A stretch of DNA of 64,000 nt from Sphaerolaimus hirsutus (taxonomy: Eukaryota; Nematoda; Chromadorea; Monhysterida; Sphaerolaimidae). Positions 1 to 64,000 of the stretch are shown one piece after another (position 1 is the stretch's first letter; the number at the start of each line of letters is the position of its first letter). The DNA lies in contig OZ038452.1 in the NCBI GenBank assembly GCA_964036195.1, positions 5,884,704 to 5,948,703 on the forward strand, given 5' to 3'. Under the pieces are notes generated by a model, which saw only the letters and a program-made list of their open reading frames with translations, had not been told where the DNA came from and made no database searches. A program made the position numbers and the translations under genes.

Positions 1-66
1 TTCGTGATCGGGATGGGGATTGGGATCGGGATGGGGATTGGGATCGGGATGGGGATCGGGATAGGG
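1..66. repeat. G-rich (GGGATY) microsatellite
   Basis: Degenerate hexamer-type repeat of GGGATC, GGGATT and GGGGAT running from the window edge to about position 66. The G-rich strand has many closely spaced GGG/GGGG runs, so it could form a G-quadruplex. It lies upstream of the first recognisable exon of the + strand gene, probably inside an intron. The left edge is outside the window. Confidence 0.85.
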
Positions 67-75
67 ACTTGAACC
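65..75 (-). other. tRNA-type B-box (SINE or tRNA remnant)
   Basis: On the minus strand this reads GGTTCAAGTCC, a near-perfect RNA polymerase III B box (GGTTCRANTCC). The surrounding bases do not fold into a complete tRNA: the T stem is only partly paired and no clear A box is seen. The GGGATY microsatellite follows directly on its 3' side, as in the simple-repeat tails of tRNA-derived SINEs. A decayed SINE or tRNA pseudogene is the likeliest reading. A chance match cannot be excluded. Confidence 0.3.
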
Positions 76-240
76 CGCATCTTTCATCTTTCAAGCAGTA
101 ACTATATAGACACATTCCACGATTTGTACCGTTCTAAAATCCACCAGCGAGTCTTGCTGTATACATGAATTTGAAACACACTGTGTTTTAAAACACTGTG
201 TAATTGTCACTGCAAAACACTACTTTGAAATATCTCTCAG

Positions 241-3200
241 GCAAAGCTCGAGTACGAGCGACACGTGGCGCTGAAGAGCAAGGCGTCCAAAAGCAAAAGG
301 AGCCTGCACGAAGAACGCGTGAAAAAAGAAAATGGGCGCGCCAAGGTGAAGTGGGACGACTGGGAGGTTAATTTAACTTGGGTACACACGCTGAACTGCA
401 AACTGTGTGCTGGAAACGTCATAAATCAGCTTTGAATGCATGTCAGTTCACCAAAATAATGTATATGTCAAACGCAATTACTGTGGCATAACTCATTCAA
501 GTAAACTGCAATCCGTTCCAAACACATTTATGAATGCCTACAAGCACAAAGTTTGCAGTTTACCATGTGCATGCGCAGATGTAGTAAACTTCTTTTTAAG
601 TTCTCTTTACATGAAACAGTAAACTTAGCGTTGTAAACTGCAGGACGATGATGACGACTTCATCACGCCGCGGTACAGTCAGACCGCCAAGTCGCCACCG
701 AGCGCAGTGGACGTGGAAATGGAAAGGCGGAGGAAGGAAAATGCCAAGAGACTGGAGGAGCAAACGAGGGCGCTGGCTGCACAGGTCGCTAAAGTGGTAC
801 GTTTAAATGACCGTTTTTGACATTTTCAAAAGAAGAGTTTGCATTTACAGTAGCACTTTCTTGTATACAGCAAGTGCCAGTCATCGGCCGCAACAACAGC
901 AGCGTGCGCCGCTCTCGCGTGAATGCCACAAAGCAACTGAAACAGCTTCAGGATGGCCAAGTGGACGAGGACGATCCACAGAAGGACAAGGACTGGGTGG
1001 AGGACTTCGCCCAGGAGGATGATGAACAAGAGGTAGCTTACGATTCGGACCCCTTCGGTTTGGATAGTTCCGGATCGTGCATAATTGTGACTTTCCCATA
1101 CATTTTCAGTTACGTGACAATCTCACATACCTCCCGTAACTCAGGAAATGAATCCGTTGGGGCCGCACGGCCGCGGGCCCAACGACGGGTCGCAAACGCC
1201 ATCCGATGACGATGAGCGGTCGCTGGCGGTGGCCCAGTCAAAGACTGAAAAGCGCCCGAGCAAGCTGAAAGTGGCCGGGAAAAAACTGAAAAAACCGGTG
1301 ACAGTCACACACCGTCTGCAAGTAAATGTAAACTGTTGCTTGCCTTGCAATTCGTACAATATCATGATAAAACGGTTAGCCGGAAGGCTACCTGTATTTA
1401 ACAGGATATTTACAAACGTGCATGGCTGGAAACAGTATACTGGACAGTTAAGACGGTGTGTGAGTGACCTCAGATTACCGGCGATGTGAGCCGCGTCGGC
1501 GTCGGAGGCCGGCCGAGCGTGCTGATTCCGGCCGAGAAATCGGAAGAATTCTGGGAGAAGTTCCACGAGCTGTTCCAGAAATACCCGCTGTTTGTTTCTG
1601 TTTGTATTTTTTTATCACACAAGTAAATGGACGTTGTGAACACGTACATTACTCACAGGTGCTGGAGCATGAAGGAGTGCACCAAGTACGACCTGCATCA
1701 CCCGGAAAGGCAAACGAACGTTAGTTGCAGTTTACCGCTTACTTTCATTTGAGAGTTAAAGATTCCTTTCTGTAACCATTCTTTCATTTCTTTTTTCAGC
1801 GGTCCGATCACCCGGCGGTGAACAGGTCGTGGAACAACTTCACGAGGGAGAGCTACTTCGAGCCCCCGTACGACAACTACCCCGACAACAAGATGTGGTT
1901 GACCCGCGAGGTGGCGAACGAGTCCGCCAAAACAAACCAGAACGCTCTGGTGGCCCGCCGCGGCATGTTGCAGTCGATGTGGGACACGAAAAAGCGGCAG
2001 TTCAAGGTTAACCATGTTTTAGACTTCTCAGTTTACAGTTGACGAGTACTGCTGTGTCAAATTTCTGTATGCCGTTTTACGGCAAGTGCGGGAAATGTAT
2101 CTGTTTCCCTTTTCTGGCAAGTGCAAAACATTTCGCAGTATTTGTTTTTGTGCAAGTGCAAACAGCTTTCAGTTTCCGTTTTACAGCAAGTGAAAACAAT
2201 CTTTTACTTTCAGTTTCAAGTAAGCAACTTTGTTTTACACCGTACACGTAACACTGTTTCACTGTCCTTTCAGAGAGCGTTGACCCAAGCGCGCATACTT
2301 TACGGCGGCCGTCTGAGCGGCGTGTCAAATGAGGACCTCGGGGCGCACTACTACAAGAGGATCATGGAGCTCAATTTCGCGACTCTGAAGCACATGGACT
2401 ACTATGCAGACGAGTCCGGTGAGTTTACCCTTTCCGGGCCATGTAGATGTAAACTTCGCATTTGCATTACGCAAAAATGGTACAACTACTCAGTGTTTCC
2501 CGACATCGTGGAACGCATGCGCAGTCAGGGCCGCACCGCTGAACAAAAAGCCGCCATTCCGAAAGTGGCGCCAGGAGAACTGCCCCAGGTTGATTCAGAT
2601 AAGCCTTGCGTCAGTGAATTATCACAGTTTGGGGAACAGTACTAACCTTTTCAACACGTTTATTCAGATCAGCCGGCGCGAGCTGGGGCACTACGCGTGG
2701 AAAATCGAGTTGGACAAGGTGCGAACCGACTTGAAGGCGGACATCGTGTTTACCCTGGTGCACCAAATGCGGCAATCGGAGGCCCAGGCTATGCAACTGG
2801 CGGAAGAAATGATCCAGTTCTCCACCATGCCCATGATTGTGTTCAAAGACGGAAAGGCCAGTAGATGTTGGTTTACTGAAATGTATCATTTAATGTTGTT
2901 TTTATGTTTGTACGTTTGTAGCAGTGGTTGTGCACTTTACAGCGACCGATTGGCGCCGGGCAATGCAAGTTTACTGGCACAACGTGTGCCAGGGAAACTT
3001 CTACATCATGCTGGGCAAATTGGTAAAAACCACGTTCACGCCGGAGAAAATTGAGCCGCAAAGTATGGCGGTGCAACTCGTGGATTACCGAGTGAAACAG
3101 GCTGCGAGTGCCGTTCCCCCCGCGCCAGGGACGGTGCAAACGGTCGATAGCCCACCGCCGGAGAACTTTCACGAGGCGCCCGACATGGCGCAGGACAACG

Positions 3201-5827
3201 CGCCCATCATGGCGCAGGACAACGCGCCCATCATGGCGCAGGACAACAACCAGGTGCGAGTTGCATGAATGTAACAGGAAAATTGTAAGGAGTGAAGAAA
3301 AATGTACTTTGTGTTAACGTTAAAGTGTAATAGTAAATTGTTTTTGTTAACTGTTACGTTTTGACCATTTTAGTTTTATTTCCCGTTTTTAATATACACT
3401 TTTTTAAATTGCCGTAACCACCGCCAGACATGCCGCGAGCACGAGCCGTTGAGGAACCCCCAGTTTCACAGCGTGCTGAAACAGTTCGCGCCCATTATCG
3501 ACAAGATGGACGTTGCAGCGATCCGTGCAATGCGCCAAAATATGGAAAGGATGCTGTCGCAGTGCACCCAATCGGTAAACTATTCTTTATTGTCATGTAT
3601 TCAGTCAATTCTACCATATCTTTCAAATGTGCTAATTTGCAGAGCACAAGCGTGAATGCGGACAGCGTGAAGCGCAGCAAACTGCCCTGCATTTGCTCCT
3701 TCATCAAGAACATACGGTTCATCGGCGTGGTGCAGCAGGAAATCGGCGTGATCAACACGCTGCTGAAGGCCGATATGAACAAGTTCTGTGACATGATCGA
3801 GGACTTCATCATGAACCAGGTTATTTGATTGATAAACATTTTGAGAATGGAGTGTGTGTGTTTTCGGGACTGTTGCCTTGAACGTATCTCAACGTCACCA
3901 CTTAAAAGTAGGAAAAAGTAATTTACTTGAAACGTTTCGTAAATGATGTTAACTTTTCGTAGGAATCCGCCAATACTGGAACGACCAGTTTGCCGATCGT
4001 TGCGGCTCCGCCTGCCAATCCGTCTGGCAGTGCGCTGCTCGAACCCCGCCGCCGCAGGACCAGCGGGCTCGTTGTGTCGCCCCTCGCCGCGCCGCAAAAG
4101 AACGCGGAAATGGACTACAACGTCACGCCGGTGCAGGTGAGTATAACGGTGGTGTTTCATGATGTACGTAAACAGCATGTAACTAACAACCCTGTACTAA
4201 CTACTAATGTTACTTACATCAGAAAACAAAGCCGGGCAACTTTGCGTTTCCGCAGCAGGAGGCGAAAGTTGCCGAACCGGACCAAGATGACAGTCTGGTA
4301 CAATACCTGGCTGAAATTGTGAGGATTGCACTGTTTCTTTTGTGTCAACAAACTACTTAAGATGCATCTTTTGGTAAATTGAAAATGTGTAATTTAAAAT
4401 ATTTACTTCTTGTTACTTTTGATGAAATCCAATTTACACATTCTTATACATATTTCGGTAAATCAGTGTGCACAGTGGTACTTATTTGTAGTAGTGCATT
4501 TCTTTATGATTATGATAAAGTGACATATCGTACTTACAGCCGACGCAACAACTGGACCAACTTGCCGGGTCTATGAAAAAAGCCAAGAAATCCGTGCCGA
4601 CGGAAAAGGGCAAATTGCCCACCGTGCAGAAATTGCCCACTCCGCAACAGAACGTGCAAGCACCGAGTTTGCCGTACACGTCACCGGTGAATGTGAACAC
4701 AGCGACGACCATCGCCGCACACTTGATGCAAAGGCAGGCTTCCGAGGTTGCCCTGGCTGCCAAGCTTCAGGCGACCCGCTTTGAAGTGCAGCACTTGCAG
4801 CAAGCCCTGCAAAACGTTAACGTTAGTAAGACATTTCATTACTTCTTCATGTGCAATACCATATGCAAATTGAAATTTCTCATGTATATTCGCAGTCGTG
4901 CCACCAGGTCGATGCCACTGAAGACGGCATCACGTACTCGTTTGTGGCATCGCAGGCGCCGCAGCGGCAGCATCAACAGCTGCAGTATGCCGAGGTGACT
5001 GACAGTTTCTGTTTTTTTTTCCTACTTATAATTCAGTGTTAAGAAGCAAGTAAATTCTATCCGCTTTTTTACAGCCCGCTGAAATGGACTGCGAGAACGA
5101 CGATGGCGTCGTGCTGTTGCAAAGTGCCCAGAAACGCACTGGCCAGCCTGTACCGGACACAGAATGTGCTGCGAAGCGGTACCGCCTGACAGTAAGTTTC
5201 TGTCTGCAGTGCTTCTGTTGTACAACTTTGTTGCCATTATAAAATGATAATATAAACTCAGAATCAGACTGCTGCCAGTTCCCCGGCCAGCGCGCGCAAA
5301 AGTGCAAAGAAGAGCGAGCAAGCGGCTGCCGGGACCAAAACGGTTAGGATAGAAAATTGCTTCGATATTTTGCTTCGTACTGTAATCTATGTTTACAGTA
5401 TGAAAATGTGCAGACAAGCGAACCGCCGCCGACCAGTGAACAGCGCCGTACCGTGCCACAGCCGATCCGCCAATCGCGCGCCGGTACGACGCCGCGCAAT
5501 TGCCCTTTGGATGAGGAGGGCTACGCAAAACGACTGGCGGTACGTCTTGGGTTCAATTGTGGTTTTCGGTGTTGTACATGTTTCTATGTGCAGTGTCTAC
5601 TAGACTTTAGTATTTCTACAGTAATTGATATGTACAGTCCCCAGTGTGCATATATATATATATCTGGGAAACAGTTGGAAACTTTTCTATAAGTTTACCA
5701 TTACAGATGTTCATAGATGTAAACTGTTTACTTCTTTTTAACAAATAGAACGGTATACTGAAATTGCACACATTCTCAGGCGATCAATGAAGACTACTAT
5801 GAGGAACTGGAGGATTTTGATGATTGA
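241..5827 (+). CDS. 3' part of a multi-exon gene, uncharacterised protein
   Basis: I do not recognise this protein. Exons that keep one open frame across GT-AG introns are 241-366, 644-796, 871-1032, 1145-1321, 1474-1589, 1659-1719, 1800-2006, 2274-2418, 2494-2588, 2668-2860, 2922-3253, 3428-3574, 3643-3819, 3963-4136, 4223-4318, 4540-4821, 4896-4994, 5075-5191, 5262-5342, 5399-5539 and 5780-5827 (TGA). They encode about 1,042 residues; the start is upstream of the window. Introns are short, mostly about 60-280 bases. The N-terminal part is highly charged (Lys/Arg- then Asp/Glu-rich). The central part (exons at 1474-3253) looks globular, with many Trp, Tyr and Phe. A short MAQDNAPI repeat ends the 2922-3253 exon. 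The C-terminal third is Gln/Pro/Ala-rich and probably disordered, ending in an acidic tail (DYYEELEDFDD). Exons are GC-rich against AT-rich introns. Nuclear or structural roles would be guesses. Exon edges are read by eye, without transcript data. Confidence 0.75.
3185..3250 (+). repeat. 24-bp coding tandem repeat (MAQDNAPI)
   Basis: Two full 24-bp copies and one partial copy encode MAQDNAPI, MAQDNAPI, MAQDNN at the end of the 2922-3253 exon. The copies are nearly identical at the nucleotide level, so the expansion is recent, and the 24-bp unit keeps the frame. Confidence 0.9.
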
Positions 5828-5974
5828 AATGTGTTTTTTTTGGTAATGTGAAAGGGGCGTGTGCCTCTGTGCATGTTTACCCCATGTGCATGTCAGCGGT
5901 ATTCTACATGTTGACTTTCCACGATGCTCCAGGGGATTCGGTAGACTCCTCTGGAGCAATTGATAGTTCTTACA

Positions 5975-5980
5975 AATAAA
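5975..5980 (+). promoter_or_regulatory. Poly(A) signal AATAAA
   Basis: Canonical AATAAA, 147 bases after the TGA at 5827. It is the natural 3' end signal of the multi-exon gene. A hairpin with arms GCTCCAG and CTGGAGC lies just upstream (about 5928-5958), in the 3' UTR. Confidence 0.7.
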
Positions 5981-6918
5981 ACACATGGACTAGTCGTTTC
6001 AAAGGTGAAAATATATAAAAAGTTATGGAAATTGTCGAATTTGAGTTAAAATTATGGTCCACATGCACACTGGGTTTACATGCACAGAAGGCTTCAGTCA
6101 TGTGAAAGTGCTGAAAGTAGTGAATACGTTTTAATGCAGTTTCTTATCATTTTACGTTTTCATACAGTTCCTTTTTTGTAACATTTCCATCATTCGCAAA
6201 TTATCACATTTCAAAGTGAAAACGTTATGTACTTTTTAAGTTTCTTCCGTATACAATTGTCAAATTTCGCATTGTGAGATAGGTAAACAAGTTTTAAATT
6301 TTGCTCAAAAGTGTAACTCTTGTCAACAGCAATATAGTCTTGTTTTTGTTTTTTCTTAGTTTTTGTTACAGCGAGAAGGAGAATGATTTCTTTTTACAGT
6401 TTTAGATTTAAATTGAAAATTGGCGAGTACAAAGTTTGGATTTTTTTTTGTCGCACTTCCTTTCTTTTTGTCGAAGCAAGAAGGAGAATGATTTCTTTTT
6501 TTACACTTTTAGATATACATTGAAAATTCGCGAGTACAAAGTTTGGATTTTATTTTGTCGCACTTGCATTTCTTTTTGTCGAACTTCCATACAAATCACG
6601 TGTCCATGTAATTTTTAATTTTTCTATCCGTAACAACATGATGAAATCACGCAATAAATCTGTTAGGTAGATTTCAATTTGTAAATTGAAGTAAAAAGTA
6701 ACAAAAACGAATTATTAACAGTCACGATAAAAAACGAAATATCAACAGTCACAATAAAGAACAAATGTTAGCAGACACACACAAACGTAATTGTCACGTC
6801 TAAATTGTCTACGTTTCGCAACAAAGATACGTTAGGGAATTTGAAAAGTCAAAAAAATTAGTTTACTGCTCACCTGATAAGTCTCGGGGAATAAATCCTT
6901 CCTTATTTTTGGCTGTAC
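5981..6918. other. AT-rich intergenic DNA, no gene seen
   Basis: No open frame with coding character and no splice-consistent exon pattern. Apart from the 105-bp tandem duplication listed separately, I see only AT-rich sequence with T-runs. Confidence 0.6.
6376..6585. repeat. Tandem duplication, 105-bp unit, two copies
   Basis: Copies at about 6376-6480 and 6481-6585 both start AAGGAGAATGATTTC and both contain GCGAGTACAAAGTTTGGATTT and TTTGTCGCACTT. They differ by scattered substitutions and T-run length changes, so the duplication is not very recent. Confidence 0.85.
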
Positions 6919-7137
6919 GACGCGTCGCGAGTCGCATACGACGCGTCGCGCGACGAATGCGACGCGTCGCATAATCGTCACTTCCAGTTTACCCAGCTGT
7001 GTCACATTCGTGTGTAATCGTGCGACGCGTCGCACTTTTGTGACTTGCCGAAACCACTAACCCCAGAAAGTGAAACACCAACGTAAACTAAAGTACACAC
7101 GTCGATCAAAAATGTAAACCGACGCGCGACGCGTCGC
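6919..7137. repeat. Cluster of five GACGCGTCGC palindromes
   Basis: The exact 10-mer GACGCGTCGC occurs at 6919-6928, 6940-6949, 6961-6970, 7024-7033 and 7128-7137. The copy at 7024 sits in a perfect 16-bp palindrome (GTGCGACGCGTCGCAC). The cluster is very CpG-rich inside AT-rich DNA. Each copy centres on ACGCGT. A protein-binding array (promoter or transposase sites) is possible. No terminal inverted repeats were found that would make it a complete MITE. Confidence 0.85.
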
Positions 7138-7164
7138 GTTTCAGTTTACATTTTTGATCGACGT
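7099..7164. repeat. Perfect 21-bp inverted repeat around a palindrome
   Basis: Arms at 7099-7119 and 7144-7164 are perfect reverse complements (ACGTCGATC... against ...GATCGACGT). The 24-bp spacer holds the fifth GACGCGTCGC copy. It ends 18 bases before the 5' LTR of the retrotransposon. Confidence 0.85.
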
Positions 7165-7178
7165 GCCGTGTTGGTAAA

Positions 7179-7182
7179 CTAG
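7179..7182. other. Target-site duplication CTAG (left)
   Basis: CTAG immediately before the 5' LTR is repeated at 24736-24739 immediately after the 3' LTR. A 4-bp duplication fits Ty3/gypsy-type integrases. Confidence 0.85.
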
Positions 7183-8016
7183 TGTAGGTAGATATATGGC
7201 TAACTAATCATGCGTAAAAACGTAACGACAATTTTGCGCAGACACTCCGACGACTCGAGAACGACCATGTGCGACCGAATGACGACCCGCGGTGCACAGG
7301 GAAGTCACAGTGAACGTGCGGTTCGCTGTGCACTGCAAATCCGCCAACGAAGCCGCAGCCCCAGGACGGTACGCCCGAATGGACACTGCTGCGGCCATGA
7401 ATTTATTAATTAATTTCTTTTCCGTTAATTACGTAATTAATTCCCGTGTGATGATAATTTTTCATTTCATGTTTCGTTAATTAAGCTAATTAGGATACCC
7501 GCACTGTTAGTTAATTAAGTGACTACTTCCGTTTTTCTTTTTTTTAAATGCATTTCCCAACATGTGCTTTCGAATGTTATAATTTTTAGGTTTTATCAAG
7601 TTACATTTTTGGTCAAAAGGGTGCAGTGTCTGGGAATGGGTTAGAAAGACTTTAATGTTTCTAGTTAAGCTAACAGGTGTTGACTCTGTTAAATGCTTAG
7701 ACGCCCCGATAGATAACATTCAGAAAATTCCCCGACCAAGTGCTTTTTACTTAGGACTAGGTAATGGGTGGAAAAGTGGCAAACGGCAATTATTGTCGGC
7801 ATGCGACTGCAAGACACATGCAGAGCACAGTTTATAGTGAAGAGCACAGTAGTGCCAATTAATTATTCCCATCACCCAGGGTGATTGGTGAACTCACAAG
7901 TGCTAGTGTTTTGTGGCGTGTGTTTAGTCCCAAAGTTCCAACCCTTACCCGGCAATGCAATAACCTTGAACAAACCCCGCAAATGAGCGTTCTTTCTGTG
8001 GCCTTGGTCGGGCGCG

Positions 8017-8026
8017 CTATAAAAAT
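8017..8026 (+). promoter_or_regulatory. LTR TATA box
   Basis: TATAAAAATA in a local GC-rich context (GGGCGCGC just upstream). It is the likely U3 promoter driving the genomic RNA, with R starting roughly 25-35 bases downstream. The 3' LTR has the same sequence at 23891-23900. Confidence 0.6.
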
Positions 8027-8468
8027 ATTTTTTCACCTAAAGGGGCGCAGGTTGATAACACGTGTCACACCACCTGCTCTAATTTGTACCGTAACCTCTG
8101 AATAGAACCCAGTTTATGACACTCACCTTTGAGATGAATTGCATTTTAATTACGTCAGTGATAACCACAGTTACTTTACGCTTGATTTAAATTACGTTTG
8201 CACCTGTTCGTTTGATTAGTTATTTTTCCCGCATTGAATTAATTTACTTGTGCCTTGTACGCTATGTTTACGGTTTTCCAGTGATTATTGAATTTGCCTT
8301 ATTAATTTGCTTATTACGGTTAATTGTTGTGTCTCTGATTTAGTATTCATTTCGCTTATGGTAGGTTTTTGGTGATTATAAAACGCGCTGATTTTACATT
8401 TTTTTACCCACTAGAGGCTATACGACTCACTTGAGCTATTGTGAAATTGACTCTGACTATATCGCTAA

Positions 8469-8474
8469 AATAAA
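8469..8474 (+). promoter_or_regulatory. LTR poly(A) signal AATAAA
   Basis: AATAAA about 445 bases after the TATA box, within R or near the R/U5 boundary. The functional copy for 3' end formation would be at 24343-24348 in the 3' LTR. Confidence 0.55.
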
Positions 8475-8619
8475 GTTCCCGTGAACCCAACTTGGTCCCC
8501 CTGAAGCATACTAACTGCTTGAATTTTAATTTGAATTTTATTAATTTCGGCTTTTCATTAATTACGGCTTTTAACAATTAATCGAAGTAAACCGCCGGCA
8601 GCAGCTAAGAAAGAGATTG

Positions 8620-8625
8620 GTAAGT
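8620..8625 (+). promoter_or_regulatory. Candidate leader splice donor (GTAAGT)
   Basis: GTAAGT in the U5 part of the 5' LTR, after the poly(A) signal and before the primer site. Retroviral leaders often carry the major splice donor in this area. It could be joined to the strong acceptor at 18390-18391 to make a helicase mRNA. Only the match to the donor consensus is seen. Confidence 0.35.
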
Positions 8626-8863
8626 TGCCGTGTCCGTCCTCAGGAACTGTCAGGACCCCAAGGGGTACTGGCGCCGTTCCTGATTTGCGTGTAAACATCC
8701 CCGTACCATAAAACCAATTATTTATTTAATTAAGCACGCAAGTGGAAGCGCAAAGGGACCGGAATTTGCAATTCTCTGCCGCGGCAAAATTCGACGAGTG
8801 GCGTATTTATGTGGTAAAAACGGAAAATAGTAAAATAGGTAAAAACGTAAAATATCTGACAAC

Positions 8864-8881
8864 TGGTAGCGTAGCGAGTGG
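8864..8881 (+). promoter_or_regulatory. Primer binding site (TGGTAGC...)
   Basis: Two bases after the LTR end the sequence begins TGGTAGCGTAGCGAGTGG. TGG is the complement of a tRNA CCA end. TGGTAGC matches the start of sites that pair with initiator Met tRNA in many eukaryotes, and the following bases diverge. The host tRNA set would be needed to name the primer. Confidence 0.6.
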
Positions 8882-8977
8882 TTTCCTAAGCAAGCCATAA
8901 AGTTTTCTGTCTGGGGCGCCTGATCAACGCCTCTACAAAAAAACGGCTTCACGGATAACGAGTCACCCCAAAGGGAA

Positions 8978-11900
8978 TTGAGATCGAGGGGGCCAGCAAG
9001 CTTACAAGGGGACACCATAGAACAAGTTTGGCACGCTGCGTTGGAGAAGCAGAAACAAGCACGAAGGCGCGCGCGACAACAGAAGGCTGGGCAAGAAGTG
9101 GACGCACAACTTGCTGCAGCTGAGAGTCAAGCAGGAGACAGTGAGTCGAACGATTCGGTTAACCCTGAAATAGAGGCGCCGGAAGCGCTAGAGGAGAGTG
9201 AAAGTCAACGCTGGTCTGGACAGACAGCTGAGGACACCCCGGTAATCAGGTTATCAACGGTTGAAGGTGCAGGGCCTGCGCCAGACAGTTTCAGTCAGTG
9301 GAAGACGCCAGCTGTACCGGCAGCGGCGCGGCAGCTAACGTCCAGCGCAGAAGCGGAAGAAGCGCCTGGGACAAGCAGACAAGCTGCAGGAAAGGAAGCA
9401 GGAAAGACAGGTAAGTGGTCTAAGCTTCGGAGGACACTGGGTTGGAGCGCGGGCAGCTCATCCATATCGCCTGGAGTGCGATCGGGTTCTGAAGTCGGTT
9501 CAGACGGATACGTTGGTGACAGCGAGCCTCTAGGGCAGCCGTCGATTCAACGTGATTACCCTGTGATTGCAGCTGAGCTTGGAGCTACTGCAGATCAATT
9601 TCCCGTGATTGAAAATACCGTAGCGGAACTGTTGGAGACAGCGACGCAGAGTGGAGACACTTCCCCGGCGCTGCAGTTAAGCCCACCGAAGAGCACTTCG
9701 ACGCCGAGAGACGTGTCAGGTAACAGTAGCCGAAATTTATCGAGCGACCAGTCGAGATCGCAGAGCGCAACTGCAAAGGCTAGACGCCAGTTAATTAAGA
9801 CTGAAAATTCAAATAATCCCCCCGTGATAGTTATTAGCAGCCCCGCAAGCAGAATGACAAATAACGGCGCGAACCAGACGGCGGCTCCGGCGCTGGAAGA
9901 CAGGTACGCAAAGGTCACTAATGCGGACTTAATTTACCAAGCTACCATAATGGATCTGGACCCGGTGCAAACAACGCCAACCTGTGCACAATGGACACCT
10001 AAAAAGGCATGTGCAGCTGCGAAGAAATGGGCAAACATGATGAGTCAGGCGAGACCGGTTGGTGCTTTCTCACAGAATGGTGGTGAACCAGGGGACTTGC
10101 GTATGGTGACACTAATTAAAATTGCTATGAATTTATGGGGAAGTGACCCAGCCGCCGAGGTACCTAGGGTGGAACATTTTTTGCAGGAATTCGAAGCGCA
10201 CCACAGCGTACATAGCGACGATATAGTTGACCTGACGACTGCGTACCAACAGCACAATCAAGCCGTACAAAATCAGAATGCGACGCTGGGAGGAAATTCA
10301 CCGGCTAGTGGCCAGCAGCCGATAGTGCTGACCAATGGTCAAGCAGCGCCCTTACAGTCATCAACGGCACCAGCGGCGCCCCCGTCGGCAGCTGGAACGA
10401 ACCAGGTGAGAACTGTTACGCAGCGACGCGCTCGATCCCGTTCGCCAGCATCCTCCAGGAGCTCGTCAGCTACATCTGAAGTGGCGCGGCCCACGGACCC
10501 GGGACAAAATTGGCAATTAGAGCAAAGTAATGCGGCAGTCATCACAGCCCTAGCACAGCAATGTGGATATTTTCGCGGCAAGCCAAATGAGGGTTTCAGG
10601 GACTGGAGAAGGAGCTGGGACACGGTATGTGATGCGCTGCGCATAAAGTTACAGGAGCGGAAGCCGCTGGTGAAATTGTTTCTGAAGGGCAGTGCCAGAG
10701 CCATTTTCAACACGCGGTACAGAGAATTGCGCGACCTGAACTACAAGGACATGATGCAGGCACTGGAAAAGTTCTATGAAAATCCGAATGACAAACATCA
10801 TGCACAGAGAGAGATTTTTGAGACGCGACAGGGCGCAGATGAGTCGGTACTGGAATGGGCGGTACGTTTGGAAAAGTTGATAAAACGCGCCTATCCAGGC
10901 ATGGGTCATGAAAAACGAGGTGACACATGCATGATAAAATTTCATGGAGGACTGAGAAATGAAATTCGGCGCAATGTACCTGTCACGGCGTCTATCACTT
11001 GGAAGGAGATGGTTGACAACGCACGCGCACAAGAGAGCTTTCTGGAAGCAGAACAGAGCCAGAATAAGGGAGAAAAATCCAAACAGGATGTGGTTGCCAG
11101 CGCTACAGACAAGGTAATGGACAGGTTGATGGCGCTAAACATGCCCGCCATGGCTGGACTGCCGTCCCAGGCCGACAAGACGTTAGAAACAATGGAACAG
11201 AAAATGACTGAGAGTGTTGCCAAATTCGACTCTGTGCACCAAGAGATAGCGAAGAAATTAGCGCAGCTGGGCGCGTTGGAAGGTAAACTTTTGGGATTGA
11301 ATAGGGACCCCCCTAAATTGCCCCCACGAAAATTTGACAAAGGATGTTGGGAATGTGGCTCTGAAGAGCATATCAGATATGAGTGCCCCAAACTAACCCC
11401 AGAACAAAGGGAACAGTATTTCAAAAGGAGCCGCGGCGGCGGAGCATCCAGAGGAAATGGACGTGGGCGCGGCGGAGGACAACGTGGTGGCTATCAGGGA
11501 AATAATCAAGCCCAAGCGATGCAGCCAGGTATGGTGCCCATGCAATACGCATATCCGCAGTGGCAACCAGCGCAGCCGATGCCTGTACAACCAGCGCAGA
11601 CGGTACAGAGGGCTGGCGATATGAACATGCAACCGCAAATGATGGCTTATCAAACGCCGCCAGCTAACTGGATGGCTATGGGACCGGATGGGCGCATGCA
11701 ACAATATAACATGCAACCGGTACAGGTAAGTAACCCACACGTAGAGTCGCTGAACCCCACGCGAGTGTCCAGTACGACTGGAATGACCATGCATGTGCGC
11801 GAAGATGATCGCTGCATGATGATACGTCCCGTTAATAAATTAATCCCTGTGATGCAAGGCCTGGAATTAGAGGATGAGGAACCTGACAAACTGGTCCCAG

Positions 11901-14900
11901 AGTCACCCGAAGAGCAGCAGCGCACTACTGGAATGCATGTGCTCGCGCAGGAGCGGGAATTCTGGATCAAACCATGGGCATACATGCGAACTGAAAAAGG
12001 TTACCTGTTTCGAACTACCTGGCTGGCCTTTCTACGCAGGATTGGAATGCATGATTTGAGAGAAACGGACTGTACGTTGTGGCCTAATTGCCCTGCAGAC
12101 GACCACTCGGACACGCTGACTGAGGTGCCCTTGGATGTGCTCATGAACATCAGCCTGGACCCGTTTTTGTACGCCACGCCGGCCGCCCTGCCGCCACGTA
12201 CTGGCTCCAGCAACCAGGTAGACAGGTATATGGGTTTTCTGTCTACTGAGGAAGGGGTGCGCCCCGCGCCGCGCGCATATTCAGAACCCCCCTACATGCC
12301 TCAGGTCGCACAGTCGCTGTTTTTCGTATTGGCAGTTGGGTTAATTATAATGGGATTAGCCTTTTTGCCGGGCGCGGGCGCGACTACCATGCCCTCGTTT
12401 CCACTGCTCTGCAGCGATTTGACAGATCACTACGATTTATACACGTACCCCCCTCTACCCAATTGCACGGCTATTGTTGACACTACGGCGTCATTAGAAC
12501 GGCCACGAAAATTGACACTGACAATCTACAAGCGAAATATGGTAGAATATCGTGCGGCAGCACACAGGTGTGTGGCCTCTACCCGAACGGCAAAGACGTA
12601 TCAGAACTTCTGGGGCGACGTCACGCTGGAAAAGTTTGATTCTAACCCCCGATCTGTGGGCGCCGCCGAGTGCGAAGGCATGATTAAATATCACAAGTGC
12701 AACAATGGGCCCATGACCCCTGTGAGTGATTTGGACAACGCATGGGACACCCAGTATCCCACCAATGTTAGCTACTCAGGACATGGATTATACTGTTGCA
12801 AATGGGTGAGCGAAACGACGCCACACTGTGGGCTGTTTCGAGGGGAAGTACGAATGAGATATGGAGCCAACACCATGCAAAGCACGCTGGGTGAGGTTAG
12901 CAAGTGCAATTATGAAATGGGTGCATGCACGCTAGAAGACGGCAGCCAATTAACATGGAAACCGAACCCGAAGGCGGAATGCCCTTATGAAAAATGGCGT
13001 GAAATGCATGGACGCATTAGACAGGACATCTGGCTAGCCGATGATCATACACTATCACTGTCCTTCAGAGCACATGAAGAGGTTGAATCATGCGGCATTA
13101 AATTATGGAAATCGGACCAGGATATTGTAGTGGCGCCATTTGAGAAGGCAGTGATTCGAAGCGTCAGACAAAAACGAGCGCAAGGTCGACCCACGCTGGG
13201 AATAGTGAGCGCAGGCCAATTAGCAGCCAGCATGCAGGCGGTATACGAAACAGCAGAACAAACCATGCGCGCGCAGGCCGTAGCCACCTGCAAGAATGTG
13301 CAACACTTCCAAGAATTTGTGCGCCTGGCTATGAGCGAACACGCAACTACGACAGCCAGATGGTACATGAATGATAACGAAATAATTGCCAAACCCGCGC
13401 CGGACGGATTTCTGGTTCACAAATGTTTTGCGGTAAAAACATACGAGATCATGAAAGAGAAGAAGTCTCCAGAATGCTACGAAACAGTACCTGTGCAAGT
13501 TAGCGTACACGGGCAGAATGTGACGCTGCACATGAATAGGTTGACAAACATTTTGCATTTTCAAGCGATCCCGGGCTCATGCACCAATGCGCACAATCGT
13601 GTGGTAATGTTAAATGGACAATGGTACAAATATCTACCGGAAGTCGGCGGCCTGGAACATTTGCCTATGTATAACACCCACAGTTTTCCGCAGAAATGGC
13701 AGCAGGAAAAGGTCAGGGATGTGCATCATCAGATTTTTGCCGCCACGACTATGTACAACTTGTCAGAATTATTGCCGACGACCACCCTGAATGACGTATG
13801 GCATGCATATTCAATCGTGCGGCAAATTACGCAGGGGGCGGAGCCGAGAGTGGAATCACACATGCAAAGACATCGAACCTTGGCAAAATCGGTATTAGCG
13901 CTGGGATGGTGGGATTTTGACACCTGGCGCACCTGGCTACAAGTATGGATCTATCTGATATGTGCACTGGTCACCATGCAGTATTTACTAGCCGCGCTCA
14001 TGGCTGCAGCGCCGGAAATGGCCGTGACTTTGGTGAACAGGGCAAAGGAAAAAATCAAAAGGCGACCAAAGACAGAAGAAAAGTCCAATATCATTGTCGA
14101 ATTGGCTGAGGACCGCCCTAGCGAACAGGTAAAGGTAAGAACGGTAATTAACCCGTGCGTGGGAATGCCAAGTGGCATGCCCGCACTCACGGGCGCGCGT
14201 CGTTTTCCCGCTATACAATACAGTATCAACAGAAAATGCGATCTGGAAGAAGAATCGGTGTGCATGATCACCTTCTCGACGGAAGAAAGAGACAACATCC
14301 ATCAAGTAGCCAATCGACGTGAAGAGATTGTGCATGTGTACTACAGCCCATCCATTACCATAACCATTGATGGGAGAGAATATCGAAGATGTCTACTGGA
14401 CACAGGCGCCATGCGTTCATTATGCAACAGAGACGTGCTGATGCGACACAAGGAAAAGGCCACTAAGCATGATGAAGTTTCACCTATTGGAGCCCTTAGG
14501 TGTGCAGCAGACTCGAAACTTTTGGTATTGGGACAAATGGAAGTACCGGTAACCATGGGAAACCACACCTTCGGGATTGTGTTTCAGGCAGTGAACGGAT
14601 TAGCTGGTGAAATTCTAATTGGTGCAGATGTCTTACGGCACATGGTAGTGGACCTACCTGCAAGGGAATTACGAATCCCTACGGCTAATGCGATCATTCC
14701 CTTTGATAACCCAGACCCGGAAGTGCAGCAGCGCAGAATTTACGCTATTGTGAATGAGAAAATAGAAATTCTGGCTAGACATGAAGCGCTAGTGACCGCA
14801 AAATTATCTGCCCCCATGGATGAAAGGTTATTTACGGTCATGGGATTGGATACGGTAGGTGAACGCTGTGGCGTTATGGCTGCTTCAGCGGCCTATGAAA

Positions 14901-15577
14901 CTAGTGCCCCTGTGTTTCAGGTGAGATGTGCAAATGTACGAAACCAGCCCGTAGTGCTACAGGTAGGACAGCGCATTGCAGTGGTCGAACCAGTGGACTG
15001 CGTGCTGAAGGTGAAACCTGGAGACCCTCCCGCTGAATGGGTGAAGCAGTGCTATGACAGAGATGTGTGTCGACAGGTTCAAGCGACTGAACCTCCCCCC
15101 AAAGTAGCCGAAGACAAATTAGGACCTCCACTGCAAGTTGCATGTCCAGATGGACACGTGATGGAATTTACCGTGCCAGAAACATTGACGGACGAACGCA
15201 GAGAGGAACTGAAAAAGGTGATTTTGCAGTACAAAGAAGCTTTTGCCCGACACAAGTATGACATCGGCTACAGCGAATTAGTGGACTACCGGTTGCAATT
15301 GGTGGACAAAAAGCCAATTGCTTGCAGAATGTACCGGTTGAGTCTGGATGATCAGCAATACTTAGAAAATCATTTGAGATGCCTCATCGAGCACGACATC
15401 GTGGAACCCAGTACGAGCCCGTATTGTGCCCCCACGCTGGTGGTATCCAAACCGGATGGATCAAAGCGGATGGTAATTGATTACAGACGCCTGAACGCTG
15501 TTTTGCACGCTCCCCAATTCCCATTACCCCGCTTAGATGAAACAGTCGAATCTTTATGTAGCTGCAAGTATTTTTAG
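8978..15577 (+). CDS. Gag / envelope-like glycoprotein / protease / N-terminal RT polyprotein
   Basis: Open frame of 2,199 codons from TTG 8978; it is actually open from 8924, and the first in-frame ATG is at 9854 (residue 293). Residues 1-292 are Ser/Ala/Glu-rich. About 512-700 is a retrotransposon Gag capsid-like domain. C790-C793-H798-C803 is a CX2CX4HX4C zinc knuckle, followed by an RGG-rich and a Pro/Gln/Met-rich stretch. Residues 1113-1135 form a hydrophobic, signal-peptide-like segment ending in an Ala/Gly-rich stretch. The Cys-rich region after it has sequons at N1162, N1263, N1514 and N1594 and a furin-like RQKR at 1397-1400. A membrane anchor lies at about 1657-1677, followed by a basic tail. 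An aspartic protease follows with DTGA at 1808 and an ILIGAD motif. RT starts near 2060 and is cut by TAG 15575-15577. The glycoprotein module between Gag and protease is highly unusual. How it is released or separately expressed is unknown. Confidence 0.9.
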   Translation: MRSRGPASLQGDTIEQVWHAALEKQKQARRRARQQKAGQEVDAQLAAAESQAGDSESNDSVNPEIEAPEALEESESQRWSGQTAEDTPVIRLSTVEGAGPAPDSFSQWKTPAVPAAARQLTSSAEAEEAPGTSRQAAGKEAGKTGKWSKLRRTLGWSAGSSSISPGVRSGSEVGSDGYVGDSEPLGQPSIQRDYPVIAAELGATADQFPVIENTVAELLETATQSGDTSPALQLSPPKSTSTPRDVSGNSSRNLSSDQSRSQSATAKARRQLIKTENSNNPPVIVISSPASRMTNNGANQTAAPALEDRYAKVTNADLIYQATIMDLDPVQTTPTCAQWTPKKACAAAKKWANMMSQARPVGAFSQNGGEPGDLRMVTLIKIAMNLWGSDPAAEVPRVEHFLQEFEAHHSVHSDDIVDLTTAYQQHNQAVQNQNATLGGNSPASGQQPIVLTNGQAAPLQSSTAPAAPPSAAGTNQVRTVTQRRARSRSPASSRSSSATSEVARPTDPGQNWQLEQSNAAVITALAQQCGYFRGKPNEGFRDWRRSWDTVCDALRIKLQERKPLVKLFLKGSARAIFNTRYRELRDLNYKDMMQALEKFYENPNDKHHAQREIFETRQGADESVLEWAVRLEKLIKRAYPGMGHEKRGDTCMIKFHGGLRNEIRRNVPVTASITWKEMVDNARAQESFLEAEQSQNKGEKSKQDVVASATDKVMDRLMALNMPAMAGLPSQADKTLETMEQKMTESVAKFDSVHQEIAKKLAQLGALEGKLLGLNRDPPKLPPRKFDKGCWECGSEEHIRYECPKLTPEQREQYFKRSRGGGASRGNGRGRGGGQRGGYQGNNQAQAMQPGMVPMQYAYPQWQPAQPMPVQPAQTVQRAGDMNMQPQMMAYQTPPANWMAMGPDGRMQQYNMQPVQVSNPHVESLNPTRVSSTTGMTMHVREDDRCMMIRPVNKLIPVMQGLELEDEEPDKLVPESPEEQQRTTGMHVLAQEREFWIKPWAYMRTEKGYLFRTTWLAFLRRIGMHDLRETDCTLWPNCPADDHSDTLTEVPLDVLMNISLDPFLYATPAALPPRTGSSNQVDRYMGFLSTEEGVRPAPRAYSEPPYMPQVAQSLFFVLAVGLIIMGLAFLPGAGATTMPSFPLLCSDLTDHYDLYTYPPLPNCTAIVDTTASLERPRKLTLTIYKRNMVEYRAAAHRCVASTRTAKTYQNFWGDVTLEKFDSNPRSVGAAECEGMIKYHKCNNGPMTPVSDLDNAWDTQYPTNVSYSGHGLYCCKWVSETTPHCGLFRGEVRMRYGANTMQSTLGEVSKCNYEMGACTLEDGSQLTWKPNPKAECPYEKWREMHGRIRQDIWLADDHTLSLSFRAHEEVESCGIKLWKSDQDIVVAPFEKAVIRSVRQKRAQGRPTLGIVSAGQLAASMQAVYETAEQTMRAQAVATCKNVQHFQEFVRLAMSEHATTTARWYMNDNEIIAKPAPDGFLVHKCFAVKTYEIMKEKKSPECYETVPVQVSVHGQNVTLHMNRLTNILHFQAIPGSCTNAHNRVVMLNGQWYKYLPEVGGLEHLPMYNTHSFPQKWQQEKVRDVHHQIFAATTMYNLSELLPTTTLNDVWHAYSIVRQITQGAEPRVESHMQRHRTLAKSVLALGWWDFDTWRTWLQVWIYLICALVTMQYLLAALMAAAPEMAVTLVNRAKEKIKRRPKTEEKSNIIVELAEDRPSEQVKVRTVINPCVGMPSGMPALTGARRFPAIQYSINRKCDLEEESVCMITFSTEERDNIHQVANRREEIVHVYYSPSITITIDGREYRRCLLDTGAMRSLCNRDVLMRHKEKATKHDEVSPIGALRCAADSKLLVLGQMEVPVTMGNHTFGIVFQAVNGLAGEILIGADVLRHMVVDLPARELRIPTANAIIPFDNPDPEVQQRRIYAIVNEKIEILARHEALVTAKLSAPMDERLFTVMGLDTVGERCGVMAASAAYETSAPVFQVRCANVRNQPVVLQVGQRIAVVEPVDCVLKVKPGDPPAEWVKQCYDRDVCRQVQATEPPPKVAEDKLGPPLQVACPDGHVMEFTVPETLTDERREELKKVILQYKEAFARHKYDIGYSELVDYRLQLVDKKPIACRMYRLSLDDQQYLENHLRCLIEHDIVEPSTSPYCAPTLVVSKPDGSKRMVIDYRRLNAVLHAPQFPLPRLDETVESLCSCKYF
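9411..9416 (+). promoter_or_regulatory. Candidate internal splice donor (CAG|GTAAGT)
   Basis: A full consensus donor, CAG|GTAAGT, lies inside the ATG-less part of the first ORF. A second copy of the same 9-mer is at 11723-11731, just downstream of the RGG region and upstream of the envelope-like module. Either might serve a subgenomic mRNA. No transcript evidence is available here. Confidence 0.25.
11726..11731 (+). promoter_or_regulatory. Candidate splice donor between Gag and envelope-like module
   Basis: GTAAGT preceded by CAG. Possible acceptors before the signal-like segment are ATTCAG ending near 12284 and CCTCAG ending at 12304. Splicing here could express the glycoprotein separately from Gag-Pol. 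This is inference from consensus matches only. Confidence 0.25.
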
Positions 15578-18284
15578 CAGTGCCGACATAAACCAAGCTT
15601 TCTATAACATTGCTTTGCATCCAGATGATCGACACATCACGTCATTCAGAAATGTTTTTGGACAATTTCAACTGAAACGTTTACCCATGGGATTAAAATG
15701 CTCACCTAGTTTAGCACAGCGCTGTTTTGAATTAGCTATGGCCGGTTTAATACATCGAAATGTATTATTATACATCGATGATTTACTGATTTATAGTGCA
15801 ACCTGGGAAACACATTTATATGACATAGGACAGGTGTTAGAAAGACTAATTAGGAATAATTTCAAAATTAGTCCAAAAAAGTGTTTTTTCGCACGCGTCA
15901 CAGCTGTACGCTTTCTAGGATTTATGATTGGCCGTGACGGCGTGTGCGTACCAGATGATAAACGGCACATAATTCAGGACTGGCCGGTACCCACTACCGT
16001 AAAAGAGGTAAAAGGATTCCTGGGAGCTATCGGGTTTTTCAGACGCATGATTCACAGATGCGCAGAGCTAGCAGTACCCTTGTCAAATCTCACGCGTACG
16101 GGACCAAGAGAGAATTACAATAGCGACACCCCGGTGGATTTGACATCGAAACCCAAGGCACTGGAAGCTTTCCATAAGCTCAAGGAAGCATTGTTAGGAA
16201 GCCCATGTCTGCAATTTCCCGATCCTAAACGTATGTTTATAATTATCACGGACGCCTCTAAAATTGCTGTTGCAGGCGTGCTAGCACAACGAGCAGAGGA
16301 CGAGAAAATACTACATGCATGTGCCTTTTACAGCCGGAAGTTAGGTGCAACCCAAAGCAAATGGCCAGCGATTTCCCTGGAAGCGTGTGCAATCTACGAA
16401 AGCATACGTAACTGGCATTGTTATCTGGCGGGACGGCCCTTTGAAGTCTGGACTGACGCCAAGAGTATTTCATGGGTAAAGAATCCTAATTTAGAGACTA
16501 CCCCGCACGCCATGCTGCACAAGTTCGCTTTAGCAATTACGCCGTACCAAATCACGTTCAAGCATTTGCGGGGAAAAAGCAACGAATTAGCAGATGCATT
16601 ATCCAGAAGACAAGACGCACCAGTGGTATTCGACGAGAAAAAGGACCTGGATGAGGCTTTTGAGCAGTTCGCACAAGTTACGTGCCGTGAAATTGCTATC
16701 CCGCACGATAAGCAGGTTACGGTAGCTGCGGCAAGCAGGACAGCGTACCAGCCAATCAGCGTAAACGAGGAGGCGGAGTTACTGCGACCAATCAGCGACC
16801 GGACGCGCGGGCGAAAAGAGGCGGAGTCACCCGGGCTGCGAGAGCGGCAGCGGAATGCGGAAGCGCCTGGAACCGGAACAATGGCTGGTGGTTCAGGAGC
16901 CGGAAATGAAGTTGTTCCGGGTTTGACGAGTGCAACTAAGCGCAGTACAATCATGGCACTACCTCCAATGACTTCGGTTGACAAATTGAAGCGACTACAA
17001 GCAGAAGAACCATACATAGCCACAACTATAGAAGTGTGTCGCGCAGATAATTTTTACAGCGCCGCGCCGTATTTTATTGACCAATACGGTTTGCTACGTC
17101 GCCAGGCGGGAACGTCCCAAATACCAGGTATACAATTATACGACCCCGTATGTATTCCGTCGGAATTAGTTCCATTCGTGTTAGAATTAGCTCACAATCA
17201 CCCTACGGCGGGCCATTTAGGAATAATAAAAACATTTGAAAGATTACAGGAATTCGCGTGGTTTCCAGGAATGCGGCCAGAAAGTGCGCGCTGGGTTGCC
17301 ACCTGCCCTTCGTGCAACGCCAAGAAAGGTCTCAGAGCGGCAATGCGAACTCAAATGGTGTGCCGCCAGGTAGCCAAAAGGCCAGGTGATGTGATAGCGG
17401 TAGACGCAATAGGACCTTTACTAACCACGAAACGCAGAAACCGACATGTGTTAGTATTTGTTGATCAGTGCACACGTTTTGGAATTGCTGTGCCCGTTCC
17501 CGACATAAAACAAGACACAGTATCATTTGCATTTCTGTTGCACATTTTGCCTATATTTAGTGTGCCGGCCATTATACTCAGTGATAACGCCCCTAGCTTT
17601 ACCGAGGGCACTTTTGCCAAGCTTCTACAATATTTGAACGCGACCCAACATACATCATTTGCGTACACCCCCAAGAGCAACGGAATGGTGGAACGTAGGA
17701 ATGGTGTTCTGATGGAAATAGTATCACACTACGTAAATCGTACACATGACGATTGGGACATACATTTAGGCGCCGCTGTACACGCGTACAATACATCGAA
17801 ACACCCTTCCTTGCAAACCACCCCCTATGCGTTGCTATTTGGCAAGCCTGCTGCGTCCATGTGGGAGCGAATGATCGAGCCTCCCCCTGACAACGAGGCA
17901 TTGCCCTCATTGCCGCATAAGCGCGCTCTTATAAATGAATTAGGCGCGCGTCTGACCACAGCACGCGAAGCAGCGCATACCGCTTTAGCAAAGGCGCAGC
18001 AAAAAGAGCAATTTTACGCCAATCGCCGTGCGCGCCGATTGAATGTGCAACGCGGGCAAGCGGTACGCGTATACACGCCGCGTATTACGCAGTTGACGGG
18101 CCCTAGTAAGAAATTCGCGCCTCGCTTTATCGGCCCGTATGAGTGCATTGATTATGCCCACCCATTAGTGACTTTATTCAACAATATTAATAAGAAAATT
18201 TATGTAGTTCATGCGGATCGTTGCAAGGCAACCAGTGAATATTTAATTCCCCCTTCTTACAGTGAATTATACGGCGACGACTAA
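15576..18284 (+). CDS. Pol continuation: RT, RNase H, integrase
   Basis: Continues RT in the +1 frame relative to the first ORF. The break falls in a T5 run at 15571-15575, and the frame itself is open from 15537. Numbering from 15576: the RT catalytic YIDD starts at residue 66. RNase H acidic residues are D226, E269 and D294. An HHCC zinc domain starts near 540 (HNHPTAGH ... CPSC). Integrase catalytic residues are D610, D670 and E706, giving D-59-D-35-E spacing, and a GPY/F module (FIGPYE) lies near the C terminus. The order RT-RH-IN is that of Ty3/gypsy and retroviruses. All catalytic residues are present, so the module looks functional except for the frame break. Roles: copying the element RNA into DNA, degrading the RNA strand, and inserting the DNA. 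The stop at 18282-18284 leaves 219 bases before the helicase ORF. Confidence 0.95.
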   Translation, partial: SSADINQAFYNIALHPDDRHITSFRNVFGQFQLKRLPMGLKCSPSLAQRCFELAMAGLIHRNVLLYIDDLLIYSATWETHLYDIGQVLERLIRNNFKISPKKCFFARVTAVRFLGFMIGRDGVCVPDDKRHIIQDWPVPTTVKEVKGFLGAIGFFRRMIHRCAELAVPLSNLTRTGPRENYNSDTPVDLTSKPKALEAFHKLKEALLGSPCLQFPDPKRMFIIITDASKIAVAGVLAQRAEDEKILHACAFYSRKLGATQSKWPAISLEACAIYESIRNWHCYLAGRPFEVWTDAKSISWVKNPNLETTPHAMLHKFALAITPYQITFKHLRGKSNELADALSRRQDAPVVFDEKKDLDEAFEQFAQVTCREIAIPHDKQVTVAAASRTAYQPISVNEEAELLRPISDRTRGRKEAESPGLRERQRNAEAPGTGTMAGGSGAGNEVVPGLTSATKRSTIMALPPMTSVDKLKRLQAEEPYIATTIEVCRADNFYSAAPYFIDQYGLLRRQAGTSQIPGIQLYDPVCIPSELVPFVLELAHNHPTAGHLGIIKTFERLQEFAWFPGMRPESARWVATCPSCNAKKGLRAAMRTQMVCRQVAKRPGDVIAVDAIGPLLTTKRRNRHVLVFVDQCTRFGIAVPVPDIKQDTVSFAFLLHILPIFSVPAIILSDNAPSFTEGTFAKLLQYLNATQHTSFAYTPKSNGMVERRNGVLMEIVSHYVNRTHDDWDIHLGAAVHAYNTSKHPSLQTTPYALLFGKPAASMWERMIEPPPDNEALPSLPHKRALINELGARLTTAREAAHTALAKAQQKEQFYANRRARRLNVQRGQAVRVYTPRITQLTGPSKKFAPRFIGPYECIDYAHPLVTLFNNINKKIYVVHADRCKATSEYLIPPSYSELYGDD

Positions 18285-18391
18285 AAAATTGATTAATTAG
18301 CCGTTACGATCATCGCCGTCGCGTCAAACAACACGAAACCAGGTACAACAGGTATGAAGTGTGTGTGAAAGTGTCTGTGTTTTTTTTTTAG
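18285..18391 (+). promoter_or_regulatory. Intergenic leader with strong candidate splice acceptor
   Basis: Between pol and the helicase ORF. TGTG, nine Ts and AG end at 18391, a textbook 3' splice acceptor. From 18392 to the helicase ATG at 18504 there is no ATG. This fits a spliced subgenomic mRNA in which the helicase is the first ORF, analogous to retroviral env mRNA. No promoter is evident. Confidence 0.45.
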
Positions 18392-18395
18392 GAAG

Positions 18396-18437
18396 CTCGT
18401 GCACCCCTTTTGCCCACGGGCAACTGGACCGCACGAG
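18396..18437 (+). other. Potential RNA hairpin upstream of helicase ATG
   Basis: Outer arms CTCGTGC (18396-18402) and GCACGAG (18431-18437) enclose an inner perfect stem TTGCCC / GGGCAA (18410-18415, 18418-18423) with a 2-base loop, separated by two 7-base internal strands. It lies directly after the candidate splice acceptor, so it would be in the 5' leader of the helicase mRNA. Confidence 0.5.
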
Positions 18438-18503
18438 TTCTTGTTACTTTCCCCGTTCATAAAACTTCGCAATTAATTATTTTATCACATTATTATAATT
18501 ATA

Positions 18504-21500
18504 ATGGCTTCGGCCTCTCGCAAACGCCCATTTGAAGGTGCAGACGCCCCGCCCATTAAATCCAAGGAGACAAATACACATGGTGCCTGCGGCGGCGGAA
18601 CCATTCCCCCGCGACAACTTTACCGCGCGCAGCAGATGCAAAATGGACCGGAAATCTACCCCAGCAGAGGGAAATTCGAAGGTTGGGTAGATAGGGTGTA
18701 TATTGACTCGGGCTCCGACGGGCATGTTGAGTATCAGTGCCATGTGAGAATTTCTGAGCAGACGATGGCGATACTCAGCGAAAACGAGCAGTGGGTGAAT
18801 GCGGATGAAGCTTATCCGTATTTTTATTATTCGAATAAGCGGGCCAAGGCGGCTAGGGACAAACGGACCACCCAGCTGGTGGATTTGTGCGCGAGAATTC
18901 AGAAACAACACCCCTCGATGTTCCTGCCCCTAGTGCGCCACGGGATGCGTTTCTCGGCGACCGCAATCGCACAAAAAATAGAAAATCCCCGGTACTGGGA
19001 GTTTACCGGTGTCGCGATATGGGGTAATCAGACAAAGTGCCCCTTAAACGTTGCCGCCCCCGTGGTCGTGAGTACGCAGGGCACGCGGCGCGTCACTCAA
19101 GCGGCACGTACATTGACGCGCGGCGACACTTCCGGCTACCAGCCCTACACGAGCGACTGGAAAACAGCGCGGCTGCGAGCGGCCTTCACGCCGTCGAATT
19201 ACAAAAATCTGGAACCGCTGGGCGCGGCGGAGCGAGGTGATGCCGGGCCGGAAAAGCTGGTCATTTTGCACAGAGAATATGTGAGTGACAGCAGAGTGGA
19301 AAATTTGAGTGCGGGACAGTTGGGGCTGGCCCACGTCGAGTATCACGACTTGAATGATCTGGACGTGTTTGGCGACGAATTCTACGGCCATGCGTACGGG
19401 CTGCAGGTCGCCACGGCCGAGGATATCAGCACATCGGGCATCCAGCCAGACACAGAGAACCGAGACAACATGGACTCGTTTCTCAGGTATAAATTGGGCA
19501 TTTTAGCAGCGGCTCACTGCTATAACGAGTCATTTTTGCGATTTCGGGCGAAACGCGCAACGGATGTGTGCGCACATGTGTCCTGGGAGCACACGTCGCA
19601 GGGCACTGCATGCGATATTATGGTGCGCCGCCCGGACCCAGAAGAGTTGCAAGCTGACACTTTCGAAGGACCAGAAGAGCAGCGCGTGCGTTTGCTGGAG
19701 CAGGTGAACACGCAGACACAGATGTTGAACCAGGCGACGCCCATGTCGGTGTTGAGCTTGGTGCTGGCCAGACCGGACGAAGACAAACCAGCGGCGGGCA
19801 GCCCCAATCTATCAGTTAGAATTACCAGCGTGGAATCAGAGCCAACCACTACAATGCTGCGTGCGAAGTTGGACATGGCGGCGTCGCAATCAGCACTGCC
19901 CCGAACCCTGGAGAGTGGAAGATACATGGTGCGCGGCTCGAACGACTCGCCCAATTACGACCGAACCATGCGATCACTGCAAGCCGCCCTGAACAAAGCG
20001 CCGGTCGGCTGGGTGCCAAAAGTGGTCCAGGGGTCAAAAGTACTCACCCTGGAGGCGCAAATCCAATTAGCTGTGATATTGAATTTGCGTCTGCTGGATG
20101 ACGAAACTGACTGGGCGCTCATTAGCCGCGAGGCTAATGAGTTGTACGAATCATTGTTCAGAGGAAAAAACGAACAAATGATTCAGGCCAAATTAGGTGA
20201 GTTTTTGCCGCAGCAGGGGCAGGTAGAAGTTTTAGGAGCTGTGATCACAGCCGTGCGAATGCGCAAACCCCTTTTGATTATGTGTGACTCGCCTTTCGGG
20301 TCCGGGAAGACGACCACACAAAATCAACTGGCGTATGTGTGTTCACGCGGCTATAATTATTATAACTCGAGACCCAGGGTGCGCGCGGGCTCCGACTTGC
20401 CATCGGACAAGCAGCCGAACGCCAAATACCATTCGACGCTCATCACGTGCACGGTCAACTCGGCGGCCGACGAAGGCGCGCGCAGGGCCCTGACCAACCT
20501 GAATAAATTAGGGCAGCGGGATATTTTTGGGGCTTTAGAAGTCTTATTGCGGGAGCGCGCGAAATGGACCGCCATGGCTGATACGCCATTTTCTGAAATG
20601 CAAAAACTGGAGGGTTTTGAAGAATTTTTGAAATTAAGAGCGGCATTTCCGGTGCGCGTTTTGAGTCCCATGTGGGAAACTGACCCCACTTATAACACAA
20701 CCCCCGCGACCCAATTGCCAACCCTGCACACCCTAGCACAGCGAACCGGCCACAACATCGTCCGCCTCAGCCCCGAATGGACGGCAGCGCTGGAAAAGTA
20801 CGACGGCGCCAAGAAGGACTACGAACTGGTGGACGAAATCATCAACAACTGCACGGACGACGCCGTCATACGCGCGCAGCTGACCGAACAGGTGCCCTTT
20901 CTCACCGCCGACGATGGAGACGAGCAGCCATTCGATGACTTCGAGGCAGGCGTGGCGGGCGCCCGGGCTGGTGAGGCTAGTTTAGCTGATCAGGGATTTT
21001 GGGGTAAGGTGCTGCGTAGGGCGCTGTCTAAATATGTCAGGGCTACGGTCAGGCTGCACCGGGTGTTCTTGGAGGTGGTGCAGCCCGGTCAAATCCATGT
21101 CACTTTAGACTCCGCCCACGACGCCCGTATAAAAAGTGTGACTGCGTGTGCGGTAATTATTGACGAAGCGTCTTTGGCGTCTGACGCTGCAGTAATTAGC
21201 GTGGCTCAGGCGGCTCAGCTCCCAGTGAACGGCATGCTACTTCTATTTGGAGACAGTAAACAATTGACGCGTATGATTCGCGTGCAAGACTGGGTGGAGC
21301 CTGTCCTGAAACCCGACCCCACCCTCATTGATAGGCTCACACAATACCAACTATGTCCCGTGGTTCACTTGGAAACAGTGTTCCGCGGGCATCGCCAGCT
21401 CATTCAGGCCAACTCGGTGGCGGCGTACAATGGACTGCTACGCGCCTACAACGACACTGCAGCGCACGGCGCCACCATGTTGCCCGCGCCTGGCGACTTC

Positions 21501-22475
21501 GAGGATGGCGTCATGCTGTCATCGACGCTGGTGCACCAGGGCTGCGAATCGAAAGAAGGCATGTCCATTATCAACAAAAAGGAGCTGCGCATCATCTTGC
21601 ACCTGTACGACTACCTCGTGGCCACAGTGAAAGAAGATCCCACCCTGCCCTGGGCAGATCTTACCGATCCCGCTAGTTTGCTAATTGTCTGTTTTTATGC
21701 GGCGCAGGCGCGCGCCCTAATCAGTCGACTAGTAGCCCATACAGAGCACGACGCGGCTTACTGGGCCACCCGCGTGATCACTGCCGACAAGGCACAGGCC
21801 CGTGAAGCGGAAGTGGTCATCGTTTCCTGCGTGCGCGGCAGCCCGCCTACCGACTCCGCCCAGCTGGATGCCGATCCCAAGAAGGCGTACGGTAGAGTTG
21901 GATTTGTAGCGGAGTTGCCCCGGGGAAACGTAGCCACCTCCCGCGCCAAATGTGTGCGCATCGTGGTGGCCAACGCCGAGACCATGTTGTGGTCAACCTT
22001 TTTCCACCGGTTTCTGACGGTCGAGCACAAAGCCGACCGGATTTACTCTTACGAGTCAGGCCAAATTTGGGGAAACGTGTTGGGATTTTGGCCACCGGAA
22101 TGGCGCCCGCGGGCCGACTTGAAAGAACTAGTCGGACCGGACAGATACCCGGCCCTCGAAGAAGAACTGCAGGCGGAATGTTTGTCTGACATTGAAACCG
22201 CCACCGCGGGCTCTGACTCCTCCGCAGACGCGCGGGAGGAGGGTGTGCCGGTGTTGGAGGAAGTGGTGCCCGTTGTCGAACCAGTTTACCAACCTAATGA
22301 AGAATATTCCCCCATTAGCAACGACATGGCGGCCATGGCATTGCAGAACGTAGCCGAGCCCCCCTCGCCGCCGCCCGAGCACCACGATGCGGTCGAGGCC
22401 ATCCCACTGCCACCAGAGGAAGCTCCAGCGCAACAGGTAGAACACCACATGGAAAATGGTAATTGTGAAAATTGA
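18504..22475 (+). CDS. Upf1-like superfamily 1 RNA/DNA helicase, retrotransposon-borne
   Basis: 1,323 residues from ATG 18504. The C-terminal half carries the SF1 helicase motifs in order. Walker A is GSGKTT (599-604). Walker B is DEAS (887-890). Motif III is GDSKQ (916-920), the motif IV region is FRGH (960), motif V is TADKAQAREAE (1093-1103), and motif VI is NVATSRAK (1142-1149). Motifs V and VI closely resemble the Upf1/SMUBP2/Sen1 pattern (TVDxxQGxE, NVALTRAR). In motif V the usual Gly after Gln is Ala. Residues 1-560 resemble nothing I recognise, and no Upf1 CH zinc domain is visible. The last 80 or so residues are acidic and Pro-rich. The ORF lies inside the LTRs, in the usual place of env, so it moves with the element. 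ATP-driven unwinding of nucleic acid follows from the family. A role in replicating or protecting the long element RNA is inference. Confidence 0.9.
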   Translation: MASASRKRPFEGADAPPIKSKETNTHGACGGGTIPPRQLYRAQQMQNGPEIYPSRGKFEGWVDRVYIDSGSDGHVEYQCHVRISEQTMAILSENEQWVNADEAYPYFYYSNKRAKAARDKRTTQLVDLCARIQKQHPSMFLPLVRHGMRFSATAIAQKIENPRYWEFTGVAIWGNQTKCPLNVAAPVVVSTQGTRRVTQAARTLTRGDTSGYQPYTSDWKTARLRAAFTPSNYKNLEPLGAAERGDAGPEKLVILHREYVSDSRVENLSAGQLGLAHVEYHDLNDLDVFGDEFYGHAYGLQVATAEDISTSGIQPDTENRDNMDSFLRYKLGILAAAHCYNESFLRFRAKRATDVCAHVSWEHTSQGTACDIMVRRPDPEELQADTFEGPEEQRVRLLEQVNTQTQMLNQATPMSVLSLVLARPDEDKPAAGSPNLSVRITSVESEPTTTMLRAKLDMAASQSALPRTLESGRYMVRGSNDSPNYDRTMRSLQAALNKAPVGWVPKVVQGSKVLTLEAQIQLAVILNLRLLDDETDWALISREANELYESLFRGKNEQMIQAKLGEFLPQQGQVEVLGAVITAVRMRKPLLIMCDSPFGSGKTTTQNQLAYVCSRGYNYYNSRPRVRAGSDLPSDKQPNAKYHSTLITCTVNSAADEGARRALTNLNKLGQRDIFGALEVLLRERAKWTAMADTPFSEMQKLEGFEEFLKLRAAFPVRVLSPMWETDPTYNTTPATQLPTLHTLAQRTGHNIVRLSPEWTAALEKYDGAKKDYELVDEIINNCTDDAVIRAQLTEQVPFLTADDGDEQPFDDFEAGVAGARAGEASLADQGFWGKVLRRALSKYVRATVRLHRVFLEVVQPGQIHVTLDSAHDARIKSVTACAVIIDEASLASDAAVISVAQAAQLPVNGMLLLFGDSKQLTRMIRVQDWVEPVLKPDPTLIDRLTQYQLCPVVHLETVFRGHRQLIQANSVAAYNGLLRAYNDTAAHGATMLPAPGDFEDGVMLSSTLVHQGCESKEGMSIINKKELRIILHLYDYLVATVKEDPTLPWADLTDPASLLIVCFYAAQARALISRLVAHTEHDAAYWATRVITADKAQAREAEVVIVSCVRGSPPTDSAQLDADPKKAYGRVGFVAELPRGNVATSRAKCVRIVVANAETMLWSTFFHRFLTVEHKADRIYSYESGQIWGNVLGFWPPEWRPRADLKELVGPDRYPALEEELQAECLSDIETATAGSDSSADAREEGVPVLEEVVPVVEPVYQPNEEYSPISNDMAAMALQNVAEPPSPPPEHHDAVEAIPLPPEEAPAQQVEHHMENGNCEN

Positions 22476-23056
22476 TACGAAACAATTTTTTGCCTAAGTC
22501 AATTATAAAAATTTTTAAGATGTAATAATTTATGCACAACTTTTGTCACCAGGAGAAACAGACAACTCTGTAACAAAAAATAATCAGCAAACAAAAAACA
22601 TACTTGTTAATATTCCATGAAAACAATTAGAAAATCTTGTCGACGATCAATTTTCACACGCACGGACTGCGACATGTCGGTCGAGCAGGTAACTTGAATG
22701 TTGATTCCAAACTGCCCATCCAACAGTGGCACGATGCTGTGAAATAATACAGATTAGTAGATTAATTAGTTTCCAAAATCAAAAAAAAAAGAAAAAACTT
22801 TTTCTCACATCGAGCCCTGAGCGGGAACCAAAATTTCGAAGTTTCGAGCACAAAAAGCCGGCACGGCAGAAAGCTGATGCCATAATTCAAATGAAGACGA
22901 GCCATATTTGCACCCCCAGGGCATGTGACTGCCACAGCCGTCCACCGAAAAATGCAGAGAAGGCATGATTTTTGAATAATCAAAAAACGGCGCAAAACAC
23001 TTTTTCTGAACATGTCGTTTTTAGCCCGGAGGTAAAAAATTAATGGCTGGTGGGAT
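22476..23056 (+). other. Noncoding region before the 3' LTR
   Basis: No convincing ORF. The stretch is AT-rich with a poly-A run near 22785. Immediately before the 3' LTR, purine-richer segments (GGAGGTAAAAAA near 23029 and GGCTGGTGGGA just before the LTR) are weak candidates for the polypurine tract. Neither is a clean purine run. Confidence 0.5.
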
Positions 23057-24735
23057 TGTAGGTAGATATATGGCTAACTAATCATGCGTAAAAACGTAAC
23101 GACAATTTTGCGCAGACACTCCGACGACTCGAGAACGACCATGTGCGACCGAATGACGACCCGCGGTGCACAGGGAAGTCACAGTGAACGTGCGGTTCGC
23201 TGTGCACTGCAAATCCGCCAACGAAGCCGCAGCCCCAGGACGGTACGCCCGAATGGACACTGCTGCGGCCATGAATTTATTAATTAATTTCTTTTCCGTT
23301 AATTACGTAATTAATTCCCGTGTGATGATAATTTTTCATTTCATGTTTCGTTAATTAAGCTAATTAGGATACCCGCACTGTTAGTTAATTAAGTGACTAC
23401 TTCCGTTTTTCTTTTTTTTAAATGCATTTCCCAACATGTGCTTTCGAATGTTATAATTTTTAGGTTTTATCAAGTTACATTTTTGGTCAAAAGGGTGCAG
23501 TGTCTGGGAATGGGTTAGAAAGACTTTAATGTTTCTAGTTAAGCTAACAGGTGTTGACTCTGTTAAATGCTTAGACGCCCCGATAGATAACATTCAGAAA
23601 ATTCCCCGACCAAGTGCTTTTTACTTAGGACTAGGTAATGGGTGGAAAAGTGGCAAACGGCAATTATTGTCGGCATGCGACTGCAAGACACATGCAGAGC
23701 ACAGTTTATAGTGAAGAGCACAGTAGTGCCAATTAATTATTCCCATCACCCAGGGTGATTGGTGAACTCACAAGTGCTAGTGTTTTGTGGCGTGTGTTTA
23801 GTCCCAAAGTTCCAACCCTTACCCGGCAATGCAATAACCTTGAACAAACCCCGCAAATGAGCGTTCTTTCTGTGGCCTTGGTCGGGCGCGCTATAAAAAT
23901 ATTTTTTCACCTAAAGGGGCGCAGGTCGATAACACGTGTCACACCACCTGCTCTAATTTGTACCGTAACCTCTGAATAGAACCCAGTTTATGACACTCAC
24001 CTTTGAGATGAATTGCATTTTAATTACGTCAGTGATAACCACAGTTACTTTACGCTTGATTTAAATTACGTTTGCACCTGTTCGTTTGATTAGTTATTTT
24101 TCCCGCATTGAATTAATTTACTTGTGCCTCGTACGCTATGTTTACGGTTTTCCAGTGATCATTGAATTTGCCTTATTAATTCGCTTATTACGGTTAATTG
24201 TTGTGTCTCTGATTTAGTATTCATTTCGCTTATGGTAGGTTTTTGGTGATTATAAAACGCGCTGATTTTACATTTTTTTACCCACTAGAGGCTATACGAC
24301 TCACTTGAGCTATTGTGAAATTGACTCTGACTATATCGCTAAAATAAAGTTCCCGTGAACCCAACTTGGTCCCCCTGAAGCATACTAACTGCTTGAATTT
24401 TAATTTGAATTTTATTAATTTCGGCTTTTCATTAATTACGGCTTTTAACAATTAATCGAAGTAAACCGCCGGCAGCAGCTAAGAAAGAGATTGGTAAGTT
24501 GCCGTGTCCGTCCTCAGGAACTGTCAGGACCCCAAGGGGTACTGGCGCCGTTCCTGATTTGCGTGTAAACATCCCCGTACCATAAAACCAATTATTTATT
24601 TAATTAAGCACGCAAGTGGAAGCGCAAAGGGACCGGAATTTGCAATTCTCTGCCGCGGCAAAATTCGACGAGTGGCGTATTTATGTGGTAAAAACGGAAA
24701 ATAGTAAAATAGGTAAAAACGTAAAATATCTGACA
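23057..24735 (+). repeat. 3' long terminal repeat
   Basis: 1,679 bp, offset exactly 15,874 from the 5' LTR with no indels. The four differences are C here against T in the 5' copy, at 23927, 24130, 24160 and 24182. Three of the four form CpG in this copy. Confidence 0.95.
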
Positions 24736-24739
24736 CTAG
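24736..24739. other. Target-site duplication CTAG (right)
   Basis: Pairs with 7179-7182. The pre-insertion sequence would have run from the inverted-repeat region directly into the satellite array, which starts 11 bases further on. Confidence 0.85.
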
Positions 24740-24758
24740 CGTGTACAGCCACATTTAA

Positions 24759-27700
24759 TTGACTTGTTCCAGTTGTTTAGGGGTCATGGTTCTGCTTAAT
24801 TGCCAGGTGACTGACCCTGTAAACATTTCCAGTAGTTGCATACTTGTGGCAGTATGCTCAAACTTTGTGGTTTCAGATAGATTGACTTTGAATGTAAAGT
24901 GTTTTTTGAAACCATATAAAAGTTGTTTCAGGCATTAGGTAAACATGGTGTCCACAACTACCTCACTGGTTTTTACCCAAGTGTATTGAGGTAAATATCA
25001 TGTGCCCACTCACACGAGTTGTGGCTACATTAGACTGCCTCTACTTTTTGGATAGCAGTTGGGGTGAACAACTGCAAACATTTAATTGACTTGTTCCAGT
25101 TGTTTAGGAGTCATGGTTCTGCTTAATTGCCAGGTGACTGACCCTGTAAACATTTCCAGTAGTTGCATACTTGTGGCAGTATGCTCAAACTTTGTGGTTT
25201 CAGATAGATTGACTTTGAATGTAAAGTGTTTTTTGAAACCATATAAAAGTTGTTTCAGGCATTAGGTAAACATGGTGTCCACAACTACCTCACTGGTTTT
25301 TACCCAAGTGTATTGAGGTAAATATCATGTGCCCACTCACACGAGTTGTGGCTACATTAGACTGCCTCTACTTTTTGGATAGCAGTTGGGGTGAACAACT
25401 GCAAACATTTAATTGACTTGTTCCAGTTGTTTAGGAGTCATGGTTCTGCTTAATTGCCAGGTGACTGACCCTGTAAACATTTCCAGTAGTTGCATACTTG
25501 TGGCAGTATGCTCAAACTTTGTGGTTTCAGATAGATTGACTTTGAATGTAAAGTGTTTTTTGAAACCATATAAAAGTTGTTTCAGGCATTAGGTAAACAT
25601 GGTGTCCACAACTACCTCACTGGTTTTTACCCAAGTGTATTGAGGTAAATATCATGTGCCCACTCACACGAGTTGTGGCTACATTAGACTGCCTCTACTT
25701 TTTGGATAGCAGTTGGGGTGACCAACTGCAAACATTTAATTGACTTGTTCCAGTTGTTTAGGGGTCATGGTTCTGCTTAATTGCCAGGTGACTGACCCTG
25801 TAAACATTTCCAGTAGTTGCATACTTTTGGCTGTATGCTCAAACTTTGTGGTTTCAGATAGATTGACTTTGAATGTAAAGTGTTTTTTGGAACCATATAA
25901 AAGTTGTTTCAGGCAACAAATCCATTCAATATGTATACTGCCTTTGCTGGTTTTTACCCAATTGTTACAAGGTAAATACCTTATGCCCTAGCTAGTCTAG
26001 TGGTGAACAATTTTTGGTCATGACCACTGGGGTTCCCGGGGTCAGCTTTGCTTGAGTGGTGTGGTGCCATCTGGATAAGTGGATAATTGTTCACCCTCTT
26101 TCAGCTTTCACATGCTTTTGATGGCATTACCTGCATGGAATGAAGAAAATGCACTTTAAATGTGTAGTATTTCTTGAAACCATATAAAAGTTGTTTCAGG
26201 CATTAGGTAAACATGGTGTCCACAACTACCTCACTGGTTTTTACCCAAGTGTATTGAGGTAAATATCATGTGCCCACTCACACGAGTTGTGGCTACATTA
26301 GACTGCCTCTACTTTTTGGATAGCAGTTGGGGTGACCAACTGCAAACATTTAATTGACTTGTTCCAGTTGTTTAGGGGTCATGGTTCTGCTTAATTGCCA
26401 GGTGACTGACCCTGTAAACATTTCCAGTAGTTGCATACTTTTGGCTGTATGCTCAAACTTTGTGGTTTCAGATAGATTGACTTTGAATGTAAAGTGTTTT
26501 TTGAAACCATATAAAAGTTGTTTCAGGCAACAAATCCATTCAATATGTATACTGCCTTTGCTGGTTTTTACCCAATTGTTACAAGGTAAATACCTTATGC
26601 CCCAGCTAGTCTAGTGGTGAACAATTTTTGGTCATGACCACTGGGGTTCCCGGGGTCAGCTTTGCTTGAGTGGTGTGGTGCCATCTGGATAAGTGGATAA
26701 TTGTTCACCCTCTTTCAGCTTTCACATGCTTTTCATGGCATTACCTGCATGGAATGAAGAAAATGCACTTTAAATGTGTAGTATTTCTTGAACCCATATA
26801 AAAGTTGTTTCAGTGATTATGTAAACACAATGTCCACACTGACTTCACTGGTTTTTACCCAAGCGTATTGAGGTAAATATCATGTGCCCACTCACACGAG
26901 TTGTGGCTACATTAGACTGCCTCTAATTTTTGGATAGCAGTTGCGGTGACCAACTGCAAACATTTAATTGACTTGTTCCAGTTGTTTAGGGGTCATGGTT
27001 CTGCTTAATTGCCAGGTGACTGACCCTGTAAACATTTCCAGTAGTTGCATACTTGTGGCAGTATGCTCAAACTTTGTGGTTTCAGATAGATTGACTTTGA
27101 ATGTAAAGTGTTTTTTGAAACCATATAAAAGTTGTTTCAGGCATTAGGTAAACATGGTGTCCACAACTACCTCACTGGTTTTTACCCAAGTGTATTGAGG
27201 TAAATATCATGTGCCCACTCACACGAGTTGTGGCTACATTAGACTGCCTCTACTTTTTGGATAGCAGTTGGGGTGAACAACTGCAAACATTTAATTGACT
27301 TGTTCCAGTTGTTTAGGAGTCATGGTTCTGCTTAATTGCCAGGTGACTGACCCTGTAAACATTTCCAGTAGTTGCATACTTGTGGCAGTATGCTCAAACT
27401 TTGTGGTTTCAGATAGATTGACTTTGAATGTAAAGTGTTTTTTGAAACCATATAAAAGTTGTTTCAGGCATTAGGTAAACATGGTGTCCACAACTACCTC
27501 ACTGGTTTTTACCCAAGTGTATTGAGGTAAATATCATGTGCCCACTCACACGAGTTGTGGCTACATTAGACTGCCTCTACTTTTTGGATAGCAGTTGGGG
27601 TGACCAACTGCAAACATTTAATTGACTTGTTCCAGTTGTTTAGGGGTCATGGTTCTGCTTAATTGCCAGGTGACTGACCCTGTAAACATTTCCAGTAGTT

Positions 27701-30700
27701 GCATACCTTTGGCTGTATGCTCAAACTTTGTGGTTTCAGATAGATTGACTTTGAATGTAAAGTGTTTTTTGAAACCATATAAAAGTTGTTTCAGGCAACA
27801 AATCCATTCAATATGTATACTGCCTTTGCTGGTTTTTACCCAATTGTTACAAGGTAAATACCTTATGCCCTAGCTAGTCTAGTGGTGAACAATTTTTGGT
27901 CATGACCACTGGGGTTCCCGGGGTCAGCTTTGCTTGAGTGGTGTGGTGCCATCTGGATAAGTGGATAATTGTTCACCCTCTTTCAGCTTTCACATGCTTT
28001 TCATGGCATTACCTGCATGGAATGAAGAAAATGCACTTTAAATGTGTAGTATTTCTTGAACCCATATAAAAGTTGTTTCAGTGATTATGTAAACACAATG
28101 TCCACACTGACTTCACTGGTTTTTACCCAAGCGTATTGAGGTAAATATCATGTGCCCACTCACACGAGTTGTGGCTACATTAGACTGCCTCTAATTTTTG
28201 GATAGCAGTTGGGGTGACCAACTGCAAACATTTAATTGACTTGTTCCAGTTGTTTAGGGGTCATGGTTCTGCTTAATTGCCAGGTGACTGACCCTGTAAA
28301 CATTTCCAGTAGTTGCATACTTGTGGCAGTATGCTCAAACTTTGTGGTTTCAGATAGATTGACTTTGAATGTAAAGTGTTTTTTGAAACCATATAAAAGT
28401 TGTTTCAGGCATTAGGTAAACATGGTGTCCACAACTACCTCACTGGTTTTTACCCAAGTGTATTGAGGTAAATATCATGTGCCCACTCACATGAGTTGTG
28501 GCTACATTAGACTGCCTCTACTTTTTGGATAGCAGTTGGGGTGACCAACTGCAAACATTTAATTGACTTGTTCCAGTTGTTTAGGGGTCATGGTTCTGCT
28601 TAATTGCCAGGTGACTGACCCTGTAAACATTTCCAGTAGTTGCATACTTTTGGCTGTATGCTCAAACTTTGTGGTTTCAGATAGATTGACTTTGAATGTA
28701 AAGTGTTTTTTGAAACCATATAAAAGTTGTTTCAGGCAACAAATCCATTCAATATGTATACTGCCTTTGCTGGTTTTTACCCAATTGTTACAAGGTAAAT
28801 ACCTTATGCCCTAGCTAGTCTAGTGGTGAACAATTTTTGGTCATGACCACTGGGGTTCCCGGGGTCAGCTTTGCTTGAGTGGTGTGGTGCCATCTGGATA
28901 AGTGGATAATTGTTCACCCTCTTTCAGCTTTCACATGCTTTTCATGGCATTACCTGCATGGAATGAAGAAAATGCACTTTAAATGTGTAGTATTTCTTGA
29001 ACCCATATAAAAGTTGTTTCAGTGATTATGTAAACACAATGTCCACACTGACTTCACTGGTTTTTACCCAAGCGTATTGAGGTAAATATCATGTGCCCAC
29101 TCACACAAGTTGTGGCTACATTAGACTGCCTCTAATTTTTGGATAGCAGTTGGGGTGACCAACTGCAAACATTTAATTGACTTGTTCCAGTTGTTTAGGG
29201 GTCATGGTTCTGCTTAATTGCCAGGTGACTGACCCTGTAAACATTTCCAGTAGTTGCATACTTGTGGCAGTATGCTCAAACTTTGTGGTTTCAGGTAGAT
29301 TGACTTTGAATGTAAAGTGTTTTTTGAAACCATATAAAAGTTGTTTCAGGCATTAGGTAAACATGGTGTCCACAACTACCTCACTGGTTTTTACCCAAGT
29401 GTATTGAGGTAAATATCATGTGCCCACTCACACGAGTTGTGGCTACATTAGACTGCCTCTACTTTTTGGATAGCAGTTGGGGTGACCAACTGCAAACATT
29501 TAATTGACTTGTTCCAGTTGTTTAGGAGTCATGGTTCTGCTTAATTGCCAGGTGACTGACCCTGTAAACATTTCCAGTAGTTGCATACTTGTGGCAGTAT
29601 GCTCAAACTTTGTGGTTTCAGATAGATTGACTTTGAATGTAAAGTGTTTTTTGAAACCATATAAAAGTTGTTTCAGGCATTAGGTAAACATGGTGTCCAC
29701 AACTACCTCACTGGTTTTTACCCAAGTGTATTGAGGTAAATATCATGTGCCCACTCACACGAGTTGTGGCTACATTAGACTGCCTCTACTTTTTGGATAG
29801 CAGTTGGGGTGACCAACTGCAAACATTTAATTGACTTGTTCCAGTTGTTTAGGGGTCATGGTTCTGCTTAATTGCCAGGTGACTGACCCTGTAAACATTT
29901 CCAGTAGTTGCATACTTTTGGCTGTATGCTCAAACTTTGTGGTTTCAGATAGATTGACTTTGAATGTAAAGTGTTTTTTGAAACCATATAAAAGTTGTTT
30001 CAGGCAACAAATCCATTCAATATGTATACTGCCTTTGCTGGTTTTTACCCAATTGTTACAAGGTAAATACCTTATGCCCTAGCTAGTCTAGTGGTGAACA
30101 ATTTTTGGTCATGACCACTGGGGTTCCCGGGGTCAGCTTTGCTTGAGTGGTGTGGTGCCATCTGGATAAGTGGATAATTGTTCACCCTCTTTCAGCTTTC
30201 ACATGCTTTTCATGGCATTACCTGCATGGAATGAAGAAAATGCACTTTAAATGTGTAGTATTTCTTGAACCCATATAAAAGTTGTTTCAGTGATTATGTA
30301 AACACAATGTCCACACTGACTTCACTGGTTTTTACCCAAGCGTATTGAGGTAAATATCATGTGCCCACTCACACGAGTTGTGGCTACATTAGACTGCCTC
30401 TAATTTTTGGATAGCAGTTGGGGTGACCAACTGCAAACATTTAATTGACTTGTTCCAGTTGTTTAGGGGTCATGGTTCTGCTTAATTGCCAGGTGACTGA
30501 CCCTGTAAACATTTCCAGTAGTTGCATACTTGTGGCAGTATGCTCAAACTTTGTGGTTTCAGATAGATTGACTTTGAATGTAAAGTGTTTTTTGAAACCA
30601 TATAAAAGTTGTTTCAGGCATTAGGTAAACATGGTGTCCACAACTACCTCACTGGTTTTTACCCAAGTGTATTGAGGTAAATATCATGTGCCCACTCACA

Positions 30701-33700
30701 CGAGTTGTGGCTACATTAGACTGCCTCTAATTTTTGGATAGCAGTTGGGTTGACCAACTGCAAACATTTAATTGACTTGTTCCAGTTGTTTAGGGGTCAT
30801 GGTTCTGCTTAATTGCCAGGTGACTGACCCTGTAAACATTTCCAGTAGTTGCATACTTGTGGCAGTATGCTCAAACTTTGTGGTTTCAGATAGATTGACT
30901 TTGAATGTAAAGTGTTTTTTGAAACCATATAAAAGTTGTTTCAGGCAACAAATCCATTCAATATGTATACTGCCTTTGCTGGTTTTTACCCAATTGTTAC
31001 AAGGTAAATACCTTATGCCCTAGCTAGTCTAGTGGTGAACAATTTTTGGTCATGACCACTGGGGTTCCCGGGGTCAGCTTTGCTTGAGTGGTGTGGTGCC
31101 ATCTGGATAAGTGGATAATTGTTCACGCTCTTTCAGCTTTCACATGCTTTTGATGGCATTACCTGCATGGAATGAAGAAAATGCACTTTAAATGTGTAGT
31201 ATTTCTTGAACCCATATAAAAGTTGTTTCAGTGATTATGTAAACACAATGTCCACACTGACTTCACTGGTTTTTACCCAAGCGTATTGAGGTGAATATCA
31301 TGTGCCCACTCACACGAGTTGTGGCTACATTAGACTGCCTCTAATTTTTGGATAGCAGTTGGGGTGACCAACTGCAAACATTTAATTGACTTGTTCCAGT
31401 TGTTTAGGGGTCATGGTTCTGCTTAATTGCCAGGTGACTGACCCTGTAAACATTTCCAGTAGTTGCATACTTTTGGCAGTATGCTCAAACTTTGTGGTTT
31501 CAGATAGATTGACTTTGAATGTAAAGTGTTTTTTGAAACCATATAAAAGTTGTTTCAGGCAACAAATCCATTCAATATGTATACTGCCTTTGCTGGTTTT
31601 TACCCAATTGTTACAAGGTAAATACCTTATGCCCTAGCTAGTCTAGTGGTGAACAATTTTTGGTCATGACCACTGGGGTTCCCGGGGTCAGCTTTGCTTG
31701 AGTGGTGTGGTGCCATCTGGATAAGTGGATAATTGTTCACCCTCTTTCAGCTTTCACATGCTTTTGATGGCATTACCTGCATGGAATGAAGAAAATGCAC
31801 TTTAAATGTGTAGTATTTCTTGAACCCATACAAAAGTTGTTTCAGTGATTATGTAAACACAATGTCCACACTGACTTCACTGGTTTTTACCCAAGCGTAT
31901 TGAGGTAAATATCATGTGCCCACTCACACGAGTTGTGGCTACATTAGACTGCCTCTAATTTTTGGATAGCAGTTGGGTTGACCAACTGCAAACATTTAAT
32001 TGACTTGTTCCAGTTGTTTAGGGGTCATGGTTCTGCTTAATTGCCAGGTGACTGACCCTGTAAACATTTCCAGTAGTTGCATACTTGTGGCAGTATGCTC
32101 AAACTTTGTGGTTTCAGATAGATTGACTTTGAATGTAAAGTGTTTTTTGAAACCATATAAAAGTTGTTTCAGGCATTAGGTAAACATGGTGTCCACAACT
32201 ACCTCACTGGTTTTTACCCAAGTGTATTGAGGTAAATATCATGTGCCCACTCACACGAGTTGTGGCTACATTAGACTGCCTCTACTTTTTGGATAGCAGT
32301 TGGGGTGACCAACTGCAAACATTTAATTGACTTGTTCCAGTTGTTTAGGAGTCATGGTTCTGCTTAATTGCCAGGTGACTGACCCTGTAAACATTTCCAG
32401 TAGTTGCATACTTGTGGCAGTATGCTCAAACTTTGTGGTTTCAGATAGATTGACTTTGAATGTAAAGTGTTTTTTGAAACCATATAAAAGTTGTTTCAGG
32501 CAACAAATCCATTCAATATGTATACTGCCTTTGCTGGTTTTTACCCAATTGTTACAAGGTAAATACCTTATGCCCTAGCTAGTCTAGTGGTGAACAATTT
32601 TTGGTCATGACCACTGGGGTTCCCGGGGTCAGCTTTGCTTGAGTGGTGTGGTGCCATCTGGATAAGTGGATAATTGTTCACCCTCTTTCAGCTTTCACAT
32701 GCTTTTGATGGCATTACCTGCATGGAATGAAGAAAATGCACTTTAAATGTGTAGTATTTCTTGAACCCATATAAAAGTTGTTTCAGTGATTATGTAAACA
32801 CAATGTCCACACTGACTTCACTGGTTTTTACCCAAGCGTATTGAGGTAAATATCATGTGCCCACTCACACGAGTTGTGGCTACATTAGACTGCCTCTAAT
32901 TTTTGGATAGCAGTTGGGGTGACCAACTGCAAACATTTAATTGACTTGTTCCAGTTGTTTAGGGGTCATGGTTCTGCTTAATTGCCAGGTGACTGACCCT
33001 GTAAACATTTCCAGTAGTTGCATACTTGTGGCAGTATGCTCAAACTTTGTGGTTTCAGATAGATTGACTTTGAATGTAAAGTGTTTTTTGAAACCATATA
33101 AAAGTTGTTTCAGGCAACAAATCCATTCAATATGTATACTGCCTTTGCTGGTTTTTACCCAATTGTTACAAGGTAAATACCTTATGCCCTAGCTAGTCTA
33201 GTGGTGAACAATTTTTGGTCATGACCACTGGGGTTCCCGGGGTCAGCTTTGCTTGAGTGGTGTGGTGCCATCTGGATAAGTGGATAATTGTTCACCCTCT
33301 TTCAGCTTTCACATGCTTTTCATGGCATTACCTGCATGGAATGAAGAAAATGCACTTTAAATGTGTAGTATTTCTTGAACCCATATAAAAGTTGTTTCAG
33401 TGATTATGTAAACACAATGTCCACACTGACTTCACTGGTTTTTACCCAAGCGTATTGAGGTAAATATCATGTGCCCACTCACACGAGTTGTGGCTACATT
33501 AGACTGCCTCTAATTTTTGGATAGCAGTTGGGGTGACCAACTGCAAACATTTAATTGACTTGTTCCAGTTGTTTAGGGGTCATGGTTCTGCTTAATTGCC
33601 AGGTGACTGACCCTGTAAACATTTCCAGTAGTTGCATACTTGTGGCAGTATGCTCAAACTTTGTGGTTTCAGATAGATTGACTTTGAATGTAAAGTGTTT

Positions 33701-36700
33701 TTTGAAACCATATAAAAGTTGTTTCAGGCATTAGGTAAACATGGTGTCCACAACTACCTCACTGGTTTTTACCCAAGTGTATTGAGGTAAATATCATGTG
33801 CCCACTCACACGAGTTGTGGCTACATTAGACTGCCTCTACTTTTTGGATAGCAGTTGGGGTGACCAACTGCAAACATTTAATTGACTTGTTCCAGTTGTT
33901 TAGGAGTCATGGTTCTGCTTAATTGCCAGGTGACTGACCCTGTAAACATTTCCAGTAGTTGCATACTTGTGGCAGTATGCTCAAACTTTGTGGTTTCAGA
34001 TAGATTGACTTTGAATGTAAAGTGTTTTTTGAAACCATATAAAAGTTGTTTCAGGCAACAAATCCATTCAATATGTATACTGCCTTTGCTGGTTTTTACC
34101 CAATTGTTACAAGGTAAATACCTTATGCCCTAGCTAGTCTAGTGGTGAACAATTTTTGGTCATGACCACTGGGGTTCCCGGGGTCAGCTTTGCTTGAGTG
34201 GTGTGGTGCCATCTGGATAAGTGGATAATTGTTCACCCTCTTTCAGCTTTCACATGCTTTTGATGGCATTACCTGCATGGAATGAAGAAAATGCACTTTA
34301 AATGTGTAGTATTTCTTGAACCCATATAAAAGTTGTTTCAGTGATTATGTAAACACAATGTCCACACTGACTTCACTGGTTTTTACCCAAGTGTATTGAG
34401 GTAAATATCATGTGCCCACTCACACGAGTTGTGGCTACATTAGACTGCCTCTACTTTTTGGATAGCAGTTGGGGTGACCAACTGCAAACATTTAATTGAC
34501 TTGTTCCAGTTGTTTAGGAGTCATGGTTCTGCTTAATTGCCAGGTGACTGACCCTGTAAACATTTCCAGTAGTTGCATACTTTTGGCAGTATGCTCAAAC
34601 TTTGTGGTTTCAGATAGATTGACTTTGAATGTAAAGTGTTTTTTGAAACCATATAAAAGTTGTTTCAGGCAACAAATCCATTCAATATGTATACTGCCTT
34701 TGCTGGTTTTTACTCAATTGTTACAAGGTAAATACCTTATGCCCTAGCTAGTCTACTGGTGAACAATTTTTGGTCATGACCACTGGGGTTCCCGGGGTCA
34801 GCTTTGCTTGAGTGGTGTGGTGCCATCTGGATAAGTGGATAATTGTTCACCCTCTTTCAGCTTTCACATGCTTTTGATGGCATTACCTGCATGGAATGAA
34901 GAAAATGCACTTTAAATGTGTAGTATTTCTTGAACCCATATAAAAGTTGTTTCAGTGATTATGTAAACACAATGTCCACACTGACTTCACTGGTTTTTAC
35001 CCAAGTGTATTGAGGTAAATATCATGTGCCCACTCACACGAGTTGTGGCTACATTAGACTGCCTCTACTTTTTGGATAGCAGTTGGGGTGACCAACTGCA
35101 AACATTTAATTGACTTGTTCCAGTTGTTTAGGAGTCATGGTTCTGCTTAATTGCCAGGTGACTGACCCTGTAAACATTTCCAGTAGTTGCATACTTTTGG
35201 CAGTATGCTCAAACTTTGTGGTTTCAGATAGATTGACTTTGAATGTAAAGTGTTTTTTGAAACCATATAAAAGTTGTTTCAGGCAACAAATCCATTCAAT
35301 ATGTATACTGCCTTTGCTGGTTTTTACTCAATTGTTACAAGGTAAATACCTTATGCCCTAGCTAGTCTACTGGTGAACAATTTTTGGTCATGACCACTGG
35401 GGTTCCCGGGGTCAGCTTTGCTTGAGTGGTGTGGTGCCATCTGGATAAGTGGATAATTGTTCACCCTCTTTCAGCTTTCACATGCTTTTGATGGCATTAC
35501 CTGCATGGAATGAAGAAAATGCACTTTAAATGTGTAGTATTTCTTGAACCCATATAAAAGTTGTTTCAGTGATTATGTAAACACAATGTCCACACTGACT
35601 TCACTGGTTTTTACCCAAGTGTATTGAGGTAAATATCACGTGCCCACTCACACGAGTTGTGGCTACATTAGACTGCCTCTAATTTTTGGATAGCAGTTGG
35701 GGTGACCAACTGCAAACATTTAATTGACTTGTTCCAGTTGTTTAGGGGTCATGGTTCTGCTTAATTGCCAGGTGACTGACCCTGTAAACATTTCCAGTAG
35801 TTGCATACTTTTGGCAGTATGCTCAAACTTTGTGGTTTCAGATAGATTGACTTTGAATGTAAAGTGTTTTTTGAAACCATATAAAAGTTGTTTCAGGCAA
35901 CAAATCCATTCAATATGTATACTGCCTTTGCTGGTTTTTACCCAATTGTTACAAGGTAAATACCTTATGCCCTAGCTAGTCTAGTGGTGAACAATTTTTG
36001 GTCATGACCACTGGGGTTCCCGGGGTCAGCTTTGCTTGAGTGGTGTGGTGCCATCTGGATAAGTGGATAATTGTTCACCCTCTTTCAGCTTTCACATGCT
36101 TTTGATGGCATTACCTGCATGGAATGAAGAAAATGCACTTTAAATGTGTAGTATTTCTTGAACCCATATAAAAGTTGTTTCAGTGATTATGTAAACACAA
36201 TGTCCACACTGACTTCACTGGTTTTTACCCAAGTGTATTGAGGTAAATATCACGTGCCCACTCACACGAGTTGTGGCTACATTAGACTGCCTCTAATTTT
36301 TGGATAGCAGTTGGGGTGACCAACTGCAAACATTTAATTGACTTGTTCCAGTTGTTTAGGGGTCATGGTTCTGCTTAATTGCCAGGTGACTGACCCTGTA
36401 AACATTTCCAGTAGTTGCATACTTTTGGCAGTATGCTCAAACTTTGTGGTTTCAGATAGATTGACTTTGAATGTAAAGTGTTTTTTGAAACCATATAAAA
36501 GTTGTTTCAGGCAACAAATCCATTCAATATGTATACTGCCTTTGCTGGTTTTTACCCAATTGTTACAAGGTAAATACCTTATGCCCTAGCTAGTCTAGTG
36601 GTGAACAATTTTTGGTCATGACCACTGGGGTTCCCGGGGTCAGCTTTGCTTGAGTGGTGTGGTGCCATCTGGATAAGTGGATAATTGTTCACCCTCTTTC

Positions 36701-39700
36701 AGCTTTCACATGCTTTTGATGGCATTACCTGCATGGAATGAAGAAAATGCACTTTAAATGTGTAGTATTTCTTGAACCCATATAAAAGTTGTTTCAGTGA
36801 TTATGTAAACACAATGTCCACACTGACTTCACTGGTTTTTACCCAAGCGTATTGAGGTAAATATCATGTGCCCACTCACACGAGTTGTGGCTACATTAGA
36901 CTGCCTCTAATTTTTGGATAGCAGTTGGGGTGACCAACTGCAAACATTTAATTGACTTGTTACAGTTGTTTAGGGGTCATGGTTCTGCTTAATTGCCAGG
37001 TGACTGACCCTGTAAACATTTCCAGTAGTTGCATACTTTTGGCAGTATGCTCAAACTTTGTGGTTTCAGATAGATTGACTTTGAATGTAGTGTTTTTTGA
37101 AACCATATAAAAGTTGTTTCAGGCAACAAATCCATTCAATATGTATACTGCCTTTGCTGGTTTTTACCCAATTGTTACAAGGTAAATACCTTATGCCCTA
37201 GCTAGTCTAGTGGTGAACAATTTTTGGTCATGACCACTGGGGTTCCCGGGGTCAGCTTTGCTTGAGTGGTGTGGTGCCATCTGGATAAGTGGATAATTGT
37301 TCACCCTCTTTCAGCTTTCACATGCTTTTGATGGCATTACCTGCATGGAATGAAGAAAATGCACTTTAAATGTGTAGTATTTCTTGAACCCATATAAAAG
37401 TTGTTTCAGTGATTATGTAAACACAATGTCCACACTGACTTCACTGGTTTTTACCCAAGCGTATTGAGGTAAATATCATGTGCCCACTCACACGAGTTGT
37501 GGCTACATTAGACTGCCTCTAATTTTTGGACAGCAGTTGGGGTGACCAACTGCAAACATTTAATTGACTTGTTCCAGTTGTTTAGGGGTCATGGTTCTGC
37601 TTAATTGCCAGGTGACTGACCCTGTAAACATTTCCAGTAGTTGCATACTTTTGGCAGTATGCTTAAACTTTGTGGTTTCAGATAGATTGACTTTGAATGT
37701 AAAGTGTTTTTTGAAACCATATAAAAGTTGTTTCAGGCAACAAATCCATTCAATATGTATACTGCGTTTGCTGGTTTTTACCCAATTGTTACAAGGTAAA
37801 TACCTTATGCCCTAGCTAGTCTAGTGGTGAACAATTTTTGGTCATGACCACTGGGGTTCCCGGGGTCAGGTTTGCTTGAGTGGTGTGGTGCCATCTGGAT
37901 AAGTGGATAATTGTTCACCCTCTTTCAGCTTTCACATGCTTTTGATGGCATTACCTGCATGGAATGAAGAAAATGCACTTTAAATGTGTAGTATTTCTTG
38001 AACCCATATAAAAGTTGTTTCAGTGATTATGTAAACACAATGTCCACACTGACTTCACTGGTTTTTACCCAAGCGTATTGAGGTAAATATCATGTGCCCA
38101 CTCACACGAGTTGTGGCTACATTAGACTGCCTCTAATTTTTGGATAGCAGTTGGGGTGACCAACTGCAAACATTTAATTGACTTGTTCCAGTTGTTTAGG
38201 GGTCATGGTTCTGCTTAATTGCCAGGTGACTGACCCTGTAAACATTTCCAGTAGTTGCATACTTGTGGCAGTATGCTCAAACTTTGTGGTTTCAGATAGA
38301 TTGACTTTGAATGTAAAGTGTTTTTTGAAACCATATAAAAGTTGTTTCAGGCATTAGGTAAACATGGTGTCCACAACTACCTCACTGGTTTTTACCCAAG
38401 TGTATTGAGGTAAATATCATGTGCCCACTCACACGAGTTGTGGCTACATTAGACTGCCTCTACTTTTTGGATAGCAGTTGGGGTGACCAACTGCAAACAT
38501 TTAATTGACTTGTTCCAGTTGTTTAGGGGTCATGGTTCTGCTTAATTGCCAGGTGACTGACCCTGTAAACATTTCCAGTAGTTGCATACTTTTGGCAGTA
38601 TGCTTAAACTTTGTGGTTTCAGATAGATTGACTTTGAATGTAAAGTGTTTTTTGAAACCATATAAAAGTTGTTTCAGGCAACAAATCCATTCAATATGTA
38701 TACTGCGTTTGCTGGTTTTTACCCAATTGTTACAAGGTAAATACCTTATGCCCTAGCTAGTCTAGTGGTGAACAATTTTTGGTCATGACCACTGGGGTTC
38801 CCGGGGTCAGGTTTGCTTGAGTGGTGTGGTGCCATCTGGATAAGTGGATAATTGTTCACCCTCTTTCAGCTTTCACATGCTTTTGATGGCATTACCTGCA
38901 TGGAATGAAGAAAATGCACTTTAAATGTGTAGTATTTCTTGAACCCATATAAAAGTTGTTTCAGTGATTATGTAAACACAATGTCCACACTGACTTCACT
39001 GGTTTTTACCCAAGCGTATTGAGGTAAATATCATGTGCCCACTCACACGAGTTGTGGCTACATTAGACTGCCTCTAATTTTTGGATAGCAGTTGGGGTGA
39101 CCAACTGCAAACATTTAATTGACTTGTTCCAGTTGTTTAGGGGTCATGGTTCTGCTTAATTGCCAGGTGACTGACCCTGTAAACATTTCCAGTAGTTGCA
39201 TACTTGTGGCAGTATGCTCAAACTTTGTGGTTTCAGATAGATTGACTTTGAATGTAAAGTGTTTTTTGAAACCATATAAAAGTTGTTTCAGGCATTAGGT
39301 AAACATGGTGTCCACAACTACCTCACTGGTTTTTACCCAAGTGTATTGAGGTAAATATCATGTGCCCACTCACACGAGTTGTGGCTACATTAGACTGCCT
39401 CTAATTTTTGGATAGCAGTTGGGTTGACCAACTGCAAACATTTAATTGACTTGTTCCAGTTGTTTAGGGGTCATGGTTCTGCTTAATTGCCAGGTGACTG
39501 ACCCTGTAAACATTTCCAGTAGTTGCATACTTTTGGCAGTATGCTTAAACTTTGTGGTTTCAGATAGATTGACTTTGAATGTAAAGTGTTTTTTGAAACC
39601 ATATAAAAGTTGTTTCAGGCAACAAATCCATTCAATATGTATACTGCGTTTGCTGGTTTTTACCCAATTGTTACAAGGTAAATACCTTATGCCCTAGCTA

Positions 39701-41287
39701 GTCTAGTGGTGAACAATTTTTGGTCATGACCACTGGGGTTCCCGGGGTCAGCTTTGCTTGAGTGGTGTGGTGCCATCTGGATAAGTGGATAATTGTTCAC
39801 CCTCTTTCAGCTTTCACATGCTTTTGATGGCATTACCTGCATGGAATGAAGAAAATGCACTTTAAATGTGTAGTATTTCTTGAACCCATATAAAAGTTGT
39901 TTCAGTGATTATGTAAACACAATGTCCACACTGACTTCACTGGTTTTTACCCAAGCGTATTGAGGTAAATATCATGTGCCCACTCACACGAGTTGTGGCT
40001 ACATTAGACTGCCTCTAATTTTTGGATAGCAGTTGGGGTGACCAACTGCAAACATTTAATTGACTTGTTCCAGTTGTTTAGGGGTCATGGTTCTGCTTAA
40101 TTGCCAGGTGACTGACCCTGTAAACATTTCCAGTAGTTGCATACTTTTGGCAGTATGCTCAAACTTTGTGGTTTCAGATAGATTGACTTTGAATGTAAAG
40201 TGTTTTTTGAAACCATATAAAAGTTGTTTCAGGCAACAAATCCATTCAATATGTATACTGCCTTTGCTGGTTTTTACCCAATTGTTACAAGGTAAATACC
40301 TTATGCCCTAGCTAGTCTAGTGGTGAACAATTTTTGGTCATGACCACTGGGGTTCCCGGGGTCAGCTTTGCTTGAGTGGTGTGGTGCCATCTGGATAAGT
40401 GGATAATTGTTCACCCTCTTTCAGCTTTCACATGCTTTTGATGGCATTACCTGCATGGAATGAAGAAAATGCACTTTAAATGTGTAGTATTTCTTGAACC
40501 CATATAAAAGTTGTTTCAGTGATTATGTAAACACAATGTCCACACTGACTTCACTGGTTTTTACCCAAGCGTATTGAGGTAAATATCATGTGCCCACTCA
40601 CACGAGTTGTGGCTACATTAGACTGCCTCTAATTTTTGGATAGCAGTTGGGGTGACCAACTGCAAACATTTAATTGACTTGTTCCAGTTGTTTAGGGGTC
40701 ATGGTTCTGCTTAATTGCCAGGTGACTGACCCTGTAAACATTTCCAGTAGTTGCATACTTTTGGCAGTATGCTCAAACTTTGTGGTTTCAGATAGATTGA
40801 CTTTGAATGTAAAGTGTTTTTTGAAACCATATAAAAGTTGTTTCAGGCAACAAATCCATTCAATATGTATACTGCCTTTGCTGGTTTTTACCCAATTGTT
40901 ACAAGGTAAATACCTTATGCCCTAGCTAGTCTAGTGGTGAACAATTTTTGGTCATGACCACTGGGGTTCCCGGGGTCAGCTTTGCTTGAGTGGTGTGGTG
41001 CCATCTGGATAAGTGGATAATTGTTCACCCTCTTTCAGCTTTCACATGCTTTTGATGGCATTACCTGCATGGAATGAAGAAAATGCACTTTAAATGTGTA
41101 GTATTTCTTGAACCCATATAAAAGTTGTTTCAGTGATTATGTAAACACAATGTCCACACTGACTTCACTGGTTTTTACCCAAGCGTATTGAGGTAAATAT
41201 CATGTGCCCACTCACACGAGTTGTGGCTACATTAGACTGCCTCTAATTTTTGGATAGCAGTTGGGTTGACCAACTGCAAACATTTAA
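24759..41287. repeat. Array block 1: mixed S and L units
   Basis: Unit order from 24759 is SSS LL SS L S L SS L S LL S LL S LLLLLL L S L S LLL. S-L pairs (941 bp), S-S-L groups (1,268 bp) and pure L runs (33882-38178) alternate. The unit at 36952 is 612 bp because two bases are missing in GAATGTAGTG. Diagnostic variants (ACTTTTGGCTG against ACTTGTGGCAG) are shared by neighbouring units, as expected from local unequal exchange. Confidence 0.9.
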
Positions 41288-41741
41288 TTGACCTGTTCCA
41301 GTTGTTGGGGGGTCATGGTTTTGCTTAATTGCCAGGTGACTGACCCTGTAAACATTTCCAGTAGTTGCATACTTTTGGCAGTATGCTTAAACTTTGTGGT
41401 TTCAGATAGATTGACTTTGAATGTAAAGTGTTTTTTGAAACCATATAAAAGTTGTTTCAGGCATTAGGTAAACATGGTGTCCACAACTACCTCACTGGTT
41501 TTTACCCAAGTGTATTGAGGTAAATATCATGTGCCCACTCACACGAGTTGTGGCTACATTAGACTGCCTCTAATTTTTGGATAGCAGTTGTGTTGACCAA
41601 CTGCAAACATTTTATTGACCTGTTCCAGTTGTTTAGGGGTCATGGTTCTGCTTAATTGCCAGGTGACTGACCCTGTAAACATTTCCAGTAGTTGCATACT
41701 TTTGGCAGTATGCTTAAACTTTGTGGTTTCAGATAGATTGA

Positions 41742-42840
41742 TGTAAAATAATACGGAACTTGATGAATTGACTTGTGAACGAGCTCCTATTCCTAACCGA
41801 GGAAGAGGACAAATGTGAACGTATGAAAGTTGACGTGAAGCATCGTCTCTTAGTTGACGTTCCGTTATTTTATCAAGTGTGATTAGTTGAGTTGAAGTGA
41901 ATTGACGTGAGTTAGTGTGAAGCAAATTTAGATTGTTTTCGAAAGGTTTTGACGAACGTTTTATTTAGACAATTAAATACAAAGAAATAAATGTAAATAA
42001 AATATATAAAAATATACGTAAATAAAGGAATTAATTTACAACTAAATTAATTACTTAAATGAAACGTAACAGAAGCTCTAATTACCGGAGAAATAAGGCA
42101 ATTTAAATAAGGCACTTAATTACGACAAAAGGCGACAATTAAGTGGCGCGGTTGTGAACAAAGCACCTCAAACAGCGCATGTGTGAATAAAGCACTGAGG
42201 TGATTTAAAGCACCAAGAGTTAAACTTAGCACCAAAAAATAAGCGACTTAATAAAGTGACAACGGCACTTTTTTAGATCCTAGGAAGAGATTCGTGTGAA
42301 GTTGACGAGGTTGCAAACACTGCCGATTTTAGTTGTGAGATCGGCTTTTAAGGGCCAGACCGATGGCGACTGGCTTGGCGCCAATCGGTCGGCTCTAATC
42401 TCCGATTTTTGCCCCAACATTTCCAATTGTGAAATATCAACTCTTGCCAGCTCGCTCTTCCGATGAAAAGCGAGCTAAACTGGCAAGATAGCGTAAATGT
42501 GAGACAAGCCAGACAGCATTTGAAATGGCGCGCGGGCCCGGCCCCTCGCTTGGGGCGGGCCCGCCGCTTAACATAAACATGTCGGCGTATTTGCGTGCCG
42601 CTTGTCAAGGAAATGTGGCGGAATGTGAGCAATGACTAAGATCTAAATATGTGAGCGATGTAAAGCGCACGTTGTAAACAACATCGCTTGAGATATTAAA
42701 TGATGAATGTTGAGATGTTAAAAAGGTGGAATGTGAAATGAAAAGGAATATTGAAAAATTGAATTAACTAAATATAAAAGCGAACATAAGAACGTCAACT
42801 TAAATATTAGAAGTTTTACATTTTACGATAATGTTACACA
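41742..42840. mobile_element. Solo LTR-like insertion, copy 1
   Basis: 1,099 bp beginning TGTAAAATAATACGG and ending ATGTTACACA (TG...CA), flanked by ATTGA on both sides (41737-41741 and 42841-42845). The uninterrupted unit has one ATTGA at this place, so this is a 5-bp target-site duplication. No long terminal inverted repeats or coding capacity are seen, so a solo LTR fits best. It contains several strong hairpins. It is unrelated to the 1,679-bp LTRs at 7183 and 23057. Confidence 0.75.
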
Positions 42841-45381
42841 ATTGACTTTGAATGTAAAGTGTTTTTTGAAACCATATAAAAGTTGTTTCAGGCATTAGGT
42901 AAACATGGTGTCCACAACTACCTCACTGGTTTTTACCCAAGTGTATTGAGGTAAATATTATGTGCCCACTCACACGAGTTGTGGCTACATTAGACTGCCT
43001 CTAATTTTTGGATAGCAGTTGGGTTGACCAACTGCAAACATTTAATTGACCTGTTCCAGTTGTTGGGGGGTCATGGTTCTGCTTAATTGCCAGGTGACTG
43101 ACCCTGTAAACATTTCCAGTAGTTGCATACTTTTGGCAGTATGCTTAAACTTTGTGGTTTCAGATAGATTGACTTTGAATGTAAAGTGTTTTTTGAAACC
43201 ATATAAAAGTTGTTTCAGGCAACAAATCCATTCAATATGTATACTGCCTTCGCTGGTTTTTACCCAATTGTTACAAGGTAAATACCTTATGCCCTAGCTA
43301 GTCTAGTGGTGAACAATTTTTGGTCATGACCACTGGGGTTCCCGGGGTCAGCTTTGCTTGAGTAGTGTGGTGCCATCTGGATAAGTGGATAATTGTTCAC
43401 CCTCTTTCAGCTTTCACATGCTTTTGATGGCATTACCTGCATGGAATGAAGAAAATGCACTTTAAATGTGTAGTATTTCTTGAACCCATATAAAAGTTGT
43501 TTCAGTGATTATGTAAACACGATGTCCACACTGACTTCACTGGTTTTTACCCAAGCGTATTGAGGTAAATATCATGTGCCCACTCACACGAGTTGTGGCT
43601 ACATTAGACTGCCTCTAATTTTTGGATAGCAGTTGGGGTGACCAACTGCAAACATTTAATAGACCTGTTCCAGTTGTTGGGGGGTCATGGTTCTGCTTAA
43701 TTGCTAGGTGACTGACCCTCTGAACATTTCCAGTAGTTGCATACTTTTGGCAGTATGCTTAAACTTTGTGGTTTCAGATAGATTGACTTTGAATGTAAAG
43801 TGTTTTTTGAAACCATATAAAAGTTGTTTCAGGCATTAGGTAAACATGGTGTCCACAACTACCTCACTGGTTTTTACCCAAGTGTATTGAGGTAAATATC
43901 ATGTGCCCACTCACACGAGTTGTGGCTACATTAGACTGCCTCTACTTTTTGGATAGCAGTTGGGGTGACCAACTGCAAACATTTAATTGACTTGTTCCAG
44001 TTGTTTAGGGGTCATGGTTCTGCTTAATTGCCAGGTGACTGACCCTGTAAACATTTCCAGTAGTTGCATACTTTTGGCAGTATGCTCAAACTTTGTGGTT
44101 TCAGATAGATTGACTTTGAATGTAAAGTGTTTTTTGAAACCATATAAAAGTTGTTTCAGGCAACAAATCCATTCAATATGTATACTGCCTTTGCTGGTTT
44201 TTACCCAATTGTTACAAGGTAAATACCTTATGCCCTAGCTAGTCTAGTGGTGAACAATTTTTGGTCATGACCACTGGGGTTCCCGGGGTCAGCTTTGCTT
44301 GAGTGGTGTGGTGCCATCTGGATAAGTGGATAATTGTTCACCCTCTTTCAGCTTTCACATGCTTTTGATGGCATTACCTGCATGGAATGAAGAAAATGCA
44401 CTTTAAATGTGTAGTATTTCTTGAACCCATATAAAAGTTGTTTCAGTGATTATGTAAACACAATGTCCACACTGACTTCACTGGTTTTTACCCAAGCGTA
44501 TTGAGGTAAATATCATGTGCCCACTCACACGAGTTGTGGCTACATTAGACTGCCTCTAATTTTTGGATAGCAGTTGGGGTGACCAACTGCAAACATTTAA
44601 TTGACTTGTTCCAGTTGTTTAGGGGTCATGGTTCTGCTTAATTGCCAGGTGACTGACCCTGTAAACATTTCCAGTAGTTGCATACTTTTGGCTGTATGCT
44701 CAAACTTTGTGGTTTCAGATAGATTGACTTTGAATGTGAAGTGTTTTTTGGAACCATATAAAAGTTGTTTCAGGCATTAGGTAAACATGGTGTCCACAAC
44801 TACCTCACTGGTTTTTACCCAAGTGTATTGAGGTAAATATCATGTGCCCACTCACACGAGTTGTGGCTACATTAGACTGCCTCTACTTTTTGGATAGCAG
44901 TTGGGGTGACCAACTGCAAACATTTAATTGACTTGTTCCAGTTGTTTAGGGGTCATGGTTCTGCTTAATTGCCAGGTGACTGACCCTGTAAACATTTCCA
45001 GTAGTTGCATACTTTTGGCTGTATGCTCAAACTTTGTGGTTTCAGATAGATTGACTTTGAATGTGAAGTGTTTTTTGGAACCATATAAAAGTTGTTTCAG
45101 GCATTAGGTAAACATGGTGTCCACAACTACCTCACTGGTTTTTACCCAAGTGTATTGAGGTAAATATCATGTGCCCACTCACACTAGTCGTGGCTACATT
45201 AGACTGCCTCTAATTTTTGGATAGCAGTTGGGTTGACCAACTGCAAACATTTTATTGACCTGTTCCAGTTGTTTAGGGGTCATGGTTCTGCTTAATTGCC
45301 AGGTGACTGACCCTGTAAACATTTCCAGTAGTTGCATACTTTTGGCAGTATGCTTAAACTTTGTGGTTTCAGATAGATTGA

Positions 45382-46480
45382 TGTAAAATAATACGGAACT
45401 TGATGAATTGACTTGTGAACGAGCTCCTATTCCTAACCGAGGAAGAGGACAAATGTGAACGTATGAAAGTTGACGTGAAGCGTCGTCTCTTAGTTGACGT
45501 TCCGTTATTTTATCAAATGTGATTAGTTGAGTTGAAGTGAATTGACGTGAGTTAGTGTGAAGCAAATTTAGATTGTTTTCGAAAGGTTTTGACGAACGTT
45601 TTATTTAGACAATTAAATACAAAGAAATAAATGTAAATAAAATATATAAAAATATACGTAAATAAAGGAATTAATTTACAACTAAATTAATTACTTAAAT
45701 GAAACGTAACAGAAGCTCTAATTACCGGAGAAATAAGGCAATTTAAATAAGGCACTTAATTACGACAAAAGGCGACAATTAAGTGGCGCGGTTGTGAACA
45801 AAGCACCTCAAACAGCGCGTGTGTGAATAAAGCACTGAGGTGATTTAAAGCACCAAGAGTTAAACTTAGCACCAAAAAATAAGCGACTTAATAAAGTGAC
45901 AACGGCGCTTATTTAGATCCTAGGAAGAGATTCGTGTGAAGTTGACGAGGTTGCAAACACTGCCGATTTTAGTTGTGAGATCGGCTTTTAAGGGCCAGAC
46001 CGATGGCGACTGGCTTGGCGCCAACCGGTTGGCTCTAATCTCCGATTTTTGCCCCAACATTTCCAATTGTGAAATATCAACTCTTGCCAGCTCGCTCTTC
46101 CGATGAAAAGCGAGCTAAACTGGCAAGATAGCGTAAATGTGAGACAAGCCAGACAGCATTTGAAATGGCGCGCGGGCCCGGCCCCTCGCTTGGGGCGGGC
46201 CCGCCGCTTAACATAAACATGTCGGCGTATTTGCGTGCCGCTTGTCAAGGAAATGTGGCGGAATGTGAGCAATGACTAAGATCTAAATATGTGAGCGATG
46301 TAAAGCGCACGTTGTAAACAACATCGCTTGAGATATTAAATGATGAATGTTGAGATGTTAAAAAGGTGGAATGTGAAATGAAAAGGAATATTGAAAAATT
46401 GAATTAACTAAATATAAAAGCGAACATAAGAACGTCAACTTAAATATTAGAAGTTTTACATTTTACGATAATGTTACACA
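45382..46480. mobile_element. Solo LTR-like insertion, copy 2
   Basis: Same 1,099-bp element and the same ATTGA flanks (45377-45381 and 46481-46485). It differs from copy 1 by scattered substitutions, for example GGCGCTTATTTAG here for GGCACTTTTTTAG and AACCGGTTGG for AATCGGTCGG. Identical length and site show descent by array duplication, not a new insertion. Confidence 0.75.
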
Positions 46481-48734
46481 ATTGACTTTGAATGTAAAGT
46501 GTTTTTTGAAACCATATAAAAGTTGTTTCAGGCATTAGGTAAACATGGTGTCCACAACTACCTCACTGGTTTTTACCCAAGTGTATTGAGGTAAATATTA
46601 TGTGCCCACTCACACGAGTTGTGGCTACATTAGACTGCCTCTAATTTTTGGATAGCAGTTGGGTTGACCAACTGCAAACATTTAATTGACCTGTTCCAGT
46701 TGTTGGGGGGTCATGGTTCTGCTTAATTGCCAGGTGACTGACCCTGTAAACATTTCCAGTAGTTGCATACTTTTGGCAGTATGCTTAAACTTTGTGGTTT
46801 CAGATAGATTGACTTTGAATGTAAAGTGTTTTTTGAAACCATATAAAAGTTGTTTCAGGCATTAGGTAAACATGGTGTCCACAACTACCTCACTGGTTTT
46901 TACCCAAGTGTATTGAGGTAAATATTATGTGCCCACTCACACGAGTTGTGGCTACATTAGACTGCCTCTAATTTTTGGATAGCAGTTGGGTTGACCAACT
47001 GCAAACATTTAATTGACCTGTTCCAGTTGTTGGGGGGTCATGGTTCTGCTTAATTGCCAGGTGACTGACCCTGTAAACATTTCCAGTAGTTGCATACTTT
47101 TGGCAGTATGCTTAAACTTTGTGGTTTCAGATAGATTGACTTTGAATGTAAAGTGTTTTTTGAAACCATATAAAAGTTGTTTCAGGCATTAGGTAAACAT
47201 GGTGTCCACAACTACCTCACTGGTTTTTACCCAAGTATATTGAGGTAAAAATCATGTGCCCACTCACACGAGTTGTGGCTACATTAGACTGCCTCTAATT
47301 TTTGGATAGCAGTTGGGTTGACCAACTGCAAACATTTAATTGACCTGTTCCAGTTGTTGGGGGGTCATGGTTCTGCTTAATTTCCAGGTGACTGACCCTG
47401 TAAACATTTCCAGTAGTTGCATACTTTTGGCAGTATGCTTAAACTTTGTGGTTTCAGATAGATTGACTTTGAATGTAAAGTGTTTTTTGAAACCATATAA
47501 AAGTTGTTTCAGGCAACAAATCCATTCAATATGTATACTGCCTTTGCTGGTTTTTACCCAATTGTTACAAGGTAAATACCTTATGCCCTAGCTAGTCTAG
47601 TGGTGAACAATTTTTGGTCATGACCACTGGGGTTCCCGGGGTCAGCTTTGCTTGAGTGGTGTGGTGCCATCTGGATAAGTGGATAATTGTTCACCCTCTT
47701 TCAGCTTTCACATGCTTTTGATGGCATTACCTGCATGGAATGAAGAAAATGCACTTTAAATGTGTAGTATTTCTTGAACCCATATAAAAGTTGTTTCAGT
47801 GATTATGTAAACACAATGTCCACACTGACTTCACTGGTTTTTACCCAAGCGTATTGAGGTAAATATAATGTGCCCACTCACACGAGTTGTGGCTACATTA
47901 GACTGCCTCTAATTTTTGGATAGCAGTTGGGGTGACCAACTGCAAACATTTAATTGACTTGTTCCAGTTGTTTAGGGGTCATGGTTCTGCTTAATTGCCA
48001 GGTGACTGACCCTGTAAACATTTCCAGTAGTTGCATACTTTTGGCTGTATGCTCAAACTTTGTGGTTTCAGATAGATTGACTTTGAATGTGAAGTGTTTT
48101 TTGGAACCATATAAAAGTTGTTTCAGGCATTAGGTAAACATGGTGTCCACAACTACCTCACTGGTTTTTACCCAAGTGTATTGAGGTAAATATCATGTGC
48201 CCACTCACACGAGTTGTGGCTACATTAGACTGCCTCTACTTTTTGGATAGCAGTTGGGGTGACCAACTGCAAACATTTAATTGACTTGTTCCAGTTGTTT
48301 AGGGGTCATGGTTCTGCTTAATTGCCAGGTGACTGACCCTGTAAACATTTCCAGTAGTTGCATACTTTTGGCTGTATGCTCAAACTTTGTGGTTTCAGAT
48401 AGATTGACTTTGAATGTGAAGTGTTTTTTGGAACCATATAAAAGTTGTTTCAGGCATTAGGTAAACATGGTGTCCACAACTACCTCACTGGTTTTTACCC
48501 AAGTGTATTGAGGTAAATATCATGTGCCCACTCACACTAGTCGTGGCTACATTAGACTGCCTCTAATTTTTGGATAGCAGTTGGGTTGACCAACTGCAAA
48601 CATTTTATTGACCTGTTCCAGTTGTTTAGGGGTCATGGTTCTGCTTAATTGCCAGGTGACTGACCCTGTAAACATTTCCAGTAGTTGCATACTTTTGGCA
48701 GTATGCTTAAACTTTGTGGTTTCAGATAGATTGA

Positions 48735-49833
48735 TGTAAAATAATACGGAACTTGATGAATTGACTTGTGAACGAGCTCCTATTCCTAACCGAGGAAGAG
48801 GACAAATGTGAACGTATGAAAGTTGACGTGAAGCGTCGTCTCTTAGTTGACGTTCCGTTATTTTATCAAATGTGATTAGTTGAGTTGAAGTGAATTGACG
48901 TGAGTTAGTGTGAAGCAAATTTAGATTGTTTTCGAAAGGTTTTGACGAACGTTTTATTTAGACAATTAAATACAAAGAAATAAATGTAAATAAAATATAT
49001 AAAAATATACGTAAATAAAGGAATTAATTTACAACTAAATTAATTACTTAAATGAAACGTAACAGAAGCTCTAATTACCGGAGAAATAAGGCAATTTAAA
49101 TAAGGCACTTAATTACGACAAAAGGCGACAATTAAGTGGCGCGGTTGTGAACAAAGCACCTCAAACAGCGCATGTGTGAATAAAGCACTGAGGTGATTTA
49201 AAGCACCAAGAGTTAAACTTAGCACCAAAAAATAAGCGACTTAATAAAGTGACAACGGCGCTTATTTAGATCCTAGGAAGAGATTCGTGTGAAGTTGACG
49301 AGGTTGCAAACACTGCCGATTTTAGTTGTGAGATCGGCTTTTAAGGGCCAGACCGATGGCGACTGGCTTGGCGCCAATCGGTCGGCTCTAATCTCCGATT
49401 TTTGCCCCAACATTTCCAATTGTGAAATATCAACTCTTGCCAGCTCGCTCTTCCGATGAAAAGCGAGCTAAACTGGCAAGATAGCGTAAATGTGAGACAA
49501 GCCAGACAGCATTTGAAATGGCGCGCGGGCCCGGCCCCTCGCTTGGGGCGGGCCCGCCGCTTAACATAAACATGTCGGCGTATTTGCGTGCCGCTTGTCA
49601 AGGAAATGTGGCGGAATGTGAGCAATGACTAAGATCTAAATATGTGAGCGATGTAAAGCGCACGTTGTAAACAACATCGCTTGAGATATTAAATGATGAA
49701 TGTTGAGATGTTAAAAAGGTGGAATGTGAAATGAAAAGGAATATTGAAAAATTGAATTAACTAAATATAAAAGCGAACATAAGAACGTCAACTTAAATAT
49801 TAGAAGTTTTACATTTTACGATAATGTTACACA
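48735..49833. mobile_element. Solo LTR-like insertion, copy 3
   Basis: Same 1,099-bp element with ATTGA flanks (48730-48734 and 49834-49838). It shares GGCGCTTATTTAG with copy 2 but AATCGGTCGG and CGCATGTG with copy 1, a mosaic that suggests exchange between copies. Confidence 0.75.
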
Positions 49834-50038
49834 ATTGACTTTGAATGTAAAGTGTTTTTTGAAACCATATAAAAGTTGTTTCAGGCATTAGGTAAACATG
49901 GTGTCCACAACTACCTCACTGGTTTTTACCCAAGTGTATTGAGGTAAATATTATGTGCCCACTCACACGAGTTGTGGCTACATTAGACTGCCTCTAATTT
50001 TTGGATAGCAGTTGGGTTGACCAACTGCAAACATTTAA

Positions 50039-53000
50039 TTGACCTGTTCCAGTTGTTGGGGGGTCATGGTTCTGCTTAATTGCCAGGTGACTGACCCTGT
50101 AAACATTTCCAGTAGTTGCATACTTTTGGCAGTATGCTTAAACTTTGTGGTTTCAGATAGATTGACTTTGAATGTAAAGTGTTTTTTGAAACCATATAAA
50201 AGTTGTTTCAGGCATTAGGTAAACATGGTGTCCACAACTACCTCACTGGTTTTTACCCAAGTGTATTGAGGTAAATATTATGTGCCCACTCACACGAGTT
50301 GTGGCTACATTAGACTGCCTCTAATTTTTGGATAGCAGTTGGGTTGACCAACTGCAAACATTTAATTGACCTGTTCCAGTTGTTGGGGGGTCATGGTTCT
50401 GCTTAATTGCCAGGTGACTGACCCTGTAAACATTTCCAGTAGTTGCATACTTTTGGCAGTATGCTTAAACTTTGTGGTTTCAGATAGATTGACTTTGAAT
50501 GTAAAGTGTTTTTTGAAACCATATAAAAGTTGTTTCAGGCATTAGGTAAACATGGTGTCCACAACTACCTCACTGGTTTTTACCCAAGTATATTGAGGTA
50601 AAAATCATGTGCCCACTCACACGAGTTGTGGCTACATTAGACTGCCTCTAATTTTTGGATAGCAGTTGGGTTGACCAACTGCAAACATTTAATTGACCTG
50701 TTCCAGTTGTTGGGGGGTCATGGTTCTGCTTAATTTCCAGGTGACTGACCCTGTAAACATTTCCAGTAGTTGCATACTTTTGGCAGTATGCTTAAACTTT
50801 GTGGTTTCAGATAGATTGACTTTGAATGTAAAGTGTTTTTTGAAACCATATAAAAGTTGTTTCAGGCATTAGGTAAACATGGTGTCCACAAGTACCTCAC
50901 TGGTTTTTACCCAAGTGTATTGAGGTAAATATCATGTGCCCACTCACACGAGTTGTGGCTACATTAGACTGCCTCTAATTTTTGGATAGCAGTTGGGGTG
51001 ACCAACTGCAAACATTTAATTGACTTGTTCCAGTTGTTTAGGGGTCATGGTTCTGCTTAATTGCCAGGTGACTGACCCTGTAAACATTTCCAGTAGTTGC
51101 ATACTTTTGGCAGTAAGCTTAAACTTTGTGGTTTCAGATAGATTGACTTTGAATGTAAAGTGTTTTTTGAAACCATATAAAAGTTGTTTCAGGCATTAGG
51201 TAAACATGGTGTCCACAACTACCTCACTGGTTTTTACCCAAGTGTATTGAGGTAAATATCATGTGCCCACTCACACGAGTTGTGGCTACATTAGACTGCC
51301 TCTAATTTTTGGATAGCAGTTGGGTTGACCAACTGCAAACATTTAATTGACCTGTTCCAGTTGTTGGGGGGTCATGGTTCTGCTTAATTGCCAGGTGACT
51401 GACCCTGTAAACATTTCCAGTAGTTGCATACTTTTGGCAGTATGCTTAAACTTTGTGGTTTCAGATAGATTGACTTTGAATGTAAAGTGTTTTTTGAAAC
51501 CATATAAAAGTTGTTTCAGGCATTAGGTAAACATTGTGTCCACAACTACCTCACTGGTTTTTACCCAAGTGTATTGAGGTAAATATCATGTGCCCACTCA
51601 CACTAGTTGTGGCTACATTAGACTGCCTCTAATTTTTGGATAGCAGTTGGGTTGACCAACTGCAAACATTTTATTGACCTGTTCCAGTTGTTGGGGGGTC
51701 ATGGTTCTGCTTAATTGCCAGGTGACTGACCCTGTAAACATTTCCAGTAGTTGCATACTTTTGGCAGTATGCTTAAACTTTGTGGTTTCAGATAGATTGA
51801 CTTTGAATGTAAAGTGTTTTTTGAAACCATATAAAAGTTGTTTCAGGCATTAGGTAAACATGGTGTCCACAACTACCTCACTGGTTTTTACCCAAGTGTA
51901 TTGAGGTAAATATCATGTGCCCACTCACACGAGTTGTGGCTACATTAGACTGCCTCTAATTTTTGGATAGCAGTTGGGTTGACCAACTGCAAACATTTAA
52001 TTGACCTGTTCCAGTTGTTGGGGGGTCATGGTTCTGCTTAATTGCCAGGTGACTGACCCTGTAAACATTTCCAGTAGTTGCATACTTTTGGCAGTATGCT
52101 TAAACTTTGTGGTTTCAGATAGATTGACTTTGAATGTAAAGTGTTTTTTGAAACCATATAAAAGTTGTTTCAGGCATTAGGTAAACATGGTGTCCACAAC
52201 TACCTCACTGGTTTTTACCCAAGTGTATTGAGGTAAATATCATGTGCCCACTCACACTAGTTGTGGCTACATTAGACTGCCTCTAATTTTTGGATAGCAG
52301 TTGGGTTGACCAACTGCAAACATTTTATTGACCTGTTCCAGTTGTTGGGGGGTCATGGTTCTGCTTAATTGCCAGGTGACTGACCCTGTAAACATTTCCA
52401 GTAGTTGCATACTTTTGGCAGTATGCTTAAACTTTGTGGTTTCAGATAGATTGACTTTGAATGTAAAGTGTTTTTTGAAACCATATAAAAGTTGTTTCAG
52501 GCATTAGGTAAACATTGTGTTCACAACTACCTCACTGGTTTTTACCCAAGTGTATTGAGGTAAATATTATGTGCCCACTCACACGAGTTGTGGCTACATT
52601 AGACTGCCTCTAATTTTTGGATAGCAGTTGGGTTGACCAACTGCAAACATTTTATTGACCTGTTCCAGTTGTTGGGGGGTCATGGTTCTGCTTAATTGCC
52701 AGGTGACTGACCCTGTAAACATTTCCAGTAGTTGCATACTTTTGGCAGTATGCTTAAACTTTGTGGTTTCAGATAGATTGACTTTGAATGTAAAGTGTTT
52801 TTTGAAACCATATAAAAGTTGTTTCAGGCATTAGGTAAACATTGTGTCCACAAATACCTCACTGGTTTTTACCCAAGTGTATTGAGGTAAATATTATGTG
52901 CCCACTCACACGAGTTGTGGCTACATTAGACTGCCTCTAATTTTTGGATAGCAGTTGGGTTGACCAACTGCAAACATTTAATTGACCTGTTCCAGTTGTT

Positions 53001-55921
53001 GGGGGGTCATGGTTCTGCTTAATTGCCAGGTGACTGACCCTGTAAACATTTCCAGTAGTTGCATACTTTTGGCAGTATGCTTAAACTTTGTGGTTTCAGA
53101 TAGATTGACTTTGAATGTAAAGTGTTTTTTGAACCATATAAAAGTTGTTTCAGGCATTAGGTAAACATGGTGTCCACAACTACCTCACTGGTTTTTACCC
53201 AAGTGTATTGAGGTAAATATCATGTGCCCACTCACACGAGTTGTGGCTACATTAGACTGCCTCTAATTTTTGGATAGCAGTTGGGTTGACCAACTGCAAA
53301 CATTTAATTGACCTGTTCCAGTTGTTGGGGGGTCATGGTTCTGCTTAATTGCCAGGTGACTGACCCTGTAAACATTTCCAGTAGTTGCATACTTTTGGCA
53401 GTATGCTTAAACTTTGTGGTTTCAGATAGATTGACTTTGAATGTAAAGTGTTTTTTGAAACCATATAAAAGTTGTTTCAGGCATTAGGTAAACATGGTGT
53501 CCACAACTACCTCACTGGTTTTTACCCAAGTGTATTGAGGTAAATATCATGTGCCCACTCACACGAGTTGTGGCTACATTAGACTGCCTCTAATTTTTGG
53601 ATAGCAGTTGGGTTGACCAACTGCAAACATTTAATTGACCTGTTCCAGTTGTTGGGGGGTCATGGTTCTGCTTAATTGCCAGGTGACTGACCCTGTAAAC
53701 ATTTCCAGTAGTTGCATACTTTTGGCAGTATGCTTAAACTTTGTGGTTTCAGATAGATTGACTTTGAATGTAAAGTGTTTTTTGAACCATATAAAAGTTG
53801 TTTCAGGCATTAGGTAAACATGGTGTCCACAACTACCTCACTGGTTTTTACCCAAGTGTATTGAGGTAAATATCATGTGCCCACTCACACGAGTTGTGGC
53901 TACATTAGACTGCCTCTAATTTTTGGATAGCAGTTGGGTTGACCAACTGCAAACATTTAATTGACTTGTTCCAGTTGTTTAGGGGTCATGGTTCTGCTTA
54001 ATTGCCAGGTGACTGACCCTGTAAACATTTCCAGTAGTTGCATACTTTTGGCTGTATGCTCAAACTTTGTGGTTTCAGATAGATTGACTTTGAATGTAAA
54101 GTGTTTTTTGAACCATATAAAAGTTGTTTCAGGCATTAGGTAAACATGGTGTCCACAACTACCTCACTGGTTTTTACCCAAGTGTATTGAGGTAAATATC
54201 ATGTGCCCACTCACACGAGTTGTGGCTACATTAGACTGCCTCTAATTTTTGGATAGCAGTTGGGTTGACCAACTGCAAACATTTAATTGACCTGTTCCAG
54301 TTGTTGGGGGGTCATGGTTCTGCTTAATTGCCAGGTGACTGACCCTGTAAACATTTCCAGTAGTTGCATACTTTTGGCAGTATGCTTAAACTTTGTGGTT
54401 TCAGATAGATTGACTTTGAATGTAAAGTGTTTTTTGAAACCATATAAAAGTTGTTTCAGGCATTAGGTAAACATGGTGTCCACAACTACCTCACTGGTTT
54501 TTACCCAAGTGTATTGAGGTAAATATCATGTGCCCACTCACACTAGTTGTGGCTACATTAGACTGCCTCTAATTTTTGGATAGCAGTTGGGTTGACCAAC
54601 TGCAAACATTTTATTGACCTGTTCCAGTTGTTGGGGGGTCATGGTTCTGCTTAATTGCCAGGTGACTGACCCTGTAAACATTTCCAGTAGTTGCATACTT
54701 TTGGCAGTATGCTTAAACTTTGTGGTTTCAGATAGATTGACTTTGAATGTAAAGTGTTTTTTGAAACCATATAAAAGTTGTTTCAGGCATTAGGTAAACA
54801 TTGTGTCCACAACTACCTCACTGGTTTTTACCCAAGTGTATTGAGGTAAATATTATGTGCCCACTCACACGAGTTGTGGCTACATTAGACTGCCTCTAAT
54901 TTTTGGATAGCAGTTGGGTTGACCAACTGCAAACATTTAATTGACCTGTTCCAGTTGTTGGGGGGTCATGGTTCTGCTTAATTGCCAGGTGACTGACCCT
55001 GTAAACATTTCCAGTAGTTGCATACTTTTGGCAGTATGCTTAAACTTTGTGGTTTCAGATAGATTGACTTTGAATGTAAAGTGTTTTTTGAAACCATATA
55101 AAAGTTGTTTCAGGCATTAGGTAAACATGGTGTCCACAACTACCTCACTGGTTTTTACCCAAGTGTATTGAGGTAAATATCATGTGCCCACTCACACGAG
55201 TTGTGGCTACATTAGACTGCCTCTAATTTTTGGATAGCAGTTGGGTTGACCAACTGCAAACATTTAATTGACCTGTTCCAGTTGTTGGGGGGTCATGGTT
55301 CTGCTTAATTTCCAGGTGACTGACCCTGTAAACATTTCCAGTAGTTGCATACTTTTGGCAGTATGCTTAAACTTTGTGGTTTCAGATAGATTGACTTTGA
55401 ATGTAAAGTGTTTTTTGAAACCATATAAAAGTTGTTTCAGGCATTAGGTAAACATGGTGTCCACAAGTACCTCACTGGTTTTTACCCAAGTGTATTGAGG
55501 TAAATATCATGTGCCCACTCACACGAGTTGTGGCTACATTAGACTGCCTCTAATTTTTGGATAGCAGTTGGGGTGACCAACTGCAAACATTTAATTGACT
55601 TGTTCCAGTTGTTTAGGGGTCATGGTTCTGCTTAATTGCCAGGTGACTGACCCTGTAAACATTTCCAGTAGTTGCATACTTTTGGCAGTAAGCTTAAACT
55701 TTGTGGTTTCAGATAGATTGACTTTGAATGTAAAGTGTTTTTTGAAACCATATAAAAGTTGTTTCAGTCATTAGGTAAACATGGTGTCCACAACTACCTC
55801 ACTGGTTTTTACCCAAGTGTATTGAGGTAAATATCATGTGCCCACTCACACGAGTTGTGGCTACATTAGACTGCCTCTAATTTTTGGATAGCAGTTGGGG
55901 TGACCAACTGCAAACATTTAA
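50039..55921. repeat. Array block 3: run of 18 S units
   Basis: Eighteen consecutive S units, 327 bp each except three of 326 bp (52982, 53635 and 53961, with one A lost in TTTTTTGAACCAT). Rare variants recur 4,575 bp apart: AATTTCCAGG, CCACAAGTACC and GCAGTAAGCTT at 50693-51346 and again at 55268-55921. This reveals a 14-unit duplication. Confidence 0.9.
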
Positions 55922-56457
55922 TTATCTTGTTCCAGTTGTTTAGGGGTCATGGTTCTGCTTAATTGCCAGGTGACTGACCCTGTAAACATTTCCAGTAGTT
56001 GCATACTTTTGGCAGTATGCTTAAACTTTGTGGTTTCAGATAGATTGACTTTGAATGTAAAGTGTTTTTTGAAACCATATAAAAGTTGTTTCAGGCAACA
56101 AATCCATTCAATATGTATACTGCCTTTGCTGGTTTTTACCCAATTGTTACAAGGTAAATACCTTATGCCCTAGCTAGTCTAGTGGTGAACAATTTTTGGT
56201 CATGACCACTGGGGTTCCCGGGGTCAGCTTTGCTTGAGTGGTGTGGTGCCATCTGGATAAGTGGATAATTGTTCACCCTCTTTCAGCTTTCACATGCTTT
56301 TGATGGCATTACCTGCATGGAATGAAGAAAATGCACTTTAAATGTGTAGTATTTCTTGAACCCTGAAAAGTTGTTTCAGTGATTATGTAAACACGATGTC
56401 CACACTGACTTCACTGGTTTTTACCCAAGCGTATTGAGGTAAATATCATGTGCCCAC

Positions 56458-57665
56458 TAGTGATGTAAAGGTACCGGGGCACCGGTGCCCCGGTGCTGGG
56501 CACCGAAAGGCACCAGCACCGGTGCTGGTGCGGTGCCCATGCAATTTTCAGTGGTGCCCTGCCGGTGCCGGTGCCATTTTTTGCAGAATAGCACCGGTGC
56601 CGGTGCGGTGCGGTGCCAATTTTTGCTGGTGCCCTTCGGTGCTGGCACCAGCCGAAAAAGTGGGGCACCGGGAAAGGCACCGGCAGGATTTCAAGGCTTT
56701 GAAATCTATCACTTTTCAGGACATGCGCATTACACTTAAAAAGTGATGCAATGAAACGTGCCTGCAGTAGCCTTTTTCATGCCATTTTTCATACATTTAC
56801 AAACTTAAATCATGGATTGGGTCAGATAAGAGTGATTCCGACATGTCATTCCTGCTCAGTTCCGAGATAAGGCGGGTCTATAACAAGGTTGTCATTTTAA
56901 ATGGCAGATCGAGTTTGAAACTCAATAACACAGCCATTTCTGGGTCGATTTGGACCACTGAACACTTAAAATGGTAGGCACAAGGTGTTTGGTTTAGTGA
57001 TGTATTAGTGATTTACTAGTCATCCCGATTTGACTCGCTTTTTTACACAAAAATAAAATTTTCGGGACATGCATTCATTTTTTTCGTGTTGAAAAACCGG
57101 GTTCAATCGGATGACGGAAATTGAACACCGCAAACCCGATCGGAAAAAAGAAATCTACAGACAGCGCCAATTATTTGATGTTTTCAGCAATCCAAATCTG
57201 TAAAGATATGGCAGAATTTTTGAGCGTCAAAATCGATTGGCCAGATCGGCCGTGTAAAATGACCATGTTTCTCAACCCCTTCTTTTGAAACAAAGCAATT
57301 TTTTAAGAGAACAAAAACATTGAAAGCCTGAATCGAAACAGCATCAAAATCAGCTAATTTACAATAGAATGGGACGTTTATCTCAGCAGAACCTCGCTTG
57401 TTGCAGAGCTGCGTGCACTGACCGTTTTTAATTGCCGTATTCTATTGAAACATTTGACCCGGTGCAGTGCCTTTACGCTGCTAGCACCGGCAACTGGCCG
57501 GTGCCCTTTGGTGCCGGTGCCATTTTTTCAGAATGGCACCGGTGCCGGTGCGGTGCGGTGCCATTTTTTGGTCAGTGCCCCAAGGTGCCAGGTGCCCTTT
57601 TCATGCCATGGGTGAGGTGCCGGTGCGGTGCGGTGCTATTTTTCCCGGTGCCTTTAACATCACTA
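56458..57665. mobile_element. hAT-type nonautonomous transposon (1,208 bp) inside the satellite
   Basis: Ends TAGTGATGT and ACATCACTA are inverted repeats, flanked by a perfect 8-bp duplication GTGCCCAC (56450-56457 and 57666-57673) that occurs once in the empty unit. Both ends carry dense GGTGCC / GGCACC / CACCGGTG subterminal repeats (56470-56690 and 57460-57655). The middle is AT-rich with no transposase. TIR and 8-bp TSD are diagnostic of hAT. Confidence 0.93.
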
Positions 57666-59588
57666 GTGCCCACTCACACAAGTTGTGGCTACATTAGACT
57701 GCCTCTAATTTTTGGATAGCAGTTGGGGTGACCAACAGCAAACATTTAATTGACTTGTTCCAGTTGTTTAGGGGTCATGGTTCTGCTTAATTGCCAGGTG
57801 ACTGACCCTGTAAACATTTCCAGTAGTTGCATACTTTTGGCAGTATGCTTAAACTTTGTGGTTTCAGATAGATTGACATTGAATGTAAAGTGTTTTTTGA
57901 AACCATATAAAAGTTGTTTCAGGCATTAGGTAAACATGGTGTCCACAGCTACCTCACTGGTTTTTACCCAAGTGTATTGAGGTAAATATCATGTGCCCAC
58001 TCACACGAGTTGTGGCTACATTAGACTGCCTCTAATTTTTGGATAGCAGTTGGGGTGACCAACTGCAAACATTTAATTGACTTGTTCCAGTTGTTTAGGG
58101 GTCATGGTTCTGCTTAATTGCCAGGTGACTGACCCTGTAAACATTTCCAGTAGTTGCATACTTTTTGGCAGTATGCTTAAACTTTGTGGTTTCAAATAGA
58201 TTGACTTTGAATGTAAAGTGTTTTTTGAAACCATATAAAAGTTGTTTCAGGCAACAAATCCATTCAATATGTATACTGCCTTTGCTGGTTTTTACCCAAT
58301 TGTTACAAGGTAAATACCTTATGCCCTAGCTAGTCTAGTGGTGAACAATTTTTGGTCATGACCACTGGGGTTCCCAGGGTCAGCTTTGCTTGAGTGGTGT
58401 GGTGTTATCTGGATAAGTGGATAATTGTTCACCCTCTTTCAGCTTTCACATGCTTTTGATGGCATTACCTGCATGGAATGAAGAAAATGCACTTTAAATG
58501 TGTAGTATTTCTTGAACCCATATAAAAGTTGTTTCAGTGATTATGTAAACACGATGTCCACACCGACTTCACTGGTTTTTACCCAAGCGTATTGAGGTAA
58601 ATATCATGTGCCCACTCACACGAGTTGTGGCTACATTAGACTGCCTCTAATTTTTGGATAGCAGTTGGGGTGACCAACTGCAAACATTTAATTGACTTGT
58701 TCCAGTTGTTTAGGGGTCATGGTTCTGCTTAATTGCCAGGTGACTGACCCTGTAAACATTTCCAGTAGTTGCATACTTTTTGGCAGTATGCTTAAACTTT
58801 GTGGTTTCAAATAGATTGACTTTGAATGTAAAGTGTTTTTTGAAACCATATAAAAGTTGTTTCAGGCAACAAATCCATTCAATATGTATACTGCCTTTGC
58901 TGGTTTTTACCCAATTGTTACAAGGTAAATACCTTATGCCCTAGCTAGTCTAGTGGTGAACAATTTTTGGTCATGACCACTGGGGTTCCCAGGGTCAGCT
59001 TTGCTTGAGTGGTGTGGTGTTATCTGGATAAGTGGATAATTGTTCACCCTCTTTCAGCTTTCACATGCTTTTGATGGCATTACCTGCATGGAATGAAGAA
59101 AATGCACTTTAAATGTGTAGTATTTCTTGAACCCATATAAAAGTTGTTTCAGTGATTATGTAAACACGATGTCCACACCGACTTCACTGGTTTTTACCCA
59201 AGCGTATTGAGGTAAATATCATGTGCCCACTCACATGAGTTGTGGCTACATTAGACTGCCTCTAATTTTTGGATAGCAGTTGGGGTGACCAACTGCAAAC
59301 ATTTAATTGACCTGTTCCAGTTGTTGGGGGGTCATGGTTCTGCTTAATTGCCAGGTGATTGACCCTGTGAACATTTCCAGTAGTTGCATACTTTTGGCAG
59401 TATGCTTAAACTTTGTGGTTTCAGATAGATTGACTTTGAATGTAAAGTGTTTTTTGAAACCATATAAAAGTTGTGTCAGGCAACAGATCCATTCAATATG
59501 TATACTGCCTTTGCTGGTTTTTACCCAATTGTTACAAGGTAAATACCTTATGCCCTAGCTAGTCTAGTGGTGAACAATTTTTGGTCAT

Positions 59589-59652
59589 GTGATGTATTAG
59601 TGATTTACTAGTCATCCCGATTTGACTCGCTTTTTTACACAAAAATAAAATT
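59589..59652. other. MITE-derived fragment inserted in a satellite unit, copy 1
   Basis: About 64 bases (GTGATGTATTAGTG...AAATAAAATT) are identical to 56997-57060 inside the hAT MITE. They replace about nine bases of the L unit (ACCACTGGG, after GGTCATG). There are no terminal repeats or target duplication, so this looks like a templated insertion during break repair. Confidence 0.85.
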
Positions 59653-60256
59653 GTTCCCAGGGTCAGCTTTGCTTGAGTGGTGTGGTGTTATCTGGATAAG
59701 TGGATAATTGTTCACCCTCTTTCAGCTTTCACATGCTTTTGATGGCATTACCTGCATGGAATGAAGAAAATGCACTTTAAATGTGTAGTATTTCTTGAAC
59801 CCATATAAAAGTTGTTTCAGTGATTATGTAAACACGATGTCCACACCGACTTCACTGGTTTTTACCCAAGCGTATTGAGGTAAATATCATGTGCCCACTC
59901 ACATGAGTTGTGGCTACATTAGACTGCCTCTAATTTTTGGATAGCAGTTGGGGTGACCAACTGCAAACATTTAATTGACCTGTTCCAGTTGTTGGGGGGT
60001 CATGGTTCTGCTTAATTGCCAGGTGATTGACCCTGTGAACATTTCCAGTAGTTGCATACTTTTGGCAGTATGCTTAAACTTTGTGGTTTCAGATAGATTG
60101 ACTTTGAATGTAAAGTGTTTTTTGAAACCATATAAAAGTTGTGTCAGGCAACAGATCCATTCAATATGTATACTGCCTTTGCTGGTTTTTACCCAATTGT
60201 TACAAGGTAAATACCTTATGCCCTAGCTAGTCTAGTGGTGAACAATTTTTGGTCAT

Positions 60257-60320
60257 GTGATGTATTAGTGATTTACTAGTCATCCCGATTTGACTCGCTT
60301 TTTTACACAAAAATAAAATT
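60257..60320. other. MITE-derived fragment inserted in a satellite unit, copy 2
   Basis: Identical to the fragment at 59589-59652 with the same junctions, 668 bp downstream. The modified L unit was therefore tandemly duplicated after the insertion. Confidence 0.85.
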
Positions 60321-60419
60321 GTTCCCAGGGTCAGCTTTGCTTGAGTGGTGTGGTGTTATCTGGATAAGTGGATAATTGTTCACCCTCTTTCAGCTTTCAC
60401 ATGCTTTTGATGGCATTAC

Positions 60420-60718
60420 AGTGATAATGTATTCTAGAGTAAAAATTGACAAAATTTCTGGTTTTTACATTTTCTGTGAGAAAAAATACTCACTTTAACA
60501 TTTTATATGAGAAAAATACTCATTTTTATGTTTTCTGTGAGGAAAAACACTCAGTTTTACGTTTTCTCTGAAAAAATGTATTTTACTCACGTTTTATGCA
60601 GTGTAAAATTATTTAAAAAATACTTAACGTTTTCTGTACTCAGGGTTGAGTAAAAATAAAATACTTTCCATTTACGTTTAACTTTGAAAAAAGTTCAGTA
60701 CTTTTAACAACTCTGATT
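60420..60718. repeat. AT-rich repeat family, copy 1 (uninterrupted)
   Basis: Starts near ATGTATTCTAG and ends near TTTTAACAACTCTGATT. The first half is a degenerate minisatellite of about 31 bp (ACGTTTTCTGTGAGAAAAATACTCA). The same order of blocks recurs at 62013-63498, where it is split by two transposons, and in part at 63630-63700. Confidence 0.75.
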
Positions 60719-60730
60719 GCCATTCGCGGG

Positions 60731-60871
60731 CACCAGGGGGCAGTCCCAAAGTGTCAGTTGTGTATCCAAATTTTATTGTTTTGTATCCAAATCTTATGTT
60801 GAACATAAGATTTGGAAAACAAAAACATCACATTTGGATACATGATTGACACTTTGGGACTGCTCCTGGTG
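60731..60871. repeat. Foldback element / long inverted repeat
   Basis: Arms of about 65 bases meet at CTTATGTTGAACATAAG. The outer ends are CACCAGGGGGCAGTCCCAAA and its near reverse complement TTTGGGACTGCTCCTGGTG, with TGTATCCAAA / TTTGGATACA inside. It is a foldback MITE or a strong hairpin. No clear target duplication was found. Confidence 0.7.
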
Positions 60872-60892
60872 TTGGTTCCACGAGTGGCAAAG

Positions 60893-60952
60893 TCAAGAGT
60901 AAATTCAAGAGTCAATAGCAAAGTCAAGAGTCAGGTCAAGAGTCAAGAGTAA
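60893..60952. repeat. Degenerate GTCAAGAGT tandem repeat
   Basis: About five imperfect copies of (A)GTCAAGAGT between 60893 and 60952. Simple repeat, no coding meaning. Confidence 0.7.
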
Positions 60953-61389
60953 AGTACTTGTCAACTAGCAGGACTGGCCCCAGAAAATTGACACCTTGCT
61001 GTCTTTTGTGCACTGTACTCGCTGTATAAACTTGAAAACGCATGCTTTGCAACTTCAGAATTCTGCGGCCAAACCTGCGAGGAGGAAAATATCGCAACCG
61101 GCGCGGTCGACGCTCACCACACAAAATAATTACAGTCAGTTGTTTTTGTACTGAACAGGGATGCAAAAATTATGTTTTCATTATTTCATTGAAACTGGGG
61201 TTTATTTTTTTCCCAACTGGGGAAACTGGAGTTCTAACTTTTAGGTGGGTATCTCGAGGGGGTTTATTATCCCCAACTTGAATACCTAATTCTCCCTGTT
61301 GACGAGTAAGGAACAACCATTCCTCCACCTGAACAAACCTCAACCTCCACCTCAAAAATGTTTCATGGTTACCCCAGAGGAATTAGGTA

Positions 61390-61495
61390 CCATATTTCCT
61401 TGAAACACCACCATGATGTTTATTTTTCAGAGTAACAATTTTGAGGGAGTATTTCGAGGGGGGTTATTCAAAGGGGTTATTTCGAGAAAATCCGG
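61390..61495. mobile_element. Diverged TA-flanked poly-G MITE
   Basis: Begins CCATATTTCCTTGAAACACC and ends GGTTATTTCGAGAAAATCCGG between TA dinucleotides. The ends match the MITE at 62139-62590 with several substitutions. It is short (106 bp) and probably old. Confidence 0.55.
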
Positions 61496-61564
61496 TATTC
61501 ACTTCATTTCACGCTACATTTCATTTAGAGGAAAAACGGCCACATTTCACATTCAGACTGGCGA

Positions 61565-61750
61565 TTGACCAATTCGTTGAGCCCTCAGCCGACGACGCGG
61601 AACGCAATGTTGCCGGGCAGCGTGCCCGACGTGTTGTGCACCCGACAAGTGCGCCCGACGCCGCCTCTGCGCCAACACTCGAATCAGTTCGAGAGTGTCG
61701 ACGTGCACAAAATGTCCTGCAATTCACTGGATACTCAACGGGCGCTGTGA
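61565..61750 (+). other. Possible exon or gene remnant
   Basis: A GC-rich island with coding-like composition in AT-rich repeats, preceded by CCCTCAG (acceptor-like, ending 61588) and closed by TGA at 61748-61750. A second frame is open to 61767, so the reading frame is uncertain. No recognisable domain. Confidence 0.15.
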
Positions 61751-62138
61751 TGAACATACCTAGGTAGATCGTTATTTGTTGCGCAGTTGTTAAAACGTAG
61801 TTACGTTTATTCGATAGATACGTATACTCGAGTACTGCATGGATACGTTTACGTTTCCTCCCGAAAAAAGTATCGATACGCACTTACGCGCGTACGTTTT
61901 GAAAGTACACGATTACCGAAAACGTATTTTAATGGGGCATCAAAGTGACATTTTGACAGACAGAAAGTGACATTTTCCTAAGAAATATTTACTTATCAGG
62001 AGAAAAGAACATCTTTGATGTATTCTAGAAAAAAAGTGACAAAAGTTCTGACTTTTACGTTTTCTGTGAAAAAATACTCACTTTCACGTTTTCTGTGAGA
62101 AAAAAAGATTCAGTTTTCTGTTTTGTGTGAGAATAATA

Positions 62139-62590
62139 CCGTATTTCCTCGAAATACCCCCCGGGGGGTGATTGTTTCATAGTGGTCCCGAGAGGGGGGG
62201 GGGTTAAACGAGGGGGGGGTATTTCGAGGGGGGGGGGTTATTGTTTCACAAGAAAATTTTTGAAAACCAAGTACGAAATTGTCGTCTGAAACGTACGCAG
62301 ACGTCGAAAAATGCAACAAAAACCGCCATTTATAAGGTTCTGTAGACTAATATTAGTTTGTAGATGGTATGTACACTGTTCTAACGTGACACCGACATTG
62401 TTTTAACGTGTGTTCTGCAGTACACTGAACACAAACTACAGTTATTGTCATGTACGTTCCCTTTACACTCAATTTGGGGGGGGGTATTTCGAGGGGGGGG
62501 TGATTGTTTCATAGTGGTCTCGAGAGGGGGGGGGGTCAAACGAGGGGGGGGGGGGTATTTCAAGGGGGGGGGTATTTCGAGGAAATACGG
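62139..62590. mobile_element. TA-flanked MITE with poly-G subterminal tracts (452 bp)
   Basis: Perfect long inverted ends (CCGTATTTCCTCGAAATACC and its complement) flanked by TA (62137-62138 and 62591-62592), suggesting a Tc1/mariner-type element. Inside the ends are repeated tracts of 7-10 Gs alternating with TATTTCGAGG, TGATTGTTTCATAGTGGT and AAACGAGG. No transposase. Confidence 0.8.
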
Positions 62591-62637
62591 TATTCAGTTT
62601 TATGTTTTCCCAGAAAAAAAAGTATTTTACTCATGTT

Positions 62638-63369
62638 TAGTGATGGAAAAGCGCCAGAAAAAAGGGCGCCATGGCGCCATTCGAAAGTGAGCGCCAAGCG
62701 CCAAGGGCGCCACAGAAAAAGGGCGCCAGGCGCCAAGGGATAAATAAGTGCTACAACACCCTGCATGTGCTAAACATGTTGCTACATCACTGTGGACATG
62801 CATTTACTTCTTAATTCGCGTTCACCAGGATGTAATGAGCAAAAACAAGACTAGCAACAAAAAAAAATAAAATAAAATCTACATGATGAATTCAAACACA
62901 ATGGAAATTATCATTTGAAAACAATCCATTCATTTCAAATAGACTTTTCCAAACAATGTTTCCTTGAAAATGACAAAAACGGAATTGAAACGATTTGAAT
63001 CCGTTTATTTATGATTTTGCAAGTTCGACGGTCCATCATTCTTCTGTTCTGATCCGTCAGACACATCCTATCAACTGTTGGATGAACGATTTCCACCCAC
63101 TAACACCTATTCTTCCATTTTTCTGACGAATTTAGATCATCCACGGATGCCTTTTTCATTTTTTTGATCATTTACACAGCACTCACCTTGAAAAGCTGGT
63201 GGCGCCTTTTTGGCGCCCTTTTATAGCAGGGCGCCAGGCGCCAAGGGCGCCACGGAAAAAGTCCACCAAGCGCCAAGGGCGCCATGGCGCCTTTCAGAAT
63301 GCGGGCGCCAGGCGCCAAGGGCGCCACAGAAAAAGGGCGCCAAGCGCCAATGGCGCCATTCCATCACTA
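62638..63369. mobile_element. hAT-type nonautonomous transposon (732 bp)
   Basis: Ends TAGTGATGGAA and TTCCATCACTA with a perfect 8-bp duplication CTCATGTT (62630-62637 and 63370-63377). Both ends are packed with GGCGCC / AGGCGCCAAGGGCGCC subterminal repeats (62650-62740 and 63200-63358). The centre is AT-rich and noncoding. Confidence 0.93.
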
Positions 63370-63502
63370 CTCATGTTTTATGCACTGTAAAAGTAAAAAG
63401 TTTTAAATTTACGTTTTCTGTACTCAGTGGTGAATAAAAACAAATACTTTATATTTACATTTACTTTGAAAAAGTTCAGTATTTTAACAACTCTGATTTG
63501 TT

Positions 63503-63629
63503 GCATTGATATCCTTGATATTATTATCCTCGTTTATCATCTGTCTTTTTCGAGACCCAGCAGATGTGGGCAACAAACACTCTTGGGCAACTGTGCCCAG
63601 CGCCCAGGCAATTGTGTGTGCGCAGTGGG
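63503..63629. other. Stretch with no recognised feature
   Basis: Mixed-composition DNA between two copies of the AT-rich repeat family. No gene or repeat boundary could be supported. Confidence 0.4.
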
Positions 63630-63700
63630 CGTGAGTAAAAATAAATACTATACATCTGTGTATACTTTTCACAATGTTTGGTACCTTTCACAACTCTGCA
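63630..63700. repeat. AT-rich repeat family, partial copy 3
   Basis: GAGTAAAAATAAATACT ... CTTTTCACAATGTTTGGTACCTTTCACAACTCTG parallels the 3' end of copies 1 and 2 (GAGTAAAAATAAAATACT ... AGTTCAGTACTTTTAACAACTCTG), with divergence. Confidence 0.5.
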
Positions 63701-63716
63701 ACGACGACGAGCTGGC

Positions 63717-63802
63717 TAGTGATGTAGAAGCGCCATGGCGCCCAGCGCTAGAGCCAAAGCAAAAAGCGCCATGGCAAAGTTCTGACGATTTTTACATCAC
63801 TA
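63717..63802. mobile_element. Short hAT-type MITE (86 bp)
   Basis: Ends TAGTGATGTA and TACATCACTA, with subterminal GCGCCATGGCGCC and GCGCCATGGC. The flanking octamers GAGCTGGC and AAGCTGTC match at six of eight positions, a decayed target duplication. Likely older than the other two hAT MITEs. Confidence 0.75.
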
Positions 63803-63942
63803 AAGCTGTCAGCTCCAGTGAAGTTTCTTGTTGAATAATTGCTGGAAAACTGACAAAACAAACTCCAGTGAAACAAAAAACTTTATTGAATAGTTGCTGG
63901 AATGCATGCCCGCTAGCGCAGGCTACAACAGTTGCAAAAATA
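63803..63942. repeat. Imperfect direct repeat (CTCCAGTGAA...TTGCTGGA)
   Basis: CTCCAGTGAA...TTGAATAATTGCTGGA and CTCCAGTGAA...TTGAATAGTTGCTGGA occur back to back from about 63813. No gene is seen here. Confidence 0.5.
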
Positions 63943-64000
63943 CAGGGTGCGGCAATTTAGACCGATGCTTTAGATTTTGAGTAACTTGACACTGGGTCGC
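63941..64000. other. Possible transposon terminus cut by the window edge
   Basis: TA followed by CAGGGTGCGGCAATTTAGA resembles the CAGGGTG-type ends of TA-targeting (mariner-like) elements. Its partner end would be outside the window. Confidence 0.25.

What the first reader, a model, noticed from the sequence alone, without database searches (positions are those of the whole stretch)
18504..22475. LTR retrotransposon carrying a Upf1-like SF1 helicase as its third ORF
Intact 1,323-codon ORF with all SF1 motifs (GSGKTT, DEAS, GDSKQ, NVATSRAK), lying between integrase and the 3' LTR. This is the slot where retroviruses and errantiviruses have env. I know of no Ty3/gypsy group with a Upf1-like helicase here. 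The total length (17.5 kb) suggests a parallel with large RNA viruses that encode helicases, or interference with RNA surveillance. Both functional ideas are inference.
Basis: partly seen in the sequence, partly recalled or inferred. Interest (0 to 1): 0.92.

Follow-up and report, generated by a model that had tools for sequence, protein, structure and literature searches.

The report
Young retrovirus-like element with own helicase
A young, multi-copy, retrovirus-like jumping element in an unnamed organism with intron-bearing genes carries an intact RNA-helicase gene of the Upf1/Sen1 type between its integrase and its end repeat, and the gene stays almost unchanged at the protein level from copy to copy, so it is probably a working part of the element and not a stray passenger.

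Summary
The 1323-codon ORF lies inside a 17,553-bp Ty3/gypsy-type element with 99.76% identical LTRs and a CTAG target duplication. It has all SF1 motifs and a clear AAA_12 domain. It is not a one-off: in the window's own 348-Mb genome 35 of 35 scored copies (614 first-look candidates) are full length; 32 have no early stop, 3 stop at residue 1321. Variants shared by copies are 171 synonymous to 28 amino-acid-changing, where about two changing per synonymous were expected. Both results are biased: copies were found and ranked by the helicase itself, so copies without it were not seen. Of 20 further copies 14 show matching 4-bp target duplications. The env-slot idea needs correcting: an env-like glycoprotein lies in frame between gag and protease, as in planarian Burro elements. 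Pol needs a +1 shift at UUU-UAG inside the RT, identical in 21 of 21 copies. The helicase probably comes from a spliced mRNA and serves the long genomic RNA; that is inferred. New variant of a known kind.

The parts
7179..7182 (.). target-site duplication CTAG, left copy
7183..8861 (+). 5' LTR, TG...CA; TATA-like hexamers at 7578, 8018 and 8377, AATAAA at 8469
8862..8881 (+). primer-binding-site region ACTGGTAGCGTAGCGAGTGG (likeness to initiator Met tRNA is recalled; the tRNA was not tested)
8924..15577 (+). ORF1: N-terminal extension, Gag, Env-like glycoprotein, protease, N-terminal part of RT; stop UAG at 15575-15577
8924..9853 (+). leader stretch without ATG, open in the ORF1 frame; variation in 21 copies 55 syn / 22 non in that frame: probably translated from a non-AUG start
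9408..9416 (+). splice-donor-like CAG|GTAAGT (last exon base 9410), exact in 21 of 21 copies (window plus 20)
10670..10909 (+). Retrotrans_gag domain
11342..11392 (+). CCHC zinc knuckle (match below Pfam cut-off)
11723..11731 (+). splice-donor-like CAG|GTAAGT at the gag/env border, exact in 18 of 21 copies
12293..14014 (+). Env-like glycoprotein: hydrophobic signal-peptide-like stretch 12293-12391, fusion-protein HMM 12869-13645, RQKR 13166-13177, hydrophobic TM-like stretch 13934-14014
14132..14140 (+). splice-donor-like AAG|GTAAGA at the env/protease border (window copy only examined)
14357..14629 (+). aspartic protease (LLDTGA), Pfam match below cut-off
15569..15578 (+). recoding site UAU-UUU-UAG-C: +1 frameshift inside RT, identical in 21 of 21 copies
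15537..18284 (+). ORF2: rest of RT, RNase H, integrase (H2C2, rve)
18377..18392 (+). splice-acceptor-like TTTTTTTTTTAG|G, first exon base 18392; highest-scoring plus-strand site of 937 AG sites
18504..22475 (+). helicase ORF, 1323 aa
20211..21950 (+). SF1 helicase core, motifs Q to VI
21321..21977 (+). AAA_12 domain
23057..24735 (+). 3' LTR
24736..24739 (.). target-site duplication CTAG, right copy

Best explanation
This is a young, recently mobile family of retrovirus-like Ty3/gypsy elements that has taken up a host-type Upf1/Sen1-like (SF1B) helicase gene, probably as a cDNA, and keeps it as a selected accessory gene. Shown: the element's anatomy; at least 35 full-length copies of the ORF; few amino-acid changes among them; insertion with the gene inside. 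Inferred: the helicase is made from an mRNA spliced from the leader donor (9410) to the acceptor at 18392. Inferred: the protein acts on the element's own roughly 16-kb unspliced RNA. That RNA ends translation 6-9 kb before its poly(A) signal and holds strong unused splice donors, so it should attract nuclear retention and nonsense-mediated decay. A helicase of this type, resident on the RNA, would remodel its protein coat, occupy sites that host UPF1/MOV10-type helicases would use, and help export, packaging or reverse transcription. I put about 0.9 on 'selected gene of the element' and about 0.35 on this role.
For: LTRs, TSD and order gag-env-PR-RT-RH-IN-helicase; ORF2 is closest to Ty3 among solved structures. 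35 of 35 scored copies carry the full ORF, 32 with no early stop and 3 stopping at residue 1321. Non-synonymous to synonymous variants 28/171 (in two or more copies) and 55/162 (in one copy) against an expected ratio of 1.97; motifs I, Ia, III, VI invariant in 35 of 35, II in 34, Q and IV in 33, V in 31. In 20 other copies: matching TSD in 14; LTR pairs 99.6-100% identical in the 19 that could be compared at length. Codon usage of the helicase resembles exons of the neighbouring host gene (r 0.77, against 0.26 for gag-env-pol; bootstrap difference 0.26-0.65); GC at fourfold sites 0.70-0.72 against 0.82 in the host exons and 0.44-0.60 in gag-env-pol. The ORF is intronless while the neighbour gene, read by eye, has short introns. 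Leader donor exact in 21 of 21 copies; acceptor with no ATG between it and the helicase start in 8 of 8 copies, window included. Cer1 shows that a 3' ORF made from spliced mRNA can be required for export of unspliced element RNA (PMC10309623: abstract, section 9, passages).
Against: No RNA data, so splicing and expression are predicted. The copies were found with the helicase and the 35 were the best of 614 candidates by protein score, which favours intact copies and a low ratio and hides copies without the gene; searches by pol, env or 3' UTR did not complete. The codon comparison uses one host gene whose exon borders I set by eye, and helicase and gag-env-pol still correlate at 0.43. One minus-strand site scores above the acceptor (8.0 against 7.5). 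If the ATG-free leader is translated, the reading frame that enters from donor 9410 stops at 18460, before the helicase ATG, so leaky scanning or reinitiation would be needed. No host helicases could be compared, so the donor gene is not identified. Function is untested.
Confidence: 0.6

Rival explanations
1. The helicase serves the copying step itself: it unwinds the long structured template for the reverse transcriptase, as helicases in large RNA viruses serve the replicase.
For: Long element (17,553 bp) and catalytic motifs kept.
Against: RTs displace strands and remove RNA with RNase H unaided (established knowledge); for Burro elements of over 30 kb no helicase is mentioned in the section read, and the paper's three uses of the word concern other elements; the helicase is a separate ORF, not fused to pol.
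Confidence: 0.15
2. A passenger: a cellular cDNA trapped between the LTRs that merely rides along.
For: Codon usage still host-like, so capture may be fairly recent.
Against: 35 of 35 scored copies keep it full length, with at most 18 residue differences among up to 132 nucleotide differences between copies; an acceptor-like site stands before it. The way the copies were found weakens but does not remove this.
Confidence: 0.1
3. The helicase counters host small-RNA silencing (unwinding dsRNA, displacing Argonaute) more than RNA decay.
For: A weak silencing suppression in a plant system is reported for transposon-encoded SF1 helicases of insects (PMC6338049, passages).
Against: Those helicases are of a different, virus-derived type; nothing here tests silencing.
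Confidence: 0.2
4. The helicase was captured from an RNA virus (virga-like or nidovirus-like).
For: SF1 fold; the element also holds a mononegavirus-type glycoprotein.
Against: Viral_helicase1 only E 0.056 against AAA_12 8e-25; the 8 solved matches up to E 10 are cellular; codon usage host-like.
Confidence: 0.05

Closest known systems
Burro (GYPSM1) giant gypsy-like LTR elements of planarians (PMC6431247: section 7 and passages)
   Same: Gypsy-like order; env in frame between gag and pol with hits to mononegavirus fusion proteins, called there the first case; extra captured domains; large size
   Different: Internal region here 14.2 kb, there up to 25 kb; no Pfam match to BIR, BCL2, MATH or dUTPase in the proteins scanned; helicase as a separate 3' ORF, not mentioned for Burro in what I read
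Cer1 of C. elegans with CERV (PMC10309623: abstract, sections 6 and 9, passages)
   Same: Gypsy/Ty3 element with a 3' ORF that is not env and is expressed from a spliced mRNA; the protein is required for export of unspliced genomic RNA
   Different: CERV shares exons with gag and no helicase is mentioned (0 occurrences); Cer1 RNA about 8.4 kb
Bdelloid rotifer LTR elements with captured ORF3 (PMC5408684: abstract and passages)
   Same: Enzyme ORF3 captured between pol and 3' LTR
   Different: DEDDy exonuclease, GDSL esterase or env; 'helicase' occurs once, in a reference title
SF1 helicases of insect TRAS/Jockey LINEs and Ty1/copia fusions (PMC5563155: passages)
   Same: SF1 helicase in a retroelement
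   Different: Virga/tobamovirus-like helicases, in LINEs or fused to copia domains; 'gypsy' has 0 occurrences there
Anakin BEL/Pao elements of mosquitoes (PMC7642597: passages)
   Same: Glycoprotein captured from a chuvirus, a mononegavirus-type source
   Different: BEL/Pao; 'helicase' has 0 occurrences there

Membership tests
Ty3/gypsy LTR retrotransposon | LTRs with TG...CA and short TSD | tested here: met
   TSD matching in 14 of 20 further copies
Ty3/gypsy LTR retrotransposon | order PR-RT-RH-IN, closest solved relative Ty3 | tested here: met
Ty3/gypsy LTR retrotransposon | place in an RT tree | not tested
   no reference RT set at hand
Upf1-like SF1B helicases | SF1 motifs I-VI | tested here: met
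Upf1-like SF1B helicases | AAA_12 above Pfam cut-off | tested here: met
   88 bits, cut-off 27
Upf1-like SF1B helicases | AAA_11 above Pfam cut-off | tested here: not met
   19.1 bits, cut-off 27
UPF1 proper | N-terminal Cys/His-rich zinc domain | tested here: not met
   no Pfam (E up to 5) or PDB (E up to 10) match in residues 1-530; 3 non-overlapping [CH]xx[CH] patterns in the whole protein
UPF1 proper | orthology by tree | not tested
   the search for host helicases did not complete (and others)
Burro-like elements | env in frame between gag and protease | tested here: met
Burro-like elements | apoptosis/ubiquitin domains, dUTPase | tested here: not met
   no Pfam match
Errantivirus | env as separate ORF 3' of pol | tested here: not met
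   3' ORF is a helicase; env is inside ORF1

The most novel reading that the evidence does not exclude
A retrovirus-like element that encodes its own RNA-surveillance-type helicase as a dedicated guardian of its genomic RNA: made from a spliced mRNA, it coats and remodels the long unspliced RNA, shields it from host UPF1/MOV10-type factors and carries it to export and packaging, in a genome that also recodes pol by a +1 shift at a stop codon inside the RT.
Probability: 0.3. Interest if true: 0.9.

Novelty: new variant of a known kind. Interest (0 to 1): 0.78.

Why it matters
Retroelements normally meet Upf1-, Sen1- and MOV10-type helicases as host factors that act on their RNA (established knowledge). 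A recently active element that carries one of its own, apparently under purifying selection, is a natural gain-of-gene experiment on how such helicases help or hinder retroelement RNA, in a young family with many near-identical copies in which RNA, protein and selection can be measured directly. It also widens the set of genes known to be captured in the 3' slot, and offers another in-frame env arrangement of the Burro kind, with a conserved +1 recoding site inside the RT.

Tried and rejected
Rejected: chance ORF; one-off capture; nested insertion of the helicase (longest direct repeat of its flanks 10 nt, reached in 12.5% of 200 shuffles); 'broken RT' in this copy, my first reading: the frame change is shared by 21 of 21 copies and the constrained frame switches at that point; env as an intron (best acceptor-like site within 300 bases after it scores 2.2); a stimulating RNA structure in the 122 bases after the shift site (z +1.09).

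Led nowhere: structure predictions without an alignment, mean pLDDT 32.9 and 36.4, so no fold search was made; viral-contig scans and one genome-contig scan gave no relatives; tblastn gave 89 plasmid records and 1 phage, all under 60% identity and about a fifth of the query; Pfam on three plus-strand frames of the upstream host stretch gave nothing; Rfam and tRNA scans empty. The host was not identified. Ten paper searches listed no paper that I recognised as describing a Ty3/gypsy element with an Upf1/Sen1-type helicase; six papers were looked into, the other hits seen only as listings. One search is void (four reverse-strand copies misplaced) and was replaced.
Full report
What is there. Window 7183-24735 is one LTR element of 17,553 bp. 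The LTRs (7183-8861, 23057-24735; 1679 bp) differ at 4 sites, each T in the 5' copy and C in the 3' copy, and are flanked by CTAG. ORF1 (open from 8924, stop 15575-15577) holds Gag, an env-like glycoprotein, an aspartic protease and the start of RT; ORF2 (15537-18284) holds the rest of RT, RNase H and integrase. ORF2 is closest to Ty3 among solved structures (E 4.7e-53). The helicase ORF follows at 18504-22475 and has the motifs and AAA_12 domain of the Upf1/Sen1/IGHMBP2 group. Residues 1-530 have no Pfam or PDB match.

The helicase belongs to the element. The genome (348,482,957 bp, 762 contigs; the window is C3:5884704-5948703) was searched with the helicase: 614 first-look candidates, 35 scored, 35 of 35 covering residues 1-1323 at 99-100% identity; 32 have no stop inside and 3 have one TGA, which lies at residue 1321 in each. 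Copies differ from each other by up to 132 nucleotides but at most 18 residues. Variants in two or more copies: 171 synonymous, 28 non-synonymous, 1 stop; single-copy variants: 162, 55, 0; expected N/S with the same mutation spectrum 1.97. The ratios to expectation are 0.08 and 0.17. Two biases: the 35 were ranked by protein score among 614, and all copies were found through the helicase, so elements without it would not have been seen. Motifs I, Ia, III and VI are identical in 35 of 35, II in 34, Q and IV in 33, V in 31.

Mobility. For 20 of the 34 other copies I fetched the two LTR pieces. A 4-bp duplication matches in 14 of 20; in one it differs by one base; in two it differs more; in three it could not be read because a piece was cut, shifted or matched only in part. 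LTR pairs are 99.585-100% identical in the 19 copies that could be compared over 1298-1688 bp, and 9 of the 19 are identical over the compared length; in the twentieth (L002) only 11 bp could be compared. LTRs of these copies differ from the window's by up to about 7.6%. So there are subfamilies, and those seen here are recently inserted.

Env. Residues 1106-1679 of ORF1 run from a signal-peptide-like to a TM-like stretch (hydropathy only); there are 4 N-glycosylation sequons between residues 1101 and 1740 and RQKR at 1397. Pfam Monjiviricetes_fusion: E 6.3e-8, 31.5 bits, cut-off 27. The same in-frame position is described for Burro elements (PMC6431247). So the 3' slot did not lose an env to make room.

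Recoding. The RT is split between ORF1 and ORF2. The ten bases TATTTTTAGC (15569-15578) are identical in 21 of 21 copies (window plus 20). Before them variation is 20 syn / 3 non in the ORF1 frame; after them 26 syn / 0 non in the ORF2 frame. Reading on in the +1 frame from UUU gives the RT sequence usual in gypsy elements (recalled). This is best read as programmed +1 frameshifting at a stop codon, known in principle from Ty elements and antizyme (recalled), here placed inside the RT. No stable structure follows.

Leader and splicing. The 992 bases from the PBS to the first ATG (9854) hold no ATG; 14.5 are expected by base shuffling. In the 900 bases before the gag ATG (649 in one copy whose piece was short) 18 of 21 copies have none and 3 have one. 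Yet the frame is open and its variation is codon-like (55 syn / 22 non in frame; 53 of 77 changes at third positions), so the leader is probably translated from a non-AUG start. CAG|GTAAGT occurs at 9410 (21 of 21 copies) and 11725 (18 of 21), AAG|GTAAGA at 14134; two sites as strong as the first pair were seen in none of 60 simulated sequences, three at the lower threshold in 4 of 60 (the scoring tables are approximate and recalled). The highest-scoring plus-strand acceptor of 937 AG sites is 18392, followed by no ATG until the helicase start; it is kept in 8 of 8 copies examined, window included. The minus strand holds one higher site (8.0 against 7.5) and two slightly lower ones (7.3, 7.1), and of nine sites that I took for host acceptors only one scored higher (7.7), so the score alone is not outstanding; its place is. 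A weaker donor at 18351 would make a 40-base intron with the same acceptor, an alternative to the long splice.

Origin. The helicase has GC 0.70-0.72 at fourfold sites; gag-env-pol pieces 0.44-0.60; seven exons of the upstream host gene, borders set by eye, 0.82. Codon-usage correlation with those exons is 0.77 for the helicase and 0.26 for gag-env-pol; helicase and gag-env-pol correlate at 0.43. This points to capture of a host-type gene, as an intronless copy. It rests on one host gene.

Mechanism, shown and inferred. Shown: structure, copy number, few residue changes (with the stated biases), insertion as a unit, conserved recoding site and donor. Inferred: spliced expression and function. 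The genomic RNA stops translation at 15577 or, after the shift, at 18284, about 8.8 and 6.1 kb before the poly(A) signal of the 3' LTR (24343, by offset and in the sequence). Long stretches after a stop draw UPF1 (established knowledge). A resident SF1B helicase that remodels or competes is the most economical role; the Cer1 precedent shows that the 3' ORF can serve RNA export.

Papers. PMC6431247: section 7 and passages. PMC10309623: abstract, sections 6 and 9, passages. PMC5408684: abstract and passages. PMC6338049, PMC7642597, PMC5563155: passages. All others: search listings only.

Noticed in passing
15569-15578: Conserved +1 frameshift site UUU-UAG inside the RT, 21 of 21 copies; an unusual place for recoding.
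   Followed up: yes
12293-14014: Env-like glycoprotein in frame between gag and protease.
   Followed up: partly
8924-9853: Leader without ATG yet codon-constrained: probable non-AUG start of the Gag precursor.
   Followed up: partly
G000:C6:7577975 and 7593852 (L016, L017): Two helicase copies 15,877 bp apart, nearly the LTR-to-LTR period of 15,874 in the window: perhaps a tandem pair sharing an LTR; L016 lacks a matching TSD.
   Followed up: no
24751-60000: Long satellite array of 327- and 614-bp units beginning right after the element.
   Followed up: no
7183-8861 against 23057-24735: The four LTR differences are all T against C, within 256 bases.
   Followed up: no
1-6000: Host gene with short introns and GC-rich third positions; no Pfam match in three plus-strand frames.
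   Followed up: partly
11725 and 18392: A splice from the donor at the end of gag to the helicase acceptor would end Gag after 47 extra codons (stop 18533), a possible way to make Gag alone.
   Followed up: no
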